This document shows positions 1 to 64,000 of a stretch of DNA of 64,000 nt, piece after piece. The position numbers and the translations under genes were made by a program. Origin of the DNA: Pseudomonas sp. stari2 (GTDB lineage Bacteria; Pseudomonadota; Gammaproteobacteria; Pseudomonadales; Pseudomonadaceae); assembly GCF_040760005.1 (NCBI RefSeq), contig NZ_CP099760.1, positions 3,281,501 through 3,345,500 on the forward strand, read 5' to 3'. Positions within the stretch are counted from its first letter, which is position 1; each line of letters starts with the position of its first letter. The notes under the pieces were generated by a model that saw nothing but the letters and a program-made list of their open reading frames with translations, did not search any database and had not been told where the DNA came from.

Positions 1-265
1 ACGCGGTCAGGGTATTGATCGCGCCGAAGGGCAGCGACAACAGCCAGATGAACAGCGTCGAAACGGCTGAGTAATCGGCGTACGGCTGGCCATACGTGGT
101 CGGGAAAACCGTCGGCCCGTGTCTCAACATCTCCTGGGCAAACAGTACAAAGCGTGAATCAAAGCCAATGGGTGCCTGTCCGTAAACCCCGGCGACAAAC
201 AACAGCAGTGCCAGCAGCCCTGCGATCAGGGACTGCCGGCGGATGGCAGGCGACAACGTAATCAA
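1..265 (-). CDS. GT39/ArnT-like membrane glycosyltransferase, N-terminal fragment (runs off the window)
   Basis: Translating the minus strand just after the ugd stop gives an open frame to the window edge: a hydrophobic segment (IAGLLALLLFVAGVYG) followed by GFDSRFVLFAQEMLRHG and QPYADYSAVSTLFIWLLS. This is the layout of GT39/ArnT-type glycosyltransferases, with a first membrane helix and then a periplasmic loop carrying an acidic D-R-F/E-R-Y-type motif. The start is probably TTG at 263-265, which overlaps the ugd stop; a second TTG lies at 254-256. No ATG is available. Its place after ugd suggests co-transcription with the arn operon and a role in transferring a polyprenyl-linked sugar. Only about 88 residues are visible, so donor and acceptor cannot be told. 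The family call is fairly sure, the start is not. Confidence 0.7.
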   Translation of the reverse strand, partial: MITLSPAIRRQSLIAGLLALLLFVAGVYGQAPIGFDSRFVLFAQEMLRHGPTVFPTTYGQPYADYSAVSTLFIWLLSLPFGAINTLTA

Positions 266-1641
266 GCGACGTCCGCGGAGTTAGGCCATTGTTGCAGCGG
301 GATCGGCAGCTTGCGCGAATCCCCACGGCCGATCGGGAAGTACTTGAAGCCATTGCGCGCCAGACGTTCGGCGTCGTAAAGGTTACGGCCGTCGAAGATC
401 ACCGGATCCTTGAGGCGTTGCTGGATCAGGTCGAAATCCGGCGCCTTGAACTGCTGCCATTCGGTGCAGATGATCAGCGCGTCGGAACCGGACAGCACCG
501 ATTCAGGGGTGCCCATCAGCATCAGTTTTTCTTCGTTCGGGTACAGATGCTGGGTTTCCTGCATCGCTTCCGGGTCGAAGGCACGAACGCTGGCGCCGGC
601 GGCGAACAGCGAATCAAGCAGAACGCGGCTTGGCGCATCGCGCATGTCGTCGGTGTTCGGCTTGAACGCCAGGCCCCACAGGGCGAAGGTCTTGCCGCGC
701 AGATCACCTTTGTAGAACGCATTGATGCGGTCGAACAGTTTGTGCTTCTGGCGTTCGTTGATCGCTTCGACCGCTTGCAGCAGGTCGCTGGAGCAATGGG
801 CCTGTTCGGCACTGTGGATCAGCGCGCGCATGTCTTTGGGGAAGCACGAGCCGCCGTAGCCGCAGCCCGGGTAGATGAAGTGGTAACCGATGCGCGTGTC
901 GGCGCCGATGCCCTGGCGTACCGACTCGATGTCGGCGCCCAGGTGTTCGGCCAGTTCGGCGATCTGGTTGATGAAGCTGATCTTGGTCGCCAGCATGCAG
1001 TTGGCGGCGTACTTGGTCAGCTCGGCACTGCGCAGGTCCATGAACATGATGCGGTCATGGTTGCGGTTGAACGGCGAGTACAGGTCGCGCATCACGTCGC
1101 GCACTTCATCGCCTTCACAGCCGATGACGATGCGGTCCGGACGACGGCAGTCGGAGACCGCCGAACCTTCCTTGAGAAATTCCGGGTTGGAGACGATATC
1201 GAACTGCAGCGCGCGACCGGTCTTGTCCAGCGCGGCCTGAATATGGGCGCGCAGGGTGTCGCCAGTGCCGACCGGTACGGTGGATTTTTCCACCAGGATC
1301 AGCGGTTGCTCGCGATGACGGGCAACGGCGTCGCCTACCGACAGCACGTATTTCAGGTCGGCCGAGCCATCCTCGCTGGACGGTGTGCCCACGGCAATGA
1401 ACGCCACGCGACCGTGAAGTACGGCGGTCTTCTCATCGGAAGTGAAGTGCAGACGACCGGAATCCAGGCCTTCACGGACCAGGCTCGACAGGCCCGGTTC
1501 GAAGATGCTGACGTGACCCTGGCTGAGCAGCTCGACCTTCTTCTGATCGATATCCATGCACACGACATCATGGCCGACCTCGGCCAGAACCGCGGCTTGC
1601 ACCAGGCCGACGTAACCGCTTCCAAATACTGTGATTTTCAT
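262..1641 (-). CDS. ugd: UDP-glucose 6-dehydrogenase
   Basis: A 459-residue cytoplasmic enzyme that oxidises UDP-glucose to UDP-glucuronate with two NAD+, the first committed step toward UDP-L-Ara4N. The N-terminal Rossmann motif GSGYVG is at residues 7-12. The catalytic cysteine lies in [10 protein letters not shown] (Cys266), with the substrate-binding ELTKYAANC segment near 207-215. Length is normal for the family. The ATG at 1639-1641 overlaps the arnF stop in an ATGA junction, so a longer upstream open frame is rejected. Being last of the recognised arn genes, it supplies UDP-glucuronate to ArnA. It might also feed exopolysaccharide synthesis. Confidence 0.95.
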
Positions 1642-2051
1642 GGAGCACTCCTCAAATCGGGCGCTTGTGCCGGACGAGTGTTGATAGTGATGACACCGAG
1701 CATGACCAGTGCCACGCCCAGTGATTTGGTGAAACTGAAGGATTCGTTGAAGAGCGGCAGACTGGCCGCCAACAGGTACACCAGCGCATAGCTGATGCTC
1801 AGCAGCGAATAAGCACGGCCCAGCGGCAGGTCGCGCAGGGCGGCGAGCCAGCAGAGCATCGACAGTGCGTAGGCGAGAATGGCCGTGACGACCACCGCTA
1901 GCGCTGACAGATCGACGCTGCCGCCGCTCAGGGCTGACAACCATTGTTCAGGCTGCGGAAGGCGCGTCATGCTCCAGCGCATACCCAGTTGGGCGCCGCT
2001 GACCAGCAATACGCTGCCCAGGGCGAAGCCGATGCCGCGTCGCTGGCTCAT
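1638..2051 (-). CDS. arnF: Undecaprenyl-phosphate-Ara4N flippase subunit ArnF
   Basis: A 137-residue SMR/EamA-type inner-membrane protein with about four hydrophobic helices, for example [21 protein letters not shown] and [15 protein letters not shown] segments. In enterobacteria ArnE and ArnF form a heterodimer thought to flip undecaprenyl-phosphate-Ara4N to the periplasmic face for ArnT. The ATG overlaps the end of arnE by four bases and the stop overlaps the ugd start, so it is translationally coupled on both sides. Length and position in the operon match the family. Confidence 0.9.
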
Positions 2052-2392
2052 GATTGTTGCCCCAGCAGTGCCACGCCGCCGATCACCAGTGCGACGCCGA
2101 TCCAGTGCTGGCGATCGATCGGTTCGCGAAAGACGAAACGCGCGATCAAGGTGATCAGCACAAAGTTGAGGCTGAGCATCGGATAAGCGATGCCCACTTC
2201 AAGGCGTTGCAACACCAGCAGCCAGACCAGCAGGCCCGAACCGAGTGCGAACAGCGCCAGCCACAGCCACGGCGAGCGCAGTTTGTCGGCCCAGGACGAG
2301 TCGACACCACGCCAGCTCTCCACGGCGTACTTCTGTGCAACCTGGCCCAGACACGTCAGCAGACACGCCGTCAGCAACAGCAACCAGCTCAT
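2048..2392 (-). CDS. arnE: Undecaprenyl-phosphate-Ara4N flippase subunit ArnE
   Basis: A 114-residue small multidrug-resistance-like membrane protein, normal length for ArnE. It begins [21 protein letters not shown], a typical SMR first helix, and ends with a helix [13 protein letters not shown]. It is the predicted partner of ArnF in moving the lipid-linked aminoarabinose across the inner membrane. The start overlaps the arnT stop by four bases and the stop overlaps arnF by four, so the stoichiometry of the pair is probably held by coupling. Confidence 0.9.
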
Positions 2393-4038
2393 GACGGATC
2401 CTTGGGCAGGACGATGATCACCAGGTTGCCTTGCTCATAACGGGTGCCGTCCTTGGGCAGCAGGTCGACTTCATGCAGCTCGTCGTCGCCCTTGACCCGC
2501 ATGACCACGCCGACCGAGCCGGTGCGGCGGGCATCGCGTACCCACTGCTGGACTTCATCGGTGGTGATCCGCTGTTCGGCGCCTTCGGGATAGCTCAGGC
2601 CATACTTCAGCTCGCCCACGGTGTTGTACAACGCCACCTTGGGTTGCTTCAGGCGCCAGGCCAGTGCCGAAGCGGCACCGAGATCGTTGCTCAGCATGTG
2701 CGTGGTGCCGGACAGTTCGTCGAGGTGATGCAGGATGAACTGGTCCGGAGTCTTGTTGGCCACCACCGACTTCGGCAGTGCGGCCGGCAGCACGCCGATC
2801 AGCAGCAGACTGCCGAGCGCCGGAGCGGCCCAGCACTGCAGCGGTAGAAACGCTTGCGCAAGGTTGGCGATGATCCAGCCGATCAGGGCAATGAACACCA
2901 GCACCATGCTGTGCAGCTCATGGTCGTACACCGGTTTTTTCAGTTGCAGGTAAACCAGTGCGATCAGCGTGACGACACCCAGCACCAGGTTAAGCAAACC
3001 GTTGATGCTCAAGGCCCGGCCTTGTTCCAGACGCAAACGGTCGGCCAGGGCATGACCCAGCAACAGCGCCAGCGGCAGCAGACACGGCAGGATGTAGGTC
3101 GGCAGCTTGCCGTTGGCGGTGCTGAAAAACGCCAGCGGCATCACCAGCCACAGCAGCAGGAAGGCGATGCCCGGTTGGGTACGGGTCTGCCAGGCTTGCT
3201 TGAAGGCCGGCACCAGCATGCCGACCCACGGCAGGCTGAAGGCAACCAGCAATGGCAGGTAGAACCACCAAGGCGCGTCGTGTTGGGCATCGTCACCGGC
3301 AAAACGGCGGATGTGTTCGTGCCAGAAGAAGAACCGCCAGTAATCCGGTTCCTGACTGTGCACGGCCAGCACCCACGGCAGGCTGACGACGATCGCCACG
3401 GCAACCGCCACCGGGCCGTAGATCAGCAGCTCACGCCAGCGTTTCTGCCAGAGCATCCAGGGCAGGGCGACCAGCACCGGCAGCAGCCAGGCGAGAAACC
3501 CCTTGGTCATGAAGCCCATGCCGCAGGCTAGCCCCAGGACCGCCCAACTGATCACGCGTTGTCGGGTGCTGCGACTGTCGACAGCAAACCACAGGGCCAC
3601 GAGGCTCAGGTTGACCCAGAAGGTGAATTGCGGATCGAGGTTGGCATAACCAGCCTGGCCGGCAACCACCGTGAAGCTCATGTAGAGGAGGGCGCAGATG
3701 AAGCTTTTGCGCGGCTCGTTCCACAGGCGACGGGCAACCAGGAAGCACAACAGCACACTCAATCCGGTGCTGAGGGCCGAGGCGAAACGCACACCGAACA
3801 GGTTCTGCCCGAACAATTCCTGACCGAGCGCGATCATCCAGTAACCGGCAATCGGTTTCTCGAAATAACGCAGGCCCATGAAATGCGGGGACACCCAGTT
3901 GCCGCTCAGCAGCATGTCCTGGCTGATCTGGGCGTAACGGGTTTCATCGGGAATCCACAGACCATGGGTGCCGAGCGGCAGCAGGTAGGCAAGCAGAAAC
4001 AATCCGATCAGCAGCGGCAATGCCCAGCGTTTGCTCAT
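2389..4038 (-). CDS. arnT: Lipid A 4-amino-4-deoxy-L-arabinose transferase ArnT (copy 1)
   Basis: A 549-residue polytopic inner-membrane glycosyltransferase (GT83) that moves L-Ara4N from undecaprenyl phosphate to lipid A phosphates, lowering negative charge and giving polymyxin resistance. The conserved periplasmic motif [18 protein letters not shown] lies near residues 27-44, followed by [11 protein letters not shown] dozen hydrophobic segments and a soluble C-terminal domain follow. It sits in the arn operon between arnD and arnE with four-base overlaps. A second copy of the same subfamily lies at 15791-17503. Confidence 0.95.
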
Positions 4039-4919
4039 GCCCCTTGCACTCCCAGCCAGCCTTCACGGCCTTCGAGGACGCCACGCTGCACACGGCCGAC
4101 AGGCAATGTGTTGAGAAACTCGGGCAACAGATCGCCCAAAGGCTTGAACTCGATTTCTCGCTGGCGTGCATCGGCCAGCAAACGGCGAAACTCTTCGGCC
4201 ATCAGAATCCCTTCTACTTCGGCATGAATGGTGTAGTTGTTGAGGTTGTCCGGGCGGAACCGGTCAAGAATGAAGGCGTTGAAGTCCTTCGCCGCCACGG
4301 TCGGGCCGACCACTTCGTCGAAGGTCGGCATGTCCACCGGAATCTGCGGCGCACCCACTGAACCATCGGCCAGCAGTGGTCGAAACAGCCGATTCCCGCG
4401 GCAGTCGCTGTTATAGCGAAAACCGAAGGTCTCTTTGGCTTCGACCACACGCTCGTCCGCGCGCCATCCGGCGGCGGCCGAACACTGGATTTTCTCGCCG
4501 ATGATGTCGCTCAGGGTGTCGACGCCGCGACGGATCTGTTCGATCAGTTGCGCGTCGCTCCAGGTGCCGGCATTGGCCTGCCAGCCGTGGTGATCCCAGG
4601 CGTGCAGGCCGACTTCATGGCCGGCGTCCCGGGCCTGACGCATCAGGTGCCCGAGGTCGCGACCGATCGGTTTGCCCGGCCAGGCTGTCCCGGCCAGCAG
4701 GATGTCCCAGCCATACAGGCCGGCGGCGTTGGAACGCAGCATTTTCCAGAGGAATTGCGGGCGGATCAGGCGCCACAGATGTCGGCCCATGTTGTCCGGG
4801 CCGACACTGAAGAAAAACGTTGCCTTGACCTGCGCTTCGTCGAGGATTTCCAGCAACCGGGGCACCCCTTCACGGGTGCCTCGGTAGGTATCGACATCGA
4901 TACGAAGACCTGCCTGCAT
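4035..4919 (-). CDS. arnD: 4-deoxy-4-formamido-L-arabinose-phosphoundecaprenol deformylase ArnD
   Basis: A 294-residue NodB-homology (polysaccharide deacetylase fold) enzyme that removes the formyl group from undecaprenyl-phosphate-L-Ara4FN before flipping. The N-terminal metal-site strand [13 protein letters not shown] (residues 5-17) and the HAWDHHGWQ segment with metal-binding histidines are present. Length is typical. Its start lies directly at the arnA stop and its end overlaps arnT by four bases. Confidence 0.93.
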
Positions 4920-6910
4920 TAACGCTTGTCCGCGATTTCGAGCATGGCTTCACGCAGGAAGAAGTCCAGGGTGTTGCCGATGGTTTCGCGCATTTCCACG
5001 GTTGGCTCCCAGTTCAGCAGGCGCTTGGCGTTGGCGATGCTTGGCTTGCGGTGTTCCACGTCCTGGTAACCGGCACCGTAGAACGCCTTGCTTTCCACGT
5101 CGCGGAAACCGGCGAACGGAGGGAAGTTGCTGCGCAGCGGGTGAGCTTCGAACTGACGCAGCAGTTCTTCGCCCAGCTGACGGATGCTGGCTTCGTTTTC
5201 CGGGTTGCCGATGTTGATGATCTGGCCGTTGCAGACATCATTGTCGTTGTCGATGATGCGGGCCAGCGCCTCGACGCCGTCGGCGATGTCGGTGAAGCAG
5301 CGCTTCTGCTCGCCGCCGTCGAACAGACGGATCGGAGTGCCTTCCACCAGGTTCAGGATCAGTTGGGTGATGGCGCGGGAGCTGCCGATACGGGCCGAGT
5401 CCAGACGGTCCAGACGCGGGCCCATCCAGTTGAACGGACGGAACAGGGTGAAGTTCAGGCCTTTGGCGCCGTAAGCCCAGATCACGCGGTCCAGCAGTTG
5501 CTTGGAAACCGAGTAGATCCAGCGCTGCTTGTTGATCGGGCCGACGATCAGGTTGGAGCTGTCTTCGTCGAAGTTCTTGTCCTGGCACATGCCATAGACT
5601 TCGGAGGTCGACGGGAAGATCACGCGCTTGTTGTACTTGACGCAGTAGCGAACCAGTTTCAGGTTCTCTTCGAAGTCCAGTTCGAACACGCGCAGCGGGT
5701 TGCGGGTATATTCGATCGGTGTGGCGATCGCCACCAGCGGCAGGACCACGTCGCATTTCTTGATGTGGTACTCGATCCACTCGGAGTGAATGCTGATGTC
5801 GCCTTCGACGAAGTGGAAGCGTGGGTGGTCGCGCAGACGGTCGATGGCGTCGGAACCGATGTCCAGGCCATAGATCTCGTAGCGGTCGTCACGCAGCAGG
5901 CGCTCGGACAGGTGGTTACCGATGAAGCCGTTGACGCCCAGGATCAGCACGCGGGTGCGACGTGGCGCACGGCCGGATTCAGCACCGCGCAGCAGCGAAC
6001 CGTCTACCAGACCCAGTTCATTGGCCAGTTGCGGGCCGCTCAGGTACAGACCGTTGTCGTTGCGCTGACCGGCGTTGATCACCAGCGAATCTTCACCGCA
6101 GGCGATGCGCAGCGGATCGACGCTGATCACACGGCCAGGGGCCTGGCCTTCGTTGCCCTTGACGACTTCGGCGCTCCAGACGATCAGCTTGTGTTCGCCT
6201 ACGGCGCAGAAGGCGCCGGGGTACGGACGGGTCACGGCGCGAACCAGGTTGAACAGCTGCTCGGCCGGTTTGGCCCAGACCAGTTTGCCGTCCGCCGGCG
6301 TACGACGACCGAATACGGTGGCCTTGGATTCGTCTTGCGGGGTTTCGGTGATTTTGCCTTGCAGCATGTTCGGCAGGGTGTCGCGCAGCAGGTCGCTGGC
6401 GGCAGTGCGCAGTTTGGCGTGCAGGGTCAGACCGGTATCGCTGCGCTCGATGGCAACGCGTTGCTGGGCAACGATGGCGCCGGCATCGGCGCGCTTGACC
6501 ATGCGGTGCAGGGTGACGCCGGTTTCGGTTTCGCCGTTGACCAGCACCCAGTTGGCCGGGGCGCGGCCACGGTAGCGTGGCAGCAGCGAGCCGTGCAGGT
6601 TGAACGCGCCTTTTTTGGCCAGTGCCAGCAGCGGCTCGCTCAGCAGGTTGCGGTAGTAGAACGAGAAAATGTACTCAGGGTCGAGCTTGGCGATGCGCTC
6701 GATCCACAGCGGGTGGTTGGCGTCTTCCGGGGCGTGGACCGGAATGCCTTTGCTGGCGCACAGCTGTGCAACCGAGGCGTAGAAGGCGTTTTCTTTCGGA
6801 TCGTCGGCGTGAGTGAACACTGCTGCAATGTCGTAGCCGCTGTTAAGCAGGGCTTCAATGCCGGCGCAGCCAATATCGTGGTAAGCGAAGACAACAGTTT
6901 TTGCACTCAT
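4919..6910 (-). CDS. arnA: Bifunctional UDP-glucuronic acid decarboxylase / UDP-Ara4N formyltransferase ArnA
   Basis: A 663-residue two-domain cytoplasmic enzyme. The N-terminal formyltransferase (about 1-305) carries Asn104, His106 ([10 protein letters not shown]) and Asp142 (ADAGAIV), matching the catalytic triad of E. coli ArnA. The C-terminal SDR domain (about 315-663) has the NAD motif [10 protein letters not shown] and the catalytic YSVSK. It oxidatively decarboxylates UDP-glucuronate to the 4-keto sugar, and formylates the amino sugar made by ArnB. It overlaps arnC by four bases. The full length shows both halves are intact. Confidence 0.96.
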
Positions 6911-7929
6911 GAGAGAACCTGATCGGAAGTGGAATTGGAAGTAAGGCCGTCAACGGTGACCGCAGGTGCCGGGGAGGCCGGCTGGCTGCGCAACACCTTT
7001 TCAATGAAGAAGCGCGGGCGGGCGCGCACGTCGCTGTACATGCGTCCCAGGTATTCACCCAGCAGACCCATGCCGATGAACTGGCCACCGGTGAACACGA
7101 ACAGCACCGCAAACAGTACGAATGTGCCGTCACCGGCCCAGACTGCACCGAACGCCAGGCGCAGGACGATCAGCGCAACGGCGAACAGTGCGCCCAGGCC
7201 TGCCATCGCGAAGCCGACGATGCTCAGCAGGCGCAGCGGCGTGGTGGTCATGCACGTGACCAGATCGAACATCAGGTTGATCAGGCGCATCGGGCTGTAC
7301 TTCGAGTCGCCGTGTTCACGCTCGGCGTGGGCCACGACGATTTCGGTGGTGTGGCGAGCGAAGCTGTTGGCCAGGATCGGAATGAACGTGCTGCGTTCGC
7401 GGCAGGCGAGCATCGCGTCGATGATGGTGCGGCGATAGGCACGCAGCATGCATCCGTAGTCGCTCATGGCCACGCCGGTGGAGCGTTGCACCGCCAGGTT
7501 GATCAGCTTCGACGGATAGCGGCGCAACGCCGAATCCTGACGATGGCCACGCACGGTGCCGACCACGTCATAGCCTTTCTCCGCCTCGGCCACCAGGCGC
7601 GGAATTTCTTCCGGCGGGTTTTGCAGGTCGGCGTCGAGGGTGATCACCACGTCGCCCTTGCACTGTTCGAAACCGGCCATGATCGCGGCGTGCTGGCCAT
7701 AGTTGCGGTTGAGGATGACGGCTACGAACGGACTGTTTTCACGCCCGGCGGCTTCCTCGAGCATGTTGGCCGACTCGTCGCGACTGCCGTCGTCGACCAG
7801 CACGATTTCGTAGTCATGTTTGAGCTGGGCGCAGGCTGCCTCTGTGCGCCGAAGCAGCTCAGGCAGACTGTCCTGTTCGTTGTAGACCGGGATGACGATC
7901 GACACGCATTTAATCGGGTAAGGTCTCAC
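6907..7929 (-). CDS. arnC: Undecaprenyl-phosphate 4-deoxy-4-formamido-L-arabinose transferase ArnC
   Basis: A 340-residue GT2 glycosyltransferase that loads L-Ara4FN onto undecaprenyl phosphate. The N-terminal GT-A domain has [28 protein letters not shown] and the metal-binding [11 protein letters not shown]. Two C-terminal membrane helices (roughly residues 230-300) anchor it at the inner face. I place the start at GTG 7927-7929, overlapping the arnB stop in a GTGA junction. The longer in-frame extension lies inside arnB, has no family match, and is rejected. The resulting length fits ArnC. Confidence 0.93.
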
Positions 7930-9077
7930 GAGCGTTTGTCCATAAGGGTGGCGATGGCACCGACAACACGATCCAGATCCTGGTCGGTCATGTCGGGGAA
8001 CAGCGGAATTGAGCATAGCCGCGCCGAGTTCCATTCGGTGTTGGGCAGATACAGATCAGGGTCACGCTGGCGGTACCAGGTGTGCAGATGGGTGGCAATG
8101 AAGTGAATGCCGGTGCCGATACCTTGCTCCTGCAGGCCCTTCATGAAGGCCTCGCGATCCATCCCGCAGCGCTCGCTGTCGATGCGCAGGATGAACAGGT
8201 GCCAGGCGTGTTGCTGGGCGTATTGCTGTGGCACGGCCAGCGGCTGCACTGGCAAGCCTTCGAGCTTTTGCAGGTACTGACCGGCCAGCTCGGTGCGGCG
8301 GGCATTAATGGCGTCCAGGCGCTCCAGTTGCACCAGGGCAATGGCGGCGTTGATGTCGGCCAGGTTGTACTTGAAGCCCGGCTCCATGACCTGAGCTTGC
8401 GGCTTGCGGCCACCGGTCAGACGATCGTAGGCATCGACGCCCAGACCGTGGAACTTGAGCATGCGTACACGGCTGGCCAGGGCTTCGTCGTCGGTGACGA
8501 ACATCGCGCCTTCGGCGCAGGTCATGTTCTTGATCGCGTGGAACGAGAAGATCGCCGTGCCGTGGGAACCGACGTGGCGGCCCTTGTAGCGGGTACCGGC
8601 AGCGTGAGCGGCGTCTTCGATTACGGCGATGCCGTGCTTGTCGGCCAGGGCATACAGCGGATCGAGATCGAACGCGGCGCCGGCGTAATGCACGGGAATG
8701 ATGGCTTTGGTGCGCGGCGTGATGGCCGCTTCGATGCGGGCCGCGTCGGTCATCAGGGTGTCGCGGTCGACATCGACGAACACCGGTGTGGCGCCCAGCA
8801 GGGAAATCATGTTGGCGGTGGAGACCCAGGTCTGCGACGGCGTGATGACTTCATCGCCGGGACCGATGCCCAGGGCCAGCAGGGTGATGTGCATGCCGCC
8901 GGTGGCGGAGGAGAGAGCAACGGCGTGCTTGCAACCCACGTACTGCGCGAACTGTTCTTCAAGTGCCTGGTTTTTCGGCCCGGTGGTTATCCAGCCCGAA
9001 CGCAGTACCTGCTCGACGGCCGCAATTTCTTCATCGCCGATACTCGGGCGAGAGAAGGGGAGAAACGCCTGACTCAT
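7926..9077 (-). CDS. arnB: UDP-4-amino-4-deoxy-L-arabinose-oxoglutarate aminotransferase ArnB
   Basis: A 383-residue PLP-dependent aminotransferase of the DegT/DnrJ/EryC1 family. It transfers an amino group from glutamate to the 4-keto pentose made by ArnA. The PLP lysine is Lys183 in [14 protein letters not shown], with the upstream pyridine-nitrogen aspartate in [10 protein letters not shown]. The ATG at 9075-9077 is preferred over the GTG two codons upstream because GAGG lies five bases before it. It is the first gene of the arn operon. Regulation by PmrAB/PhoPQ is known for such operons, but I could not identify a convincing binding box upstream. Confidence 0.94.
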
Positions 9078-9450
9078 GGACACCTCATTGCGAAAAAAAT
9101 GGACAGATCCATCTGTTCATCGGATCCAATCCCAGCGTAGCTACAAAAAACGGGTTTTGCATCAACGAGTTGCTTGGTAAGCATGACGTCGGGGTTTGGT
9201 TGACTTTTCAGGCGTTGCCCGGCAGGTTGGGCGGTACCGACTGAGGACCTATCTAGCTAAGGTTATTCCCGATTTTGTGAAAGGAATATGAAAAACCGGT
9301 CGGCGAATCGTTTATCTGAAATTCATACAGCCGCTGTTCAGACTTCCGCGGCTTTTGTTGGAAAAGTCCTACTAAAAGACTCTTCTTTATATCAAGTTCA
9401 TTGCAGTTGTTAGTTGTTGTGCTGGACTGTTTTTACTCAAGGCCTTTCGT
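9078..9450. other. Intergenic region carrying the arn promoter and the start region of the recombinase gene
   Basis: This 373-base gap separates two divergent genes, arnB and the recombinase, so both promoters should lie here. It is AT-richer than its surroundings. No gene, strong inverted repeat or clear PmrA/PhoP box could be recognised by eye. Confidence 0.5.
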
Positions 9451-10389
9451 TTGAGCAGCTTATCCGTTACCCCTTCAGAATCCATCAGAAGTAATCCGTT
9501 GTCCTTGTATCTGGCGCGTTTGGCACCTTCCAGCCAACTCACCATGCGTTACGTTTTGCAGGATGCCGCCGACCGTCTCGGCTTTGAAGACATGAATGTC
9601 GAGGACATTCCGTGGCATGCCTTACAACCCGAAGATGTTGTGGCGTTAGTCGCAGCATTGCGTGCAGACAACTATGCCCCCAACACCTCTTCACTTTATG
9701 TAAATGCCATTCGCGGTGTGATGAACGAAGCCTGGCGCATGAGCCTGATCACTCAGGATCATCTTTTGAAAATGCGTTCGGTCAAGGGCATGGCCGGCAC
9801 GCGACTGTCTCAGGGGCGCAATCTCAAGCGCACGCTGATTCATGAACTGATGGAAGTCTGCGCCGCCGATCCGCGCCCGCAGGGGTTGCGTGACGCGGCT
9901 GTGATTGCGCTGTTGTACGGCACCGGCATGCGTAAATCCGAGTCGGTGGATCTGGATTTGAACCAGGTGGACTTCACTGAACGCAGCCTGTGCGTCACCG
10001 CCAAGGGCAACAAGCAACTGATCAAGTACGCGCCGGCCTGGGCGTTCGCCAAGCTGAATGCCTGGCTGGAGTTTCGCCGTTCAGAACTCAAGGAAGGCGA
10101 AAGCGACGATACGTTTCTGTTCAACCGCATTCGCCGTGGCAGCCACATCACCCGCGAGCGCATCACCAAACACGCGATCTATTACATCGCCCGCCAGCGC
10201 GGCACGCAGGTCGGGGTGAAGATCATGCCCCATGATTTCCGGCGCTCATTCATCACTCGGGTCATCGAAGAACACGATCTGTCGATTGCCCAGAAACTGG
10301 CGCATCACAGCAATATCCAGACGACCGCCAACTACGACGTGCGCGACGACAATGAACGGCGTCGCGCCGTGGATCGTTTCGATCTGTAG
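9451..10389 (+). CDS. Stand-alone tyrosine recombinase/integrase
   Basis: A 312-residue phage-integrase-family protein. The N-terminal SAM-like core-binding domain (about 15-110) is followed by a catalytic domain with Arg161 (GTGMRKSE), a lysine on the beta-hairpin (AKGNK), His261-x-x-Arg264 (HDFRR), His286 (AHHSNIQ) and the tyrosine nucleophile Tyr295 (TTANYD), so the active site looks complete. The start is TTG 9451, with AAGG eight bases upstream; a later ATG at 9544 would cut into the core-binding domain. No att-like repeat, excisionase or phage gene is near. It lies between housekeeping operons, so it resembles a resident recombinase rather than part of an element. Its target is unknown. 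Confidence 0.85.
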   Translation: MSSLSVTPSESIRSNPLSLYLARLAPSSQLTMRYVLQDAADRLGFEDMNVEDIPWHALQPEDVVALVAALRADNYAPNTSSLYVNAIRGVMNEAWRMSLITQDHLLKMRSVKGMAGTRLSQGRNLKRTLIHELMEVCAADPRPQGLRDAAVIALLYGTGMRKSESVDLDLNQVDFTERSLCVTAKGNKQLIKYAPAWAFAKLNAWLEFRRSELKEGESDDTFLFNRIRRGSHITRERITKHAIYYIARQRGTQVGVKIMPHDFRRSFITRVIEEHDLSIAQKLAHHSNIQTTANYDVRDDNERRRAVDRFDL

Positions 10390-10396
10390 CTGAACG

Positions 10397-11455
10397 TCAG
10401 GATGCCTCGAAAACGTGGGCGGCCCCGAGTATCGACAGTTGCACCGCGCTGCCCGCCGGTGGCGCGTGCATTCCGGTACTGCGCACCAGTAGCGAACGGC
10501 CGGCTTCTTCATTGATGCTGGCGCGCAGTTCAACCGTCAGGGTGCAGGTATTGCCACCGAAGTCGCGTTCGGTGACGACAGCATTGCAGCCCCGTTGATC
10601 GGCAGGCGCATCGGACAGCTGAAGCTGTTCCGGGCGCAGCATGATCTGCGCCGGCCCGGAGAAACCGTTGCTGTTCACCGCGATCCGTCCAAGATCGCAA
10701 TGGGCCCAGCCGGCCGCGATTCGCGCCGGCATGACCACCGCTTCGCCGAGAAAACGTGCGGTCTGCTCGTCGTCCGGATAACGGTAGAGGTCCATCGGAT
10801 GCCCCGATTGCACGAGTCGTCCGTCACGCATGACCGCCAGTTGATCGGCAAACGACAGCGCTTCGCTTTGGTCGTGGGTGACCAGAATTGTGGTCACGCC
10901 GGCCTCTTCGAGCAGGCGGGCGACCATTTTGCGCATGGCGCCGCGCAGGCCGGTGTCGAGGGCGGAAAAGGGTTCATCCAGCAGCATCAGGCGTGGTTGT
11001 TGGGCCAGTGCCCGGGCGAGCGACACCCGTTGCTGCTGGCCGCCGGACAATTCATGAGGCCAGCGTGCGGCCATGCTGGCGTTCAGGGCCACGCTGTCCA
11101 TCAACGCCTGAATGCGTTCAGTTCGAGCGCTGCCGGTTTCGCTCAGTCCGAAACCGATGTTGTCCGCCACGGTCATGTGTGGAAATAGCGCGCCATCCTG
11201 CGGAACATAGCCGATCTGCCGCTGGTAGGCGGGCACGGCGTGGGTGCTGTCGACCAGCGTCTGGCCGTTGAGCATCAGGCTGCCGGCGTCGGGAAACTCG
11301 AATCCGGCGATCATCCGCAGTAGCGTGGTCTTGCCGGAGCCAGACGGGCCGACGATCACGGTGCGACTGCCGGTCGGGACGGACAGGTTGATGGTGTCCA
11401 GCGCGGTTTGCGCGCCGAAGGATTTGCTGAGATTGATGATGTCGAGAGCGTTCAT
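10397..11455 (-). CDS. fbpC: Fe(III) ABC transporter ATP-binding protein
   Basis: A 352-residue ABC ATPase of the FbpC/AfuC-PotA type. Walker [10 protein letters not shown] (about residues 38-46), signature [16 protein letters not shown], Walker [13 protein letters not shown] and the switch histidine in VTHDQ are all present. The C-terminal 110 residues form a TOBE-like regulatory domain. The start overlaps the permease stop by four bases. Its end is seven bases from the convergent recombinase gene, with no terminator visible between them. Confidence 0.9.
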
Positions 11456-13050
11456 CGGCCGGCACTGCGCCTGGATTGGTGATAGAGGATGGCCGTGAGC
11501 GGCAGCGAAAGCACTACCATCAACAGCGCGTAAGGCGCTGCGGCGGCGTAGTCGATTTCGCTGGTCATGGCCCAGAAACCGGTGGCCAGGGTGCGCGTGC
11601 CGTTGGGCGCGAGCAACAGGGTTGCGGTCAATTCATTGGTGATCGCCAGGAACACCAACGCGGCACCTGCCGCTGCACCCGGCGCGGCCAGGCGCAGAGT
11701 GATCAGCCACAAGGCGCGCAGGGGTGAACGGCCGAGGCTTTGCGCGATATTTTCCAGTTCCACCGGCGCCTGGGCGAAACCGGCACGCAGGCTGACCAGC
11801 GCCCGCGGCAGGAACATCAAAAGGTACGCCAGCAGAACGGTGATGGTGGTCTGATAGATCGGACGGGCGAAGTGGATCGTTACGGTGACCAGCGCCAGTG
11901 CCACGACAATCCCCGGCAGCGAGCTGGTGATGTAGTTGCAGCCTTCCAGCACACGTTGCAGCTTGCCGGGGGCGCGAATCGACAGCCAGGCAATCGGAAT
12001 CGCCGCCAGACTGGTCAACACTGCACCGGCCACGCCGAACGACAGGGTCTGAAGCAACGCTGGCAACAACTCTTCGCCTTGCCAGACTTCCGCGCCGCCG
12101 GCGATCAGCCATTTGCCTAGAGTCAGCATCGGGACGCCGAGAGCCAGCAGGCAGGTCAGAACTTGCAGGCACAGGCCCAGCGCGGCGGTGCCACGTTTGA
12201 GGCGCACGGTCCGCTGTTCGCGGGCGCTGCCGGAACCGACCCGGGCATAACGCGCGTGGCCACGAGCGGCGGATTCCACGGTCAGCATCGCCAGACAGCA
12301 CAGCGCCAGAACACTGGCGAGCATGTTGGCTGCCGGGCCATTAAAGGTGGATTTGAACTGATCGAAAATGGCCGTGGTAAAGGTGTCGAAGCGGATCATC
12401 GCGTACAGGCCATATTCGGCCAGCAAGTGCAGGCCCACCAACAGCGCACCGCCACAGATCGCCAGGCGCAATTGCGGCAAGACTACCCGGAAGAACACGG
12501 CCCACGGTTTCAGTCCGAGGGATTCGGCCACGTCTTCAATTGCCGGGTCGAGGCGACGTAACGTCGCCGCAATCGGCAAATAAAGAAACGGAAAGTAAGC
12601 GATCACAGACACCAACACACCGGCCGGCAGTCCATTGATCGACGGAACCAGACTGACCCATGCATAGCTGTGCACGAACGCAGGCACGGCCAGCGGTGCA
12701 ACCGCAAGCACTGACCACAATCTCCGGCCGGGCAGGTCGGTGCGTTCGGTCAGCCAAGCGAGGGTCATGCCAAGCACAATGCAGATTGGCAGGGTGATCA
12801 ATACCAGCAATACGGTGTTGATCAGCAGTTCGGCCACCCGAGGGCGGAAGATCAAGGCTTCGATGGTCGCCCAACCGGTGTACCACGACACGCCGATGAC
12901 AAAGCCGATCGGCAGTAACGACAGCAGTGATACACCGATCGCTAGCACGACCACCCAAGGGCTCCCGCGCCCATTGAGGGCGCGGGGTCTGCGTGAAAGG
13001 TTGGCGGAGGGCGCCGCAGCGATCCCCGCCGGCAGAGTTTCTGGCATCAA
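11452..13050 (-). CDS. fbpB: Fe(III) ABC transporter permease (fused two-domain type)
   Basis: A 532-residue inner-membrane permease with about twelve hydrophobic segments and two binding-protein-dependent transport domains, as in FbpB/SfuB. EAA-loop-like segments occur in each half ([20 protein letters not shown] near 170, and [20 protein letters not shown] near 440) and should contact FbpC. It begins exactly where the fbpA stop ends, with no spacer, so the three genes form one operon. Confidence 0.9.
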
Positions 13051-14064
13051 TTAAAGCAGTCCCGCCTGAGTCATCAGTTCAACGGCTTTCTTGCTGTCGA
13101 GCTTCGATGCGTCGACTTTTGGCGCGTCCAGATCCTTCAACGGCACCAGTTTCGGGTTGGAAGCCGAGTCCTTGCCCACGGCGTACTCAAAGGAGTTGCC
13201 GGTGCGCAGCACTTCCTGGCCTTGTTTGCCGGTGATGTACTGGAGGAATTTCTGTGCTTCTTCCTGGTGTTTGCTGGACTTCAGCACGCCACCACCGGAG
13301 ATGCTCACGAACGCGCCCGGATCCTGATGCTTGAAGTAGTGCAGGGCGGTGTTCTTGCTGTTTTCGCCGGTCTTGGACTGATCGACGAAGTAGTAATAGT
13401 GATAGATCACGCCGCTGTCGATCTGCCCGGCATTGACCGCTTTGAGCACGGAGCTGTTGCCACGGTAGGCGGTGAAGTTGGCTTTCATGCCCTTGAGCCA
13501 CTCAAGGGTGGCAGCTTCGCCTTTCTGTTCCAGTACGGCGGCGACGATGGCCTGGAAGTCCGCACCGGCAGGGGATGCGGCCCAGCGGCCTTTCCAGGCT
13601 GGGGAGGCGAGGTCCGTCAGGGATTTTGGCAGGTCTTTTTCCGCCAGTTTAGCCGGGTTGTAGACGAATACGGTGGAGCGAGCGGCGATGCCGACCCATT
13701 GGCCGTGCGCCGGACGATAGGCTGCGCCCACTTGTTCAAGGGTCGCCGGAGCGACTGGGGCGAACAGCTTGGCATTGTCCACCAGCACCATGGCCGGGGA
13801 GTTTTCCGTCAGGAACACGTCGGCCGGAGAGGAAGCACCTTCCTGCACGATCTGGTTGCCCATTTCAGTGTCGTCGCCGTTACGGATCGTGACCGGGATC
13901 CCGGTTTCTTCGGTGAAGCCGGCGACCCACGCCTTGGTCAGGGTTTCATGCTGGGCGTTGTAGACCACGATACCAACCGAGTCGGCGGCAAACACCTGGC
14001 CGGCAGCGAGCAGCGCCGTCGCCAGAGCAGCGTGCTTCAGAAAGGACGGGATGGATGAACTCAT
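13051..14064 (-). CDS. fbpA: Periplasmic Fe(III)-binding protein
   Basis: A 337-residue class of iron-binding protein with an N-terminal signal peptide (cleavage likely after AAGQVFA, residue 26). The mature part begins with the SVGIVVYNAQHE strand. The tyrosine cluster in GVIYHYYYF is the expected ferric-ion-binding hinge segment. It would capture Fe(III) in the periplasm for FbpB/FbpC. First gene of a three-gene operon preceded by a probable Fur box, so induction under iron limitation is likely. A related metal or phosphonate ligand is less likely. Confidence 0.9.
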   Translation of the reverse strand: MSSSIPSFLKHAALATALLAAGQVFAADSVGIVVYNAQHETLTKAWVAGFTEETGIPVTIRNGDDTEMGNQIVQEGASSPADVFLTENSPAMVLVDNAKLFAPVAPATLEQVGAAYRPAHGQWVGIAARSTVFVYNPAKLAEKDLPKSLTDLASPAWKGRWAASPAGADFQAIVAAVLEQKGEAATLEWLKGMKANFTAYRGNSSVLKAVNAGQIDSGVIYHYYYFVDQSKTGENSKNTALHYFKHQDPGAFVSISGGGVLKSSKHQEEAQKFLQYITGKQGQEVLRTGNSFEYAVGKDSASNPKLVPLKDLDAPKVDASKLDSKKAVELMTQAGLL

Positions 14065-14117
14065 GACGGGGCAGCTCCTGTTTTTTAGACGTTATGGGCA
14101 ACAGATCGCAGGGTTTT

Positions 14118-14136
14118 CAATGCGAATGATTTGCAT
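14118..14136 (-). promoter_or_regulatory. Probable Fur box upstream of fbpABC
   Basis: The sequence around 14122-14136 (GCGAATGATTTGCAT) matches 11 of 15 positions of the Fur consensus GATAATGATTATCAT and is itself an imperfect palindrome. It lies 54-72 bases before the fbpA start, where repression would block the promoter. By-eye match only. Confidence 0.6.
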
Positions 14137-14238
14137 ATGTTGGCTGGCTGGCAATGTAGAGAGGCAAATGAGAAAAAAACGTCAAACAAACCGTTAATAC
14201 ATGTCATTGTCATTCAGGTTAGCAGTCACTTGGCGGGG

Positions 14239-14258
14239 ACGCCGGGCGAACCCGGCGT
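14239..14258 (-). terminator. Hairpin just after the GT39 gene
   Basis: A perfect 8-bp stem ACGCCGGG/CCCGGCGT closes a four-base loop that reads TTCG on the minus strand. It begins six bases after the stop of the gene ending at 14265. It has no U-run, so it may act as a transcript-end stabiliser as much as a terminator. Confidence 0.5.
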
Positions 14259-14264
14259 TGTCTT

Positions 14265-15794
14265 TCAGGAGCCTTGGGGCAGGTAGGCGACGCTTTGATC
14301 CTCGCGGCCATGGAACACTTGTTCGCCGCGGGTCGGGGTGGTCGTGATGACTTGATGGTCTTGACCGAGCCTGGAGAGCGGCACGGGATCGCCGGTGCGG
14401 TACTGGGCGACGAAGATCGTACGCTTCGGATCCCAGTGCTTGCCGCTGGTGCGTTCCAGCCATTCGAACATCGCGGCAGCATCGCCGTCGCGAGGGAAAT
14501 CACGGGTTTCCGGCACGTAGTAGAACGGTTCGCCGCCGGTCTGCAGGTACATCGGGACCTTGTTGTCCACCTCGACCATGACGAAGTGCCATTGACTCAA
14601 CGGCGCGCGCTGGCTGGCTTGCAGGCGCACAGTCTCGCCGAAGCGGATCGCGCCGCCACCGCTGTTGGTCCAGGGATAGAGCACGCCGAGAATCCCCAGC
14701 AGCAAGACCGTGGTCACGGCAAAACCGATTTTCAGGCCGCGCCCGCCAAACGGACTCTCGGCATTGCGCGCAGCCATGCGCCGGGTGATCCACCAGGCCC
14801 CGAGCAGTTGCGCGAACGGCACCAGTGGCAGCACGTAGTAACTGCGTCGGCTGCCGCTGGCGGTGAAGAACAGCATCAACAACCCGAGGCCCTGGATCAG
14901 CCAGCGGGTGTCCGGTTCGATGTGTTTCCAGTTTCGCGCGGCAACCCACAAGGCGATGATCCAGCACGGCGCCCAGGGCAGGGTGTAGACCGGCAGGTAC
15001 AACAAATAGGTGTAGATCGGGCCGATGTTGTCGAACGGCTGGAAAAACCGCACGACGTTTTCCCGCAACACCAGTCCCAGCCCGCTTTCCCCGTAGTTCG
15101 GCGCGCCGTAGAGGTGGGACAGCAGGAACGGCGTCATGTAGAACGCGCCGGCAATCACCAGCGCCGCGAGCAGGCGCAGATTCAGATGACGTTTCCAGCG
15201 GCTTTCATTCAGCAGGTGCGGCAGCAGCACCAGCCCGGGCAGGATGAAGCCGATCAGGCCTTTGAACAACGAGGTCAGGGACAGCAGAACGCAGAACACC
15301 AGATAGCGCGAAAACCGCGTGTCGTCCGGCCCGCGCCAGTACCACCAGACCGCTGCCAGCACGCCGCAGACCGTCAGGATGTCGGCCGTGGCGACCCGCG
15401 CCCAGAACACGAAATAGAAGGTGGTCGCCAGCATCCAGCCGGCGATCAGCCCCGTGCCTTTGCGAAACAACTGCTCGCCCAGCAGATACACCAGCCAGAC
15501 ACTGAGCCACGCGGACACCACCGAAGACAGGCGCAGCGACCAGTGATCCAGACTGCCGGTCAACCAGGCGGTCGCGGTGATCAGCCAGTACGACAAAAGC
15601 GGCTTGTCGTAGTAGGGATCACCCTTGAGGTACGGGTCGAAGTAATCGCCGCTTTGCATCATCTGCAACGCGATGTTGGCCCAGCGGGTTTCCGCGCCCC
15701 ACAATTCGCGGCTGCCCAGCCCGAGCAGCAACATCAGGGCGCTGGCCGCCAGCAGGAGCAGCAGGGCGCCCCGGTCGTTATTGCGCAAGGTCAT
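14265..15794 (-). CDS. GT39/ArnT-family membrane glycosyltransferase
   Basis: A 509-residue polytopic protein. After the first helix it has the family motif [16 protein letters not shown] (about residues 33-48), then [11 protein letters not shown], matching the acidic motif and KP loop of GT39/83 enzymes. Roughly eleven further hydrophobic segments and a C-terminal soluble part follow. The ATG at 15792-15794 overlaps the stop of the upstream arnT copy in an ATGA junction, so a longer frame is rejected. It probably transfers a sugar from a polyprenyl phosphate to lipid A, LPS or another periplasmic acceptor. Pairing with ArnT suggests the lipid A/LPS core, which is inference. Confidence 0.85.
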
Positions 15795-17503
15795 GGCTGG
15801 CGCTGCGGGAAGATGAAGATCTGCAGATTGCCGCGACGATAATGCTTGCCATCTACCGGCAGCAATTCGACTTCCTGCTCTTCCTGCGTACTGTTGACCC
15901 GCAAGACCACACCGACCGCGCCTTTCTTCCGCGCTTCGGTCATCCACTGGCCGACGCCGTCCATAGTGACTTTACGTGCTTCCATGGCCGGGTCTTCGAG
16001 GCCGTACTTCAGTTCACCGATGGTGTTGAACAGATCCACTTGCGGGCGCTTCAAGCGCCACGCCAGTGCCGAGGCTGCGCCGAGGTCGTTGCTCAGCAGC
16101 GAAGCGGTTTCACTCAATTCCTGTTGATGTTCGGCAATGAACTGGTCGGGCATCTTGCTGTTGACGATCTGCCCCGGCATGGCCGCCGGCAGCAACGCCA
16201 CGAGCAGGCCGATACCCAGCGCCGGCATGGCCCACAGCGTCAGCGGACGCAGCACTTGCAAGGCGTTGGCGATGATCCAGCCCACCAGCACGATATAGGC
16301 CAGCGACAGGTTGAACATCTCTGTGTTTTCGTAGATCTCCTTGGTTGCCTGCAGATAAAGCAGCGCCACCAGCGCCGCAGTAGCGATGACGGTGTTGATC
16401 ACGCCGTTCAGGCGCAGGACACGGCCACTGTTCTGATCCAGCCAGTTGACCACGGTCTGCCCCATCAACAGGGCGATTGGCAGCAGGCACGGCATGATGT
16501 AGGTCGGCAGCTTGCCGCTGCTCAGGCTGAAAAAGGCCAGTGGCAGCAGGAACCACAACGCAAGGTAGGCGGTTTTAGGATCACGCTTTTCACGCCAGGT
16601 GCGCAGGAGCGTCGAAGGCAGCAGCACAGCCCACGGCAGGGTGGAGGCAAACAGCAACGGCAGGTAGAACCACCATGGGCGAGCATGTTGCGCGGCATCG
16701 CCGGCGGCAAAACGACGGATGTGTTCGTGCCAAAAGAAGAACCGCCAGAAATCGGGTTCCCGGTAATGAACAGCCAACACCCACGGCAGGCTGATCAGCA
16801 CACAAACCACCACGGCAACCAGTCCGTAACGCACCAGTTCGCCGAAACGGCGTTGCCAGATCATGTAGGGCAGGGCGATCAGCACCGGCAACAATAACGC
16901 CAGGAATCCTTTGGTCATCAGGCCCATGCCGCACGCGACACCGAGCAGCGCCCAGCCTCCCAGACGGGTGCGAGGGGTCTGGCTGTCGATGGCAAACCAC
17001 ACGGCGACCATGCTCAGGTTGACCCACAAGGTGAACTGCGGATCGAGGTTGGCGTAGCCGGCCTGGCCGGCAATCAGCCCAAAGCTCATATAAAGCAGGG
17101 CGCTGGCGACGCTGATGCGCGGGTTGTTCCACAGCCGGCGGGCTATCAGGTACGTCAGCCAGACGCTGACACCGGTACTCAGGGCTGAAGCGATACGCAC
17201 GCCGAACAGGTTTTCACCGAAGATCGCCTGGCCGATCGCAATCATCCAGTAACCGGCGATCGGTTTTTCGAAATAGCGGATCCCCATGAAATGCGGCGCG
17301 ACCCAGTTGCCGCTGAGCAGCATTTCCTGGCTGATCTGGCCGTAGCGGGTTTCATCGGGGATCCACAGACCGTGAGTCATCAACGGCAACAGGTAAAACA
17401 CGACGAAAGCCAGAATCAGGCCGGGGATGGCCAAGCGTTCGAAAGTCGTGGTGGGGGAGGAATGACGGGCAGCGTGTCGCAGCGGGTTGTTTTCAGACGT
17501 CAT
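15791..17503 (-). CDS. arnT: Second ArnT-type lipid A aminoarabinose transferase
   Basis: A 570-residue GT83 enzyme very similar along its length to the arnT at 2389-4038. Both have [38 protein letters not shown] blocks and nearly the same HEHIRRFA and KTPDQF/KMPDQF-like segments. It has an extra N-terminal extension of about 20 residues. It should use undecaprenyl-phosphate-Ara4N from the arn operon about 7 kb away, or a related aminosugar. It lies between a histidine phosphatase and another GT39 enzyme, outside any arn operon. Separate control would let the cell change lipid A decoration independently. Confidence 0.9.
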
Positions 17504-17663
17504 GACAAAGCCTTGGTGCCAAACGAAGTTCTTGTGTCGATGGCCTGCCCGGCGTGTTCCTGAGCGGGCGGATCATCGTGTTGAATGAATGCAGGTGTGC
17601 GATCGGGGGACGGGCGTTTCCTGTATCCAGAGAGCTGCCGTACCTCCAGGCCGGAGTTCTCGC

Positions 17664-17739
17664 ACTATAGCCAAGCTTAAAAAAAACCGTTGTCCAGTAA
17701 ATCGGGGGGCAGATACATCTTTCATTACAAATTAATGAA
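17664..17739 (-). promoter_or_regulatory. Putative promoter/operator region of the second arnT
   Basis: Two elements lie between the phosphatase and arnT copy 2. A perfect inverted repeat TTCATTA-CAAAT-TAATGAA occupies 17721-17739. A TATAGT -10-like hexamer (minus strand) lies at 17664-17669. The repeat sits about 50 bases upstream of that hexamer, a position suitable for an activator. No clear -35 is seen at standard spacing. The regulator is unknown. Confidence 0.4.
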
Positions 17740-17795
17740 CCCCGTCCCTGGTTAGTTAAAAAGTGCAAACTTGCCGGTCCGCCCCAACTAAAGCA

Positions 17796-18449
17796 TTAAT
17801 GACTATTGAGTTGTGACCATGCATCGGCATTCATGATGCCCAACACTTTAAGTTGGCCCTTGTCATCGATGCGTGCAAACAGGGTACTGCCATATTCGGC
17901 GGCGACCGCGTGAGGAAAACCGGTCTGCTTTTCGAAATCACTGATGCATCCGCTGTGGGTGACCAGCACCAGATTTCGCTTGGCAACCTTGTGCGCCACC
18001 ACGTCGTTGCGCAGAGAAGAACCGCAGGATTCGAGCCAGGTCTGGGTCGTGGCGTCCTGACCGAACATGGCGCGCGCGGTCTGCACGGTACGGGTCAACG
18101 GGCTGGTGAACACCTGCGCCTGCTTCATGCCCAGCCCCACGAAGCCTTTGCCTACAAGCGCTGCAGAGTCGTTGCCGGCCTGGGTGATGCCGTCGGCCGG
18201 GCCCAGGCAGAGGTTGACGGAGCGGTCGCAACGTTCGGCATGACGCACCAGCGCTACTACTTCACCAGCCTGCCAGGCCTGGGTCCAGTCAGCCCGGGCG
18301 GCCTTGCCGGCATGGCCCAGATCAACGGGCGAGCGGGTCACCCAGACGAAGCCGCTGACCAGCCCGATAGCGACCACTACACCGATGCCGGTCAACAGTT
18401 TTCCAAGTCGCAAAGTACGGCGTTGTTTAAATGTCGCTGTTAATTGCAT
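17796..18449 (-). CDS. Membrane-anchored histidine phosphatase family protein (Ais/PmrG-like)
   Basis: A 217-residue protein with one N-terminal membrane anchor (about residues 17-37) and a periplasmic phosphoglycerate-mutase-fold domain. The catalytic RHAE motif is at 69-72 (VALVRHAERCD) and the second histidine lies in LVLVTHSGC; a SPLTRTVQTA segment supplies a phosphate-binding arginine. In enterobacteria the family member Ais/PmrG next to arn removes a phosphate from LPS core heptose. Position near arnT copy 2 suggests a similar role. Start: ATG 18447-18449, with GGAG six bases before it. A longer frame to 18509 lacks such a site. Confidence 0.75.
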   Translation of the reverse strand: MQLTATFKQRRTLRLGKLLTGIGVVVAIGLVSGFVWVTRSPVDLGHAGKAARADWTQAWQAGEVVALVRHAERCDRSVNLCLGPADGITQAGNDSAALVGKGFVGLGMKQAQVFTSPLTRTVQTARAMFGQDATTQTWLESCGSSLRNDVVAHKVAKRNLVLVTHSGCISDFEKQTGFPHAVAAEYGSTLFARIDDKGQLKVLGIMNADAWSQLNSH

Positions 18450-18775
18450 CTGTCGCTCCACGGCATGCCCCTTGACGTCGCAGGCGAGTTGGGCCGGCGA
18501 TTTAACCAACTTTTATAGTTATGTACTTGAATAATGGCTGAACATTACGTTCGTGCACGTCGGGGGGCGGTGAAGAACATGTGAAAATTTCGCGAGAGTC
18601 GATAAAGCACAACTAATCCAGTGTTTGATAACCAGACTCAAATACCCTTTTTTTTGGGGTCAGTCTTAACAAATGTTTATGTTTGCGGTGAAGCTGCGCA
18701 GGTTCGGTCAATATCGCGGTGCTCGCCTGTTTTTGACCGTGAAGTCTGAATTCAGCAGTGGAGTCCTTGACCCGA
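18450..18775. other. Divergent promoter region between the phosphatase and sensor kinase genes
   Basis: A 326-base AT-richer gap with no coding potential of its own. A short dyad, TTAACA-AA-TGTTTA (one mismatch), lies near 18667-18680 and a CCC-T8-GGG run near 18646-18659. Neither is assigned a function. Confidence 0.4.
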
Positions 18776-20086
18776 ATGGATCTCAAGCAAAGCCTGACGA
18801 AACGGATCGTCATCGTGTTCGCTTTGATGAGCGCTCTCGTCGCCGGGGTGTTTGCGCTGGGCATCGTTGCCGCTGTGCATGTGGTCGAACACAAACTGGC
18901 CACCAGCACCCTGAGTGGCGGTCTGCATCGCTTGCTGGCGATGGATGACATCAATCGCTGGAGTCATCAGCCGGAAAAGAGTGAACTGTTTTTCTTTGAA
19001 GGCGGGCCCGGGCCCATGGCACTGATTCCGTCACTGGCTGCGCTGTCACCCGGCTTCCAGGAAATCATGTTCAACGGCGACGATTTTTTTGCGATGGTCG
19101 AGGTGGTCGGCGGGCGCAAATACGTGCTGCTGCGTGATCAGGAAAGCCTTGAGCAACGCGAGCGGTTGCTGTTCATCGTGGTCACGGTCGGTTTTCTCCT
19201 GAGCATCCTGCTGGCGATCATGCTTGGCCGATTGCTGGCTCGACGGGTAATGGCACCGGTTATTCGACTGGCACGCCAGGTTCGCCACCGCGATCAACTG
19301 TTGGTGCTGGCGCCCCCGCTGCACCCGGATTATGCGGCGGATGAAGTGGGGGAGCTGGCGTTGTCGTTCGATCAGACGCTGGGTCGTTTGCGCGAAACCC
19401 TGAGCCGCGAAAAACTGTTCACCAGCGATGTCAGCCATGAACTGCGCACGCCGTTGATGGTGCTGGGCGGCGCCTGCGAATTGTTGCTCGCCAATCCGTC
19501 GCTGGATCCCCGTTCGACCGCACAGGTCAATCGCATCGCCCGGGCCAGCCATGAGATGCGCCAACTGGTGGATACCTTCTTGATGCTGGCTCGCGCAGAG
19601 GATGATGTCGGAAATGATATTTGCGTCACGCTCAAGGAAGTCGCTGATGCACAGTGCGAGATCTGGGGCCGGCTGATTCGTGAAAAGGGACTGGAGTTTT
19701 TCTACGAGGTGGAGCAGCCCTGTATGGAGCGTTTCAACCTGACGTTCCTGCAATCGGTGATGGGTAACCTGCTGCGCAATGCCTGGCATTACACCGATCA
19801 AGGGTTCGTCCGGCTGACCCTGACAGGCAACGGTTTTGTGGTGGAAGACAGCGGCATCGGCATTCCGGAGGAACAACGTCAGGCGGTGTTCCAGCCGTTC
19901 GTGCGCGGCGATGAGGGCCGTGGTGAAGGCCTTGGCCTGGGGTTGTCGCTGGTGCAGCGGATCTGCAAGCGCCAGCACTGGCGGGTGCAATTGAGCAGCG
20001 GCCAGTCCAGCGGCAGCCGCTTCAGCGTTGAATTGAAACCGGCGACTCAGGACGGCGGGCAGCTGCGCGCATTGCCGGCGGCCTGA
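18776..20086 (+). CDS. Orphan two-component sensor histidine kinase
   Basis: A 436-residue inner-membrane kinase (start ATG 18776; GTG 18758 or TTG 18767 are possible). Helix 1 spans about 8-35 and helix 2 about 130-155, with a periplasmic sensor region of about 95 residues between them rich in acidic and glycine residues. The HAMP-like linker precedes the H-box FTSDVSHELRTPL with phosphoacceptor His221. The N (NLLRNAWHYTD), G1 (VEDSGIGIP) and G2 (GEGLGLGLSLV) boxes are intact. No response regulator is adjacent, so its partner is encoded elsewhere. Its location between LPS-modification genes and pqiBC suggests an envelope signal, by inference. The 3' end overlaps pqiC on the other strand by 40 bases. 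Confidence 0.85.
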   Translation: MDLKQSLTKRIVIVFALMSALVAGVFALGIVAAVHVVEHKLATSTLSGGLHRLLAMDDINRWSHQPEKSELFFFEGGPGPMALIPSLAALSPGFQEIMFNGDDFFAMVEVVGGRKYVLLRDQESLEQRERLLFIVVTVGFLLSILLAIMLGRLLARRVMAPVIRLARQVRHRDQLLVLAPPLHPDYAADEVGELALSFDQTLGRLRETLSREKLFTSDVSHELRTPLMVLGGACELLLANPSLDPRSTAQVNRIARASHEMRQLVDTFLMLARAEDDVGNDICVTLKEVADAQCEIWGRLIREKGLEFFYEVEQPCMERFNLTFLQSVMGNLLRNAWHYTDQGFVRLTLTGNGFVVEDSGIGIPEEQRQAVFQPFVRGDEGRGEGLGLGLSLVQRICKRQHWRVQLSSGQSSGSRFSVELKPATQDGGQLRALPAA

Positions 20087-20595
20087 TGGATCAGCGCCGC
20101 GAGACGTTTGACGTTGTTCTGCTGAGCGTTCACCAAATCGTCGATGCTCGATCCGGATGGCGTCTGCAGAATCGAGCGGCAGGTGAGCAGACCGCTATCG
20201 CCCGCATCCGCCGGACGCAGGCGCCATTTCACGTCCATCAATCCGTATTGCCCGGGAACCGAATCAAAACGCTGCACATCGATGCGCACCGATGTTTTGC
20301 GCGGGACTCCAGCGTTGCTCAACTGATCCACCAGTGCGCTGCGCAGCTCATCGCTGAGGCTGGCAGCCCACCACTGGGTTTCCAGAATCGCCAGGCCGCT
20401 GTTGCCCTGGCGGATGACGATTTGCGGGCGGTCGACCTGGGGCGGCACGCTGATGCTTTCAATCGCGATGTCCTGTCCGGATCGGCCAGGCATCGGCTGT
20501 GCCGGGGTCAAGGTGTGGAAGCTGATCGGGTCGCTGCGACAGGCACCCAGCAACAGGCATGCGGCGAGCACGGTGAACTTCAGCGGTAAGGCCAT
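20047..20595 (-). CDS. pqiC: Outer-membrane lipoprotein PqiC
   Basis: A 182-residue protein with a lipobox LLLGAC (Cys19) and the PqiC/YmbA (DUF330/ABC-type auxiliary) fold, including RPQIVIRQG and WWAASLSDEL. PqiC is thought to sit at the outer membrane and receive the PqiB tunnel in a lipid-transport bridge that protects membrane integrity. It follows pqiB by 16 bases in the same operon. Its final 40 bases overlap the end of the convergent sensor kinase gene. Confidence 0.88.
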   Translation of the reverse strand: MALPLKFTVLAACLLLGACRSDPISFHTLTPAQPMPGRSGQDIAIESISVPPQVDRPQIVIRQGNSGLAILETQWWAASLSDELRSALVDQLSNAGVPRKTSVRIDVQRFDSVPGQYGLMDVKWRLRPADAGDSGLLTCRSILQTPSGSSIDDLVNAQQNNVKRLAALIHQAAGNARSCPPS

Positions 20596-20611
20596 GGCAA
20601 AGCTCCTGTGC

Positions 20612-22267
20612 TCAATTGCGCGGCGGTCCCTTGAGATCGAGTGGCGCAGCGTTGTCGGGGCGACCGCGAATCAGCGATTCCGGATGGCGTCCGAGGTAAT
20701 CCGACAGCTCACGCAGCGAACGCGACATGCGCCCGAGTTCGTCGAGCGTCTGGGTGAGCTTTTCTCGCTGCGGCGAATCTTCGGCCAACGTCGAATTTGC
20801 CGATTGCAGGGTCTTGCTCACGTCCGCCAAAGTGTTCTGAACAGCGGGCAGAGTCTTGGCATTGAACTGGGTCAGGCTTTTGCGCAGTTCAACGAGATTG
20901 CCGTCGAGATTGCCGGCAATGCGTTCCACCGGCAGTTTGTTGAGCTTGTCGACCATGGCCTCGAGTTTTTCCTGCAACTGTTCGAGGCTGCCGGGAATGG
21001 TCGGAATGACGATCGGACGCGCCGTCGGATCAAACGCGACTTTCTCGGCTTTCGGGAAAAAATCCAGAGCGATATACAGCTGACCGGTCAGCAGATTGCC
21101 GCTGCGGGCCTGGGCCCGCAGACCGTTGTCGATGAAGGTGCCGATCAGACGCACGGCGGCGGCTTCGTCTTCCGGGTTGTGGTTGAGCACCTTGAGCATC
21201 TTCTCGTGGGCCCGTCCCAGACGTTGCGGGTAGATCACAATTCCGACGTTGACCGGGAAGCTGCGTTTCTTCTCGTCGTAGTCCAGGTTGATGCTCACCA
21301 CACGGCCGATTTCCATGCCGAGGAATTCGACCGGCGCATCGACCTTGAGGCCGCGCATGGCCTGATCGAAACGCAGGCTCAGGTACTGCGGTTTGCCGGC
21401 GGGCGGGGCGAGGGCGGTCTGCTGGTCGTCGAACAGGTCGAAGGATTTTTCATCCGCTGCCGCCACATCGTTGGGGCTGTAATCCGGCGCGCGGAAGGCA
21501 ATGCCACCGACCAGCAGGGTCGAGAGCGATTCGGTCTTCACCGCAAAACCATTGGCGCCGACGTTCACGTCTATACCGCTGGCGTTCCAGAACCGGGTGT
21601 TCTCGGTGACGAAGGCATCGTTCGGCGCGTGGATGAACACTTCGATATTCACCCCTTTGCCATCGGGATCCAGTGCATAGGCCACGACCTGGCCGACCGG
21701 GATCTTGCGGTAGTAGACCGGGGAACCGATATCCAGCGAACCCAGGTCCGAGGCGTGCAGGTTGAAACGCCTGCCCGGTTCGCCGTAGGTAATGGGGGGC
21801 GGATTTTCCAGGCCTTTGAAGTACCTGGCGCGATCTTTCGATTGGCCGATATCGGCACCAATGTAGTCGCCAGAAAGCAGCGTATCGATACCCGACACGC
21901 CGCCGGCACCGATTCGCGGCCGGACTACCCAGAACTTCGAATCTTCGCGGGTAAAGGTTTCGGCCTGCTTGGCCAGCTTGATCGTGGCGTTGACGCTCTT
22001 CTGGTCGTCGCTCAGTTCGACATCCGAGACCTGGCCGACCACCACGTTGCGGTATTTGACTTCGGTCTTGTTGGCCGTCAGACCGCTGCCGGTCTTGAAG
22101 GTAACGACGATCGTCGGGCCTTCCTGCATCAGGTTGTGCACCACCAGCGAAATGCCCACCAGCACGGCAACAATCGGCACAATCCATACCAGCGAAATGT
22201 TGAAGCGCCGGGTCTTGATCGGTGCCTGGCCGGGTGCTCGCGGTTGATCGGCGGCTGACGACTCCAT
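20612..22267 (-). CDS. pqiB: Intermembrane transport protein PqiB (three MCE domains)
   Basis: A 551-residue protein with one N-terminal membrane helix (FNISLVWIVPIVAVLVGISLVV at about 22-43), three successive MCE/MlaD domains (each opening like GSGLTANKTEVKYRNVVVG) and a long C-terminal alpha-helical part with Leu/Asn-rich heptads. That is the architecture of the periplasm-spanning tube of E. coli PqiB, of similar length. Start ATG 22265-22267 has GGAGG six bases upstream. PqiA, the usual inner-membrane partner, is absent from both sides; the neighbouring genes are unrelated polyamine genes. Confidence 0.9.
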   Translation of the reverse strand: MESSAADQPRAPGQAPIKTRRFNISLVWIVPIVAVLVGISLVVHNLMQEGPTIVVTFKTGSGLTANKTEVKYRNVVVGQVSDVELSDDQKSVNATIKLAKQAETFTREDSKFWVVRPRIGAGGVSGIDTLLSGDYIGADIGQSKDRARYFKGLENPPPITYGEPGRRFNLHASDLGSLDIGSPVYYRKIPVGQVVAYALDPDGKGVNIEVFIHAPNDAFVTENTRFWNASGIDVNVGANGFAVKTESLSTLLVGGIAFRAPDYSPNDVAAADEKSFDLFDDQQTALAPPAGKPQYLSLRFDQAMRGLKVDAPVEFLGMEIGRVVSINLDYDEKKRSFPVNVGIVIYPQRLGRAHEKMLKVLNHNPEDEAAAVRLIGTFIDNGLRAQARSGNLLTGQLYIALDFFPKAEKVAFDPTARPIVIPTIPGSLEQLQEKLEAMVDKLNKLPVERIAGNLDGNLVELRKSLTQFNAKTLPAVQNTLADVSKTLQSANSTLAEDSPQREKLTQTLDELGRMSRSLRELSDYLGRHPESLIRGRPDNAAPLDLKGPPRN

Positions 22268-22311
22268 CCATGACCTCCAGAGTGTGTTGGGCACTGAGCG
22301 TCAGGAACGCA

Positions 22312-22340
22312 AAAGCACTTCATCAATATAGAAGTGCTTT
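22312..22340. terminator. Bidirectional-looking terminator between the PuuB-like gene and pqiB
   Basis: A perfect 10-bp stem AAAGCACTTC/GAAGTGCTTT closes a nine-base loop, with short T/A runs on both flanks. It should end transcription of the polyamine genes before pqiB on the minus strand. Confidence 0.75.
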
Positions 22341-22380
22341 GCGATAGAGCAAATGTGCAGGTCGCTTCAACCCGCGAGAT

Positions 22381-24794
<2,414 letters not shown>

Positions 24795-24816
24795 TTATGC
24801 TCGTAAAGTCGGTAGG

Positions 24817-24847
24817 GATCGCTCCCGGACAGTGTCCGGGAGCGATC
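24817..24847 (-). terminator. Strong hairpin after the glutamine synthetase-like gene
   Basis: Two 15-base arms (24817-24831 and 24833-24847) are perfectly complementary, giving a long GC-rich hairpin 11 bases after the puuA-like stop. There is no adjacent U-run. It may reduce, rather than abolish, read-through into the binding-protein gene. Confidence 0.6.
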
Positions 24848-24858
24848 AGGTCGCAGGC

Positions 24859-26217
24859 TTAAACGCTCAACAACAGGAACTCACGCTCCCAGGAGCTGAT
24901 CACGCGCTTGAAGTTTTCATGCTCGGCGCGTTTCACCGCCACGTAGCCGCGCACGAATTTGCTGCCCAGATACTCGGCGACGGTGTCGCACTCTTCCATC
25001 TGGGTCAGCGCTTCTTCGATGGTGATCGGCAGGCGTAGATTGCGGCGCTCATAGGCGCGGCCTTCGACGGCGGCACTTGGCTCGATGCCTTCGACCATGC
25101 CGATGTAACCGCACAGCAGGCTCGCAGCAATCGCCAGATACGGGTTGGCGTCGGCGCCGGGCAGGCGGTTTTCCACGCGCATTGCTTCAGGGCCGGACGT
25201 TGGAACTCGCAGGCCGACGGTGCGGTTTTCTTCGCCCCATTCGACGTTGACTGGCGCCGAGGTGTCGGGCAGGAAGCGGCGGAACGAGTTCACGTTCGGC
25301 GCGAACATCGGCAGCACTTTCGGGATGAATTTCTGCAGACCGCCGATGTGATGGCGGAACAGGTCGCTCATGGTGCCGTCGGCATTGGCGAAAATCGGTT
25401 TGCCGGTGGCGATCTCCACCACGCTCTGATGCAAGTGCATGGCGCTACCGGGCTCGTCGCCAATCGGCTTGGCCATGAACGTCGCGGTTACGTCGTGCTT
25501 GAGTGCGGCTTCACGCAGGGTGCGCTTGAACACGGTGATCTGGTCGGCCAGATCCAGCGCGTCGCCGTGACGGAAGTTGATTTCCATCTGCGCCGGGCCG
25601 TCTTCGTGGATCAGCGTGTCGAGGTCCAGGCCTTGCAGCTCGCACCAGTCGTAGACGTCTTCGAACAGCGGATCGAATTCGTTGGCGGCATCGATGGAGA
25701 ACGACTGACGACCGCTTTCAGCGCGACCGGAACGACCCAGTGGTGCCTTCAACGGCAAGTCCGGGTCTTCGCAACGCTGGGTCAGGTAAAACTCCATTTC
25801 CGGCGCAACGATCGGCTTCCAGCCCTTGTCGGTGTACAGCTGCAAGACTTTTTTCAGCACGTTGCGCGGCGACAGTTCGATCGGGTTGCCGAACTTGTCG
25901 AAGGTGTCGTGGATCACGATGGCGGTCGGCTCGATGGCCCATGGCACCACGTACACCGCGTCGCTCACCGGTTTGCAGACCATGTCGATGTCGGCCGGGT
26001 CGAGCAGGTCGTAGTAGATGTCGTCGTCGACAAAATCCCCGGTTACCGTTTGCAGCAACACACTTTCCGGCAGGCGCATGCCTCGCTCATGCAGGAACTT
26101 GTTGGTCGGTGCAATTTTGCCGCGGGCGATGCCGGTCAGGTCGCTGACCACGCATTCCACTTCGGTAATCTTGTGATCTTTCAGCCATGTGAACAGCTGA
26201 TCGAAAGGGGCATTCAT
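24859..26217 (-). CDS. puuA: Gamma-glutamyl-polyamine synthetase (glutamine synthetase family)
   Basis: A 452-residue GS-fold ligase that joins glutamate to putrescine or another polyamine using ATP, the first step of the gamma-glutamylated polyamine pathway. GS motifs are present: the metal ligands in VAPEMEFYL, HEDGPAQMEINF and GSAMHLHQS, and RVENRLPGADANPYL near the C-terminus. Adenylylation-site context of true GlnA is absent. Start ATG 26215-26217 has GAGG five bases upstream; an in-frame start 16 codons earlier lacks such a site. It faces a divergent AraC-type regulator gene. Confidence 0.88.
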   Translation of the reverse strand: MNAPFDQLFTWLKDHKITEVECVVSDLTGIARGKIAPTNKFLHERGMRLPESVLLQTVTGDFVDDDIYYDLLDPADIDMVCKPVSDAVYVVPWAIEPTAIVIHDTFDKFGNPIELSPRNVLKKVLQLYTDKGWKPIVAPEMEFYLTQRCEDPDLPLKAPLGRSGRAESGRQSFSIDAANEFDPLFEDVYDWCELQGLDLDTLIHEDGPAQMEINFRHGDALDLADQITVFKRTLREAALKHDVTATFMAKPIGDEPGSAMHLHQSVVEIATGKPIFANADGTMSDLFRHHIGGLQKFIPKVLPMFAPNVNSFRRFLPDTSAPVNVEWGEENRTVGLRVPTSGPEAMRVENRLPGADANPYLAIAASLLCGYIGMVEGIEPSAAVEGRAYERRNLRLPITIEEALTQMEECDTVAEYLGSKFVRGYVAVKRAEHENFKRVISSWEREFLLLSV

Positions 26218-26379
26218 AAAGACCTCGTCGTTGGTTTTATTGACGCGGGGGAAGTGCGATTTCATCTTTCGCAGGCTTCCCCTGTGGCGCGTTGACGACT
26301 ATCTTGGGCGGGCCTTGCCGTTCCATCTATCCACTTTCAGCAGCACCAAAGCGCACCAAAAGAGTGCGCAAGGTCTCCC

Positions 26380-27285
26380 ATGACAACGTGTAATCCGCTA
26401 CAGGTTCAAGCTTTCAACACCGCCGATGTCGCCGAGCAGATCCGCGCGACACCGGGCTGGGTCCAGCATTACCAGCAGATGTCGCCGGGGCATTTCGCCG
26501 GGCAAATCCGCTATCTGGACCTGGAAGGCGTGGAGGTCTACGAAGAACAGATGAACACCCGTGTGGAGCAGAATTTCAGTGCACCGTCGGGGTCTCTGGC
26601 GTTCTGTTTCGATCGCAGTGACAACGCGCTCTATCTGCTGAACGAAGAGAGCCGCAACATCTGGATCACTCCGGAGAACTACCAGGAAATCGCCGTGGTG
26701 TTCGGCCCCGAGTTCGTCCGCCGCAACGGCCTGGACGTGGCCCGGCTGGAAGGTTTGTTCATGGCGCCGCTCAATGGCGCGCAGAATGCGCTGTTCAGCC
26801 GCTGGTTAAGCTCGACTCTCACGAAGTTGTCGCAAACCCTTGATCAGCCAAGCAAAGAAGCATTGACCCAGCAGTTGCTGGAGGACTGCCTGTTCATCCT
26901 CGATAACGCCAGGGTGTGTCTGGACAGTGGTGGTTTGCAGCGTCGCGCCGAAGAGCGGCAAACCATGAAGCGCGTGGGGGAATGGGCGGCGGACTCGCCG
27001 GAAGAAACCCTCAATCTGCTGGAGCTGGCCCAGGTGGCCGGGGTGTCGTTGCGACAGTTGCAGCAGACCTTCAAGGCCTATACGGGGATGTCACCGACTC
27101 AATGGTTGCGTTTGCGCCGGCTCAACAGTGCCCGCCGGGAACTGCTCAAGGGAGCATCCTCGGGCACCACGGTGGCTGAAGTCGCGATGAACTGGTCGTT
27201 TTGGCATCTGGGGCGGTTTTCCAGCAGTTACCGGGCTTTGTTCAATGAGCTGCCAAGTGAGACATTGAAGCGATCAAGCCGCTAA
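26380..27285 (+). CDS. AraC-family transcriptional regulator (EutR-like)
   Basis: A 301-residue protein. The N-terminal part (about 1-180) lacks a clear cupin motif, resembling regulators of the EutR/EthA type. The C-terminal HTH_18 domain (about 210-300) has LLELAQVAGVSLRQLQQTFKAYTG and then PTQWLRLRRLN, the usual two-helix AraC arrangement, with WSFWHLGRFSSSYRALFNELP as the second motif. It is transcribed away from the puuA-like gene across a 162-base gap, so it probably controls that cluster in response to an amine. The effector is not evident. Confidence 0.85.
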   Translation: MTTCNPLQVQAFNTADVAEQIRATPGWVQHYQQMSPGHFAGQIRYLDLEGVEVYEEQMNTRVEQNFSAPSGSLAFCFDRSDNALYLLNEESRNIWITPENYQEIAVVFGPEFVRRNGLDVARLEGLFMAPLNGAQNALFSRWLSSTLTKLSQTLDQPSKEALTQQLLEDCLFILDNARVCLDSGGLQRRAEERQTMKRVGEWAADSPEETLNLLELAQVAGVSLRQLQQTFKAYTGMSPTQWLRLRRLNSARRELLKGASSGTTVAEVAMNWSFWHLGRFSSSYRALFNELPSETLKRSSR

Positions 27286-27303
27286 CGGAGGAGATAAAAC
27301 CTT

Positions 27304-28050
27304 TCAAGCGCCGTTCCTGAGTAACTGGCCGAACGCCTCCAACTCACTTTTCTCTACATCCGAAACCAGCACGAAACGCATGTGAGCGGCCTGCCATGAA
27401 ACCACATTGAAACCGCGAATCGACTGGCTCTGCGTCGGCTTGTCGGCTTCCGTAGTCGGCAGGATAAACACATTGATGATGTGTTTGGCTCGGCCGTAAC
27501 TCAGGGCCGCGGTGGTCTGGTGCTGCAAGTAATCCAGCCGGCCGCCGAGCAGTGGAAAGCCCTGCGCCGAGTAGTCGACGACGGGCGGCGAGAAGTCGAG
27601 TTTGCCGGTGAACCAGGGTTTTACGGTGTGCCGATCGGACGACACCACATCGTTCAGGTGCTGGCCCATCAACGAGCGCACATGGCTGGAGACGGCTTCG
27701 TCCATCAACGGTTGTTCGCTGCCCGGTGTTGCCACGTAAAGCACCATCGCCAGGGCCAGGGCCGCTGCGGAAAAAACCGGGGCGAACCATTTTCGCCAGC
27801 GTTCGATCGGGCCCGGTGATGCCGGAGCAACAGCGGCAAGCACGCTGGCAGTCAACGAAGCCGGCGCGGAGTAATAGGGCGCATGACGTTTCACGCTGAC
27901 CTTCAGCAGCTTCGCCTCATCATGCAGCCGCGCGCAGTCGGAACATATGGCCAGATGCGCAGCGACATCCGCCGCCATCGCCGGATCAAGTTCCTGATCC
28001 AGATAGCCCTGCAGTTGTGTCTGGCAAACCGTGCAGTGGAGTTCATTCAT
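27304..28050 (-). CDS. Anti-sigma factor with zinc-finger domain
   Basis: A 248-residue single-pass membrane protein. The N-terminal ZAS-type zinc domain has Cys7, Cys10 and a HLAICSDCARLH motif (H-x3-C-x2-C, about 33-40). One membrane helix (about 90-108) leads to a periplasmic region of about 140 residues that could sense stress. Its start overlaps the sigma gene by eight bases, the normal arrangement for an ECF sigma factor and its cognate anti-sigma. It likely holds the sigma factor inactive until a periplasmic signal. Confidence 0.88.
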   Translation of the reverse strand: MNELHCTVCQTQLQGYLDQELDPAMAADVAAHLAICSDCARLHDEAKLLKVSVKRHAPYYSAPASLTASVLAAVAPASPGPIERWRKWFAPVFSAAALALAMVLYVATPGSEQPLMDEAVSSHVRSLMGQHLNDVVSSDRHTVKPWFTGKLDFSPPVVDYSAQGFPLLGGRLDYLQHQTTAALSYGRAKHIINVFILPTTEADKPTQSQSIRGFNVVSWQAAHMRFVLVSDVEKSELEAFGQLLRNGA

Positions 28051-28555
28051 GATCGTGCAACTTCAGTAGTTCGAGCTTGAGCATGGCGCGGGCCCGGGCC
28101 AGTCTCGACATGACAGTGCCGATGGGAATGTCGACCACCAGGGCTATGTCCTTGTAAGGCATGTCTTCGAGTTCCTTGAGCACAATGACCTCGCGAAACG
28201 CTGGCGGCAAGACACTCAGCGCCTGCTGGAGCAGCGCCGCGTTTTCCGTGTGAATGGCCAACAGTTCCGGGCTCTGGCCGTGACTCAGTGCGCCGTCGAT
28301 ATCACCCGTTTCGTCATCGATGGTGACCCAGTGGCGCCCGGCCGAGGCCTTGAGCCAGGTGTAGCTTTCGTTGCGCACGATGGTCAGGAACCAGGCCTTG
28401 GCGTTGCCGTCGGCAAAACGCTGCAGAAACCTGAAGGCGCGCAGGGCGCTTTCCTGCACGACATCCCGTGCGGCGGCGTCGTTGCCCGTGATCCAGCGCG
28501 CGAGGTTGTAAGCCGCGTCCAGGTGCGGCGCAATCAGTTCCTCGAATCGATTCAT
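28043..28555 (-). CDS. ECF-type RNA polymerase sigma factor
   Basis: A 170-residue sigma-70 family protein made of regions 2 and 4 only. Region 2 has AYNLARWITGNDAAARDVVQESALRAFRF with the -10-binding helix. Region 4 has LPPAFREVIVLKELEDMPYKDIALVVDIPIGTVMSRLARAR, a canonical -35-reading helix-turn-helix. Its own upstream region contains GGAATAA-N16-GTT, also found before the divergent metallophosphoesterase gene, which points to autoregulation and a shared regulon. Confidence 0.92.
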   Translation of the reverse strand: MNRFEELIAPHLDAAYNLARWITGNDAAARDVVQESALRAFRFLQRFADGNAKAWFLTIVRNESYTWLKASAGRHWVTIDDETGDIDGALSHGQSPELLAIHTENAALLQQALSVLPPAFREVIVLKELEDMPYKDIALVVDIPIGTVMSRLARARAMLKLELLKLHDHE

Positions 28556-28583
28556 AGTGGCTTCCGCACCGTCACACCCCTAT

Positions 28584-28609
28584 AACCGTGATGCGTCGTG
28601 TTTTATTCC
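28584..28609 (-). promoter_or_regulatory. Putative ECF promoter of the sigma/anti-sigma operon
   Basis: On the minus strand GGAATAA (28609-28603) and GTT (28586-28584) are separated by exactly 16 bases. The presumed transcript start lies roughly 20 bases before the sigma ATG. The identical spacing occurs on the opposite strand for the neighbouring gene. Confidence 0.65.
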
Positions 28610-28634
28610 CGGAAAAGAATTTGTTTTGCGGCGT

Positions 28635-28660
28635 GGAATAAACGTTCGTCCCGCAAGGTT
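28635..28660 (+). promoter_or_regulatory. Putative ECF promoter of the metallophosphoesterase-cupredoxin operon
   Basis: GGAATAA (28635-28641), a 16-base spacer and GTT (28658-28660) lie 50 bases before the ATG at 28710. The match in both elements and spacing to the divergent sigma promoter makes chance unlikely. Confidence 0.65.
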
Positions 28661-28709
28661 CTTCCTGGTGTCAGCTACATCACTGTAGTCCGCCAGCGAG
28701 GACCTACCG

Positions 28710-29681
28710 ATGGACAATCAAACAAAACATCCACTGCGCACCGACGGTTTTCTGAGCAACCCGGACCGGCGAACGCTGCTCAAATGTTCGGCGTGGGCCG
28801 GGGCCGGGGTGCTCTGGGCCCTGAGCGGCGGCATTCCCAGAGCCTTTGCGATGGATGAAGCGGGCAACGTCAGAGATCCCAAGGCGTTGGCCAGCACCTT
28901 TCATTTCGTGCAGATCAGCGACTCGCACATCGGCTTCAACAAGGAAGCCAATCCGGAGCCGGTGAAAACCCTGCAGGTGGCGATCGACAAGGTCATTGCA
29001 CTGCCGAAACGGCCGTCGCTGATCCTGCACACCGGCGACATCACCCACCTGTCCAAGGCCGAGGAATTCGACACCGCGGCGCAGGTACTCAAAGGCTTGC
29101 CGTCCACGGTGCATTACATCCCCGGCGAACACGACACCCTCGACGAGGGCGGCGGCAAGCTCTATCTCCAACGTTACGGCAAGGGCACCAAAGGCAACGG
29201 CTGGTACAGCTTCGATGACCACGGCGTGCATTTCATCGCGCTGGTCAATGTCTTCAACTTCCAGGCCGGACATGAAGCCACCTTGGGTGCGGATCAACTG
29301 GCCTGGCTGGCCGATGATCTGCGCGCGGTATCGACCAGCACGCCGATCGTGGTGTTCACCCACATTCCGCTGTGGACGATCTATCAGCCGTGGGGCTGGG
29401 GCACCGAGGATGGCGATCAGGCGATTGCGATGCTGCGCAAGTACGGCTCGGTGACGGTGTTGAACGGGCATATCCATCAGGTGATCCAGAAGGTCGAAGG
29501 CAATATCACCTTCCACACCGCCCGTGGCACGGCCTACCCACAACCGGCACCCGGTGCGGCGCCGTCACCGGGCCCGATGACCGTAGCGGCGGACCAGTTG
29601 CGCAACTATCTGGGGATCACCGAGGTGCGGGCGACACAGGGCGAACATCCGTTGGCGCTGATCGATTCGACACTGGTCTAG
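28710..29681 (+). CDS. Tat-exported calcineurin-like metallophosphoesterase
   Basis: A 323-residue protein with a twin-arginine signal (DRRTLLK, Arg20-Arg21; likely cleaved after IPRAFA). The dinuclear metal motifs are complete and in order: QISDSHIGF, HTGDITH, GEHDT (in place of the common GNHD), FTHIPLW and NGHIHQ. It should be a periplasmic phosphomonoesterase or phosphodiesterase, folded with metals before export. It is the first gene of a two-gene operon with a cupredoxin, 14 bases downstream, and is probably under the divergent ECF sigma factor. Confidence 0.88.
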   Translation: MDNQTKHPLRTDGFLSNPDRRTLLKCSAWAGAGVLWALSGGIPRAFAMDEAGNVRDPKALASTFHFVQISDSHIGFNKEANPEPVKTLQVAIDKVIALPKRPSLILHTGDITHLSKAEEFDTAAQVLKGLPSTVHYIPGEHDTLDEGGGKLYLQRYGKGTKGNGWYSFDDHGVHFIALVNVFNFQAGHEATLGADQLAWLADDLRAVSTSTPIVVFTHIPLWTIYQPWGWGTEDGDQAIAMLRKYGSVTVLNGHIHQVIQKVEGNITFHTARGTAYPQPAPGAAPSPGPMTVAADQLRNYLGITEVRATQGEHPLALIDSTLV

Positions 29682-29695
29682 GGGAGGGCGACCCA

Positions 29696-30004
29696 ATGAA
29701 AGCACGACTGTTGGCAGTGCTGTGCCTGTTTTTGTCGATTCCGGTCTGGGCACAGGAAGTGAAGGTCGACATCAAGGAATTCATGTTCGGCCCCAAGGAT
29801 CTGACCGTGGCTGTGGGCACCAGGGTGACGTGGGTCAATGATGATCAGATTCCGCACACGGTGGCTGAAACCCACAAGGTGTTCCGCTCGGGGGCGCTGG
29901 ACACTAATGACAGTTTTTCCTGGGTGTTCAATACGCCGGGCGAGTTCGAGTATTTCTGCGTGCTGCATCCGCAGATGATCGGCAAGATTGTGGTGACTCA
30001 GTAA
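29696..30004 (+). CDS. Small periplasmic cupredoxin (amicyanin/pseudoazurin-like)
   Basis: A 102-residue protein with a signal peptide (cleavage after IPVWA, residue 19). The type 1 copper ligands are visible: His54 (IPHTV), Cys88, His91 and Met94 (YFCVLHPQM). Such proteins shuttle single electrons in the periplasm or bind copper under stress. The ATG 29696 follows GGGGAGGG and lies 14 bases after the metallophosphoesterase stop. Being in an ECF sigma operon suggests a redox or metal stress response, which is inference. Confidence 0.9.
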   Translation: MKARLLAVLCLFLSIPVWAQEVKVDIKEFMFGPKDLTVAVGTRVTWVNDDQIPHTVAETHKVFRSGALDTNDSFSWVFNTPGEFEYFCVLHPQMIGKIVVTQ

Positions 30005-30007
30005 ACA

Positions 30008-30040
30008 GGGGCGCGGCTTCAATGAGGCCGCGCCCTTTTT
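30008..30040 (+). terminator. Rho-independent terminator after the cupredoxin gene
   Basis: A 9-bp perfect stem GGGCGCGGC/GCCGCGCCC with a nine-base loop is followed by TTTTT on the plus strand. It also lies just past the end of the convergent long ebo-type operon and may stop that transcript too. Confidence 0.85.
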
Positions 30041-30046
30041 CTGTTT

Positions 30047-31096
30047 TCAGAGCTGTACCCGACGCAGCCTGCCGCTCAATGCAACCACCTTGTTATCCGG
30101 CGTGGGCAAGGGGCGCCCGGTTAACCCCATGCCTTCGCTCACCAGTACCGCATCCTGCACCAGACACAGGTTGGACGGGGTATCCAGGTCACGGGCGAGC
30201 ACCGTTACTTCACTGGTTTGCAGGTTGCAGCTCAACAGTCGCCCGCTGAACCGGGTAAATCCGCCGTGCAGGGGTTCGCCATTCCAGTCAGGCGGCAGCG
30301 GTTGTTGCAGACGGCTGCAGAGTTCCAGCACCAACACATTTCCTTGCGGACACAGCGCCAGCCCGGTCGGCAGTTGCAGACCGCGAATCAGCACTTCGAT
30401 CCGGCCGGTGTCGGGCCAGACCCGAATCACCTGACCGGCCTGATCATCAAAGTCGATGCCTTTGCGGGCCGGGTCGCCTTGCAGCTCCCCGGAGAACAGG
30501 CTGATCAGCACAGCGTCTGTCGCCGGTTCGTGCACCAGCGTGACGGGGACGGCTTCCTGGCCCATGTCCAGATCGGGCAACTGGACCAATACCTGTTCAT
30601 CCTCGCCAGTGCTGAACTCCACCAACTGATTGGTATCGGGTTTGACCGCCAGCCAACTGCGGCGGGTCGGGTGATAACACAGCGCATTCAGGTTGCCCCG
30701 ACTGTGAAACACCGGCTCCGGCGGGGTGTATTGCAGGTCCAGCAGTTTCGAGCCCGCGACATAATCGGTCTGGCTGACCAGACAGCGCCCGTCACCGCAG
30801 GCGATGTCCGACAGGCCCATGATTTCATCGCGTAGCATGCGGGCCTGCATGTTCATCGAGCGAAAACCCTGAACCACGGTTTCCCGGGCGAGCCAGGCGC
30901 CGGGGTGGAGCGGGTCGGGTTGCAGCCGGCTGATACGGCCGCTGAAGGGCTGATCCGGCAGACCTGAGCCAGCCTCGGCCAGCAGCAGGCTGCCATCGGC
31001 TTGCACGCAGGCGCCGCGTGGGTTCAGCAGGCCTTCGGCGATGATCGTGCTGGGGCGCAGCGTCTCGCGGGGGCGCGCAGGAATATGAACAGTCAT
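30047..31096 (-). CDS. Beta-propeller-like (NHL/SMP-30-type) protein, last gene of the ebo-type operon
   Basis: A 349-residue protein without a signal peptide. It shows repeated blade-like units, each with a short D/G-rich turn: GLLNPRGACVQADGSLLLAEAG, GLQLPTGLALCPQGNVLVLE, and DLDTPSNLCLVQDAVLVSEG. That pattern is usual for six-bladed NHL, SMP-30 or vitamin-K-reductase-like propellers. No catalytic set can be assigned. It follows the 605-residue VioB-like gene by 30 bases. Cyanobacterial scytonemin clusters also contain NHL-type propellers, but relatedness is not established here. It could be a lactonase-like enzyme or a scaffold. Confidence 0.65.
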   Translation of the reverse strand: MTVHIPARPRETLRPSTIIAEGLLNPRGACVQADGSLLLAEAGSGLPDQPFSGRISRLQPDPLHPGAWLARETVVQGFRSMNMQARMLRDEIMGLSDIACGDGRCLVSQTDYVAGSKLLDLQYTPPEPVFHSRGNLNALCYHPTRRSWLAVKPDTNQLVEFSTGEDEQVLVQLPDLDMGQEAVPVTLVHEPATDAVLISLFSGELQGDPARKGIDFDDQAGQVIRVWPDTGRIEVLIRGLQLPTGLALCPQGNVLVLELCSRLQQPLPPDWNGEPLHGGFTRFSGRLLSCNLQTSEVTVLARDLDTPSNLCLVQDAVLVSEGMGLTGRPLPTPDNKVVALSGRLRRVQL

Positions 31097-31126
31097 AGGT
31101 GTCTCTCCATGGTCTGAGGGGCGCGA

Positions 31127-32944
31127 TCACTGCGGCGGTTGCCACGGCTCGCCCGTGAGATAGGCCCGCAACAGTGCCCGCTGACAGGGCGACATTGACC
31201 TCACCACGGGCATGAACAGCGTGGTGCCTTTGTAGGCATCCGAGGTCCGCGCGAGGATCGGGTTCTTCGCGCCCATGATCGCGTCCGGCTGGTTCAGCGG
31301 GATGTAGCGAGACATGGCCGGGAAGGCCAGATAGTGAAAACGCAGGACGTTCGGGTACATCTGTTCCCACGTGATGGTGGTGCCTCTGGGGATGCCGAAG
31401 TCGGTCTGGGCGTATTTGCGGAAGTTGGTGAAATACGTGCCGCTGTCCTGACCGTTGACGGTGTAGGTCAGGGCGACGAACCCGGCGAGTGGCGCCGCTG
31501 CGGGTTTTACGTTGACGGAGAACGTGACGGACAACTGACCGGGGCTCAGCGTCAGGGCAGGAGGGAAATAAAGGAAGTCGCAGTAGCGCTGTTGCGTGTA
31601 ATACGGCCCCGAGGGCGCGGCGGTTAGATCGATTTCGGTTGTGCTGGGCACCGCAGCCCCCAGATACCGGACCTGCAGCGTAATCGACAGGCCCTGCGGG
31701 TAGTCCTCGGTATAGACGCTGCGTTGATCGGCATAGATCCGATAGACAGACTCTGTCGCCTGCAACTTAGTCCCGGCGACCGAGCCGGGGGCACTGATGG
31801 CCAGCGCCGAGGATCTGACCGCCGACTGTTGGGCTGTATTGAGTGGCAAATCGACAATGCCGCCATACACGTAGTAGTCGAGCAGGGGACTGCTGGTCGG
31901 ATCGAGTGTACCCAGGCTGGTGTTGCCGGCTGCCACGGTGACAGTGCCGTAATTGCCGTTAGGTCCGATAGGGCTGGTGATGTCATCCCGGACGGCCCTG
32001 AACGTCTGCTTCGGAATGATATTGACCATGTCGACGCTCAGCATTGCGGGGTTGCTCAGGTCTGCATAGCCGGTGCCGCCCGTGCCCTGATTGACGATCT
32101 GACGGCCCGCCTGACAGTCCAGCGGCTCATTGGCGAACGCCGGCGCCAATGTACCGATGACCCGGCCAATGCTCGGGTTCGGGGTGTCTCTGCCGGCGGC
32201 ATAATCGGCTTGCAGCTGGGACGTGGTCATCGTCGGGCACATTTCGAACATCACGAAGCGCAGGACGATACCGGTGGCGCCCGGTGCCTGGATGATCGAT
32301 CGCAAACCGCTGCTGTTCTGGTTCCAGCTGACAATACTGCTCAGCGGGAAGGTCAGCTGGAAGGTGCCACTGATACGGCAAGAACCAGGTGCATCCAGCT
32401 CCTTCGGCGTCGGTTGCAGCACCCGCTTGCCGAGATCCTGGCTGCTGCAAACCGTATTGGCGTGAATCAGCAATTGGATGTTGCTACTGCTACCGATTTG
32501 CAGGCCACCGACAAATATCTGGGTGGTGGTGGTCGAGGTGGGGTCGAGGTCGACCATCATCGGGCCTGATACCGGCGCTTGCCCGGTGACCGGGTCCACG
32601 GAGCCCAGCAGATAGACCGGCTGGCCCACCATATCCCCGGTGGTACTGACGCTGCCCGGGCTGCCTTGAGAACTGATCAGCGCATTCTGCATGTCGACGA
32701 CATGTTGCCCGTAATGATTCCAGCCACCGGCGGTGTAGTAGTCGCCCGTAGGCGCATTGATCATGCTGTTCAACTGATCGTCGGTATAAGACTGAGACCC
32801 CGATGCCAGGGTCGAAGTGGTCAGGTCAAAGATCGGCCAGTTGTCATCGCCGTCATAAGGAATGGTGGGTGAATTGTTCGGCAGGCTGACATCCGTGCGG
32901 ATACCACCCCAGAAATTCAGTCGCGGGCCGTTGAGGATGCTCAT
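31127..32944 (-). CDS. VioB/RebD N-terminal-domain-like protein (605 aa), lacking the ferritin-like domain
   Basis: It opens with MSILNGPRLNFWGGIRTDVS, resembling the VioB start (as remembered, MSILDFPRIHFRG). Further matches from memory are YYVYGGIVDLPL (356-367) against VioB YWTNHGIVDLPL, YRIYADQRSVYTEDYP (401-416) against LYLEAPDRRHGRFFPE, and the IVLRFVMFEMCP block (226-237). A C-terminal FHYLAFPAMSRYIPLN segment (536-551) resembles the VioB YELVYPFMSDKVFSLAD hinge. The protein ends soon after, so the ferritin-like domain of VioB/RebD/StaD is missing. No signal peptide. It sits three bases after a secreted haem-protein gene. Function unknown; a role with tryptophan-derived imines is a hypothesis. 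Confidence 0.6.
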   Translation of the reverse strand: MSILNGPRLNFWGGIRTDVSLPNNSPTIPYDGDDNWPIFDLTTSTLASGSQSYTDDQLNSMINAPTGDYYTAGGWNHYGQHVVDMQNALISSQGSPGSVSTTGDMVGQPVYLLGSVDPVTGQAPVSGPMMVDLDPTSTTTTQIFVGGLQIGSSSNIQLLIHANTVCSSQDLGKRVLQPTPKELDAPGSCRISGTFQLTFPLSSIVSWNQNSSGLRSIIQAPGATGIVLRFVMFEMCPTMTTSQLQADYAAGRDTPNPSIGRVIGTLAPAFANEPLDCQAGRQIVNQGTGGTGYADLSNPAMLSVDMVNIIPKQTFRAVRDDITSPIGPNGNYGTVTVAAGNTSLGTLDPTSSPLLDYYVYGGIVDLPLNTAQQSAVRSSALAISAPGSVAGTKLQATESVYRIYADQRSVYTEDYPQGLSITLQVRYLGAAVPSTTEIDLTAAPSGPYYTQQRYCDFLYFPPALTLSPGQLSVTFSVNVKPAAAPLAGFVALTYTVNGQDSGTYFTNFRKYAQTDFGIPRGTTITWEQMYPNVLRFHYLAFPAMSRYIPLNQPDAIMGAKNPILARTSDAYKGTTLFMPVVRSMSPCQRALLRAYLTGEPWQPPQ

Positions 32945-32947
32945 GAT

Positions 32948-34240
32948 TTATTTCCCGTCCTTGATGGTTTTGCCGAGCGGCGAATTGGCGAATTTGAACA
33001 GGTAGGAGTAATCGGACTTGTAGGGACTCTTGACCGGCGTCGCCATGGAATGGCAGTTCATGCAACTACTGTTGGGCTGGATGTAGCTTTCCATCGTCAC
33101 GTTGGCCGAGAGTGCCGGTGTCGGCTGGCCCAGCGGGTTGCCGGGGTTGTCCGGCATCAGCGGGCGTTGGGTGGTGATGAGCTGGTAGTACTTCAACACG
33201 CTGTTTTGCAGCCCCGGGTCGGCCTGGTAACTGGCGTTGATCTGGTTGGTGATATCGGCAATCGGCGTGACCCGGTTCAGCGGGTTCGGGGTCTGGAACG
33301 TGGTGCCGGGTTTGGGCACGCAGACCTGGTGCGGGCCCTGAGTCTGCCAGTCGCACGGCGATTGGTTGAGGGATGCGGAGGGCGCGGCGGCGTTGAAGTA
33401 GGAATAGGCCGTGCCCGCGACCGGCTGATCGACCCATTGGCCGTTCACCAGTGCCTTGGGTGGAACGTTGTCGACCTGCTCGAACGTCGACCAGATCCAC
33501 TGCGGATAACCGTTGGCCTTGGTGATGATGTGCAAGCCCACCAGCCCCAGAAATGCCTCGGTGACACCGTTCTTCTGGCCCTGTTCATTGAAGGTCGCCA
33601 CCTGGGCGAGCATGGTCAGGTAACGGCTGGCGTTGTCATGGACGGTGAGTATGCGCCAGCTCGACTTGATCTCGATGACGCCCCACGGAAACGTGATGTT
33701 GTTGGCTTTGGAGACGACGTCGGCGTTATAGAAGTTATTGCCCACGATGTAGTTGTATGAAGTCTCGTTGGCCGAAATATCGTAATAGGTCGGGTTTTTC
33801 GCCTGATCGATCAGCCAGCCGCCGACCGCCTGATCGACGGCGTTGACCTGAGCGCTGTTTTTCAAAGAGGCGATGTTGATGATGTTGAAGCTTTTTGCGA
33901 TCTGCGGGGAATTCCACGGCCCCGGATTGGCGGCGTTCGGCAGAAAGATTTCCCCCACGGTCTTGTAGGTCTGCCAGACGGTGTAGCCGGCCGCACCGGG
34001 CTGCTTGGTGCAGTCGGGATTGCCGCGCTGCCCGCTCTTTGCCGGCCAGCTCAGGGCGATGAACATCTGCCAGCTGTATTGATCGAACTGATCCTGACCG
34101 GCCGTGGCGGCCGGTGCGGTGCTCGGCGGCTGGCAGTTCAACTGGCTGGTCTGCATCGATGGCATGGCTTGTTCCCTGGCCAGCACCGGCAGGCTGGCCA
34201 GACCCAGCAACATCACGGAAAAACAGAGTGTGGTTTTCAT
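32948..34240 (-). CDS. Secreted mono-haem c-type protein (430 aa)
   Basis: A 430-residue exported protein (signal peptide about 1-21, SLPVLA). A single haem-c motif CMNCH is at 393-397, in a C-terminal QPNSSCMNCHSMA segment followed by lysine- and serine-rich residues. The body has QYSWQMFIALSWPA (53-66) and GLVGLHIITKANGYPQWIWSTFEQV (232-256), both shared in pattern with the 380-residue protein at 37626-38768. The two are therefore paralogues of a large mono-haem family. Start ATG 34238-34240 has AGGA six bases upstream. It likely passes electrons or oxidises a substrate in the periplasm. Confidence 0.75.
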   Translation of the reverse strand: MKTTLCFSVMLLGLASLPVLAREQAMPSMQTSQLNCQPPSTAPAATAGQDQFDQYSWQMFIALSWPAKSGQRGNPDCTKQPGAAGYTVWQTYKTVGEIFLPNAANPGPWNSPQIAKSFNIINIASLKNSAQVNAVDQAVGGWLIDQAKNPTYYDISANETSYNYIVGNNFYNADVVSKANNITFPWGVIEIKSSWRILTVHDNASRYLTMLAQVATFNEQGQKNGVTEAFLGLVGLHIITKANGYPQWIWSTFEQVDNVPPKALVNGQWVDQPVAGTAYSYFNAAAPSASLNQSPCDWQTQGPHQVCVPKPGTTFQTPNPLNRVTPIADITNQINASYQADPGLQNSVLKYYQLITTQRPLMPDNPGNPLGQPTPALSANVTMESYIQPNSSCMNCHSMATPVKSPYKSDYSYLFKFANSPLGKTIKDGK

Positions 34241-34259
34241 GGCGATCCTTCGTCGTTGA

Positions 34260-35180
34260 TCACGGTTTACGCTGCATGAGCTTGTTCCACTGCGCCTTCT
34301 GACCGTTGCTCTGCGATTCCGGTGGCTCGAACAACTGGCAGGGTGGCGGATTCGACGGGCACATGGCGGCGACCTGCGCCCAGGTCTTGGCCGGGTCCGG
34401 TTTGGCGATGTGAAAGTCGGTGTAGTTCTGGCTAACGATCGGCGCGTTGGCGACGCTGGTATCGCCCGAAAAGAAGAACGATTGCGGCGGCCGGTAGGGC
34501 GGTTGCCCCGACATTTTTTTGTAGAAGGCATAACCGAACAGAATCGGACCTTGTGGCGAATCGAGATCCAGGGCGTAAGCCTGCACGCTGCCGTTGAGGT
34601 TTTTGCTGCGCTCGGCGCTGTAGGGCAGGTGTTCGATGAAATCCTGCCGTGGCGGATGATTCATCGGGGAAAACATGCAGCAGGCCGGCATGTCTTTCGG
34701 GCGATCCTGCGGATAGGTGAGGAAGTACGCCTTGTTGCCCAGAGATACGAACGAGCAGGTGTAGTTGTTGTTCTTGATCGGGAAGATCGGCAGACAGTAT
34801 TTCTCGTAGTGCTCCATCATCGCGCCGAAGCCGTCGCCGTCCGGTGGAATGTACGTCGTGTCGTAGTAGCTGGTTCCGCGAGAGACGGTGTAGTCCGCAG
34901 GCTTCAGGGTCGTTGGCGGGTTGCTGTAGGGCGGCGGGTTGTTTTCGTAGTTGTGCATCACCCGGTACATGGTCCAGTTACTGATCCAGAACGCCGGAAA
35001 GAACGGGTCGGAAGGCTCACCCGGATTGCGTTTGGCGATGCAGTTGCCGTTCTGTTCATTACACCCCAGCGTGTTGTGTACGCCATTGGTGAAGTAGACG
35101 GCGCCGCTGTCCTGGGCGAATGCAGACGGGCAAAACAACAGGATCAACAGCAACAGACGGTTCAAGAGGCTGACGTTCAT
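34260..35180 (-). CDS. Secreted cysteine-containing protein of unknown function (306 aa)
   Basis: A 306-residue protein with a clear signal peptide (LLLLILLFCPSAFA, cleaved about residue 22). The mature part contains LGCNEQNGNC, a CLPIFPIKNNNYTCSF pair and PACCMFSPMNHPP, so several disulphides are likely. Aromatic and proline residues are abundant. I recognise no family. It lies between the two haem-protein/VioB-like pairs of the operon, 19 bases before the 430-residue gene, so a periplasmic role in the same process is probable. Confidence 0.7.
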   Translation of the reverse strand: MNVSLLNRLLLLILLFCPSAFAQDSGAVYFTNGVHNTLGCNEQNGNCIAKRNPGEPSDPFFPAFWISNWTMYRVMHNYENNPPPYSNPPTTLKPADYTVSRGTSYYDTTYIPPDGDGFGAMMEHYEKYCLPIFPIKNNNYTCSFVSLGNKAYFLTYPQDRPKDMPACCMFSPMNHPPRQDFIEHLPYSAERSKNLNGSVQAYALDLDSPQGPILFGYAFYKKMSGQPPYRPPQSFFFSGDTSVANAPIVSQNYTDFHIAKPDPAKTWAQVAAMCPSNPPPCQLFEPPESQSNGQKAQWNKLMQRKP

Positions 35181-35245
35181 GGGTCACTCCCTGGCAAGGC
35201 GCACTGCGGGCGCGAGGCCCGCAGTGGCTCATCTTTCCTGATGGA

Positions 35246-37615
35246 TCAGAGGTCGTCGTAATCGCTCATCTTGAGTTGCATGGGCGGGAAGTTGCGCTTG
35301 ACCAGTTTCTGCGCCCACAACTCCAGCACGGCGCGACGGCTTTGCGACAGGTCACGGGTGATAGGCATCGCGAGGGTGCTTTCTTCCTGGTACTCCTTGC
35401 TGATCAGCCGGATCAACTGATCGACAGCGCCTTCCACCCGCGTGCGGGAGTTGAGCGGCATGAACTTGTTCATGATCGGGTACAGGTAGTAGAAGGTCTT
35501 CAGGACCCGTGGGTAGATGAAGTCATCCCAGATCGCTTCGGGCGCATCCTTGTTCTTGTAGATGTCGTTCCAGTAGTTGACGAAGTCCTGTTGCAGCTGC
35601 ATGTCCAGTGGCAGGACGCGTAGCGGGGCGAGGAAGTCGACTTGGGCGTCCGTGAGCGCGAAGCTGAAAGGGATGTCCGGGTCGCTGGTGCCTTCCTTGA
35701 CGATGAAGCGCAGCGTAGGGAAACCCGGGGCCACAGCCTTGAAACTCACCTGGGCGATGCCGTCGGCATTGGTGGTGGTGGCGACGTAGGAGTAATCCAC
35801 CGTCTGATCGTTATCCAGCGTTCCGCTGACGTAGACGCCGGCGTCGAATTCCAGGCAAGGGGTTAGCGGGACCGTGATCGGTTTACTTGAGCCGTTCATG
35901 AATGACTGATAACTGACCTCAACGCCCACCGGTTTGTCTTTGGTTTCCAGATTGACCAGTCGACGACCGCTGCCGGTGGCCAGGTAGTTCGCTACAGGCG
36001 CCGTGCCCTTGAACTGTGGCAGGTTGGCGGTGTTTTTGTTGCGGTCTGCGTTGTCGTAGAACAGCGTGAAGTCGGGGTTATTCAGGAACGTCAGGTAGTA
36101 GTCGCTGGTGGTCACGTTGTAAGGGTTGCCGTATTCCACAACCCAGAGTGTGGTGTTGGCGGCCGGTTGACCATTTTTCTGCACCATGATGTTCAGCGTC
36201 TTGCGGTCGTTCACGTCGACGAAGGTGCCGCTTTCTACTACCTCGGCGGTCCAGACTTGCTGAGTGGCGGCTTTCACTGGGCCTGATGAAGTCTGTTGTT
36301 GCAGTTCCAGCGGGCCGGATTGCAAGGTGGTCGCTTGCGTGGCGCTGAGGGGTATATCCAGCAGGCCCGAGCGTTTGTCGAAGGCCGACTGTCGATACTG
36401 CTCGAAACCGATGTCGACCACCGGCACGAAATTCCCGTTCTGCGATACACCCAGCTTAAAGTCGCCGGCCTGGAACTTCTCGGCAGTCAGGATATCGGCG
36501 TTCTTGTTCAGCGGATAGAACGGAAACGTGTTGGCCAGATCCAGCGACACCGTGTTGTTGGTGATCTGCGCCGAGGTCACACCCAGATTGGTGCTTGTCG
36601 GCTGAGACATGCCGGGGCGAGTGACCATGATCTTCTGGTCGGTGACCAGACGCGGGCCGGCGGGCGCCGTGGGGTATTCGTGATCGAACCACAGACCCAG
36701 GGTCGCTACAGTACGGTTGTAAGCGGGGTTGAAGAAAATATCGGAAACGTTGTCCAGCCCCTTCTGATACATCGCCGTCAAACGGGCCTGCGCCGATTTG
36801 ACATTGTCGCGGGTGTCGACGTACGGGAAGTCGTTGAACACACCGTTCCTGTCGTAACAGGTGAGGTACGTGGCGAACCTGAACATCAGACCCTGAGCGT
36901 TTTGCGCCTCCATCTGTTGCTGAAGATTGCTCAGCAGGACGGAATCGCCAATGACCCATTCCAGATTGTCCCGGGGAAAGCAGGTCTGCCAGGTGGTGGT
37001 GACATACGCGAGACCACCGAAGTCGCCGGCCCAATTGAACGTCAGGAAGCGGTCGAGCATCCGGTATTGACGGTTCAGGGTCAGGCCACAGGTGGCATCA
37101 CCCAGCTGCAACTTGTCGAAGTACAGCGCCGTGAAGGTGTTCTGCCACGGGCTGATATCGACGAAGCGCGCGGCCGTCGGGCTCTGACTGCCAAAAGGAT
37201 TGCCGAGCAACTGGAAGTCCCTGCCGACCAGTGCATCCTGAGCAATGTAGGTGTTGGCCTGCAACTCGCCGCCAATAATGGTCGAGCGGGTGCTCTGGTA
37301 ACTCACCGTCCCGCAGGCGTTGTCGCCAAACAGGTCCCATTCGGCGGGTATGAACGGGAAGGTGTTCGGGCCTCCGTTGGTCGGAACCTGCTGCACATAG
37401 GGCGGCAGGTCATTCTGCTGCACGGGTGAAATGATCCAGGGCATCAGGGTGGTGGGAGCGTTCTCCTGGGTAATGTCGTAGTAGCGGGTGAACGGCCAGT
37501 TGATATCCATCTTCACCGCGTCATACAGCGGCAGCACGTCGTTGTTGTTGGCCGTCGGCGGGTTCCAGAACATATGGCCGTTGAGGTAGATCCGGGGGAA
37601 GTTCAATACGCTCAT
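35246..37615 (-). CDS. VioB/RebD N-terminal-domain-like protein (789 aa), lacking the ferritin-like domain
   Basis: It opens MSVLNFPRIYLNGHMFWNPP then TANNND, very like the VioB opening (as remembered, FPRIHFRGWARVNAPTANRD). AFDKRSGLLDIPLS (411-424) fits the VioB NHGIVDLPL region. FYYLYPIMNKFMPLN (708-722) followed by AMPITRDLSQSRRAVLELW (749-767) mirrors VioB YELVYPFMSDKVFSLAD and MPSTRELSAPKARLFLKYL. In VioB the ferritin-like catalytic domain comes next; here the protein ends 22 residues later. An Ig-like insert of about 150 residues (roughly 470-660) explains the extra length over its 605-residue paralogue. No signal peptide. It follows a secreted haem-protein gene by 10 bases. Confidence 0.65.
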   Translation of the reverse strand: MSVLNFPRIYLNGHMFWNPPTANNNDVLPLYDAVKMDINWPFTRYYDITQENAPTTLMPWIISPVQQNDLPPYVQQVPTNGGPNTFPFIPAEWDLFGDNACGTVSYQSTRSTIIGGELQANTYIAQDALVGRDFQLLGNPFGSQSPTAARFVDISPWQNTFTALYFDKLQLGDATCGLTLNRQYRMLDRFLTFNWAGDFGGLAYVTTTWQTCFPRDNLEWVIGDSVLLSNLQQQMEAQNAQGLMFRFATYLTCYDRNGVFNDFPYVDTRDNVKSAQARLTAMYQKGLDNVSDIFFNPAYNRTVATLGLWFDHEYPTAPAGPRLVTDQKIMVTRPGMSQPTSTNLGVTSAQITNNTVSLDLANTFPFYPLNKNADILTAEKFQAGDFKLGVSQNGNFVPVVDIGFEQYRQSAFDKRSGLLDIPLSATQATTLQSGPLELQQQTSSGPVKAATQQVWTAEVVESGTFVDVNDRKTLNIMVQKNGQPAANTTLWVVEYGNPYNVTTSDYYLTFLNNPDFTLFYDNADRNKNTANLPQFKGTAPVANYLATGSGRRLVNLETKDKPVGVEVSYQSFMNGSSKPITVPLTPCLEFDAGVYVSGTLDNDQTVDYSYVATTTNADGIAQVSFKAVAPGFPTLRFIVKEGTSDPDIPFSFALTDAQVDFLAPLRVLPLDMQLQQDFVNYWNDIYKNKDAPEAIWDDFIYPRVLKTFYYLYPIMNKFMPLNSRTRVEGAVDQLIRLISKEYQEESTLAMPITRDLSQSRRAVLELWAQKLVKRNFPPMQLKMSDYDDL

Positions 37616-37625
37616 GTCGTGCTCC

Positions 37626-38768
37626 TTAGCGTTGCCACTGGGCGCGCTTCAGCGACCAGACAAAGTCCAGTTTTTTGTAGCCTTCGAAGTCGGAGGCCGG
37701 CAGCGGAGTGGTCGGGTAGACGATGCCGCCATCCTGTTTCATGGCGAAGTTGTAGTAGCCCTTGTCGTTCGAGTAGGCCGCAGTGCCGTGGCAGGCCAGA
37801 CAGGACGAAGTGTTCTGGAACGCCGACTCCAGCTGCGAGTTGGCCAGCACCTGGGTGACGGGCTGGTACTCGACCCCGATCAGTTCGTACTTCGACAGTG
37901 TAGGGTTGCTCGTCTGGAAGCTGGCATTCACCGGTTTGGCGGCCGGGGTCGGCCCGGTGGTGTTGGTCATCGGCGTCGGTGTGGGGGCGTTGGTCACCGT
38001 GTATTTGCTGTTGTTGACGTTTTCGAAGGTAGTCCAGACCCAGTTGGCGTCCAGCTTGTTGACCACATGCAGTCCGCTCAACGCCGCATAGCCGACCTGG
38101 TAGGTGCCGTCATCCTGCTCGTAATAAGCCTGGCCAATGTAGTAACCGTCGTTGGCCAGGGTTTGCCGGTAGGTCGTGTCCGAACCGATCCACAGCCACG
38201 CGGCCTTCAACTCCCACGCAGTGGCCGGGAAGTTCAGGTTATCCGGCAGCGCGGCCTGACCGTTCATGTTGTAGACCTGACGCGCCACGATGTAGTCGAA
38301 GGTGTCCTGTCCCATCAATAGTTGAAAGCGCACCGGGTTGCCTCGCTGAGAAGCAGGCACGGCGCCGCCCATGTGCAGCGCCAGACCATCGACCTGTTGC
38401 GTGGAATTGATATTGTGGAAGGTCCGGTTCAGGTCCATCCCCAACGTTCGGGCCTGTGTCAGCACCTCGGCTGGAGGCGGCACGGGACTGGCGTAGGCGC
38501 CGGGAGCAGCGCCATCCGGCAGGTAGACCTGGTCCGAAGGCTTCATGGTTTCCCACACCCGGTTACTGGCCTGGGTGGGGCTGAACTGGTTCAGACAGAC
38601 GAACCAGTTCCAGGCCATGGTTTCGGGACTCTGCTCGAACGCCGCCCGGGTCTTGGCAATGTCGGTTCCAAACTTCAGGAATTGATTGCAATCGAAACTG
38701 TTGGTGTCCTGTGCCTGAGCCAAACCGGCCAGTGCACTGAGAACGGTTAAAGAAATGGCTCGCCGCAT
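37626..38768 (-). CDS. Secreted mono-haem c-type protein (380 aa)
   Basis: A 380-residue exported protein (signal peptide 1-20, LAGLAQA). The haem motif CLACH is at 323-327 in a QNTSSCLACHGTA context. It shares WNWFVCLNQFSP (53-64), ALSGLHVVNKLDANWVWTTFENV (229-251) and the SSC..CH tail with the 430-residue protein at 32948-34240. A threonine/proline-rich spacer (about 260-275) separates the core from the haem segment. Its ATG at 38766-38768 lies inside the last 22 bases of the AlkP-family gene, so coupling is tight. It pairs with the 789-residue VioB-like gene that follows. Confidence 0.75.
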   Translation of the reverse strand: MRRAISLTVLSALAGLAQAQDTNSFDCNQFLKFGTDIAKTRAAFEQSPETMAWNWFVCLNQFSPTQASNRVWETMKPSDQVYLPDGAAPGAYASPVPPPAEVLTQARTLGMDLNRTFHNINSTQQVDGLALHMGGAVPASQRGNPVRFQLLMGQDTFDYIVARQVYNMNGQAALPDNLNFPATAWELKAAWLWIGSDTTYRQTLANDGYYIGQAYYEQDDGTYQVGYAALSGLHVVNKLDANWVWTTFENVNNSKYTVTNAPTPTPMTNTTGPTPAAKPVNASFQTSNPTLSKYELIGVEYQPVTQVLANSQLESAFQNTSSCLACHGTAAYSNDKGYYNFAMKQDGGIVYPTTPLPASDFEGYKKLDFVWSLKRAQWQR

Positions 38769-40192
38769 GGAAGCTCCTTGGCATTGGCCGAGTGGTGGTA
38801 GAGGTGCCCCAGGAAATGCTGAAGGAGCAGTTGTTTCACTGCCGTGGCCGCCAGGGTTTGTGGCAGCGGCAGATCGCAATTGGTGATGAGCAGCGGGCCG
38901 CTTTCCTCGCGCTCGGGCAGGCGACCGTGACTGCCACGGACCAGTCCGGTGTCCAGTGGAATCAGGTCCATGTAGTAGCGAAAGCCGAGCTTTTTCTGCA
39001 GCAGGCGCCGCGCGACTCGCAGTTTCGGGAAGCGAATGGCCGGGTCGATGAACAGTTCCAGCGGGTCGTAGCCCGGCTTTCGGTGGATGTCCACGGTGCG
39101 GGCAAAGTCGGGCGCCTTGTGGTCGTCGAACCAGTAGTAGTAATCGAACCAGTAACCCGCGGCGGCCACGGCCACTAGTTCGCCGCTGCGCGGGTGATCC
39201 AGCGCAAAGGTCCGTTGTTCGGCCTTGTCCAGCACCTGCTCGATGCCGGGTTGGCGCTGCAACAGGGCTTTGACGCGGGGAATGTCCCGGGCGTTTTTCA
39301 CGTAGACATGCGCGATCTGATGATCTGCCACGGCAAATGCCGCACTCGCGCCGGGGTCGAGCAGTTCCCAAGTCAGTGATTGGCGTACTTCCAGCAAACC
39401 TTCCGAGCGCAGCACGCGGTTGATGGACACCGATTGATTGACCGCTTCGATGCCGTATTCGGACAACAGCATCACCGCTGCGCCTTGCGCCTCGGCGAAG
39501 GCCAGCAGCCGCCCGACTTCCTGGTCGATGGCCTGCACCTCATCGGCAATCGACGGATGATCGGGCCCCACCCGCTGCAGGCTGTAGTCGAGGTGCGGCA
39601 GGTAGATCAATTGCAGGTCGGGCCGGTCGAGCTGGAATTCGGCAATGGCGCAATCGACGATCCAGCGGCTCGACGCAATACCCGCCGCCGGCCCCCAAAA
39701 GCCCGGAAAGGGAAACTCGCCGATCTGCCGTTCGATGGTTTCGTGCAACGAAGCCGGTGACGAATACAGGCCGAACAACTTGCGGCCATCAGCCGGGTAG
39801 TGAGGACGCGGGGTGATGGCGGCATCCACGTCGGCGTACATGTTGTACCACCAGAACAACTGGCTGCAGCGAAACCCGGGGATCTCGCGCTTGAGCGTTT
39901 CCCAGACCTTTTCACCCTGGATCAACGCATTGGGCTGCAACCAGAAGCGCACTTCGGCCTGATCGCGAAAGTACCAGCCGTTGCCGACGATGCCGTGTTC
40001 CGACGGCGGCCGTCCGGTGAGAATCGAGGCCTGCACCGACGACGTGACCGCCGGGAACACCGGTTGCAGGCAGGCCATTTTGGCGGTTTTGAGCAGGGCA
40101 TTGATGTTCGGGGTCGCGTCACCCAGCAACGATGGCGTCAGCCCGACCACGTTGATCAGCAGCAGCGGTTGGCGTGGTTGTTCAGAGGGCAT
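38747..40192 (-). CDS. eboF: Alkaline phosphatase superfamily nucleotide pyrophosphatase/phosphodiesterase (EboF-like)
   Basis: A 481-residue enzyme of the NPP/alkaline-phosphatase fold. The nucleophile region is PAVTSSVQASILTGRPPSEHG (about 47-67, quoted here in part), with metal-site residues in YLPHLDYSLQRVGPDH and in LLSEYGIEAV, where most relatives have S-D-H-G. No signal peptide, so it acts in the cytoplasm. It is the last gene of the Ebo module, overlapping eboE by 11 bases. It may hydrolyse a nucleotide- or phosphate-linked intermediate. Confidence 0.8.
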   Translation of the reverse strand: MPSEQPRQPLLLINVVGLTPSLLGDATPNINALLKTAKMACLQPVFPAVTSSVQASILTGRPPSEHGIVGNGWYFRDQAEVRFWLQPNALIQGEKVWETLKREIPGFRCSQLFWWYNMYADVDAAITPRPHYPADGRKLFGLYSSPASLHETIERQIGEFPFPGFWGPAAGIASSRWIVDCAIAEFQLDRPDLQLIYLPHLDYSLQRVGPDHPSIADEVQAIDQEVGRLLAFAEAQGAAVMLLSEYGIEAVNQSVSINRVLRSEGLLEVRQSLTWELLDPGASAAFAVADHQIAHVYVKNARDIPRVKALLQRQPGIEQVLDKAEQRTFALDHPRSGELVAVAAAGYWFDYYYWFDDHKAPDFARTVDIHRKPGYDPLELFIDPAIRFPKLRVARRLLQKKLGFRYYMDLIPLDTGLVRGSHGRLPEREESGPLLITNCDLPLPQTLAATAVKQLLLQHFLGHLYHHSANAKELPCGEPFL

Positions 40193-41414
40193 CGGCGTAC
40201 GCCTCCTGCGCTAGTGGCTGCAGCAGTTGCCGTTGGCGCAACTGCTCCTCGACCCATTTCAGTTCCGCCGCGATACCCTGCAGTTGGGCGTGTTCATTGG
40301 TCGGACGCAGTTGGGCGGGGAGGACGCCCCAGCTGTAGGTTTCCACTTCCAGCACGGGGCGAAACTCCCGATGGTCGGCGAGATAGTCAAAGGTCTGCGC
40401 CAGAGCGATCTGACTGCCACTCAGCTCGGGCAACACCAACTGTTCGCTGAACAGCGGGATATGGAAATGAATACGCAACTCGGCATAGCGATCCGGGTGC
40501 TGTGCGCATTCGTCGAGGGCGGCGGGCAGATCGGCCCAGGCCACCATGCGGTCCTGCGCGTCCAGCGCCTTCACCTGATGCAGATAGGTGGTTTCGCAGA
40601 AGTCGCGCAAGGTCTCGAGGACCTGTTCGCGACGGCTGTCTTCCGCGCAGGGCAAACGACAGACCAAGGCATTGGAAAGCTGGATCTTGCCGATCGGCAC
40701 CCGTGCCTGACGCAGCCTCACCAGCGAGCGATAACAATCTTCGAACATCACGGCCTGGTGGCAGACGTCAAAACACAGCGCCAGATACTCATGATGCGGA
40801 TCCGTGGTTTGCCAGCGGCGGAAAAAGGCGATGGCCTGATCGGTGTTTTCCAGCACGCAGTCCGGTTCCATCTCCAGACAGAACACGATTTTCTTGCCGG
40901 TCTCCCGATGCAGCCTCGCCAGTGACGTCGTGAGTTCGCGCAGTTGAAACTCGGCACGCAGCTGCAGCGTCGGGCTCCAGGTGGCGGCGTACCCCAGCGG
41001 CACGGTGGAAATCACCCCTTGATGACAGTCCGCTGGCAACGCCTGCGCGAGGATCTGCGCCAGTTCGAGGCTGTACGCCAGGCGCTTCGGCTCGGCCCAA
41101 CTGGGCAGGTACACGGCGGCTTTTACCGCACCCTCATGAAACTGCCCGTAGGGGAAACCGTTGAGCGAGGTCAGTCGCAGCCCACTGCGTTGAAGCAGTC
41201 CGAGAAATTCCGTCCGCGCGGTTTTCTGCTGTAACCCAGTGGCGGCGAGGGCGCTGATCCACAGTCCACTGTCCTGTTCTTTCAGCCCGCGTTGCGTGCG
41301 CACGCCCTGAAAGTGCTGTTCGATGGAGGCCTTCAGCCTGGCCAGGTCATGGGTCGGGTGCACATTGCTGCAATACCCGACCTGCGCGGCAGCCCAACCC
41401 ATGCCGGCACTCAT
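40182..41414 (-). CDS. eboE: EboE, xylose-isomerase-like TIM-barrel protein
   Basis: A 410-residue cytoplasmic protein with a sugar-isomerase/endonuclease-IV-type TIM barrel. Visible barrel strands with acidic or histidine tips include VGYCSNVHPTHD, LTSLNGFPYGQFH, KIVFCLEMEPDCVLENTD, LALCFDVCHQAVM and ELRIHFHIPLF, which fits a metal-binding site. EboE is required with the other Ebo proteins for scytonemin monomer export in cyanobacteria, though its reaction is unknown. Start ATG 41412-41414 overlaps the eboB stop by four bases; a longer frame is rejected. Confidence 0.85.
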   Translation of the reverse strand: MSAGMGWAAAQVGYCSNVHPTHDLARLKASIEQHFQGVRTQRGLKEQDSGLWISALAATGLQQKTARTEFLGLLQRSGLRLTSLNGFPYGQFHEGAVKAAVYLPSWAEPKRLAYSLELAQILAQALPADCHQGVISTVPLGYAATWSPTLQLRAEFQLRELTTSLARLHRETGKKIVFCLEMEPDCVLENTDQAIAFFRRWQTTDPHHEYLALCFDVCHQAVMFEDCYRSLVRLRQARVPIGKIQLSNALVCRLPCAEDSRREQVLETLRDFCETTYLHQVKALDAQDRMVAWADLPAALDECAQHPDRYAELRIHFHIPLFSEQLVLPELSGSQIALAQTFDYLADHREFRPVLEVETYSWGVLPAQLRPTNEHAQLQGIAAELKWVEEQLRQRQLLQPLAQEAYADAL

Positions 41415-42295
41415 TTGATCACCGGCTCCTGCCCGCGCAGGGCAGAGTTGTCCTGCCATTGCCGGCGCTGATCGATGGGTAGCGGCGTGCTGATCAGGGT
41501 TTTGTCGAGTTGGCCACTCTGAGCGAAAAAATCCACCGGATTGTGGAACAGCACTTGTTCGACCTGAGCCTCGCTGAAACCCGCCGCGGACATTGCCTGA
41601 CCGGTTTTCGGCACCTTGAGCGGATCGCTGATGCCCCAGTCGGCGGCGCTGTTGACCACCATTTTCTCGGTGCCGTACTGCTGGAGCAGGGCGACCATGC
41701 GCTGTTCCGACATCTTGGTGTTGGGGTAGATCGAGTGACCGCGCCAGCAGTCGCTGTCCAGCACCAGCGGCAGCGTCAGTTCGTTGAGGTGATCGATGAT
41801 CACCAGATTCTCATTGATCCCCACCTCGCGAATCACCGCCAGCGTGCGCTTGGTGCCGCCGATCTTGTCGCGGTGCGGCGTGTGCACCAGCACCGGTAGA
41901 TTGAATTGTCTGGCCAGCTCCAGCTGTGCGGCGAGAAAACGGTCTTCCTCGGGCGTAATGTCGTCGTAGCCGATTTCACCGACCGCTACCACGCCGTCTT
42001 TCACCAGATAGCGCGGCAGAATCTCCAGCACTTCATTGGCCACCGACAGGTCATTGGCCTCCTTGGGGTTGAGGCCGATGGTGCAGAAGTGATGGATGCC
42101 GAACATGCTTGCGCGAAAGCGCTCCCAGCCCAGCAGGGTGTCGAAGTAATCGATGAAGCTGCCAACGCTGGTCCGGGCCTGACCCTGCCAGAACGCGGGC
42201 TCGATCACCCCGGTGATGCCGGCGGCGGCCATGTTCTGGTAGTCGTCGGTGGTGCGGCTGACCATATGAATGTGCGGGTCGAAATACTTGGGCAT
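41411..42295 (-). CDS. eboB: EboB, TatD-family metal hydrolase
   Basis: A 294-residue amidohydrolase-fold protein. Metal ligands are in order: DPHIHM (His8, His10), VGEIGYDD, LVHTPHRDK, IIDHLN and NSAADWG. This is the TatD arrangement. The first strand MPKYFDPHIH lacks a signal peptide. Its substrate in Ebo clusters is unknown. It lies 35 bases after eboA and overlaps eboE by four, in the middle of the Ebo module. Confidence 0.87.
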   Translation of the reverse strand: MPKYFDPHIHMVSRTTDDYQNMAAAGITGVIEPAFWQGQARTSVGSFIDYFDTLLGWERFRASMFGIHHFCTIGLNPKEANDLSVANEVLEILPRYLVKDGVVAVGEIGYDDITPEEDRFLAAQLELARQFNLPVLVHTPHRDKIGGTKRTLAVIREVGINENLVIIDHLNELTLPLVLDSDCWRGHSIYPNTKMSEQRMVALLQQYGTEKMVVNSAADWGISDPLKVPKTGQAMSAAGFSEAQVEQVLFHNPVDFFAQSGQLDKTLISTPLPIDQRRQWQDNSALRGQEPVIK

Positions 42296-42330
42296 GGTGA
42301 ATCCTCGTCAAGGGAAGGAGACGTTGGGTA

Positions 42331-43086
42331 TCAGTTCAGGTGACTGCGCCATTCCGGCGGCAGGCGCTGCTGTTGGTCCAGGTCGAGCAGTCGCTGACGC
42401 TGCTCCGGGGTGAGCTGGTCGAAGGCAATCGCCAGGGGCAAGCCAACGGACACCGCCCGATCTGCCGCGAGTTGTTCTTCCAGCAGGTCGAGGGCCAGTT
42501 GATTGAGGGGGATGCTGTGTCGCTGGCTCAGGCCGATCAGGCGTCGCACATCGAGCCCCATGCCCAGCGCTTTCAACAGCAGTTGGTGGAAGGCCCGTTC
42601 CGGGTAGTGACGGGACGGGTAGGGCGTATCGAGGGCGAGGGCGGCAAACACCTGACTGTTGCTGGTGCGCCCGGCCTGCAACGCCAGTTCCACGCATTGC
42701 CCATGGCTGTCGAGCCAGTCGAAGGCTTTGAGGACGGCGATCTTTTCCTGATCGTCGCCCCACAGAAAAAGCTGGCGCAGCATGGACAATTGTCCGCCCT
42801 CGGAGGACTGTTCAAGGACCTGTGCCAGCAATAAAGCGCGCGCCAGCTGGATCAGATTCCAGTGGCTGTCGGGCAGTGCCCGGTCACGCAGATGACGCTT
42901 GCACTGGCCACTCAGAAACGATGCGGTATTGGCGTCCGGTTGCCGGGCCAGTTGCTCTTGCGCCTGACGCCACCAGTGCAATTCGCTGTCATCGAGTTGC
43001 CGGGCGAGGGCCTGATGGTGTTCGGCAAGGCAATCGCGGCGCATGCCGAGGGCCGCCGTCGGCGGCGCGGTGACGTCCATGTTCAT
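42331..43086 (-). CDS. eboA: EboA-type protein
   Basis: A 251-residue soluble, helix-rich protein with a WRQAQEQL...HWNLIQLARALLLAQVL pattern and many leucine and glutamine residues, consistent with an alpha-helical repeat scaffold. I assign EboA mainly by its place between the UbiA-like eboC and TatD-like eboB genes. Start ATG 43084-43086 overlaps the eboC stop in an ATGA junction; a second ATG two codons on (43078-43080) is possible. A much longer in-frame extension lies inside eboC and is rejected. Confidence 0.75.
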   Translation of the reverse strand: MNMDVTAPPTAALGMRRDCLAEHHQALARQLDDSELHWWRQAQEQLARQPDANTASFLSGQCKRHLRDRALPDSHWNLIQLARALLLAQVLEQSSEGGQLSMLRQLFLWGDDQEKIAVLKAFDWLDSHGQCVELALQAGRTSNSQVFAALALDTPYPSRHYPERAFHQLLLKALGMGLDVRRLIGLSQRHSIPLNQLALDLLEEQLAADRAVSVGLPLAIAFDQLTPEQRQRLLDLDQQQRLPPEWRSHLN

Positions 43087-43973
43087 GTCGGTTTGATCCA
43101 GCGCTGGAAGTGTGGGAGCAGGAAGAACACCAGAACACACAGCAGGCTGCCCAACGGCTGGTTGGCCACGGCCATCACCAGCGCATCGAACAGTGGCAGC
43201 GCCGCTAGGCCGGCCCCGATAAAGGCGCGGACCTTGCGCTGCTGCGGGTTGGCAAGGTGCTGCCGGTAATGCCAGCCCAGCCAGCCAAGCCAGAGCAACA
43301 GCACCGGCCAGAACCACAGGTTGTCGGCGTAGATCGCCAACGCCAGCGGGCTTAGCATCAGGAGCAGAGGCAAGCGACTGAGCAACTGGTTGTTGTGCTC
43401 ATTGCGCGCCAGGTAAGTCAGCCCGCTGATGTAGACGCCCAGCAAAATCGCGCAGAGCCAGATCGGCTCCGGCGGCACCGCCAGACTGGCCGCTGCCGTG
43501 AGGTACAGTGCCGAGCGACAGGCGCCCATCAACCAAACGCTGTGGGCGTATTTTTTGTGCAGCACGTTGTAGCCAATGATGCAGCCCACCAACAGGCTGA
43601 CGCTGGCCAACAACCAATGCGGCTGATCGATCAGTTGGCTCAGCCCCAGCACCGAAGCGGCCGCCAGTGTCAGCAACAACACGGTGGCGAGGCGCACTTG
43701 CTGGCGGCTCACCAGACCCAGCGTGATGGGCCGAGGATTGTGGTGTTGCTGATCCCAGTCGGCATCCAGCAGATCGTTCAACAACATGCCGGCCAGATAC
43801 AGCAGTGACAGGGTGAACAGCAGCAGAATCCACACGAGCCACGAGGGCGGCGCCAGTGCACCGGCGCTGCTGGCCAGCAGGGCGGCGGCCAGGGTGTTGG
43901 TCCACACCGTGGGCAGGTTGGAGACACGACCGAGGGTCATCCAGGTCTTGAGGTTTTGCGGGGTCTGGCTCAT
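43083..43973 (-). CDS. eboC: EboC, UbiA-family prenyltransferase
   Basis: A 296-residue polytopic protein with about eight hydrophobic segments. The first aspartate-rich motif LNDLLDADWDQQHHNPRPI (about 65-83) matches the UbiA NDxxDxxxD consensus, and a second polar loop follows. Such enzymes transfer a prenyl chain to an aromatic or small polar acceptor in the membrane. In the Ebo module it probably lipidates the compound made by EboD, a possible membrane carrier. Four-base overlaps join it to the genes on both sides. Confidence 0.88.
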   Translation of the reverse strand: MSQTPQNLKTWMTLGRVSNLPTVWTNTLAAALLASSAGALAPPSWLVWILLLFTLSLLYLAGMLLNDLLDADWDQQHHNPRPITLGLVSRQQVRLATVLLLTLAAASVLGLSQLIDQPHWLLASVSLLVGCIIGYNVLHKKYAHSVWLMGACRSALYLTAAASLAVPPEPIWLCAILLGVYISGLTYLARNEHNNQLLSRLPLLLMLSPLALAIYADNLWFWPVLLLWLGWLGWHYRQHLANPQQRKVRAFIGAGLAALPLFDALVMAVANQPLGSLLCVLVFFLLPHFQRWIKPT

Positions 43974-45844
43974 TTCGCGAAACCCTCGCTCAAGTCGAGC
44001 ACCGGGACGCTGCGGGCGGACAGCTTCTGCAACGCCTGCGCCATCCTCGCGTCGTCGACTTCATGCAGGTCTACCGACTGGCCGATTCCGCTGAGCATCG
44101 GGATCGAGAGTTGCCCGCCGAGGTGTTGACGGAACTCTTCCAGCCCGAGCAACACGGGTGAGCGACCTTGCGCATCTTTGAGGGTCAGTTCCGGCGGGCA
44201 CAGGTTGAAACCGAGTCGGGTCAACAGGCTCATCACCCGTTCACTGTCGGTATCGCTCAACAGCCCGAGGGCATTGGCGTAAAGCCCGTCGAGTGCCATG
44301 CCAACCGCAACGGCTTCGCCATGGCGCAAGCGGTGATGGCTGAGGTTCTCCAGTTTGTGCGCGGCCCAGTGCCCGTAATCCAGTGGCCGTCCGTTACCGC
44401 GTTCGAAGGGATCGCCGGCGCCGGTGATGTGCGCCAGGTGCAGCTCGGCGCAGCGGCGGATCGCGTAACGACTGGCCGGATGATCGAAGCGGGCGAGGGC
44501 ATCGGCCTGTTGCTCCATCCATTCGAAGAATGTCCGGTCCTTGATCAGCGCGACTTTCACCGCTTCGGCGAGCCCGGCGACCTGGTCGCGGCGGGTCAGG
44601 CTGGTCAGCAACTGGAAGTCATTGATCACGGCAGTGGCGGGGTAGAAGGCGCCGAGCAGGTTTTTCTGGCCGAAGGCGTTGATGCCGTTTTTCACTCCGA
44701 TGCCGGCGTCGTTCTGCGCCAGCACGGTGCTCGGCACGCGGATCAGGCGGATACCGCGATGGAAGGTGGCGCAGGCATAGCCCACGGAATCCAGCGCCGC
44801 GCCACCGCCAAGAGCGAGTACGTAACAATGCCGGTCCAGCCCATGTTTCAGCATGTCGGCGTAGAGCTGCTGCAGCACCTGTGAATCCTTGCTCAGCTCA
44901 CCGGCCGGAATGGCAATCGGCGGTGCCTGTAAATGCAGGTCCGCTGCATGGGCAGCAAAGTAGCCATCGATCTGTGCCAGCAGATGCGGCGCGCTTTTCA
45001 GCAGTTGTTCATCGGCGAACACCATCACCGTCACCCGGCCGTTTTGCCGGGCGGTGAGTTGTTGATGCAGGCAGGGGTTAGAAGAGTCGAAGAGGTGATC
45101 GGTGAACACCACCGGGTAGTCGTAACTGACTTCGAAACGCCCGTGCAGCACTGGCCCGGCACCGTGTTTGCGCAGGGCCTTGAACAGGCTGTACCCGGCG
45201 ATGAACAACCCCGGCAACACCATGCTGGCGAGAATCGTCACCAGCAGCGCGTTCTCCTCGACGAGGAATGTGCCGATGGCGCTGTAGGCCAGTGCCAGCC
45301 CTGCATTGGCCAGGGTGGTCACCAGCAGGAATGCCCGCAGTGGATAATGCTGCATGCCGGCGGCCACCACAGACGTCTCAGCCAGCACGGGCACGCCGCG
45401 CAGACAGATCAACGACAGCGTGCCCAGTCGATAGGCCATTTGCCCGGGCTTGCGTTGATGCAGGCCGAGACGACTGGACAGCATCCGGAAATAACCGGCC
45501 CCCAATGCATAACCCAATCCGGCCCCCAGACATAGGCCAATGAAAATCACCAGATAACCGCCGACGCTGCCGAGCATGGCCACGGCCAGTAGCGCGACCA
45601 CACTGGAAGGCACGGGCAGCACGACGTCCAGCGCCAACAGAGCGATCAGCAACAGCGCCAGGTTGAGTTGCTGGGTGGGGGAAGTCGGCAGGTACAGGTC
45701 GAGATGATTGAGGAAGTCCTGGATCTGCTGTTCGAACAACAGGAAACTGGCAATCACCAGTACTGCAAAGCAAAACAGTGACAGCCAGAAATGTCCGGCC
45801 GACGCATTTTTCGAGAGCGCACGATACCAACGGCTGTGCTTCAT
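43970..45844 (-). CDS. eboD: EboD: sugar-phosphate cyclase fused to an N-terminal DedA/VTT membrane domain
   Basis: A 624-residue fusion (ATG 45842-45844; a TTG one codon earlier is possible). Residues about 20-225 form a VTT/DedA-type membrane domain of about five helices, with GYLVIFIGLCLGAGLGYALG and a LICLRGVPVLAETSVVAAGM segment typical of that family's R-x-P...G loop. Residues about 235-600 are a dehydroquinate-synthase-like cyclase. The NAD loop is GGGAALDSVGYA, and metal ligands fit Glu (GLAEAVKVAL), His (DYGHWAAHK) and His (HRLRHGEAV). The substrate may be sedoheptulose 7-phosphate or another ketose phosphate, not necessarily DAHP. It is the first gene of the operon. The fusion would place cyclisation at the membrane, beside EboC. 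Confidence 0.85.
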   Translation of the reverse strand: MKHSRWYRALSKNASAGHFWLSLFCFAVLVIASFLLFEQQIQDFLNHLDLYLPTSPTQQLNLALLLIALLALDVVLPVPSSVVALLAVAMLGSVGGYLVIFIGLCLGAGLGYALGAGYFRMLSSRLGLHQRKPGQMAYRLGTLSLICLRGVPVLAETSVVAAGMQHYPLRAFLLVTTLANAGLALAYSAIGTFLVEENALLVTILASMVLPGLFIAGYSLFKALRKHGAGPVLHGRFEVSYDYPVVFTDHLFDSSNPCLHQQLTARQNGRVTVMVFADEQLLKSAPHLLAQIDGYFAAHAADLHLQAPPIAIPAGELSKDSQVLQQLYADMLKHGLDRHCYVLALGGGAALDSVGYACATFHRGIRLIRVPSTVLAQNDAGIGVKNGINAFGQKNLLGAFYPATAVINDFQLLTSLTRRDQVAGLAEAVKVALIKDRTFFEWMEQQADALARFDHPASRYAIRRCAELHLAHITGAGDPFERGNGRPLDYGHWAAHKLENLSHHRLRHGEAVAVGMALDGLYANALGLLSDTDSERVMSLLTRLGFNLCPPELTLKDAQGRSPVLLGLEEFRQHLGGQLSIPMLSGIGQSVDLHEVDDARMAQALQKLSARSVPVLDLSEGFAK

Positions 45845-46674
45845 CAAGCATCCCTCTTGATTGTGATGACTGAGTTCCGTTCAGCAACTAAAGCAGCGTC
45901 TTGTTTGTTTCAGAAGAATGAACGCTCCCGCCGGGAGGGCTGTTTTTATTATTCGATGGGGTCGTGCCAGTGAAGATATTCATGAACCTAGACGGTTGTT
46001 GTGGTTTTGCAAGTCGATTGGGTGATGGCGCTTTTAAGAGGATGTTTAGTGGGTGTGAGAGTATCGCAAGGTGGCGGGATTATTTTTTGGATTTACTCAG
46101 CATATTCAACAGGATGGGGGATTTTATTGAAGTTTTTTAAATGCTGTTTAAAGCGCCAGATGAGAAGCCGTTTCAACTGGATTTGTTAGCAAGCTACTTA
46201 GGTGATGGCTATGTGGCATTATTTTTCGTTATTTGAGTTATTGCGGCTGGCTATAAGTGCTCCTGATAGTTGAGTGATTTGCTCGGTTAGTTGGACTTTT
46301 AACTTGCAAGCTCACATGGAAAAGAAAGATCCGGATGAAAGGCAATTCTTTAAAACCCGTGCCGCAGACCGTGCTTGATCAATTGGCGACTGACGGAACC
46401 TTCGGCCGCGTCGCTGAGAATGGGCAGATGCTTGAAGTGGAGGGCGGCAAGTTTTCGCTTGCCGATGGCAGGTGCAAAGGGCGGGGCTGGAAAGGCAGAG
46501 TCGTTGGGCTGCGAAGGCTGATATCCAGACGGCAGGAAGGCTGAGTGTGCGGAGATTTTGAGCTGCTATCGTTGTGCATACAGCAGAGTCGTATCCCTGC
46601 GAGGTTCTTGAGTGGCAAACCCTGCTGTATGGACGAGGCGGGTCAGCCCGGGACGTCATCGTCCGTGGCTGAGA
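45845..46674. other. 830-base region of lower GC upstream of the ebo-type operon
   Basis: No confident gene is present. The part near 45970-46340 is clearly AT-richer than the flanks. A short stem CTCCC-GCC-GGGAG (45925-45937) followed by a T-rich tract lies about 80 bases before eboD. A small plus-strand open frame at 46335-46544 (69 codons) begins with protein-like sequence (VPQTVLDQLATDGTFG) then becomes arginine/glycine-rich, which may mean a decayed gene. The eboD promoter should be here. Confidence 0.45.
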
Positions 46675-47382
46675 CTATTTGACGGCGTACACTTTGCGTA
46701 CATAGCGCGTGCTTTTCCAGGCGCACGGCGCACCCCGCGCAACAAACACGCTGTCGCCGGTATTGACGGTCACGCTCAAACCCTCAGGCGTCTGCAACGT
46801 TACGGTTCCTTCGATCAGATACATCAGCTCATTGAGCTTGTGCGGGCGACCGTGACGTTCGTAGGGCGTCGAGTCCCACACGCCGACACGCAGATCGGTA
46901 GTCGCGTCTTCGAAAGCGTTACGTGACCGGCATTGCGGTGATGGACCGATCAGAATCTGTTGTTCCGGCGCGGCGGAGGGAGACAGGTGTGCCAGCGGGT
47001 CGAGCGAGGTCACACCAGGCGTCGCACCTTTGGTGGCCATGGCGCAAAACGCCCACCGCGAACCGGTCTGTGCTTCGATCCGTAAAGCCGTGCCCCGGCC
47101 TATGACCGCGCTGGCGCCGACGGCCAGTTCAAGTGTCCGCTCCCGGGTTTTCAATGTCACGTGCCCGGCGTGAACCACGATCACTTCGGTGTGCGGGAAA
47201 TCCTCGACCTCAAGGCTTTCGCCTGTTTCGACGATGCCTGCAGACACGCCGTCGTTTCCTGACCAGGCGACCTGACGTTCAGTCGAGAACGGGTCTGCAG
47301 CGTTCAAGGGTTGCTGCTTGAAAGAGGTGTCGACGCGACTGCCATCGGCGCGAGCCAACAGCATGATGCAAGGTTCGAACAT
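46675..47382 (-). CDS. Bicupin domain protein
   Basis: A 235-residue soluble protein with two cupin units. The first (about 55-110) has PHTEVIVVHAGHVTLKT and the second (about 170-225) has KLNELMYLIEGTVTLQTPEG then VNTGDSVFVARGAPCAWKS. Metal-ligand histidines are only partly conserved, as in the EutQ/DUF861 type of cupin. It follows the GNAT gene by 63 bases on the same strand, so the two may be co-transcribed. The substrate is unknown. Confidence 0.8.
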   Translation of the reverse strand: MFEPCIMLLARADGSRVDTSFKQQPLNAADPFSTERQVAWSGNDGVSAGIVETGESLEVEDFPHTEVIVVHAGHVTLKTRERTLELAVGASAVIGRGTALRIEAQTGSRWAFCAMATKGATPGVTSLDPLAHLSPSAAPEQQILIGPSPQCRSRNAFEDATTDLRVGVWDSTPYERHGRPHKLNELMYLIEGTVTLQTPEGLSVTVNTGDSVFVARGAPCAWKSTRYVRKVYAVK

Positions 47383-47445
47383 ACGGGTGAAGCTCCAGCT
47401 ATTGAGGGGATTTCTTGTGGGGGGCGAAAAGCGCCAACCCGAGGG

Positions 47446-48300
47446 TCAGCCGATGGCTTGAGTGACCAGCGCAAACTGCCGAACGCCATGGTGTGCTTGC
47501 GGTGCTGTACCACGGGACATTTGTGCCACGGTGTCGACCTGCTTCAGGCCGGCAGCTTCCAGCCAATCGGCCAGACCACCATCCGCTGGAATATCGATAC
47601 GCACAAAGGCGTCCGGTACCTTGGCCAGCAATGTCGCGATCAGATGTTGGGCCTGCTCAAGGTTTTCGGCGATCAACGGGCCGATGCAACGACCGCGACC
47701 GAACGGGCGCAGCAGGGCGAACGCGCGCAGCTGACCGTCGCGCACAATGCCCACCGCATGCTCGACGATGGCGAATAGATCGGTGAGCACCGCTTGTCGA
47801 TCCAGGCCGCTCCCGGCATTGGCCAGTTCCAGCACCCGCGCATGATCCGCTTCGCGCAGTGGGCGGCATTCTTCACCGTCTGCCAATGGCCCGGGCAGAG
47901 GGGCTTGCGCCTGGCCCTGGTGCTGCTGAATCCGGCCAAACTCGACAAAACCCTGGCTCGCATACAGCGGTGCGCCGGCCACGGTTGCATTCAATATCGC
48001 CGTGCTTGACTGGCAAGCCTGCAGCGCGTGTTCCATGAGCTTTCGCCCGATGCCCTGGCCCTGGTAATCGTTACTGACAATGACCAGGCCAATGGTCGTG
48101 AAATCACCTTGCGGGCAGGCGAACGCGGTGCCGATCAAGCGCTCGCCATCAAGTACGACAAAGCCCTTGCTGACCCTTTGCAGCATGGCCCAGTCGTCGA
48201 GTCGATGGGGCCACTTCAATTGCACGGACAGTGCATGGGCCTTGGGCAGGTCGTCGGCAGTCATCGGCCGATAGACGTAGGACGGACGTGGGGTGGACAT
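47446..48300 (-). CDS. GNAT acetyltransferase with C-terminal YitH/HolE-type domain
   Basis: A 284-residue protein. The N-terminal GNAT domain (about 5-140) carries the acetyl-CoA loop SNDYQGQGIGRKLMEHAL (about 77-94). The C-terminal half (about 150-280) resembles the second domain found in YitH/HolE-like acetyltransferases, with FALLRPFGRGRCIGPLIA. It is likely an N-acetyltransferase for a small amine or amino acid. First gene of a probable two-gene unit with the cupin gene. Confidence 0.82.
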   Translation of the reverse strand: MSTPRPSYVYRPMTADDLPKAHALSVQLKWPHRLDDWAMLQRVSKGFVVLDGERLIGTAFACPQGDFTTIGLVIVSNDYQGQGIGRKLMEHALQACQSSTAILNATVAGAPLYASQGFVEFGRIQQHQGQAQAPLPGPLADGEECRPLREADHARVLELANAGSGLDRQAVLTDLFAIVEHAVGIVRDGQLRAFALLRPFGRGRCIGPLIAENLEQAQHLIATLLAKVPDAFVRIDIPADGGLADWLEAAGLKQVDTVAQMSRGTAPQAHHGVRQFALVTQAIG

Positions 48301-48893
48301 GGCGATTCTCCGATAAAGAGTGTGCGCTTACGCCGGTTTTTCCGGCGAGATGACGCCTGTATCCCATCTGGATGAAAGCCTGACAAGGGGGCAGGGAATA
48401 TTCGGCAGATTCCGCGAAGCACGGTCCCGAAGACCACACTTACTACTTAATCCGGGGCTTGTGTCGGCAGCAAATGCTTGGGCCTTTTTACTCTATAAAA
48501 GGCTTGTACCGAGCCTCGTCGCCCTAGGCGCTGGATGTGTTTTCTATCGCTTCAATTCAGAACCGGGCTGACGCGCGCGACAGCACCTGACACTACTGCT
48601 GCGATGGGGCGCAGTTTCTGCGGGCAAAGCCGATATCCGAAATCCACAGTGGCTGAAACAGGTCCATAAGGGCGCATAAACCGGGGCTTTGCCCAAGGCT
48701 GGAGCGCACCGCAAAGTCTGCTGAGTGGAATGACCAAAACGGTGATTTGTATCGAACGGAGGTCGCTTTTAACGCCATCTGCTGATTTCACGGTGTTGTA
48801 ATGACGGTGTGCTGCAGCGTTGCATCGCTACTGCGCAAACCAGGCAAATGCTTGTAGCGCCATTGACCTCAACGAACTTCAGGAACGCACTCA
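48301..48893. other. 593-base intergenic region between divergent genes
   Basis: No gene is supported on either strand. Promoters for the GNAT-cupin pair and for the long catabolic operon should lie here. A perfect dyad CGCCGG-TTTTT-CCGGCG occurs at 48331-48347. Nothing else stands out. Confidence 0.5.
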
Positions 48894-49562
48894 ATGAGCT
48901 TTCTTCGCCCCAAATTCATTACCTTCGACTGCTACGGAACGCTGACCAATTTCCACATGGGCACGATGACCCGCGAACTCTTCGCCGATCGCGTACCCGC
49001 GGAGCAGATGGATCAGTTCGTCAAGGATTTCTCGGCCTATCGTCTGGACCAGGTCATGGGCGACTGGATGCCGTATGACGAGATTCTCAAGACCGCTCTG
49101 GCGCGTACCTGCAAGCGTTGGGGAATTGAATACCGCGAAGAAGGCCAGCTGTATTACGACGCTGTTCCGACCTGGGGCCCGCACCCGGACGTACCAGCCG
49201 GCCTGTCGAAAATCGCCGACAAGATTCCCTTGGTGATTTTCTCCAACGCCAGTAACAGCCAGATCATGTCCAACGTCGAAAAGCTCGGCGCACCTTTTCA
49301 CAAAGTCTTCACCGCAGAGCAGGCACAAGCCTACAAGCCACGTCTGGCAGCGTTCGAGTACATGCTCGACAACCTCAACTGCGGCCCGGAAGACATCTTG
49401 CATGTGTCTTCAAGCTTCCGTTACGACCTGATGCCGGCCCACGACATGAAGATCAAGAACAAGGCCTTCGTCGCCCGTGGCCACGAAGTACCGGGCAATG
49501 CCTTCTACAGCTACCACCAGATCCCGGACATCGGCGGCCTGGCCGGACTGGTCGGCCTGTAA
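48894..49562 (+). CDS. HAD-superfamily haloacid dehalogenase-like (type II) protein
   Basis: A 222-residue HAD hydrolase. Motif I is FDCYGTL with nucleophile Asp12, motif II is FSNAS, and the lysine of motif III is in KPRLAAFEYML. The subfamily matches L-2-haloacid dehalogenase/phosphatase-like proteins, although the motif IV region reads SSFRYDLMPAHDM. It is the first gene of a plus-strand operon of oxidases and transporters, followed at 32 bases by a DAO-type oxidase. The true substrate may be a phosphorylated or imine intermediate rather than a halo acid. Confidence 0.85.
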   Translation: MSFLRPKFITFDCYGTLTNFHMGTMTRELFADRVPAEQMDQFVKDFSAYRLDQVMGDWMPYDEILKTALARTCKRWGIEYREEGQLYYDAVPTWGPHPDVPAGLSKIADKIPLVIFSNASNSQIMSNVEKLGAPFHKVFTAEQAQAYKPRLAAFEYMLDNLNCGPEDILHVSSSFRYDLMPAHDMKIKNKAFVARGHEVPGNAFYSYHQIPDIGGLAGLVGL

Positions 49563-49594
49563 CGACATCCTCATTGGCAAAGGCGGGATTGAAC

Positions 49595-50869
49595 ATGGGC
49601 AGTGAATCCTACTGGCTCGACAGCGCACCGGACTTCACCGGCGCACAGCTCGGCGGTTTGCCCGGGCAAGTCGATGTGGCCATCGTCGGTGGCGGTTTCA
49701 CCGGGCTGGCGGCGGCCCGGGCCTTGGCGCTCAAGGGCGCCAGTGTGGTGGTGCTGGAAGCAGGGCGCGTGATCGGCGAGGCATCGGGACGCAATGGCGG
49801 GCAGTGCAATACGGGGGTGGCGCAGGATTACGCCAGCCTCAGCGCCAGTCTCGGTGCCGACCGGGCGAAAGCCTATTACCAGGCTTACGAAAGTGCCGTG
49901 CAAAGCGTTGTGTCGCTGGTCGAGCAGGAGCAGATCCCCTGTGACCTGCTGCGCAACGGCAAGCTGAAACTGGCGGCAAAACCGCTGCACTACGAAGGCT
50001 TGGCCCGTACCTGTGAGCTGATTCGCAACGAAGTCGATGCCGATGTTGAATTGCTGTCTGCCGAACAGACCCGCACCGAAGTCAACTCTGCGCAGTTCCA
50101 TGGCGGCCTGTTGCAGCGCAATGGCGTGCAGATGCACGTCGGGCGTTTCGGCGTCGGTCTGGCGCAAGCGGCAGTGCGTCACGGCGCGCTGATCCATGAG
50201 GGCACCTCGGTGCTCGACTGGAAAGCCCGGGCCGGCGGTTATCAGGTCAACACCAGCAAGGGGTCGCTGCACGCCGGGCAGGTTCTGCTGGCGACCGGCG
50301 CCTGTCAGCACGGTGGGCTGGGCTGGTATCGGCGGCGGATTGTGCCGGTCGGCAGTTTCGTGATTGCCACCGAGGTCCTGCCGCGGGCGCTGATCGATCA
50401 GTTGCTGCCGGGGCGCCGCGCTTATGTCACCAGTCGAATGATCGGTAACTACTTCCGCCTGACCCCGGACAACCGCTTGCTGTTTGGCGGGCGTGCGCGG
50501 TTTGCCATGTCCGACAGTGTCAACGATGCCAAGAGCGGCAAGGTGCTGCAGGCGGCGATGATCCAGATGTTCCCGCAACTGGCCGGCGTCAGGATCGATT
50601 ACTGCTGGGGCGGCCTGGTAGACATGACCTCCGACCGTTTACCGCGAGCCGGTCAGCACGGCGGCGTGTTCCACTCGATGGGTTACAGCGGCCACGGCGT
50701 GCAGATGTCGGTGCACATGGGGCAGGTGATGGCCGATGTGATGGCCGGCAATGCCGAGGCCAACCCCTGGCGTGAACTCGACTGGCCGGCGATCCCCGGG
50801 CATTTCGGCAAGCCGTGGTTCCTGCCTTTGGTGGGCGCCTACTACCGTTTTCAGGACTATTTGCATTGA
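49595..50869 (+). CDS. DAO-family FAD-dependent oxidoreductase (OrdL/PuuB-like)
   Basis: A 424-residue flavoenzyme with GGGFTGLAAARALALKG (about 32-48), then LEAGRVIGEASGRNGGQ, the signature shared with the PuuB-like enzyme at 22381-23682. HSMGYSGHGVQM near the C-terminus closes the FAD site. Start ATG 49595 has GGGA upstream; a TTG seven codons earlier is less likely. It probably oxidises an N-substituted amino acid or amine in the pathway served by the neighbouring transporter. Confidence 0.85.
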   Translation: MGSESYWLDSAPDFTGAQLGGLPGQVDVAIVGGGFTGLAAARALALKGASVVVLEAGRVIGEASGRNGGQCNTGVAQDYASLSASLGADRAKAYYQAYESAVQSVVSLVEQEQIPCDLLRNGKLKLAAKPLHYEGLARTCELIRNEVDADVELLSAEQTRTEVNSAQFHGGLLQRNGVQMHVGRFGVGLAQAAVRHGALIHEGTSVLDWKARAGGYQVNTSKGSLHAGQVLLATGACQHGGLGWYRRRIVPVGSFVIATEVLPRALIDQLLPGRRAYVTSRMIGNYFRLTPDNRLLFGGRARFAMSDSVNDAKSGKVLQAAMIQMFPQLAGVRIDYCWGGLVDMTSDRLPRAGQHGGVFHSMGYSGHGVQMSVHMGQVMADVMAGNAEANPWRELDWPAIPGHFGKPWFLPLVGAYYRFQDYLH

Positions 50870-50963
50870 GTTGATGTTGTGGCTTCACCGTCGTTTGCGT
50901 TTCCAGGACGTTCCGGTCAACCGGAACACTTGAGCCTTCTTGATTTCGACAGGTAGCACTGAA

Positions 50964-52601
50964 ATGACTGATCACAAGAACGATTCACCGCTGATCTCAG
51001 GCGAAGAAAGCCTGCGGGTGTTCGAAGGCCTAAATCGCGGCATGTCACGCCGTCACGCGTTACAAATGCTCGGCGTGGCCGGCGTAGCGGCTGCCGGCGC
51101 CGGCAGCCTGTTCGGTGCCGCCGGCAAGCTGTTGGCTGACGATACGGCCACGCCGGGCAAAGGCAAGCAGGGTGGGCGGATACGCGTCGCCGGCATATCC
51201 AGTTCCACCGCCGACACCCTTGATCCGGCCAAAGGCGCGCTGTCCACCGACTATGTGCGGCACTACATGTTCTACAACGGCCTGACTCGTTTCGACGCGC
51301 ACCTGGTGCCGCAACTGGAACTGGCCGAGCGCATCGACAACACCGACGCGACACTGTGGACGATCACCCTGCGCAAAGACGTGACTTTTCACAACGGCAA
51401 AACCCTCAGCGCGGCCGACGTGGTGTTCTCGCTGTCACGACACAAGGATCCGCTGACCGGCTCCAAAGTCATGCCGCTGATGGAGCAGTTCGCGGAAATC
51501 AAGGCCACCGGCGCCAACGAAGTACAGATTCGCCTGACTGCGCCAAACGCCGAATTGCCGTCGATTCTGGCCGTCTCGCATCTGCTGATCGTTCCCGAAG
51601 GCACCACCGACTTCAACCAGGGCATTGGCACCGGACCGTTCAAGGTCAAGGAGTTCAAACCGGGTGTCCGTTCGGTCGCAGCACGCAACACCGGTTACTG
51701 GAAACCCGGCCTGCCGTACCTCGACGAAATCGAATTCATCGCCATTGGCGACGAGCCGTCGCGGGTCAACGCGCTGCTGTCCGGCGACGTGCACATGATC
51801 AATGAGGTCAACCCGCGCTCCACCGACCGGATCAAGGCCAGCGCCAGGCACCGAGTCGTTGATGCGCCGTCGGGCAACTACACTGATTTGATCATCCGTC
51901 AGGATCAGATGCCCGGCCAGAACGCCGATTTCACCCAGGCGATGAAGTACCTGCTGGATCGCGAACAGATCAAGTCGGCGGTGTTCCGCGGCTTTGCTGT
52001 GGTCGGCAACGATCATCCGATCGCGCCCGGCTCGCGCTACTACAACAGTGACCTGCCGCAAACGGTCTACGACCCGGAAAAAGCCAAGTTCCTGCTAAAA
52101 AAAGCGGGCATGGAAAACATCAGTATGGAGCTGTTTGCGTCGCCTGCCGCAACGGGTTCCGTGGATATCGCAGTGCTGTTGCAGCAGTCGGCCAAGCAGG
52201 CCGGGCTCAAGCTCGACGTCAAGCGCCTGCCGAGCGATGGCTACTGGTCCAACCACTGGATGAAGCACCCGATCAGCTTCGGCAACATCAACCCACGGCC
52301 GAACGCCGACGTGATGTTCTCGCAGTTCTTCCAGTCGAAGGCGCCGTGGAACGAGTCCGGCTGGAAGAACGAGCAGTTCGATCAATTGCTGATGCTCGCC
52401 CGCGGCGAAACCGACGATGCCAAGCGCGGCAAGATGTACGCGGACATGCAGACCCTGGTGCACGACCACTGTGGCATCGGCATACCGGTGTTCATCAGCA
52501 ACATCGACGGCGTCGATCAACGGATCAAGGGCTACGGCAGCAACCCGCTCGGCGGTTTCATGGGTTACATGTTCGCCGAGCAGGTCTGGCTGGACGCTTG
52601 A
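50964..52601 (+). CDS. Periplasmic substrate-binding protein of a peptide/opine-type ABC transporter
   Basis: A 545-residue SBP_bac_5 (DppA/OppA) family protein. It carries a twin-arginine-type leader (SRRHALQMLGVAGVAAAGAG, about 28-47). The family blocks LDPAKGALSTDYVRHYMFYNGL, TFHNGKTLSAADVVFS and GTGPFKVKEF are clear. These proteins bind peptides, nickel, or opine-like amino-acid conjugates. It precedes two permease genes and one double ATPase gene, so the whole transporter is present. The ligand is not predictable from sequence. Confidence 0.88.
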   Translation: MTDHKNDSPLISGEESLRVFEGLNRGMSRRHALQMLGVAGVAAAGAGSLFGAAGKLLADDTATPGKGKQGGRIRVAGISSSTADTLDPAKGALSTDYVRHYMFYNGLTRFDAHLVPQLELAERIDNTDATLWTITLRKDVTFHNGKTLSAADVVFSLSRHKDPLTGSKVMPLMEQFAEIKATGANEVQIRLTAPNAELPSILAVSHLLIVPEGTTDFNQGIGTGPFKVKEFKPGVRSVAARNTGYWKPGLPYLDEIEFIAIGDEPSRVNALLSGDVHMINEVNPRSTDRIKASARHRVVDAPSGNYTDLIIRQDQMPGQNADFTQAMKYLLDREQIKSAVFRGFAVVGNDHPIAPGSRYYNSDLPQTVYDPEKAKFLLKKAGMENISMELFASPAATGSVDIAVLLQQSAKQAGLKLDVKRLPSDGYWSNHWMKHPISFGNINPRPNADVMFSQFFQSKAPWNESGWKNEQFDQLLMLARGETDDAKRGKMYADMQTLVHDHCGIGIPVFISNIDGVDQRIKGYGSNPLGGFMGYMFAEQVWLDA

Positions 52602-52648
52602 ACAGAGCCGTCGAAATGAACGGCAAGCCAGGTGCAGGAGGGTAGGCG

Positions 52649-53605
52649 ATGAATAGCAACACACTGTGGTTGGTCGGACGGCGGCTGGGCGCCGCGATCG
52701 TGACTTTGTTGATCGTATCGATGGTCGTGTTTGCGATCACGGCGGTGCTGCCGGGAGACGCGGCACAACAATCCCTTGGCCAGTTTGCCACCCCGGAACA
52801 GGTGGCGGCACTGCGCCTGAAACTGGGGCTCGATCAACCTGGTGTGGTGCGTTACCTGCACTGGTTGATGAGCCTGCTCAGTGGCGATATGGGCGTGTCG
52901 GTATCCAACGCAATGCCGGTCGGTGAACTGATGGCCGGGCGCGTGCCCAACACTCTGATGCTGGCGGCCGCCACGGCGCTGGTGTCGGTGCCGGTGGCGC
53001 TGGTTCTCGGCATAGGCTCGGCGATGGGGCGTGGCGGACGGGTCGACAGTGTCCTGAGTTTCACCACCCTGGCGATGGTCGCGGTGCCGGAGTTTCTGGT
53101 GGCGACCCTCGCGGTGTTGATCTTTGCGGTAAACCTGGGCTGGCTGTCGGCGCTGTCCTATGCCAGCGACATCACTTCACCGTGGCAATTCATGCGTACC
53201 TATGCCTTGCCGGTGATGACGCTGTGCTGCGTGATCGTTGCGCAAATGGCGCGGATGACGCGCGCGGCAGTGATCGACCAGCTCGACAGCCCCTACGTGG
53301 AGATGGCCCGGCTCAAAGGCGTCAGTCCGATCCGCATCGTACTGCGTCACGCGTTGCCCAATGCCATCGGACCGATTGCCAATGCGATCGCGCTGAGCCT
53401 GTCGTATCTGCTCGGCGGAGTGGTGATTGTCGAAACCATCTTCAACTATCCCGGCATCGCCAGCCTGATGGTCGATGCCGTGACCAACCGTGACATGGCA
53501 CTGGTGCAGGCCTGCACCATGTTGTTCTGTGCGGCTTATCTGGGTCTGGTGCTGATTGCCGACCTGTGCGCGATTCTGTCCAATCCGAGGCTGAGAAACC
53601 AATGA
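52649..53605 (+). CDS. ABC transporter permease, DppB type
   Basis: A 318-residue inner-membrane permease with six hydrophobic segments. The DppB-type opening RLGAAIVTLLIVSMVVFAITAVLPGD and the EAA-like loop near EMARLKGVSPIRIVLRHALPNA identify the family. It overlaps the next permease gene by four bases and follows the binding-protein gene by 47. Confidence 0.9.
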   Translation: MNSNTLWLVGRRLGAAIVTLLIVSMVVFAITAVLPGDAAQQSLGQFATPEQVAALRLKLGLDQPGVVRYLHWLMSLLSGDMGVSVSNAMPVGELMAGRVPNTLMLAAATALVSVPVALVLGIGSAMGRGGRVDSVLSFTTLAMVAVPEFLVATLAVLIFAVNLGWLSALSYASDITSPWQFMRTYALPVMTLCCVIVAQMARMTRAAVIDQLDSPYVEMARLKGVSPIRIVLRHALPNAIGPIANAIALSLSYLLGGVVIVETIFNYPGIASLMVDAVTNRDMALVQACTMLFCAAYLGLVLIADLCAILSNPRLRNQ

Positions 53606-54477
53606 ACAATCTCATTGTGAAATCGACGCCCGCAGCCCCCGATCTGTCAGCCGGCAAGGTGTCTCACGGGCCCGCGTGGCTGGGACTCATCGGAGCTTCC
53701 ATCTGCGTTATCTGGCTGCTGGTTGCGTTATTCGGCCCGTGGCTGGCGCCGCATCCGGTCGGCGAGGTGGTCTCGGGCAACGTGTTCGACAACATCAGCG
53801 CGTTGTACCCGTTTGGCACTGATTATCTGGGCCGCGACATGCTCAGCCGGGTGCTCGTCGGCGCGCGCTTCACCGTGGGCCTGGCGTTGATTGCGGCGGT
53901 GCTGGCCAGCGCGCTGGGCACCGGCTGTGCGCTGCTGTCGGTGGTGTCGCCGAAGTGGCTGGACGAAGTGATCAGCCGCTTGATGGACGCCTTTATCTCG
54001 ATCCCGAGCAAAATGCTCGCGCTGATCATGGTCTCGGCGTTCGGCTCTTCAGTGACCCTGTTGATCAGCACGGCGGTGTTGAGCTTCGCTCCGGGCGCGT
54101 TCCGTATCGCCCGCAGCATGGCAGTGAACATCGAAGCGCTGGAGTATGTGCAGGTCGCCCGAACCCGGGGCGAGCGGCGCTTGTACATCGCATGCGTGGA
54201 GATCCTGCCGAACATGCTCAACCCGGTGCTCACTGATCTGGGCTTGCGGTTCGGTTTCATCGTGCTGCTGCTCAGCGGCATGAGCTTTCTCGGGCTGGGC
54301 GTGCAACCGCCGGATGCCGACCTCGGTTCGCTGGTGCGGGAAAACATCGGCGGCCTCAATCAGGGCGCCCCGGCCATTGTCATCCCGGCGCTGGCCATCG
54401 GCACCCTGACCATCGGCGTGAATCTGTTCATCGACAGATTGTCGTCACGACGTAGTCGCCGCACGGGAGGCCATTGA
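53602..54477 (+). CDS. ABC transporter permease, DppC type
   Basis: A 291-residue permease. The DppC-type first helix and extracellular loop (ALFGPWLAPHP), FGTDYLGRDMLSRVLVGAR, and cytoplasmic EAA-like loop EYVQVARTRGERRLYI are typical. The ATG at 53602 overlaps the stop of the upstream permease. It forms the membrane channel with the DppB-type subunit. Confidence 0.9.
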   Translation: MNNLIVKSTPAAPDLSAGKVSHGPAWLGLIGASICVIWLLVALFGPWLAPHPVGEVVSGNVFDNISALYPFGTDYLGRDMLSRVLVGARFTVGLALIAAVLASALGTGCALLSVVSPKWLDEVISRLMDAFISIPSKMLALIMVSAFGSSVTLLISTAVLSFAPGAFRIARSMAVNIEALEYVQVARTRGERRLYIACVEILPNMLNPVLTDLGLRFGFIVLLLSGMSFLGLGVQPPDADLGSLVRENIGGLNQGAPAIVIPALAIGTLTIGVNLFIDRLSSRRSRRTGGH

Positions 54478-54478
54478 A

Positions 54479-56320
54479 ATGACCCAATTGATTCGAGTTG
54501 AAGACCTGCGCGTGGTTGCTTGCGGCGAGCATGGCGAAACGGAGATTGTCAAAGGCGTGAGCTTTGCCTTGGAACAAGGTGAAGTGCTGGCGTTGATCGG
54601 CGAATCAGGCTCGGGCAAGACCACCATTGCCCTCGCTCTGTTGGGTTATGCCCGACGGGGCTGTCGGTTGTCCGGCGGCGTGGTGCAGGTGGGCGAGCAC
54701 GACATGCTCGCGCTCAGCGAGCAGCAATTGCAGGGCCTGCGCGGTAATCGGGTGTCGTATATCGCGCAGAGCGCTGCGGCTGCGTTCAACCCGGCGAAGA
54801 AACTGATCGACCAAGTGGTGGAGGGCGCCTTGATTCACGGCCTCGGCCCCCGCGCCGCCCTTGAGGCCAAGGCCATTGAGCTGTTTCGCGATCTGGCCCT
54901 GCCGGACCCGGATCACATCGGCCAGCGTTACCCGCACCAGGTGTCCGGGGGGCAACTGCAGCGGGTGATGGCGGCAATGGCGCTGATCAGTGATCCGTTG
55001 CTGGTCATCCTCGACGAACCGACCACGGCGCTCGATGTGACGACCCAGATCGATGTGTTGCGGGCGTTCAAACGCGTGGTGCGTGACCGTGGCGCAACAG
55101 CGGTGTATGTGTCCCATGACTTGGCTGTAGTGGCGCAAATGGCCGATCAGATCGTCGTGCTCAATGGCGGTCAGATATTCGAACAAAGCGCCACGGCGGC
55201 GCTGCTCAACGGCCCGACTCATGAATACACCCGCAGTTTGCTGGCGGCCGCGCGGCCGGACACGACGATCCGTCCACCTTGCGGCATTGCCGAAGAAACT
55301 CCGCTGCTGACCATTCGCGGACTGACCGCCGGTTACGGCAACAAGAACACCCTGGGCATGCCGGCCATTCGTGTACTGGAGGACATTGATCTGACCGTGC
55401 GCCGGGGCCAGGCGATTGGCGTGATCGGCGAGTCGGGTTCTGGCAAGTCAACGCTGGCCCGTGTGGTGGCCGGATTGCTCACGCCGGCATTGGGCGGACT
55501 GACCTTTGACGGGCAACCGCTGGGAGGTTGCCTTTCCGAACGCAGCGACGAGCAATTCCGGCGGATCCAGATGGTGTTCCAGAACGCCGACACGGCGCTC
55601 AACCCGATGCACAGCATCAGCACGATTCTGAGTCGACCGCTGAAGATGTATTTCAACCTCAAAGGCGCGGCGTTGCGCGAACGTATCGGCGAGTTGCTGG
55701 ATCTGGTGCGCCTGCCGCGAGCCTTGGCCGAGCGTCGTCCGAGCGAGTTGTCCGGCGGGCAGAAGCAGCGGGTGAACCTGGCGCGGGCACTGGCGGCCAA
55801 ACCCGATCTGATCCTCTGCGATGAAGTGACCTCGGCGCTGGACACCGTGGTCGGTGCAGCGATTCTTGAATTGCTCCGCGATTTGCGTGAGCAGCTTGGT
55901 GTGTCCTACCTGTTCATCAGTCATGACATCTCCACCGTACGCGCGCTGTGCGATGACGTGGTGGTGATGTATAGCGGCCACAAGGTTCAGGCCGGCAGCC
56001 GGCAGTCGTTTGCACAGGCACCGTTCCATCCCTATACCGATCTGTTGATTCACTCGGTGCCGGAACTGCGCCAGGGCTGGCTTGAAACCTGCGGGACCAC
56101 CTGCGGCGAACTGCCGCCCATCGGGCCAAAAGCCAACGTCGCCGAGCTGTGCACCTTCCTCAATCGCTGCCCGGTGCGCGTCGATGGCCTGTGCAACCGT
56201 ACGGCACCCAACCGCCGAATCATCGACGGTGGCAGTGAAATTCTCTGCCATCACGACAGCGTCGAACTGCTGAAAACTCAGCGGGACGTGACCACCTTGA
56301 ATCAGGGAGCCTATGCATGA
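54479..56320 (+). CDS. ABC transporter ATP-binding protein with two fused ATPase domains (DppD-DppF type)
   Basis: A 613-residue protein that joins two nucleotide-binding domains. The first has Walker A GESGSGKTT and signature VSGGQLQRVMAAMAL. The second begins near 280, with GESGSGKST and LSGGQKQRVNLARAL. Each domain has its own DE Walker B (DEPTTALD and DEVTSALD). The C-terminal tail has the cysteine-rich oligopeptide/dipeptide transporter segment ELCTFLNRCP. It starts one base after the permease stop and overlaps the ferredoxin-like gene by four. Confidence 0.92.
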   Translation: MTQLIRVEDLRVVACGEHGETEIVKGVSFALEQGEVLALIGESGSGKTTIALALLGYARRGCRLSGGVVQVGEHDMLALSEQQLQGLRGNRVSYIAQSAAAAFNPAKKLIDQVVEGALIHGLGPRAALEAKAIELFRDLALPDPDHIGQRYPHQVSGGQLQRVMAAMALISDPLLVILDEPTTALDVTTQIDVLRAFKRVVRDRGATAVYVSHDLAVVAQMADQIVVLNGGQIFEQSATAALLNGPTHEYTRSLLAAARPDTTIRPPCGIAEETPLLTIRGLTAGYGNKNTLGMPAIRVLEDIDLTVRRGQAIGVIGESGSGKSTLARVVAGLLTPALGGLTFDGQPLGGCLSERSDEQFRRIQMVFQNADTALNPMHSISTILSRPLKMYFNLKGAALRERIGELLDLVRLPRALAERRPSELSGGQKQRVNLARALAAKPDLILCDEVTSALDTVVGAAILELLRDLREQLGVSYLFISHDISTVRALCDDVVVMYSGHKVQAGSRQSFAQAPFHPYTDLLIHSVPELRQGWLETCGTTCGELPPIGPKANVAELCTFLNRCPVRVDGLCNRTAPNRRIIDGGSEILCHHDSVELLKTQRDVTTLNQGAYA

Positions 56321-56625
56321 GCGCTCGTTTTGTGAGACTGGCCGAGCAGGGTCGGGCGACCGTCAGCTTGACCGTGGATGGCGTGCCCATCAGGGCGTTG
56401 CAGGGCGACACATTGATGGTCGCGTTGCTCACTCAGGGCAATGCGTTGCGCCAGTCGGAATTCGATTCCGGTCGACGTGCCGGGTTCTGCCTGATGGGCG
56501 CCTGCCAGGATTGCTGGGTGTGGACGCGCAGCGGCGAGCGTCTGCGTGCGTGCTCCAGTGAAGTCCGTGAAGGACTGGATCTCGTCACCACACAACCGGA
56601 GGCGACATGGCCATTGCACGGGTAG
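56317..56625 (+). CDS. Small [2Fe-2S] subunit of an HcnABC/opine-oxidase-like dehydrogenase
   Basis: A 102-residue ferredoxin-like protein. Cys58, Cys63, Cys66 and Cys79 (GFCLMGACQDCW and LRACS) form a plant-type [2Fe-2S] site. Such small subunits (HcnA, gamma subunit of opine or D-hydroxyproline dehydrogenases) pass electrons from two flavin subunits. It overlaps the transporter ATPase by 4 bases and the next subunit by 19, so subunit synthesis is coupled. Confidence 0.9.
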   Translation: MSARFVRLAEQGRATVSLTVDGVPIRALQGDTLMVALLTQGNALRQSEFDSGRRAGFCLMGACQDCWVWTRSGERLRACSSEVREGLDLVTTQPEATWPLHG

Positions 56626-57983
56626 TTATCGTCGGCGCCGGACCTGCGGGGATTCGCTGCGCCGAAACGTTGGTGCAGGCAGGCTTCAAACCGGTCCTGA
56701 TCGATGAAAATCGCCGCGACGGCGGACAGATCTATCGGCGCCAACCCGAAGGTTTCACCCGCGACTACCGCGCGTTGTACGGCACTGAAGCGGCCAAGGC
56801 GCGCGACCTGCACGAGAGTTTCGAGCGCTTGCGCCCACACATCGATTACCGCCCCGACACGCTGGTGTGGAATCTGATGCCCAGACAATTGTGCTGCGTC
56901 AGTCAGGGGCACCATACGACGGTGGACTACGATGCGCTGATTCTCTGCACCGGCGCCACGGACCGCTTGATGCCCATTGAAGGCTGGCAGTTGGCGGGCA
57001 CCTACAGCCTCGGCGGGGCGCAGATCGCGCTCAAGTCGCAGGCGGTCTCCATCGGACATCGCGTGGTGTTCATGGGCAGCGGTCCGCTGCTGTATCTGGT
57101 GGCCAGCCAGTATGTGAAGGCCGGCGCCAACGTCGCCGCGGTGCTTGATACATCACCACTGAGCAAACGCATCGTCGCGCTGCCGAAGATGCTCGCGCGG
57201 CCCGGGGTGTTGCTCACCGGGATGAAACTGTTGGCGCAGTTGTATCAGGCGAAAATACCGGTGCATCTGGGGATCAAGCCGGAGCAGATAATGGGAGATG
57301 CCACCGGCGGCGTCAGTGGCGTGCGCGTGCGCTCCGCCAAAGGCGAAACCCTGGACATCGATTGCGATGCCGTGGCCTTGGGGTATCACTTGCGTCCGGA
57401 AACCCAGCTGGCCGATCTGGCCGGATGTCGCATGCGTTTTGATGAGGCGTCCGGCCAATGGTGGCTGGCGCTTGATGAAGAGGGCCGCACTTCGGTCAGT
57501 GGTGTGTATGCCGCTGGCGACGGCGCCAGGATTCGCGGTGCCGATGCGGCTGAACATGCCGGACGCCTGGTGGCGATGGCGCTGCTGGAGGATCAGCAAA
57601 AACCGGTGGATGCCGTATTGCGCGCAGAGCAACGGCGCGCATTGGCGGTGATGGATCAGTTCCGCCTCGGTCTGGCGCAGGCATTTCCCTGGCCCGCCGA
57701 ACAGGCCCGGGCCTTGCCGGATTCGGCGATCGTCTGTCGCTGCGAGATGATCAGCGCGGGCGAACTGCGCCGTACGGTCAGTGAAAAGGGCGCGTGCGAA
57801 GTCAATCGGGCCAAGGCCTTCAGCCGAGTCGGCATGGGCCGTTGCCAGGGCCGCTACTGCTCGCAGGCCGGCGCCGAAGTGATCGCCGCCGCAGCCGGCG
57901 TCAGTGTGCAACAGGTAGGTCGCCAACGCGGTCAGGCCCCCGTCAAACCGCTGCCGATGGTCATCATCGAGGAACCGTCATGA
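56607..57983 (+). CDS. FAD/NAD-binding subunit with C-terminal BFD-type [2Fe-2S] domain (HcnB/OoxA-like)
   Basis: A 458-residue flavoprotein. Two dinucleotide folds are visible: VVIVGAGPAGIRCAETLV (about 6-23) and VVFMGSGPLLYLVAS (about 152-166). The C-terminal cysteines CRCEM and GMGRCQGRYCSQAG (about 378-420) match a bacterioferritin-associated ferredoxin-like cluster site. It is the larger electron-transfer subunit of a three-subunit dehydrogenase of the HcnABC/opine-oxidase/D-hydroxyproline dehydrogenase group. It overlaps its neighbours by 19 and 4 bases. Confidence 0.9.
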   Translation: MAIARVVIVGAGPAGIRCAETLVQAGFKPVLIDENRRDGGQIYRRQPEGFTRDYRALYGTEAAKARDLHESFERLRPHIDYRPDTLVWNLMPRQLCCVSQGHHTTVDYDALILCTGATDRLMPIEGWQLAGTYSLGGAQIALKSQAVSIGHRVVFMGSGPLLYLVASQYVKAGANVAAVLDTSPLSKRIVALPKMLARPGVLLTGMKLLAQLYQAKIPVHLGIKPEQIMGDATGGVSGVRVRSAKGETLDIDCDAVALGYHLRPETQLADLAGCRMRFDEASGQWWLALDEEGRTSVSGVYAAGDGARIRGADAAEHAGRLVAMALLEDQQKPVDAVLRAEQRRALAVMDQFRLGLAQAFPWPAEQARALPDSAIVCRCEMISAGELRRTVSEKGACEVNRAKAFSRVGMGRCQGRYCSQAGAEVIAAAAGVSVQQVGRQRGQAPVKPLPMVIIEEPS

Positions 57984-59134
57984 ACCCGCACAAAAGTGAT
58001 GTATTGATTATCGGCGGCGGCATCATGGGCGCGGCGTCAGCGTTTTTTCTGCGCCAGCGCGGGCACTCCGTGACCCTGCTCGAGCGCGACCAGATTGGCC
58101 AATACGCCAGCGGCGTCAACTTCGGCAACGTGCGGCGTCAGGGCCGTTATCTGGGGCAACTTGAATTGGCCAACCGTTCGTTTGCGCTGTGGAAGCGCTT
58201 GCCGGAGCTGATTGACGACGATCTGGAGTTCATCGCCAGCGGCCACATGCGCGTGTGTTACCGCGAAGACGAAATTGCCGAGCTCGAAGCGTATGCCGCG
58301 GCACCGGAAGCGGCGCAACTGGATCTGCAGATCTATCGCGGCGCTGAACTGCATCGGCGCTTTCCGTTTCTGGGGCCGGACGTGAAGGGGGGCTCCTACG
58401 CACCGCATGACGGTCACGCCAACCCGCGACTGGCGGCGCCGGCATTTGCCCGGGCGGCGCGGCGAATAGGTGCGCGTATCGAAGAACAGACTGAAGTGGC
58501 CGAAGTTCAGAAACACGGAAACGAGTTCAGCGTCACCACCACCGATGGCCGGCAATATCGCGCCGCACAATTGCTGATCACCGCCGGTGCCTGGGGAGAG
58601 AAGCTGTCCGCGCAGTTCGGCGAACCGGTACCGCTGGACACCCATGGCCCGCAGATGGCGGTGACGGAACCGGTTCCATACGCCTTGCCGACGGTAATTG
58701 GTGTGTTCACCAAAATCCCTGAGGAAGTGATTTATTTTCGACAGATTCCGCGCGGCAACATCATCATTGGCGGCGGCTATCGCAGCAAACCGGACATGCT
58801 CAATCGCCGCGCTTATGTCGAGCCACGCAGCATCCTCAACCAGATCCGGCAAATGCGCCGACTGCTGCCAGGTGTCGGCAATCTGAACATCATTCGGGTC
58901 TGGAGCGGCATCGAAAGCTATCTGCCGGACTCGCTCCCGATCATGGGGCCAAGCGGTACGGTCGATGGCCTGTATTACGCGTTCGGCTTCTGTGGCCATG
59001 GCTTCCAGTTGGGGCCGGGCGTCGGTGACGTCATGGCTGAGTTGATCAGCACCGGCAGCACCTCCACGTTGATTGAACCCTTTTCCATACGCCGGTTCGC
59101 CCCTTTGGCCGAACAACGGAGCAAAGCCTCATGA
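57980..59134 (+). CDS. DAO-fold catalytic subunit of the HcnABC/opine-oxidase-like complex
   Basis: A 384-residue FAD enzyme with DVLIIGGGIMGAASAFFLRQRG (about 7-28, opening quoted in part), LERDQIGQYASGVNFGNVRRQG and YAFGFCGHGFQLGPGVG near the end. This subunit would oxidise the C-N bond of an N-substituted or D-amino acid. ATG 57980 overlaps the previous stop in an ATGA junction; a longer frame inside the upstream gene is rejected. HcnC/OoxB-like sequence alone does not show the substrate. Cyanide formation from glycine is unlikely in this catabolic setting. Confidence 0.88.
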   Translation: MNPHKSDVLIIGGGIMGAASAFFLRQRGHSVTLLERDQIGQYASGVNFGNVRRQGRYLGQLELANRSFALWKRLPELIDDDLEFIASGHMRVCYREDEIAELEAYAAAPEAAQLDLQIYRGAELHRRFPFLGPDVKGGSYAPHDGHANPRLAAPAFARAARRIGARIEEQTEVAEVQKHGNEFSVTTTDGRQYRAAQLLITAGAWGEKLSAQFGEPVPLDTHGPQMAVTEPVPYALPTVIGVFTKIPEEVIYFRQIPRGNIIIGGGYRSKPDMLNRRAYVEPRSILNQIRQMRRLLPGVGNLNIIRVWSGIESYLPDSLPIMGPSGTVDGLYYAFGFCGHGFQLGPGVGDVMAELISTGSTSTLIEPFSIRRFAPLAEQRSKAS

Positions 59135-60288
59135 AACCCCGTGTACTGGAGATTCTCAAACGATTGATTGCGTTCGATACCGTGTCGTCGGAATCGAATA
59201 TGGCGTTGATCGAGTACGTTCGCGACTTGCTGCTGAGCAAGGGCATCGAGTCGCTGATCGTCAAGGACGAAAGCGGCAAGAAGGCCAATCTGTTTGCCAG
59301 CACTGGCCCGAAAGACCAGCCGGGCATTCTGCTGTCCGGCCACACCGACGTGGTGCCAGCAGCGGGGCAAGCGTGGACTGTTCCACCGTTTCAGGTGACG
59401 GAGCAGAACGGGCGGATTTACGGGCGCGGCAGTTGCGACATGAAAGGCTTTATCGCGCTGGCCATCGACGCAATGCTTGACGCTGCTGAACATTCCCTCA
59501 GCCGTCCGCTGCAACTGGCGCTGTCACACGACGAGGAAATCGGCTGCGTTGGCGTGCGCCGTTTGCTCGATGTGCTGCATCTGGCGCCGGTGCGGCCGTT
59601 CCTGTGCCTGATCGGCGAACCGACCAACATGCAGTTTGTGCTGGGACACAAGGGCAAGGGCTCGTACCGCACCTATTGTCGAGGGCTGGAGGCGCATTCT
59701 TCGCTGGCACCGCGCTCGGTCAACGCGATCCACGTGGCCTGCGATTTTATTGCAGCGTTGCGTGAAGCCCAGCGCCAATTGCAGGAGCAGGGCGCCCGGG
59801 ATGCCGATTACGACGTGCCTTACACCACCGTGCACGTTGGCCAGATCGGCGGAGGCCGGGCGCTGAATATTGTGCCGAATCTGTGCACGGTGGATTTTGA
59901 AGTGCGCAATTTGCCGGCGGATGATCTGGAACAGATTCTCGCGCAGATGCAGGAGCGTGCCGAGGTGATTGTGCGCGAGGCACAGAAGCTCTCGAGCGTG
60001 GCGGCCATCGAGATTGAAACGGTCAACGTCTATCCTGGACTGGACACCCACCCGAGCGTCGAAGCGGTACGGTTCCTGAAAAATTTCGCGGCGCCGGATA
60101 CCACGACGTCCAAGGTTTCGTTCGGTACGGAAGGCGGATTGTTCAAGCAGCGTCTGGATGTGCCGGTGGTTGTCTGCGGACCAGGTTCGATCGAGCAGGC
60201 GCACAAGCCCGACGAGTTTATCGAGATCAGCCAGATGGAGGCGGGGGAGCGCTTTCTGGAGGGCTTGCTCGGTTCGCTGAAACGATAG
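59131..60288 (+). CDS. argE: ArgE-type acetylornithine deacetylase / N-acyl amino acid deacylase
   Basis: A 385-residue M20-family metallohydrolase. Metal ligands are in order: LLSGHTDVVP (His), GRGSCDMKG (Asp), DEEIGC (general-base Glu) and C-terminal SIEQAHKPDEF. Length and sequence fit ArgE. In an operon with a peptide/opine-type transporter and amine oxidases it may deacylate an N-acyl intermediate rather than serve arginine synthesis. The start overlaps the oxidase stop by four bases. Confidence 0.88.
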   Translation: MKPRVLEILKRLIAFDTVSSESNMALIEYVRDLLLSKGIESLIVKDESGKKANLFASTGPKDQPGILLSGHTDVVPAAGQAWTVPPFQVTEQNGRIYGRGSCDMKGFIALAIDAMLDAAEHSLSRPLQLALSHDEEIGCVGVRRLLDVLHLAPVRPFLCLIGEPTNMQFVLGHKGKGSYRTYCRGLEAHSSLAPRSVNAIHVACDFIAALREAQRQLQEQGARDADYDVPYTTVHVGQIGGGRALNIVPNLCTVDFEVRNLPADDLEQILAQMQERAEVIVREAQKLSSVAAIEIETVNVYPGLDTHPSVEAVRFLKNFAAPDTTTSKVSFGTEGGLFKQRLDVPVVVCGPGSIEQAHKPDEFIEISQMEAGERFLEGLLGSLKR

Positions 60289-60411
60289 AAAGCAGCAGTT
60301 CTGCTGTTCCACCGCCAATTTCAGCAGCCGACACTGTCCGTCAAGCGCTTTCAGCATCCTCATCCGCCGAGTCTCCCTAGACTGGAATCTGTCTCGGATC
60401 AGGACTCGACC

Positions 60412-61869
60412 ATGCTCAAGAATCGTTTGAAAGACCCCGGTCTTCTCGCAGAACTCGCTTATGTGAACGGCCAGTGGATTGGCGCCGATGACCGCGCGAC
60501 CCTGGATGTCGTCGACCCGGCCAGCGGCGAATTGATCGGCCGTGTGCCCGCCATGCAAGGCGTGGAAACCCGTCGCGCCATCGACGCCGCCGAACAGGCC
60601 TGGCCTGCCTGGCGGGCACGACCGGCTGCCGAACGGGCGGCTCTGTTGGAGCGTTGGTATCAGGCGATGATCGACAACCTCGACGATCTGGCGCTGATCA
60701 TGACCTGCGAACAGGGCAAGCCGCTGAATGAAGCCAAAGGTGAAATCCGCTACGGCGCGGGTTTCGTCAAATGGTTTGCCGAAGAGGCACGGCGGATTTA
60801 CGGCGAAACCATGCCGGCGCCCAGCGGCGACCGCCGACTGTTGACCCTCAAGCAACCGGTGGGTGTCTGTGCGGCGATCACGCCCTGGAATTTCCCCAAC
60901 GCAATGATTACCCGCAAGTGTGCACCTGCCCTGGCGGCGGGTTGCCCGATCATCGTCAAACCGTCGGATCTGACGCCGCTGTCGGCGCTCGCGTTAGCCG
61001 TGTTGGCTGAGCGCGTCGGCATTCCGGCCGGGGTGTTCAATGTGCTGACCGGTATGCCCGCCGGGATTGGCGAAGAGCTGACTGGCAACCCGACGGTACG
61101 CAAGATTTCCTTCACCGGTTCCACTGCCGTGGGCCGCTTGCTGATGCGCCAGAGTGCCGAACACATCAAGCGATTGAGCCTGGAGCTCGGCGGCAACGCA
61201 CCGTTCATTGTGTTTGATGATGCTGATCTTGAGCAGGCGGTCACCGGGATCATGCTGAGCAAGTTTCGCAACGCCGGGCAGACCTGCGTCTGCGCCAACC
61301 GGATTCTGGTGCAGGACGGCATTTACCAGCGTTTTGCCCAGCGTCTGGTCGAGGAGGTCGGCAAACTGAAGGTCGGCAATGGCCTGCAGGACAACGTGAC
61401 CATCGGCCCGCTGATCAACAAGGCAGCTGTAAACAAGGTGGCCCGTCACATCGATGATGCCTTGAGCCAGGGCGCGCAGCTGCTCTGCGGCGGCGTTCCG
61501 CAGGGCGACAGTCAATTTGTGCAACCGACGGTGCTTGGCGATGCCCATGCCGGCATGCTCCTGGCCAACGAAGAAACCTTCGGCCCGGTCGCACCGCTGA
61601 TGCGGTTCACCGATGAAGCCGAAGCCTTGACGCTGGCCAATGCCACACCGTTTGGCCTTGGTGCTTATTACTTCACTCAAGACTTGCGTCGCTCATGGCG
61701 TTTCGGCGAAGCGCTGGAATTCGGCATGGTCGGCCTCAACACCGGAATCATCTCCATGGAAGTCGCGCCGTTCGGCGGCATCAAACAATCGGGCCTGGGC
61801 CGTGAAGGCAGCAAATACGGACTTGACGAATACCTTGAAGTCAAAGCCTTCCACATCGGCGGCTTGTAA
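60412..61869 (+). CDS. NAD(P)-dependent succinate-semialdehyde dehydrogenase
   Basis: A 485-residue aldehyde dehydrogenase. Features are TPWNFPNAMITRKCAPALAAGC (about 159-180, opening quoted), catalytic Glu in LELGGNAPF and catalytic Cys in NAGQTCVCANR. ALDH subfamily motifs fit GabD-type succinate-semialdehyde dehydrogenases. It would feed a four-carbon aldehyde from the oxidase steps into the TCA cycle. A 123-base gap with a small dyad (CAGCAG-TT-CTGCTG, 60293-60306) separates it from argE. Confidence 0.88.
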   Translation: MLKNRLKDPGLLAELAYVNGQWIGADDRATLDVVDPASGELIGRVPAMQGVETRRAIDAAEQAWPAWRARPAAERAALLERWYQAMIDNLDDLALIMTCEQGKPLNEAKGEIRYGAGFVKWFAEEARRIYGETMPAPSGDRRLLTLKQPVGVCAAITPWNFPNAMITRKCAPALAAGCPIIVKPSDLTPLSALALAVLAERVGIPAGVFNVLTGMPAGIGEELTGNPTVRKISFTGSTAVGRLLMRQSAEHIKRLSLELGGNAPFIVFDDADLEQAVTGIMLSKFRNAGQTCVCANRILVQDGIYQRFAQRLVEEVGKLKVGNGLQDNVTIGPLINKAAVNKVARHIDDALSQGAQLLCGGVPQGDSQFVQPTVLGDAHAGMLLANEETFGPVAPLMRFTDEAEALTLANATPFGLGAYYFTQDLRRSWRFGEALEFGMVGLNTGIISMEVAPFGGIKQSGLGREGSKYGLDEYLEVKAFHIGGL

Positions 61870-61896
61870 CTTCACAACAACGGGGAGCCACAACTG

Positions 61897-62976
61897 ATGA
61901 GCAAGGTCTTCAAGATCGCCGCGATTGCCGGCGACGGGATTGGCAAGGAAGTGCTGCCCGAGGGGCTGCGGGTTCTGGAGCAGGCCGCGAAGAAATGGCA
62001 ACTGGATTTGAGCATTGAGGTGCTCGACTGGGCGCATTGCGATTATTACCTGGAACACGGACAGATGATGCCCGAGGACTGGTTCGAACAGCTCAAGGGC
62101 TTCGACGCGATTTACTTCGGCGCCGTGGGCTGGCCGGAGAAAGTGCCGGACCATATTTCACTGTGGGGGTCGCTGCTGAAATTTCGCCGCGACTTCGACC
62201 AGTACGTGAATATCCGTCCGGTACGCTTGTTCCCCGGGGTGCCATGCCCGTTGGCCGGGCGCGAACCGGGGGATATCGATTTCGTGGTGATTCGCGAGAA
62301 CACCGAAGGTGAATATTCATCGGTCGGCGGCAAGATGTTCGAAGGCACCGAGCATGAGTTTGTGCTGCAGGAATCGGTCTTCACCCGCCGGGGTGTCGAC
62401 CGGATTCTCAAGTTTGCCTTCGATCTGGCCCAGACCCGGCCACGCAAGCGCCTGACCGCAGCAACCAAGTCCAACGGCATTTCGATCAGCATGCCGTACT
62501 GGGACGAGCGCACCGCGCTGATGGCCGCACAGTACCCGGAGATAACGTGGGACAAGCAGCACATCGATATCTTGTGTGCGCGGTTCGTTCTGCAACCGGA
62601 TCGGTTCGATGTGGTGGTGGCGTCGAACCTGTTCGGCGATATCCTCTCCGATCTGGGGCCGGCGTGTGCCGGAACTATTGGTATTGCGCCGTCGGCCAAC
62701 CTTGATCCGCAGCGACGCTTTCCGTCGCTGTTCGAGCCGGTCCATGGTTCGGCGCCGGACATCTATGGGCAGAACATCGCCAACCCGATTGCGATGATCT
62801 GGTCCGGTGCGCTGATGCTCGATTTTCTGGGCAACGGTGACGAGCGTTATCGCGCAGCACACGACGGAATCTTGCAGGCGATCGAGCGGGTGATCGCCGA
62901 GGGACCGATCACTCCAGACCTGGGCGGGAAGGGCTCGACCCAGGATGTCGGCAGGGCCATCGCGGAGTTCCTCTGA
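61897..62976 (+). CDS. Tartrate / D-malate dehydrogenase-type beta-decarboxylating enzyme
   Basis: A 359-residue member of the isocitrate/isopropylmalate dehydrogenase superfamily. It opens KIAAIAGDGIGKEVLPEGLRVL and has the substrate block FDQYVNIRPVRLFPG, the NAD-site ENTEGEYSSVGG and EPVHGSAPDIYGQNIANPIA. These fit TtuC-type tartrate or D-malate dehydrogenases. Gap of 27 bases after the aldehyde dehydrogenase suggests one operon. It may handle a hydroxy- or keto-acid released by the pathway. Confidence 0.88.
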   Translation: MSKVFKIAAIAGDGIGKEVLPEGLRVLEQAAKKWQLDLSIEVLDWAHCDYYLEHGQMMPEDWFEQLKGFDAIYFGAVGWPEKVPDHISLWGSLLKFRRDFDQYVNIRPVRLFPGVPCPLAGREPGDIDFVVIRENTEGEYSSVGGKMFEGTEHEFVLQESVFTRRGVDRILKFAFDLAQTRPRKRLTAATKSNGISISMPYWDERTALMAAQYPEITWDKQHIDILCARFVLQPDRFDVVVASNLFGDILSDLGPACAGTIGIAPSANLDPQRRFPSLFEPVHGSAPDIYGQNIANPIAMIWSGALMLDFLGNGDERYRAAHDGILQAIERVIAEGPITPDLGGKGSTQDVGRAIAEFL

Positions 62977-62987
62977 AGCATCGTCAT

Positions 62988-63023
62988 CCTCTGCATGAGT
63001 GAGCCTGCTCGCTCATGCAGAGG
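62988..63023. terminator. Inverted repeat between convergent genes
   Basis: Two 17-base arms (62988-63004 and 63007-63023) match at 16 positions, forming a long hairpin between the ends of the dehydrogenase gene and convergent ghrA. No U-run is present, but the site suits a bidirectional terminator. Confidence 0.65.
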
Positions 63024-63030
63024 GGCTGAA

Positions 63031-63957
63031 TCAGTAGCCTTTGTTGCGGTCGATCTGACCGCTCATGAGCTCGCCGCGTTCGAAGCAGCGGATGTTCTCC
63101 AGCAGGACAGCAAATGCGCTTTCCGGCTGGGTCATCGCCGCGATATGCGGCGTCAGCAGAATCTGCGGATGCCCCCAGAAGGGATGATCCGCCGGTGCCG
63201 GTTCGTTCTGCACCACATCCAGCACCGCGCCGCTGAGTTGCCCGCTGTCCAGCGCGTCGAGCAAGTCTTCTTCCACCAGATGCCCACCGCGCCCCATGTT
63301 GATCAGTGCCGCGCCATGAGGCAATTGGCGAAACAACTCCCGGTCGAGAATGCCACGGGTCTGCTCGGTCAGCGGCAATACGCACATCACAATGTCGCAC
63401 TGGCTCAGAAACGCCGGCAGTTGCTCGCGACCGGCAAAGCACTCGACGCCGGCAATCCGATGCGCACTACGCGCCCACCCCTTGAGGGCAAAGCCCAGAG
63501 GCTGCAAGGTGGCGAGAATCTGCTGCGCCTGAGTTCCGAGACCCATCACCCCCACCCGACGCTGATGCGCCGGCTGCAGCAGGTGCGCCTGCCAACAGCG
63601 CGCCATCTGCTGTTGGCGATAGCGCAACATATCCCGGTGCAAGCTGAGCACGGCAAAACTGGCGTACTCGCACATGCCTTGGGTGATCCCGGGATCGAGC
63701 AGGCGCACCACCGGAAGACTCGGCGGGATACGGCTCAGATCCAGTTGATCGACTCCGGCCGACAATGCAAACAACACCTGCAGATTTGGCAGCAACGCCT
63801 GCAAATCTTCCGGCGCCTGCCACGCCGCCAGATACTTGATGTCTGCGGGATCGCCGATGTCCGGCCAGACGCGCCATTCGATGTCCGGGGCATGTTCGGC
63901 GAACAGTGCTTTCCACTGTTCGCCGCGCACGGGGTCAGCTTTGTAGAGCAGGGCCAT
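63031..63957 (-). CDS. ghrA: Glyoxylate/hydroxypyruvate reductase A
   Basis: A 308-residue D-2-hydroxyacid dehydrogenase. NAD fold GVMGLGTQAQQIL (about 137-149), active-site blocks LPLTEQTRGILD, LINMGRGGHLVEEDLL and the catalytic His in LLTPHIAAMT are present. It reduces glyoxylate and hydroxypyruvate with NAD(P)H. Start ATG 63955-63957 has AGGA seven bases upstream; a TTG two codons earlier is too close to that site. Gene ends opposite the long catabolic operon. Confidence 0.9.
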   Translation of the reverse strand: MALLYKADPVRGEQWKALFAEHAPDIEWRVWPDIGDPADIKYLAAWQAPEDLQALLPNLQVLFALSAGVDQLDLSRIPPSLPVVRLLDPGITQGMCEYASFAVLSLHRDMLRYRQQQMARCWQAHLLQPAHQRRVGVMGLGTQAQQILATLQPLGFALKGWARSAHRIAGVECFAGREQLPAFLSQCDIVMCVLPLTEQTRGILDRELFRQLPHGAALINMGRGGHLVEEDLLDALDSGQLSGAVLDVVQNEPAPADHPFWGHPQILLTPHIAAMTQPESAFAVLLENIRCFERGELMSGQIDRNKGY

Positions 63958-64000
63958 GGTCAATTCCTGAGGAGGTTGAAGGTGCTCCCATGATCGCCCA

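Follow-up and report, generated by a model that had tools for sequence, protein, structure and literature searches.

Composition and identity of the operon

What might a run of twelve closely packed genes, half of them of the ebo type, make for the bacterium that carries it, and do its two halves serve one purpose? The question is raised by a 64,000-nucleotide stretch of the Pseudomonas sp. stari2 genome (the window), in which twelve open reading frames, all on the minus strand, occupy positions 30047–45844. Gaps between neighbours range from -22 to +65 bases, in line with the preliminary description, which had put overlaps or gaps at no more than 65 bases, and family matches agree with its division into six Ebo-type and six other genes. 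When gene order was compared across genomes, as that description had proposed, the same order was found in 54 relatives, three of them interrupted by contig ends, and the arrangement is therefore not a product of chance. It is plausible that genes 1–12 form one transcript. A single promoter-like match was found between positions 28500 and 47000, upstream of gene 1 (chance expectation 5.1), and the longest stem of a terminator scan, which returned 15 sites in total against 16.5 expected by chance, lies at the other end:

30007–30037, no strand assigned: terminator-like inverted repeat just beyond gene 12, with a T-run on the plus-strand side

The Ebo-type half consists of genes 1–6:

43970–45844, minus: gene 1, fusion of a VTT membrane domain with a dehydroquinate-synthase-like EboD, 624 aa; NF004852, 634.8 bits (cut-off 333)
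43083–43973, minus: gene 2, UbiA prenyltransferase of the EboC type, 296 aa; PF01040, 49.7 bits
42331–43086, minus: gene 3, EboA-domain protein, 251 aa; NF035938, 133.6 bits (cut-off 50)
41411–42295, minus: gene 4, TatD-like hydrolase of the EboB type, 294 aa; PF01026, 44.9 bits
40182–41414, minus: gene 5, EboE TIM-barrel protein, 410 aa; NF035939, 400.8 bits (cut-off 250)
38747–40192, minus: gene 6, type I phosphodiesterase of the EboF type, 481 aa; PF01663, 212.5 bits

The full ebo set is thus present in Pseudomonas sp. stari2. Both the EboE and the EboA-domain models exceed their curated cut-offs, while gene 3 scored below the cut-off of the stricter EboA_family model NF035937 (80.3 bits against 320). 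EboC is recognized only at the level of the UbiA family, since gene 2 stayed under the cut-off of the EboC equivalog model (83.9 bits against 250). The VTT–EboD fusion is full-length in 48 of 53 relatives; the remaining five comprise two truncated or broken copies and three without the VTT part. No protein of the operon is better conserved than that of gene 4, whose median identity across 53 loci is 96%.

A full ebo set together with other genes carrying signal peptides is how passages of the literature describe the EDB ('edible') cluster of P. fluorescens NZI7, which is reported to be GacS-controlled and to deter C. elegans (Burlinson 2013 and Zhou, Vergis and Mahmud 2022, as described in PMC6282210, PMC4406715, PMC5736907, PMC9655573). 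Signal-like N-termini were seen by inspection on genes 7, 9 and 10. Judged against the published description of NZI7, the twelve-gene operon is very probably an EDB-type cluster, as the preliminary description had read it. That description had also called the product unknown, a statement that is outdated in view of a review according to which the NZI7 cluster yields indole products in E. coli. GacS control, deterrence and indole products are taken from the NZI7 literature and would apply to the stari2 operon by likeness. The EDB passages give no roles for the non-ebo genes, which are considered below.

The single-haem proteins

Two paralogues of the second half carry one haem-binding motif each:

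37626–38768, minus: gene 7, secreted-looking single-CxxCH haem protein, 380 aa; its predicted model resembles cytochrome P460/c'-beta
32948–34240, minus: gene 10, paralogue of gene 7 with one CxxCH, 430 aa

The motif is kept in all 53 full-length orthologues of gene 7 and in all 39 of gene 10. Cytochrome P460 and cytochrome c'-beta were the top structural matches of the predicted gene 7 model, and as in those proteins the CxxCH lies near the C-terminus. The likeness is one of predicted structure, and sequence tests gave no confirmation of it: PF16694 did not match genes 7 and 10 at E up to 1, its sole match in a genome-wide search being another gene (C1:2876522, 129.7 bits), and profile alignment to P460 was weak (hhalign gave probabilities of 67 across 23 columns and 43 across 25). 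The proteins are also much longer, at 380–430 aa against 135–160 in the matched chains. Genes 7 and 10 might encode ordinary periplasmic electron carriers with no catalysis, the P460 likeness reflecting a shared fold only, and we give this nearly even chances, though somewhat short of them. The two proteins offer a testable fold. To our knowledge, P460-like single-haem proteins are not otherwise known in natural-product assembly.

The view of the haem proteins as an ebo-linked family had to be given up. Of the 368 other genomes in the class sample, 7 contain distant relatives and all 7 are without EboE, so the family is not tied to ebo; three of these ebo-less relatives adjoin GMC oxidoreductases.

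The VioB-like proteins and the nature of the product

A second pair of paralogues weakly matches the start of VioB:

35246–37615, minus: gene 8, VioB-N-like protein without the ferritin-like part, 789 aa; TIGR04492, 34.3 bits (cut-off 1250)
31127–32944, minus: gene 11, VioB-N-like paralogue of gene 8, 605 aa; TIGR04492, 16 bits only

The best stretch of gene 8 covers profile positions 1–162, and both proteins fall far below the VioB cut-off. A whole-genome search for the ferritin-like part of VioB (PF12902) gave no matches; among the controls, Caulobacter is recovered by this model, which also matches loci L085, L086 and L087. In Nostoc (L087) the two parts of VioB are separate genes, and in Richelia (L086) they form a single protein. 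The VioB-like neighbours had been taken as a hint of an indole-type compound. The match to the start of VioB holds, weak as it is, but with the ferritin-like part missing the chemistry of VioB is not simply transferable.

It is worth asking whether the operon exports and modifies a non-indole compound, such as a prenylated quinoline or a polyhydroxylated aromatic produced by EboD and UbiA, with the indoles seen in E. coli as side products. EboD belongs to the dehydroquinate synthase superfamily, no VioA was found over cut-off, and, in the literature passages available, marine-bacterial ebo UbiA-297 enzymes prefer 8-hydroxyquinoline-2-carboxylic acid (phenols and catechols gave no product) and the indoles tested were only moderate repellents of C. 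elegans. According to the review, however, EDB enables NZI7 to turn external tryptophan into indoles that act as repellents, and one relative (L073) has lost UbiA almost entirely while retaining most of the operon, so at least some lineages can do without prenylation. We regard a non-indole product as unlikely, and a tryptophan-derived one remains our preferred reading.

RNA elements

Two sites with conserved RNA structure accompany the genes:

45845–45885, minus: gene 1 leader; two hairpins with GGA in the loop are candidate Rsm sites, and one of them overlaps the ribosome-binding site
35202–35226, minus: RNA hairpin between genes 8 and 9, whose stem has 8 or more pairs in 46 of 53 loci

At least one GGA-loop hairpin was present in 43 of 48 leaders and at least two in 29 of 48, whereas single-base shuffles averaged 3.1 and 0.1, respectively. 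The genome encodes three CsrA-family genes and RsmY. The conserved leader hairpins would fit Gac/Rsm control and may represent a post-transcriptional path for the GacS control reported in NZI7. The hairpin after gene 8 covaries across 38 distinct rows, which had been preselected for a stem.

Linkage of the two halves and an optional block

The two remaining genes of the second half are less easily assigned:

34260–35180, minus: gene 9, Cys-rich secreted-looking protein with a signal-like N-terminus, 306 aa
30047–31096, minus: gene 12, beta-propeller-type protein resembling ScyE and strictosidine synthase, 349 aa; PF03088, 25.7 bits (cut-off 25)

Gene 9 had no family match in profile searches (its 39 full-length relatives have a median identity of 88%), and gene 12 fell below the cut-off of the ScyD/ScyE family NF033206 (59.6 bits against 80).

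The order does not vary among the 51 relatives whose loci extend to gene 12. All twelve genes are present in 40 of them, and in the other 11 precisely genes 9–11 are missing, which makes this trio dispensable. One of these 11 loci (L040) retains one clear deletion scar. We conclude that the operon consists of a nine-gene core and an optional three-gene block.

Within a sample of 298 Pseudomonas genomes, all 38 that bear EboE also carry gene 8. Conversely, EboE is seen at 53 of the 54 loci with gene 8, the exception being a 5-kb contig that begins within gene 6, so that apart from this truncated contig no orthologous second half without ebo was found among them. The proposal that the two halves belong together, and do not regularly occur apart, is borne out by these counts. 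That they serve separate purposes and have only a transcript in common is quite improbable: although passages on the ebo clusters of cyanobacteria, Flavobacteria and Saccharomonospora do not name VioB-like neighbours, genes 7 and 10 have distant relatives in genomes without EboE, and the covarying hairpin could split expression, the association in Pseudomonas holds both ways and a distant Rheinheimera locus (L079) has the identical gene order.

A model for the operon

Gene content, conserved order, linkage, the absence of the block with one clear scar, and the RNA elements are established here. On balance we think it probable that this is an EDB-type locus, a single operon under Gac/Rsm control that produces and positions a nematode deterrent derived from tryptophan (indole-type) and associated with the cell. 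At low density, the pair of GGA hairpins where gene 1 starts would be occupied by Rsm proteins, keeping translation off until Gac-induced sRNAs lift the block. Cytoplasmic enzymes, including the VioB-N-like proteins, would then work on a tryptophan-derived intermediate, which the ebo proteins, with the VTT–EboD fusion and UbiA in the membrane, may carry or anchor across the inner membrane. The secreted haem proteins of genes 7 and 10 could perform or support periplasmic oxidation, and genes 9–11, lost together as one block in several lineages, may supply an optional second round.

A bolder version, which we consider doubtful, is a new two-compartment tryptophan pathway in which stand-alone VioB N-halves lacking the ferritin-like part ready an indole intermediate on the cytoplasmic side, ebo/VTT proteins move it across the membrane, P460-like single-haem proteins finish it in the periplasm and the intra-operon hairpin determines in what ratio the parts are made. 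The natural deletion alleles L040, L073, L082 and L084 are ready comparisons of what each part contributes. The EDB locus is an ecological defence of soil pseudomonads, in which the present analysis gives every gene a place.

Comparison with known systems

The EDB cluster itself is mostly known; what is new are the conserved RNA hairpins, the removable three-gene block and the unexpected predicted fold of the haem proteins. Like the published NZI7 cluster, the stari2 operon belongs to a Pseudomonas and combines the ebo set with signal-peptide genes, and the GacS link reported there has a counterpart in the conserved candidate Rsm sites here. In NZI7, capsule-type ABC permease genes are described upstream, whereas they are not among the four upstream genes tested here. 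VioB and RebD bisindole synthases resemble genes 8 and 11 in the first part of VioB and differ from them in the scores and ferritin-like part noted above. The ebo cluster of Nostoc punctiforme and the scytonemin operon, whose published role concerns a tryptophan-derived product with intermediates exported to the periplasm, share the EboA–E type genes and a ScyE-like propeller gene; the passages describing them do not name VioB-like or single-haem genes, and gene 12 differs in having no evident signal peptide and in not reaching the cut-off for ScyE.

Organization of the twelve-gene operon

The host chromosome is a single contig of 6.31 Mb, and the preliminary description had read twelve minus-strand genes on it as one operon joining Ebo-type functions to VioB-like and haem proteins. 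That arrangement was borne out, with gaps between genes of -22 to +65 bases. We have little doubt that the operon is a locus of the type of EDB, the nematode-deterrent 'edible' cluster of Pseudomonas fluorescens NZI7.

Features of the operon in transcription order (positions 30047-45844 of the window, all genes on the minus strand)
Gene 1: VTT domain fused to an EboD-type dehydroquinate-synthase-like protein
Gene 2: UbiA/EboC type
Gene 3: EboA domain
Gene 4: 41411-42295, TatD/EboB type
Gene 5: EboE
Gene 6: type I phosphodiesterase/EboF type
Gene 7: haem protein with a single CxxCH
Gene 8: VioB-N-like protein, 789 aa
RNA hairpin: 35202-35226, past the gene 8 stop, strongly covarying
Gene 9: Cys-rich, secreted-looking protein
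Gene 10: second haem protein
Gene 11: second VioB-N-like protein, 605 aa
Gene 12: ScyE/strictosidine-synthase-like propeller

The labels EboA to EboE follow the available part of PMC9235831. In the family-model search, the EboA domain of gene 3 and EboE (gene 5) exceeded their cut-offs, and gene 2 did not reach that of the EboC model. Genes 7 and 10 are paralogous to each other (E 2e-16 in one search direction, 1e-19 in the other), and so are genes 8 and 11 (E about 1e-9); the operon thus contains the pair of haem protein and VioB-N (the first part of VioB) twice; gene 9 sits between the two pairs. The TatD-like gene 4 has a median identity of 96%, against 69-87% for genes 2, 3, 5 and 6. Adjoining the operon, at 27304-30022, are a minus-strand pair of a sigma-70-type factor and a zinc-finger (anti-sigma-like) protein, followed on the plus strand by a metallophosphatase and a gene that by eye looks cupredoxin-like, convergent with gene 12.

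Linkage of the two halves and loss of genes 9-11

A gene 8 profile scan, which covered one genome per species and detects only genomes with one of two peptide patterns, yielded 57 loci, 54 close and three distant. The close ones are mainly from Pseudomonas, with Azomonas, Rheinheimera and records labelled Pantoea and Paucimonas, and gene order is identical in all 54. The proposed linkage of the two halves held in both directions: of 298 Pseudomonas genomes sampled, the host included, 38 have EboE, and gene 8 is present in every one of these; conversely, 53 of the 54 gene 8 loci carry EboE, the exception (L054) being a 5-kb contig that begins within gene 6. Across 398 genomes of the phylum, with at most two candidates scored per genome, the VioB-N profile matched only the host and one other Pseudomonas.

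Among the 51 close loci not cut by contig ends (three were), the full set of twelve is present in 40, and precisely genes 9-11 are missing from the other 11. An independent sample gave a second VioB-N match in 29 of 38 genomes and gene 8 alone in nine. One locus, L040, retains a deletion scar in which the start of gene 9 is fused to the end of gene 11, and between three and six changes between the twelve-gene and nine-gene states are required, depending on the gene tree. Three loci without genes 9-11 (L073, L082 and L084) also lack the VTT domain of gene 1, in frame, and L073 has lost most of UbiA (gene 2) as well. Since these three cluster in the trees of genes 1 and 12 and in no other gene tree, they probably carry a single reduced allele that spread.

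Conserved RNA elements

In 46 of 53 loci the stem of the hairpin past gene 8 is 8 pairs or longer, a length found in 165 of 3240 random stretches. Both sides change in six of its nine pairs across 38 distinct rows, although the presence of a stem was a criterion for including these rows, so the percentage paired is inflated; its covariation score was reached by none of 500 shuffles. Ten of the 11 loci that lack genes 9-11 still have a stem of 10 or more pairs. In the window no T-run follows the hairpin on the coding strand, which makes a role in processing or stabilising more likely than one in termination.

The gene 1 leader carries hairpins of another kind: one covers the ribosome-binding site and a second sits some 30 bases farther upstream. 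RsmA/E targets typically carry GGA hairpins in pairs. At least one GGA lies inside a hairpin loop in 43 of 48 leaders (the window's counted) and at least two in 29, against means of 3.1 and 0.1 for single-base shuffles, although the 48 are not independent cases because the rows are related. The same test before the other eleven genes found at least two in no locus, except in 1 of 42 before gene 9, and at least one in 0 to 12 loci, except in 36 of 54 before gene 8. The hairpin upstream of gene 8 (around 37616-37680) is a possible second Rsm site within the operon. The host genome encodes three CsrA-family genes and RsmY (123 bits). Two results count against an Rsm reading: the strict CANGGANG motif is found in none of the 48 leaders, and covariation in 42 aligned leaders was no better than in shuffles, so that conservation is mainly at the sequence level. 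We nevertheless think it quite likely that the operon is under Rsm control through candidate sites in the gene 1 leader.

Candidate product and role of the haem proteins

According to the available parts of the published accounts, the NZI7 EDB cluster includes a full ebo cluster, insertions in its eboA, eboD or eboE homologues render the strain edible, some of its other genes encode signal peptides, and capsule-type ABC permease genes lie directly upstream (PMC6282210). GacS controls EDB (PMC4406715), and the factor is cell-associated or poorly diffusible (PMC5736907). With the cluster in E. coli as host, indole compounds were obtained, and two of them were moderate repellents of C. elegans (PMC9655573, citing Zhou, Vergis and Mahmud 2022). 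Ebo UbiA-297 is reported to farnesylate quinolines (PMC9235831). The product of the operon is probably also an indole.

The haem-protein family extends more widely. In the class sample of 369 genomes, with at most five candidates scored per genome, 8 have members: the host and seven with distant members, two of which rest on short matches only. EboE is absent from all seven, and neither VioB-N nor gene 9 was detected in the 13 stretches around the matches. A GMC oxidoreductase domain comes after the haem gene in three loci (L106, L107 and L109), which suggests a general redox partnership. In another, L110 (7658-9388 and 9569-11029), the haem-family relative adjoins an LPMO-looking protein, presumably of the chitin type to judge from the motif at its mature N-terminus. 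That the haem proteins perform catalytic, P460-like steps is conceivable, if somewhat doubtful.

The best-supported account, towards which we lean on balance, is that of a Gac/Rsm-controlled operon whose cytoplasmic, membrane and periplasmic parts would yield a tryptophan-derived, cell-associated deterrent, with the haem proteins performing or merely supporting oxidation.

Comparison with known VioB proteins and EDB clusters

In Nostoc (L087), two genes close to a flavin amine oxidase encode VioB, one the first part (687 aa) and the other a ferritin-like part (414 aa); in Richelia (L086) both parts form one protein of 1110 aa. On an alphaproteobacterial contig (L085:1-6739), a VioB-N protein is accompanied by a ferritin-like protein, a fragment resembling gene 9, a TonB-dependent receptor and a VTT protein; the search of the 13.5 kb covered detected neither genes 2-6, EboE among them, nor the part of gene 1 that corresponds to EboD. 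The ferritin-like partner (PF12902) thus accompanies VioB-N in all three distant loci, whereas none was found in the host Pseudomonas genome. The EDB-type cluster itself is already known; the RNA elements, the removable block of genes 9-11 and the VioB halves without a ferritin-like part are features that we did not find in the available portions of the cited EDB/ebo literature.
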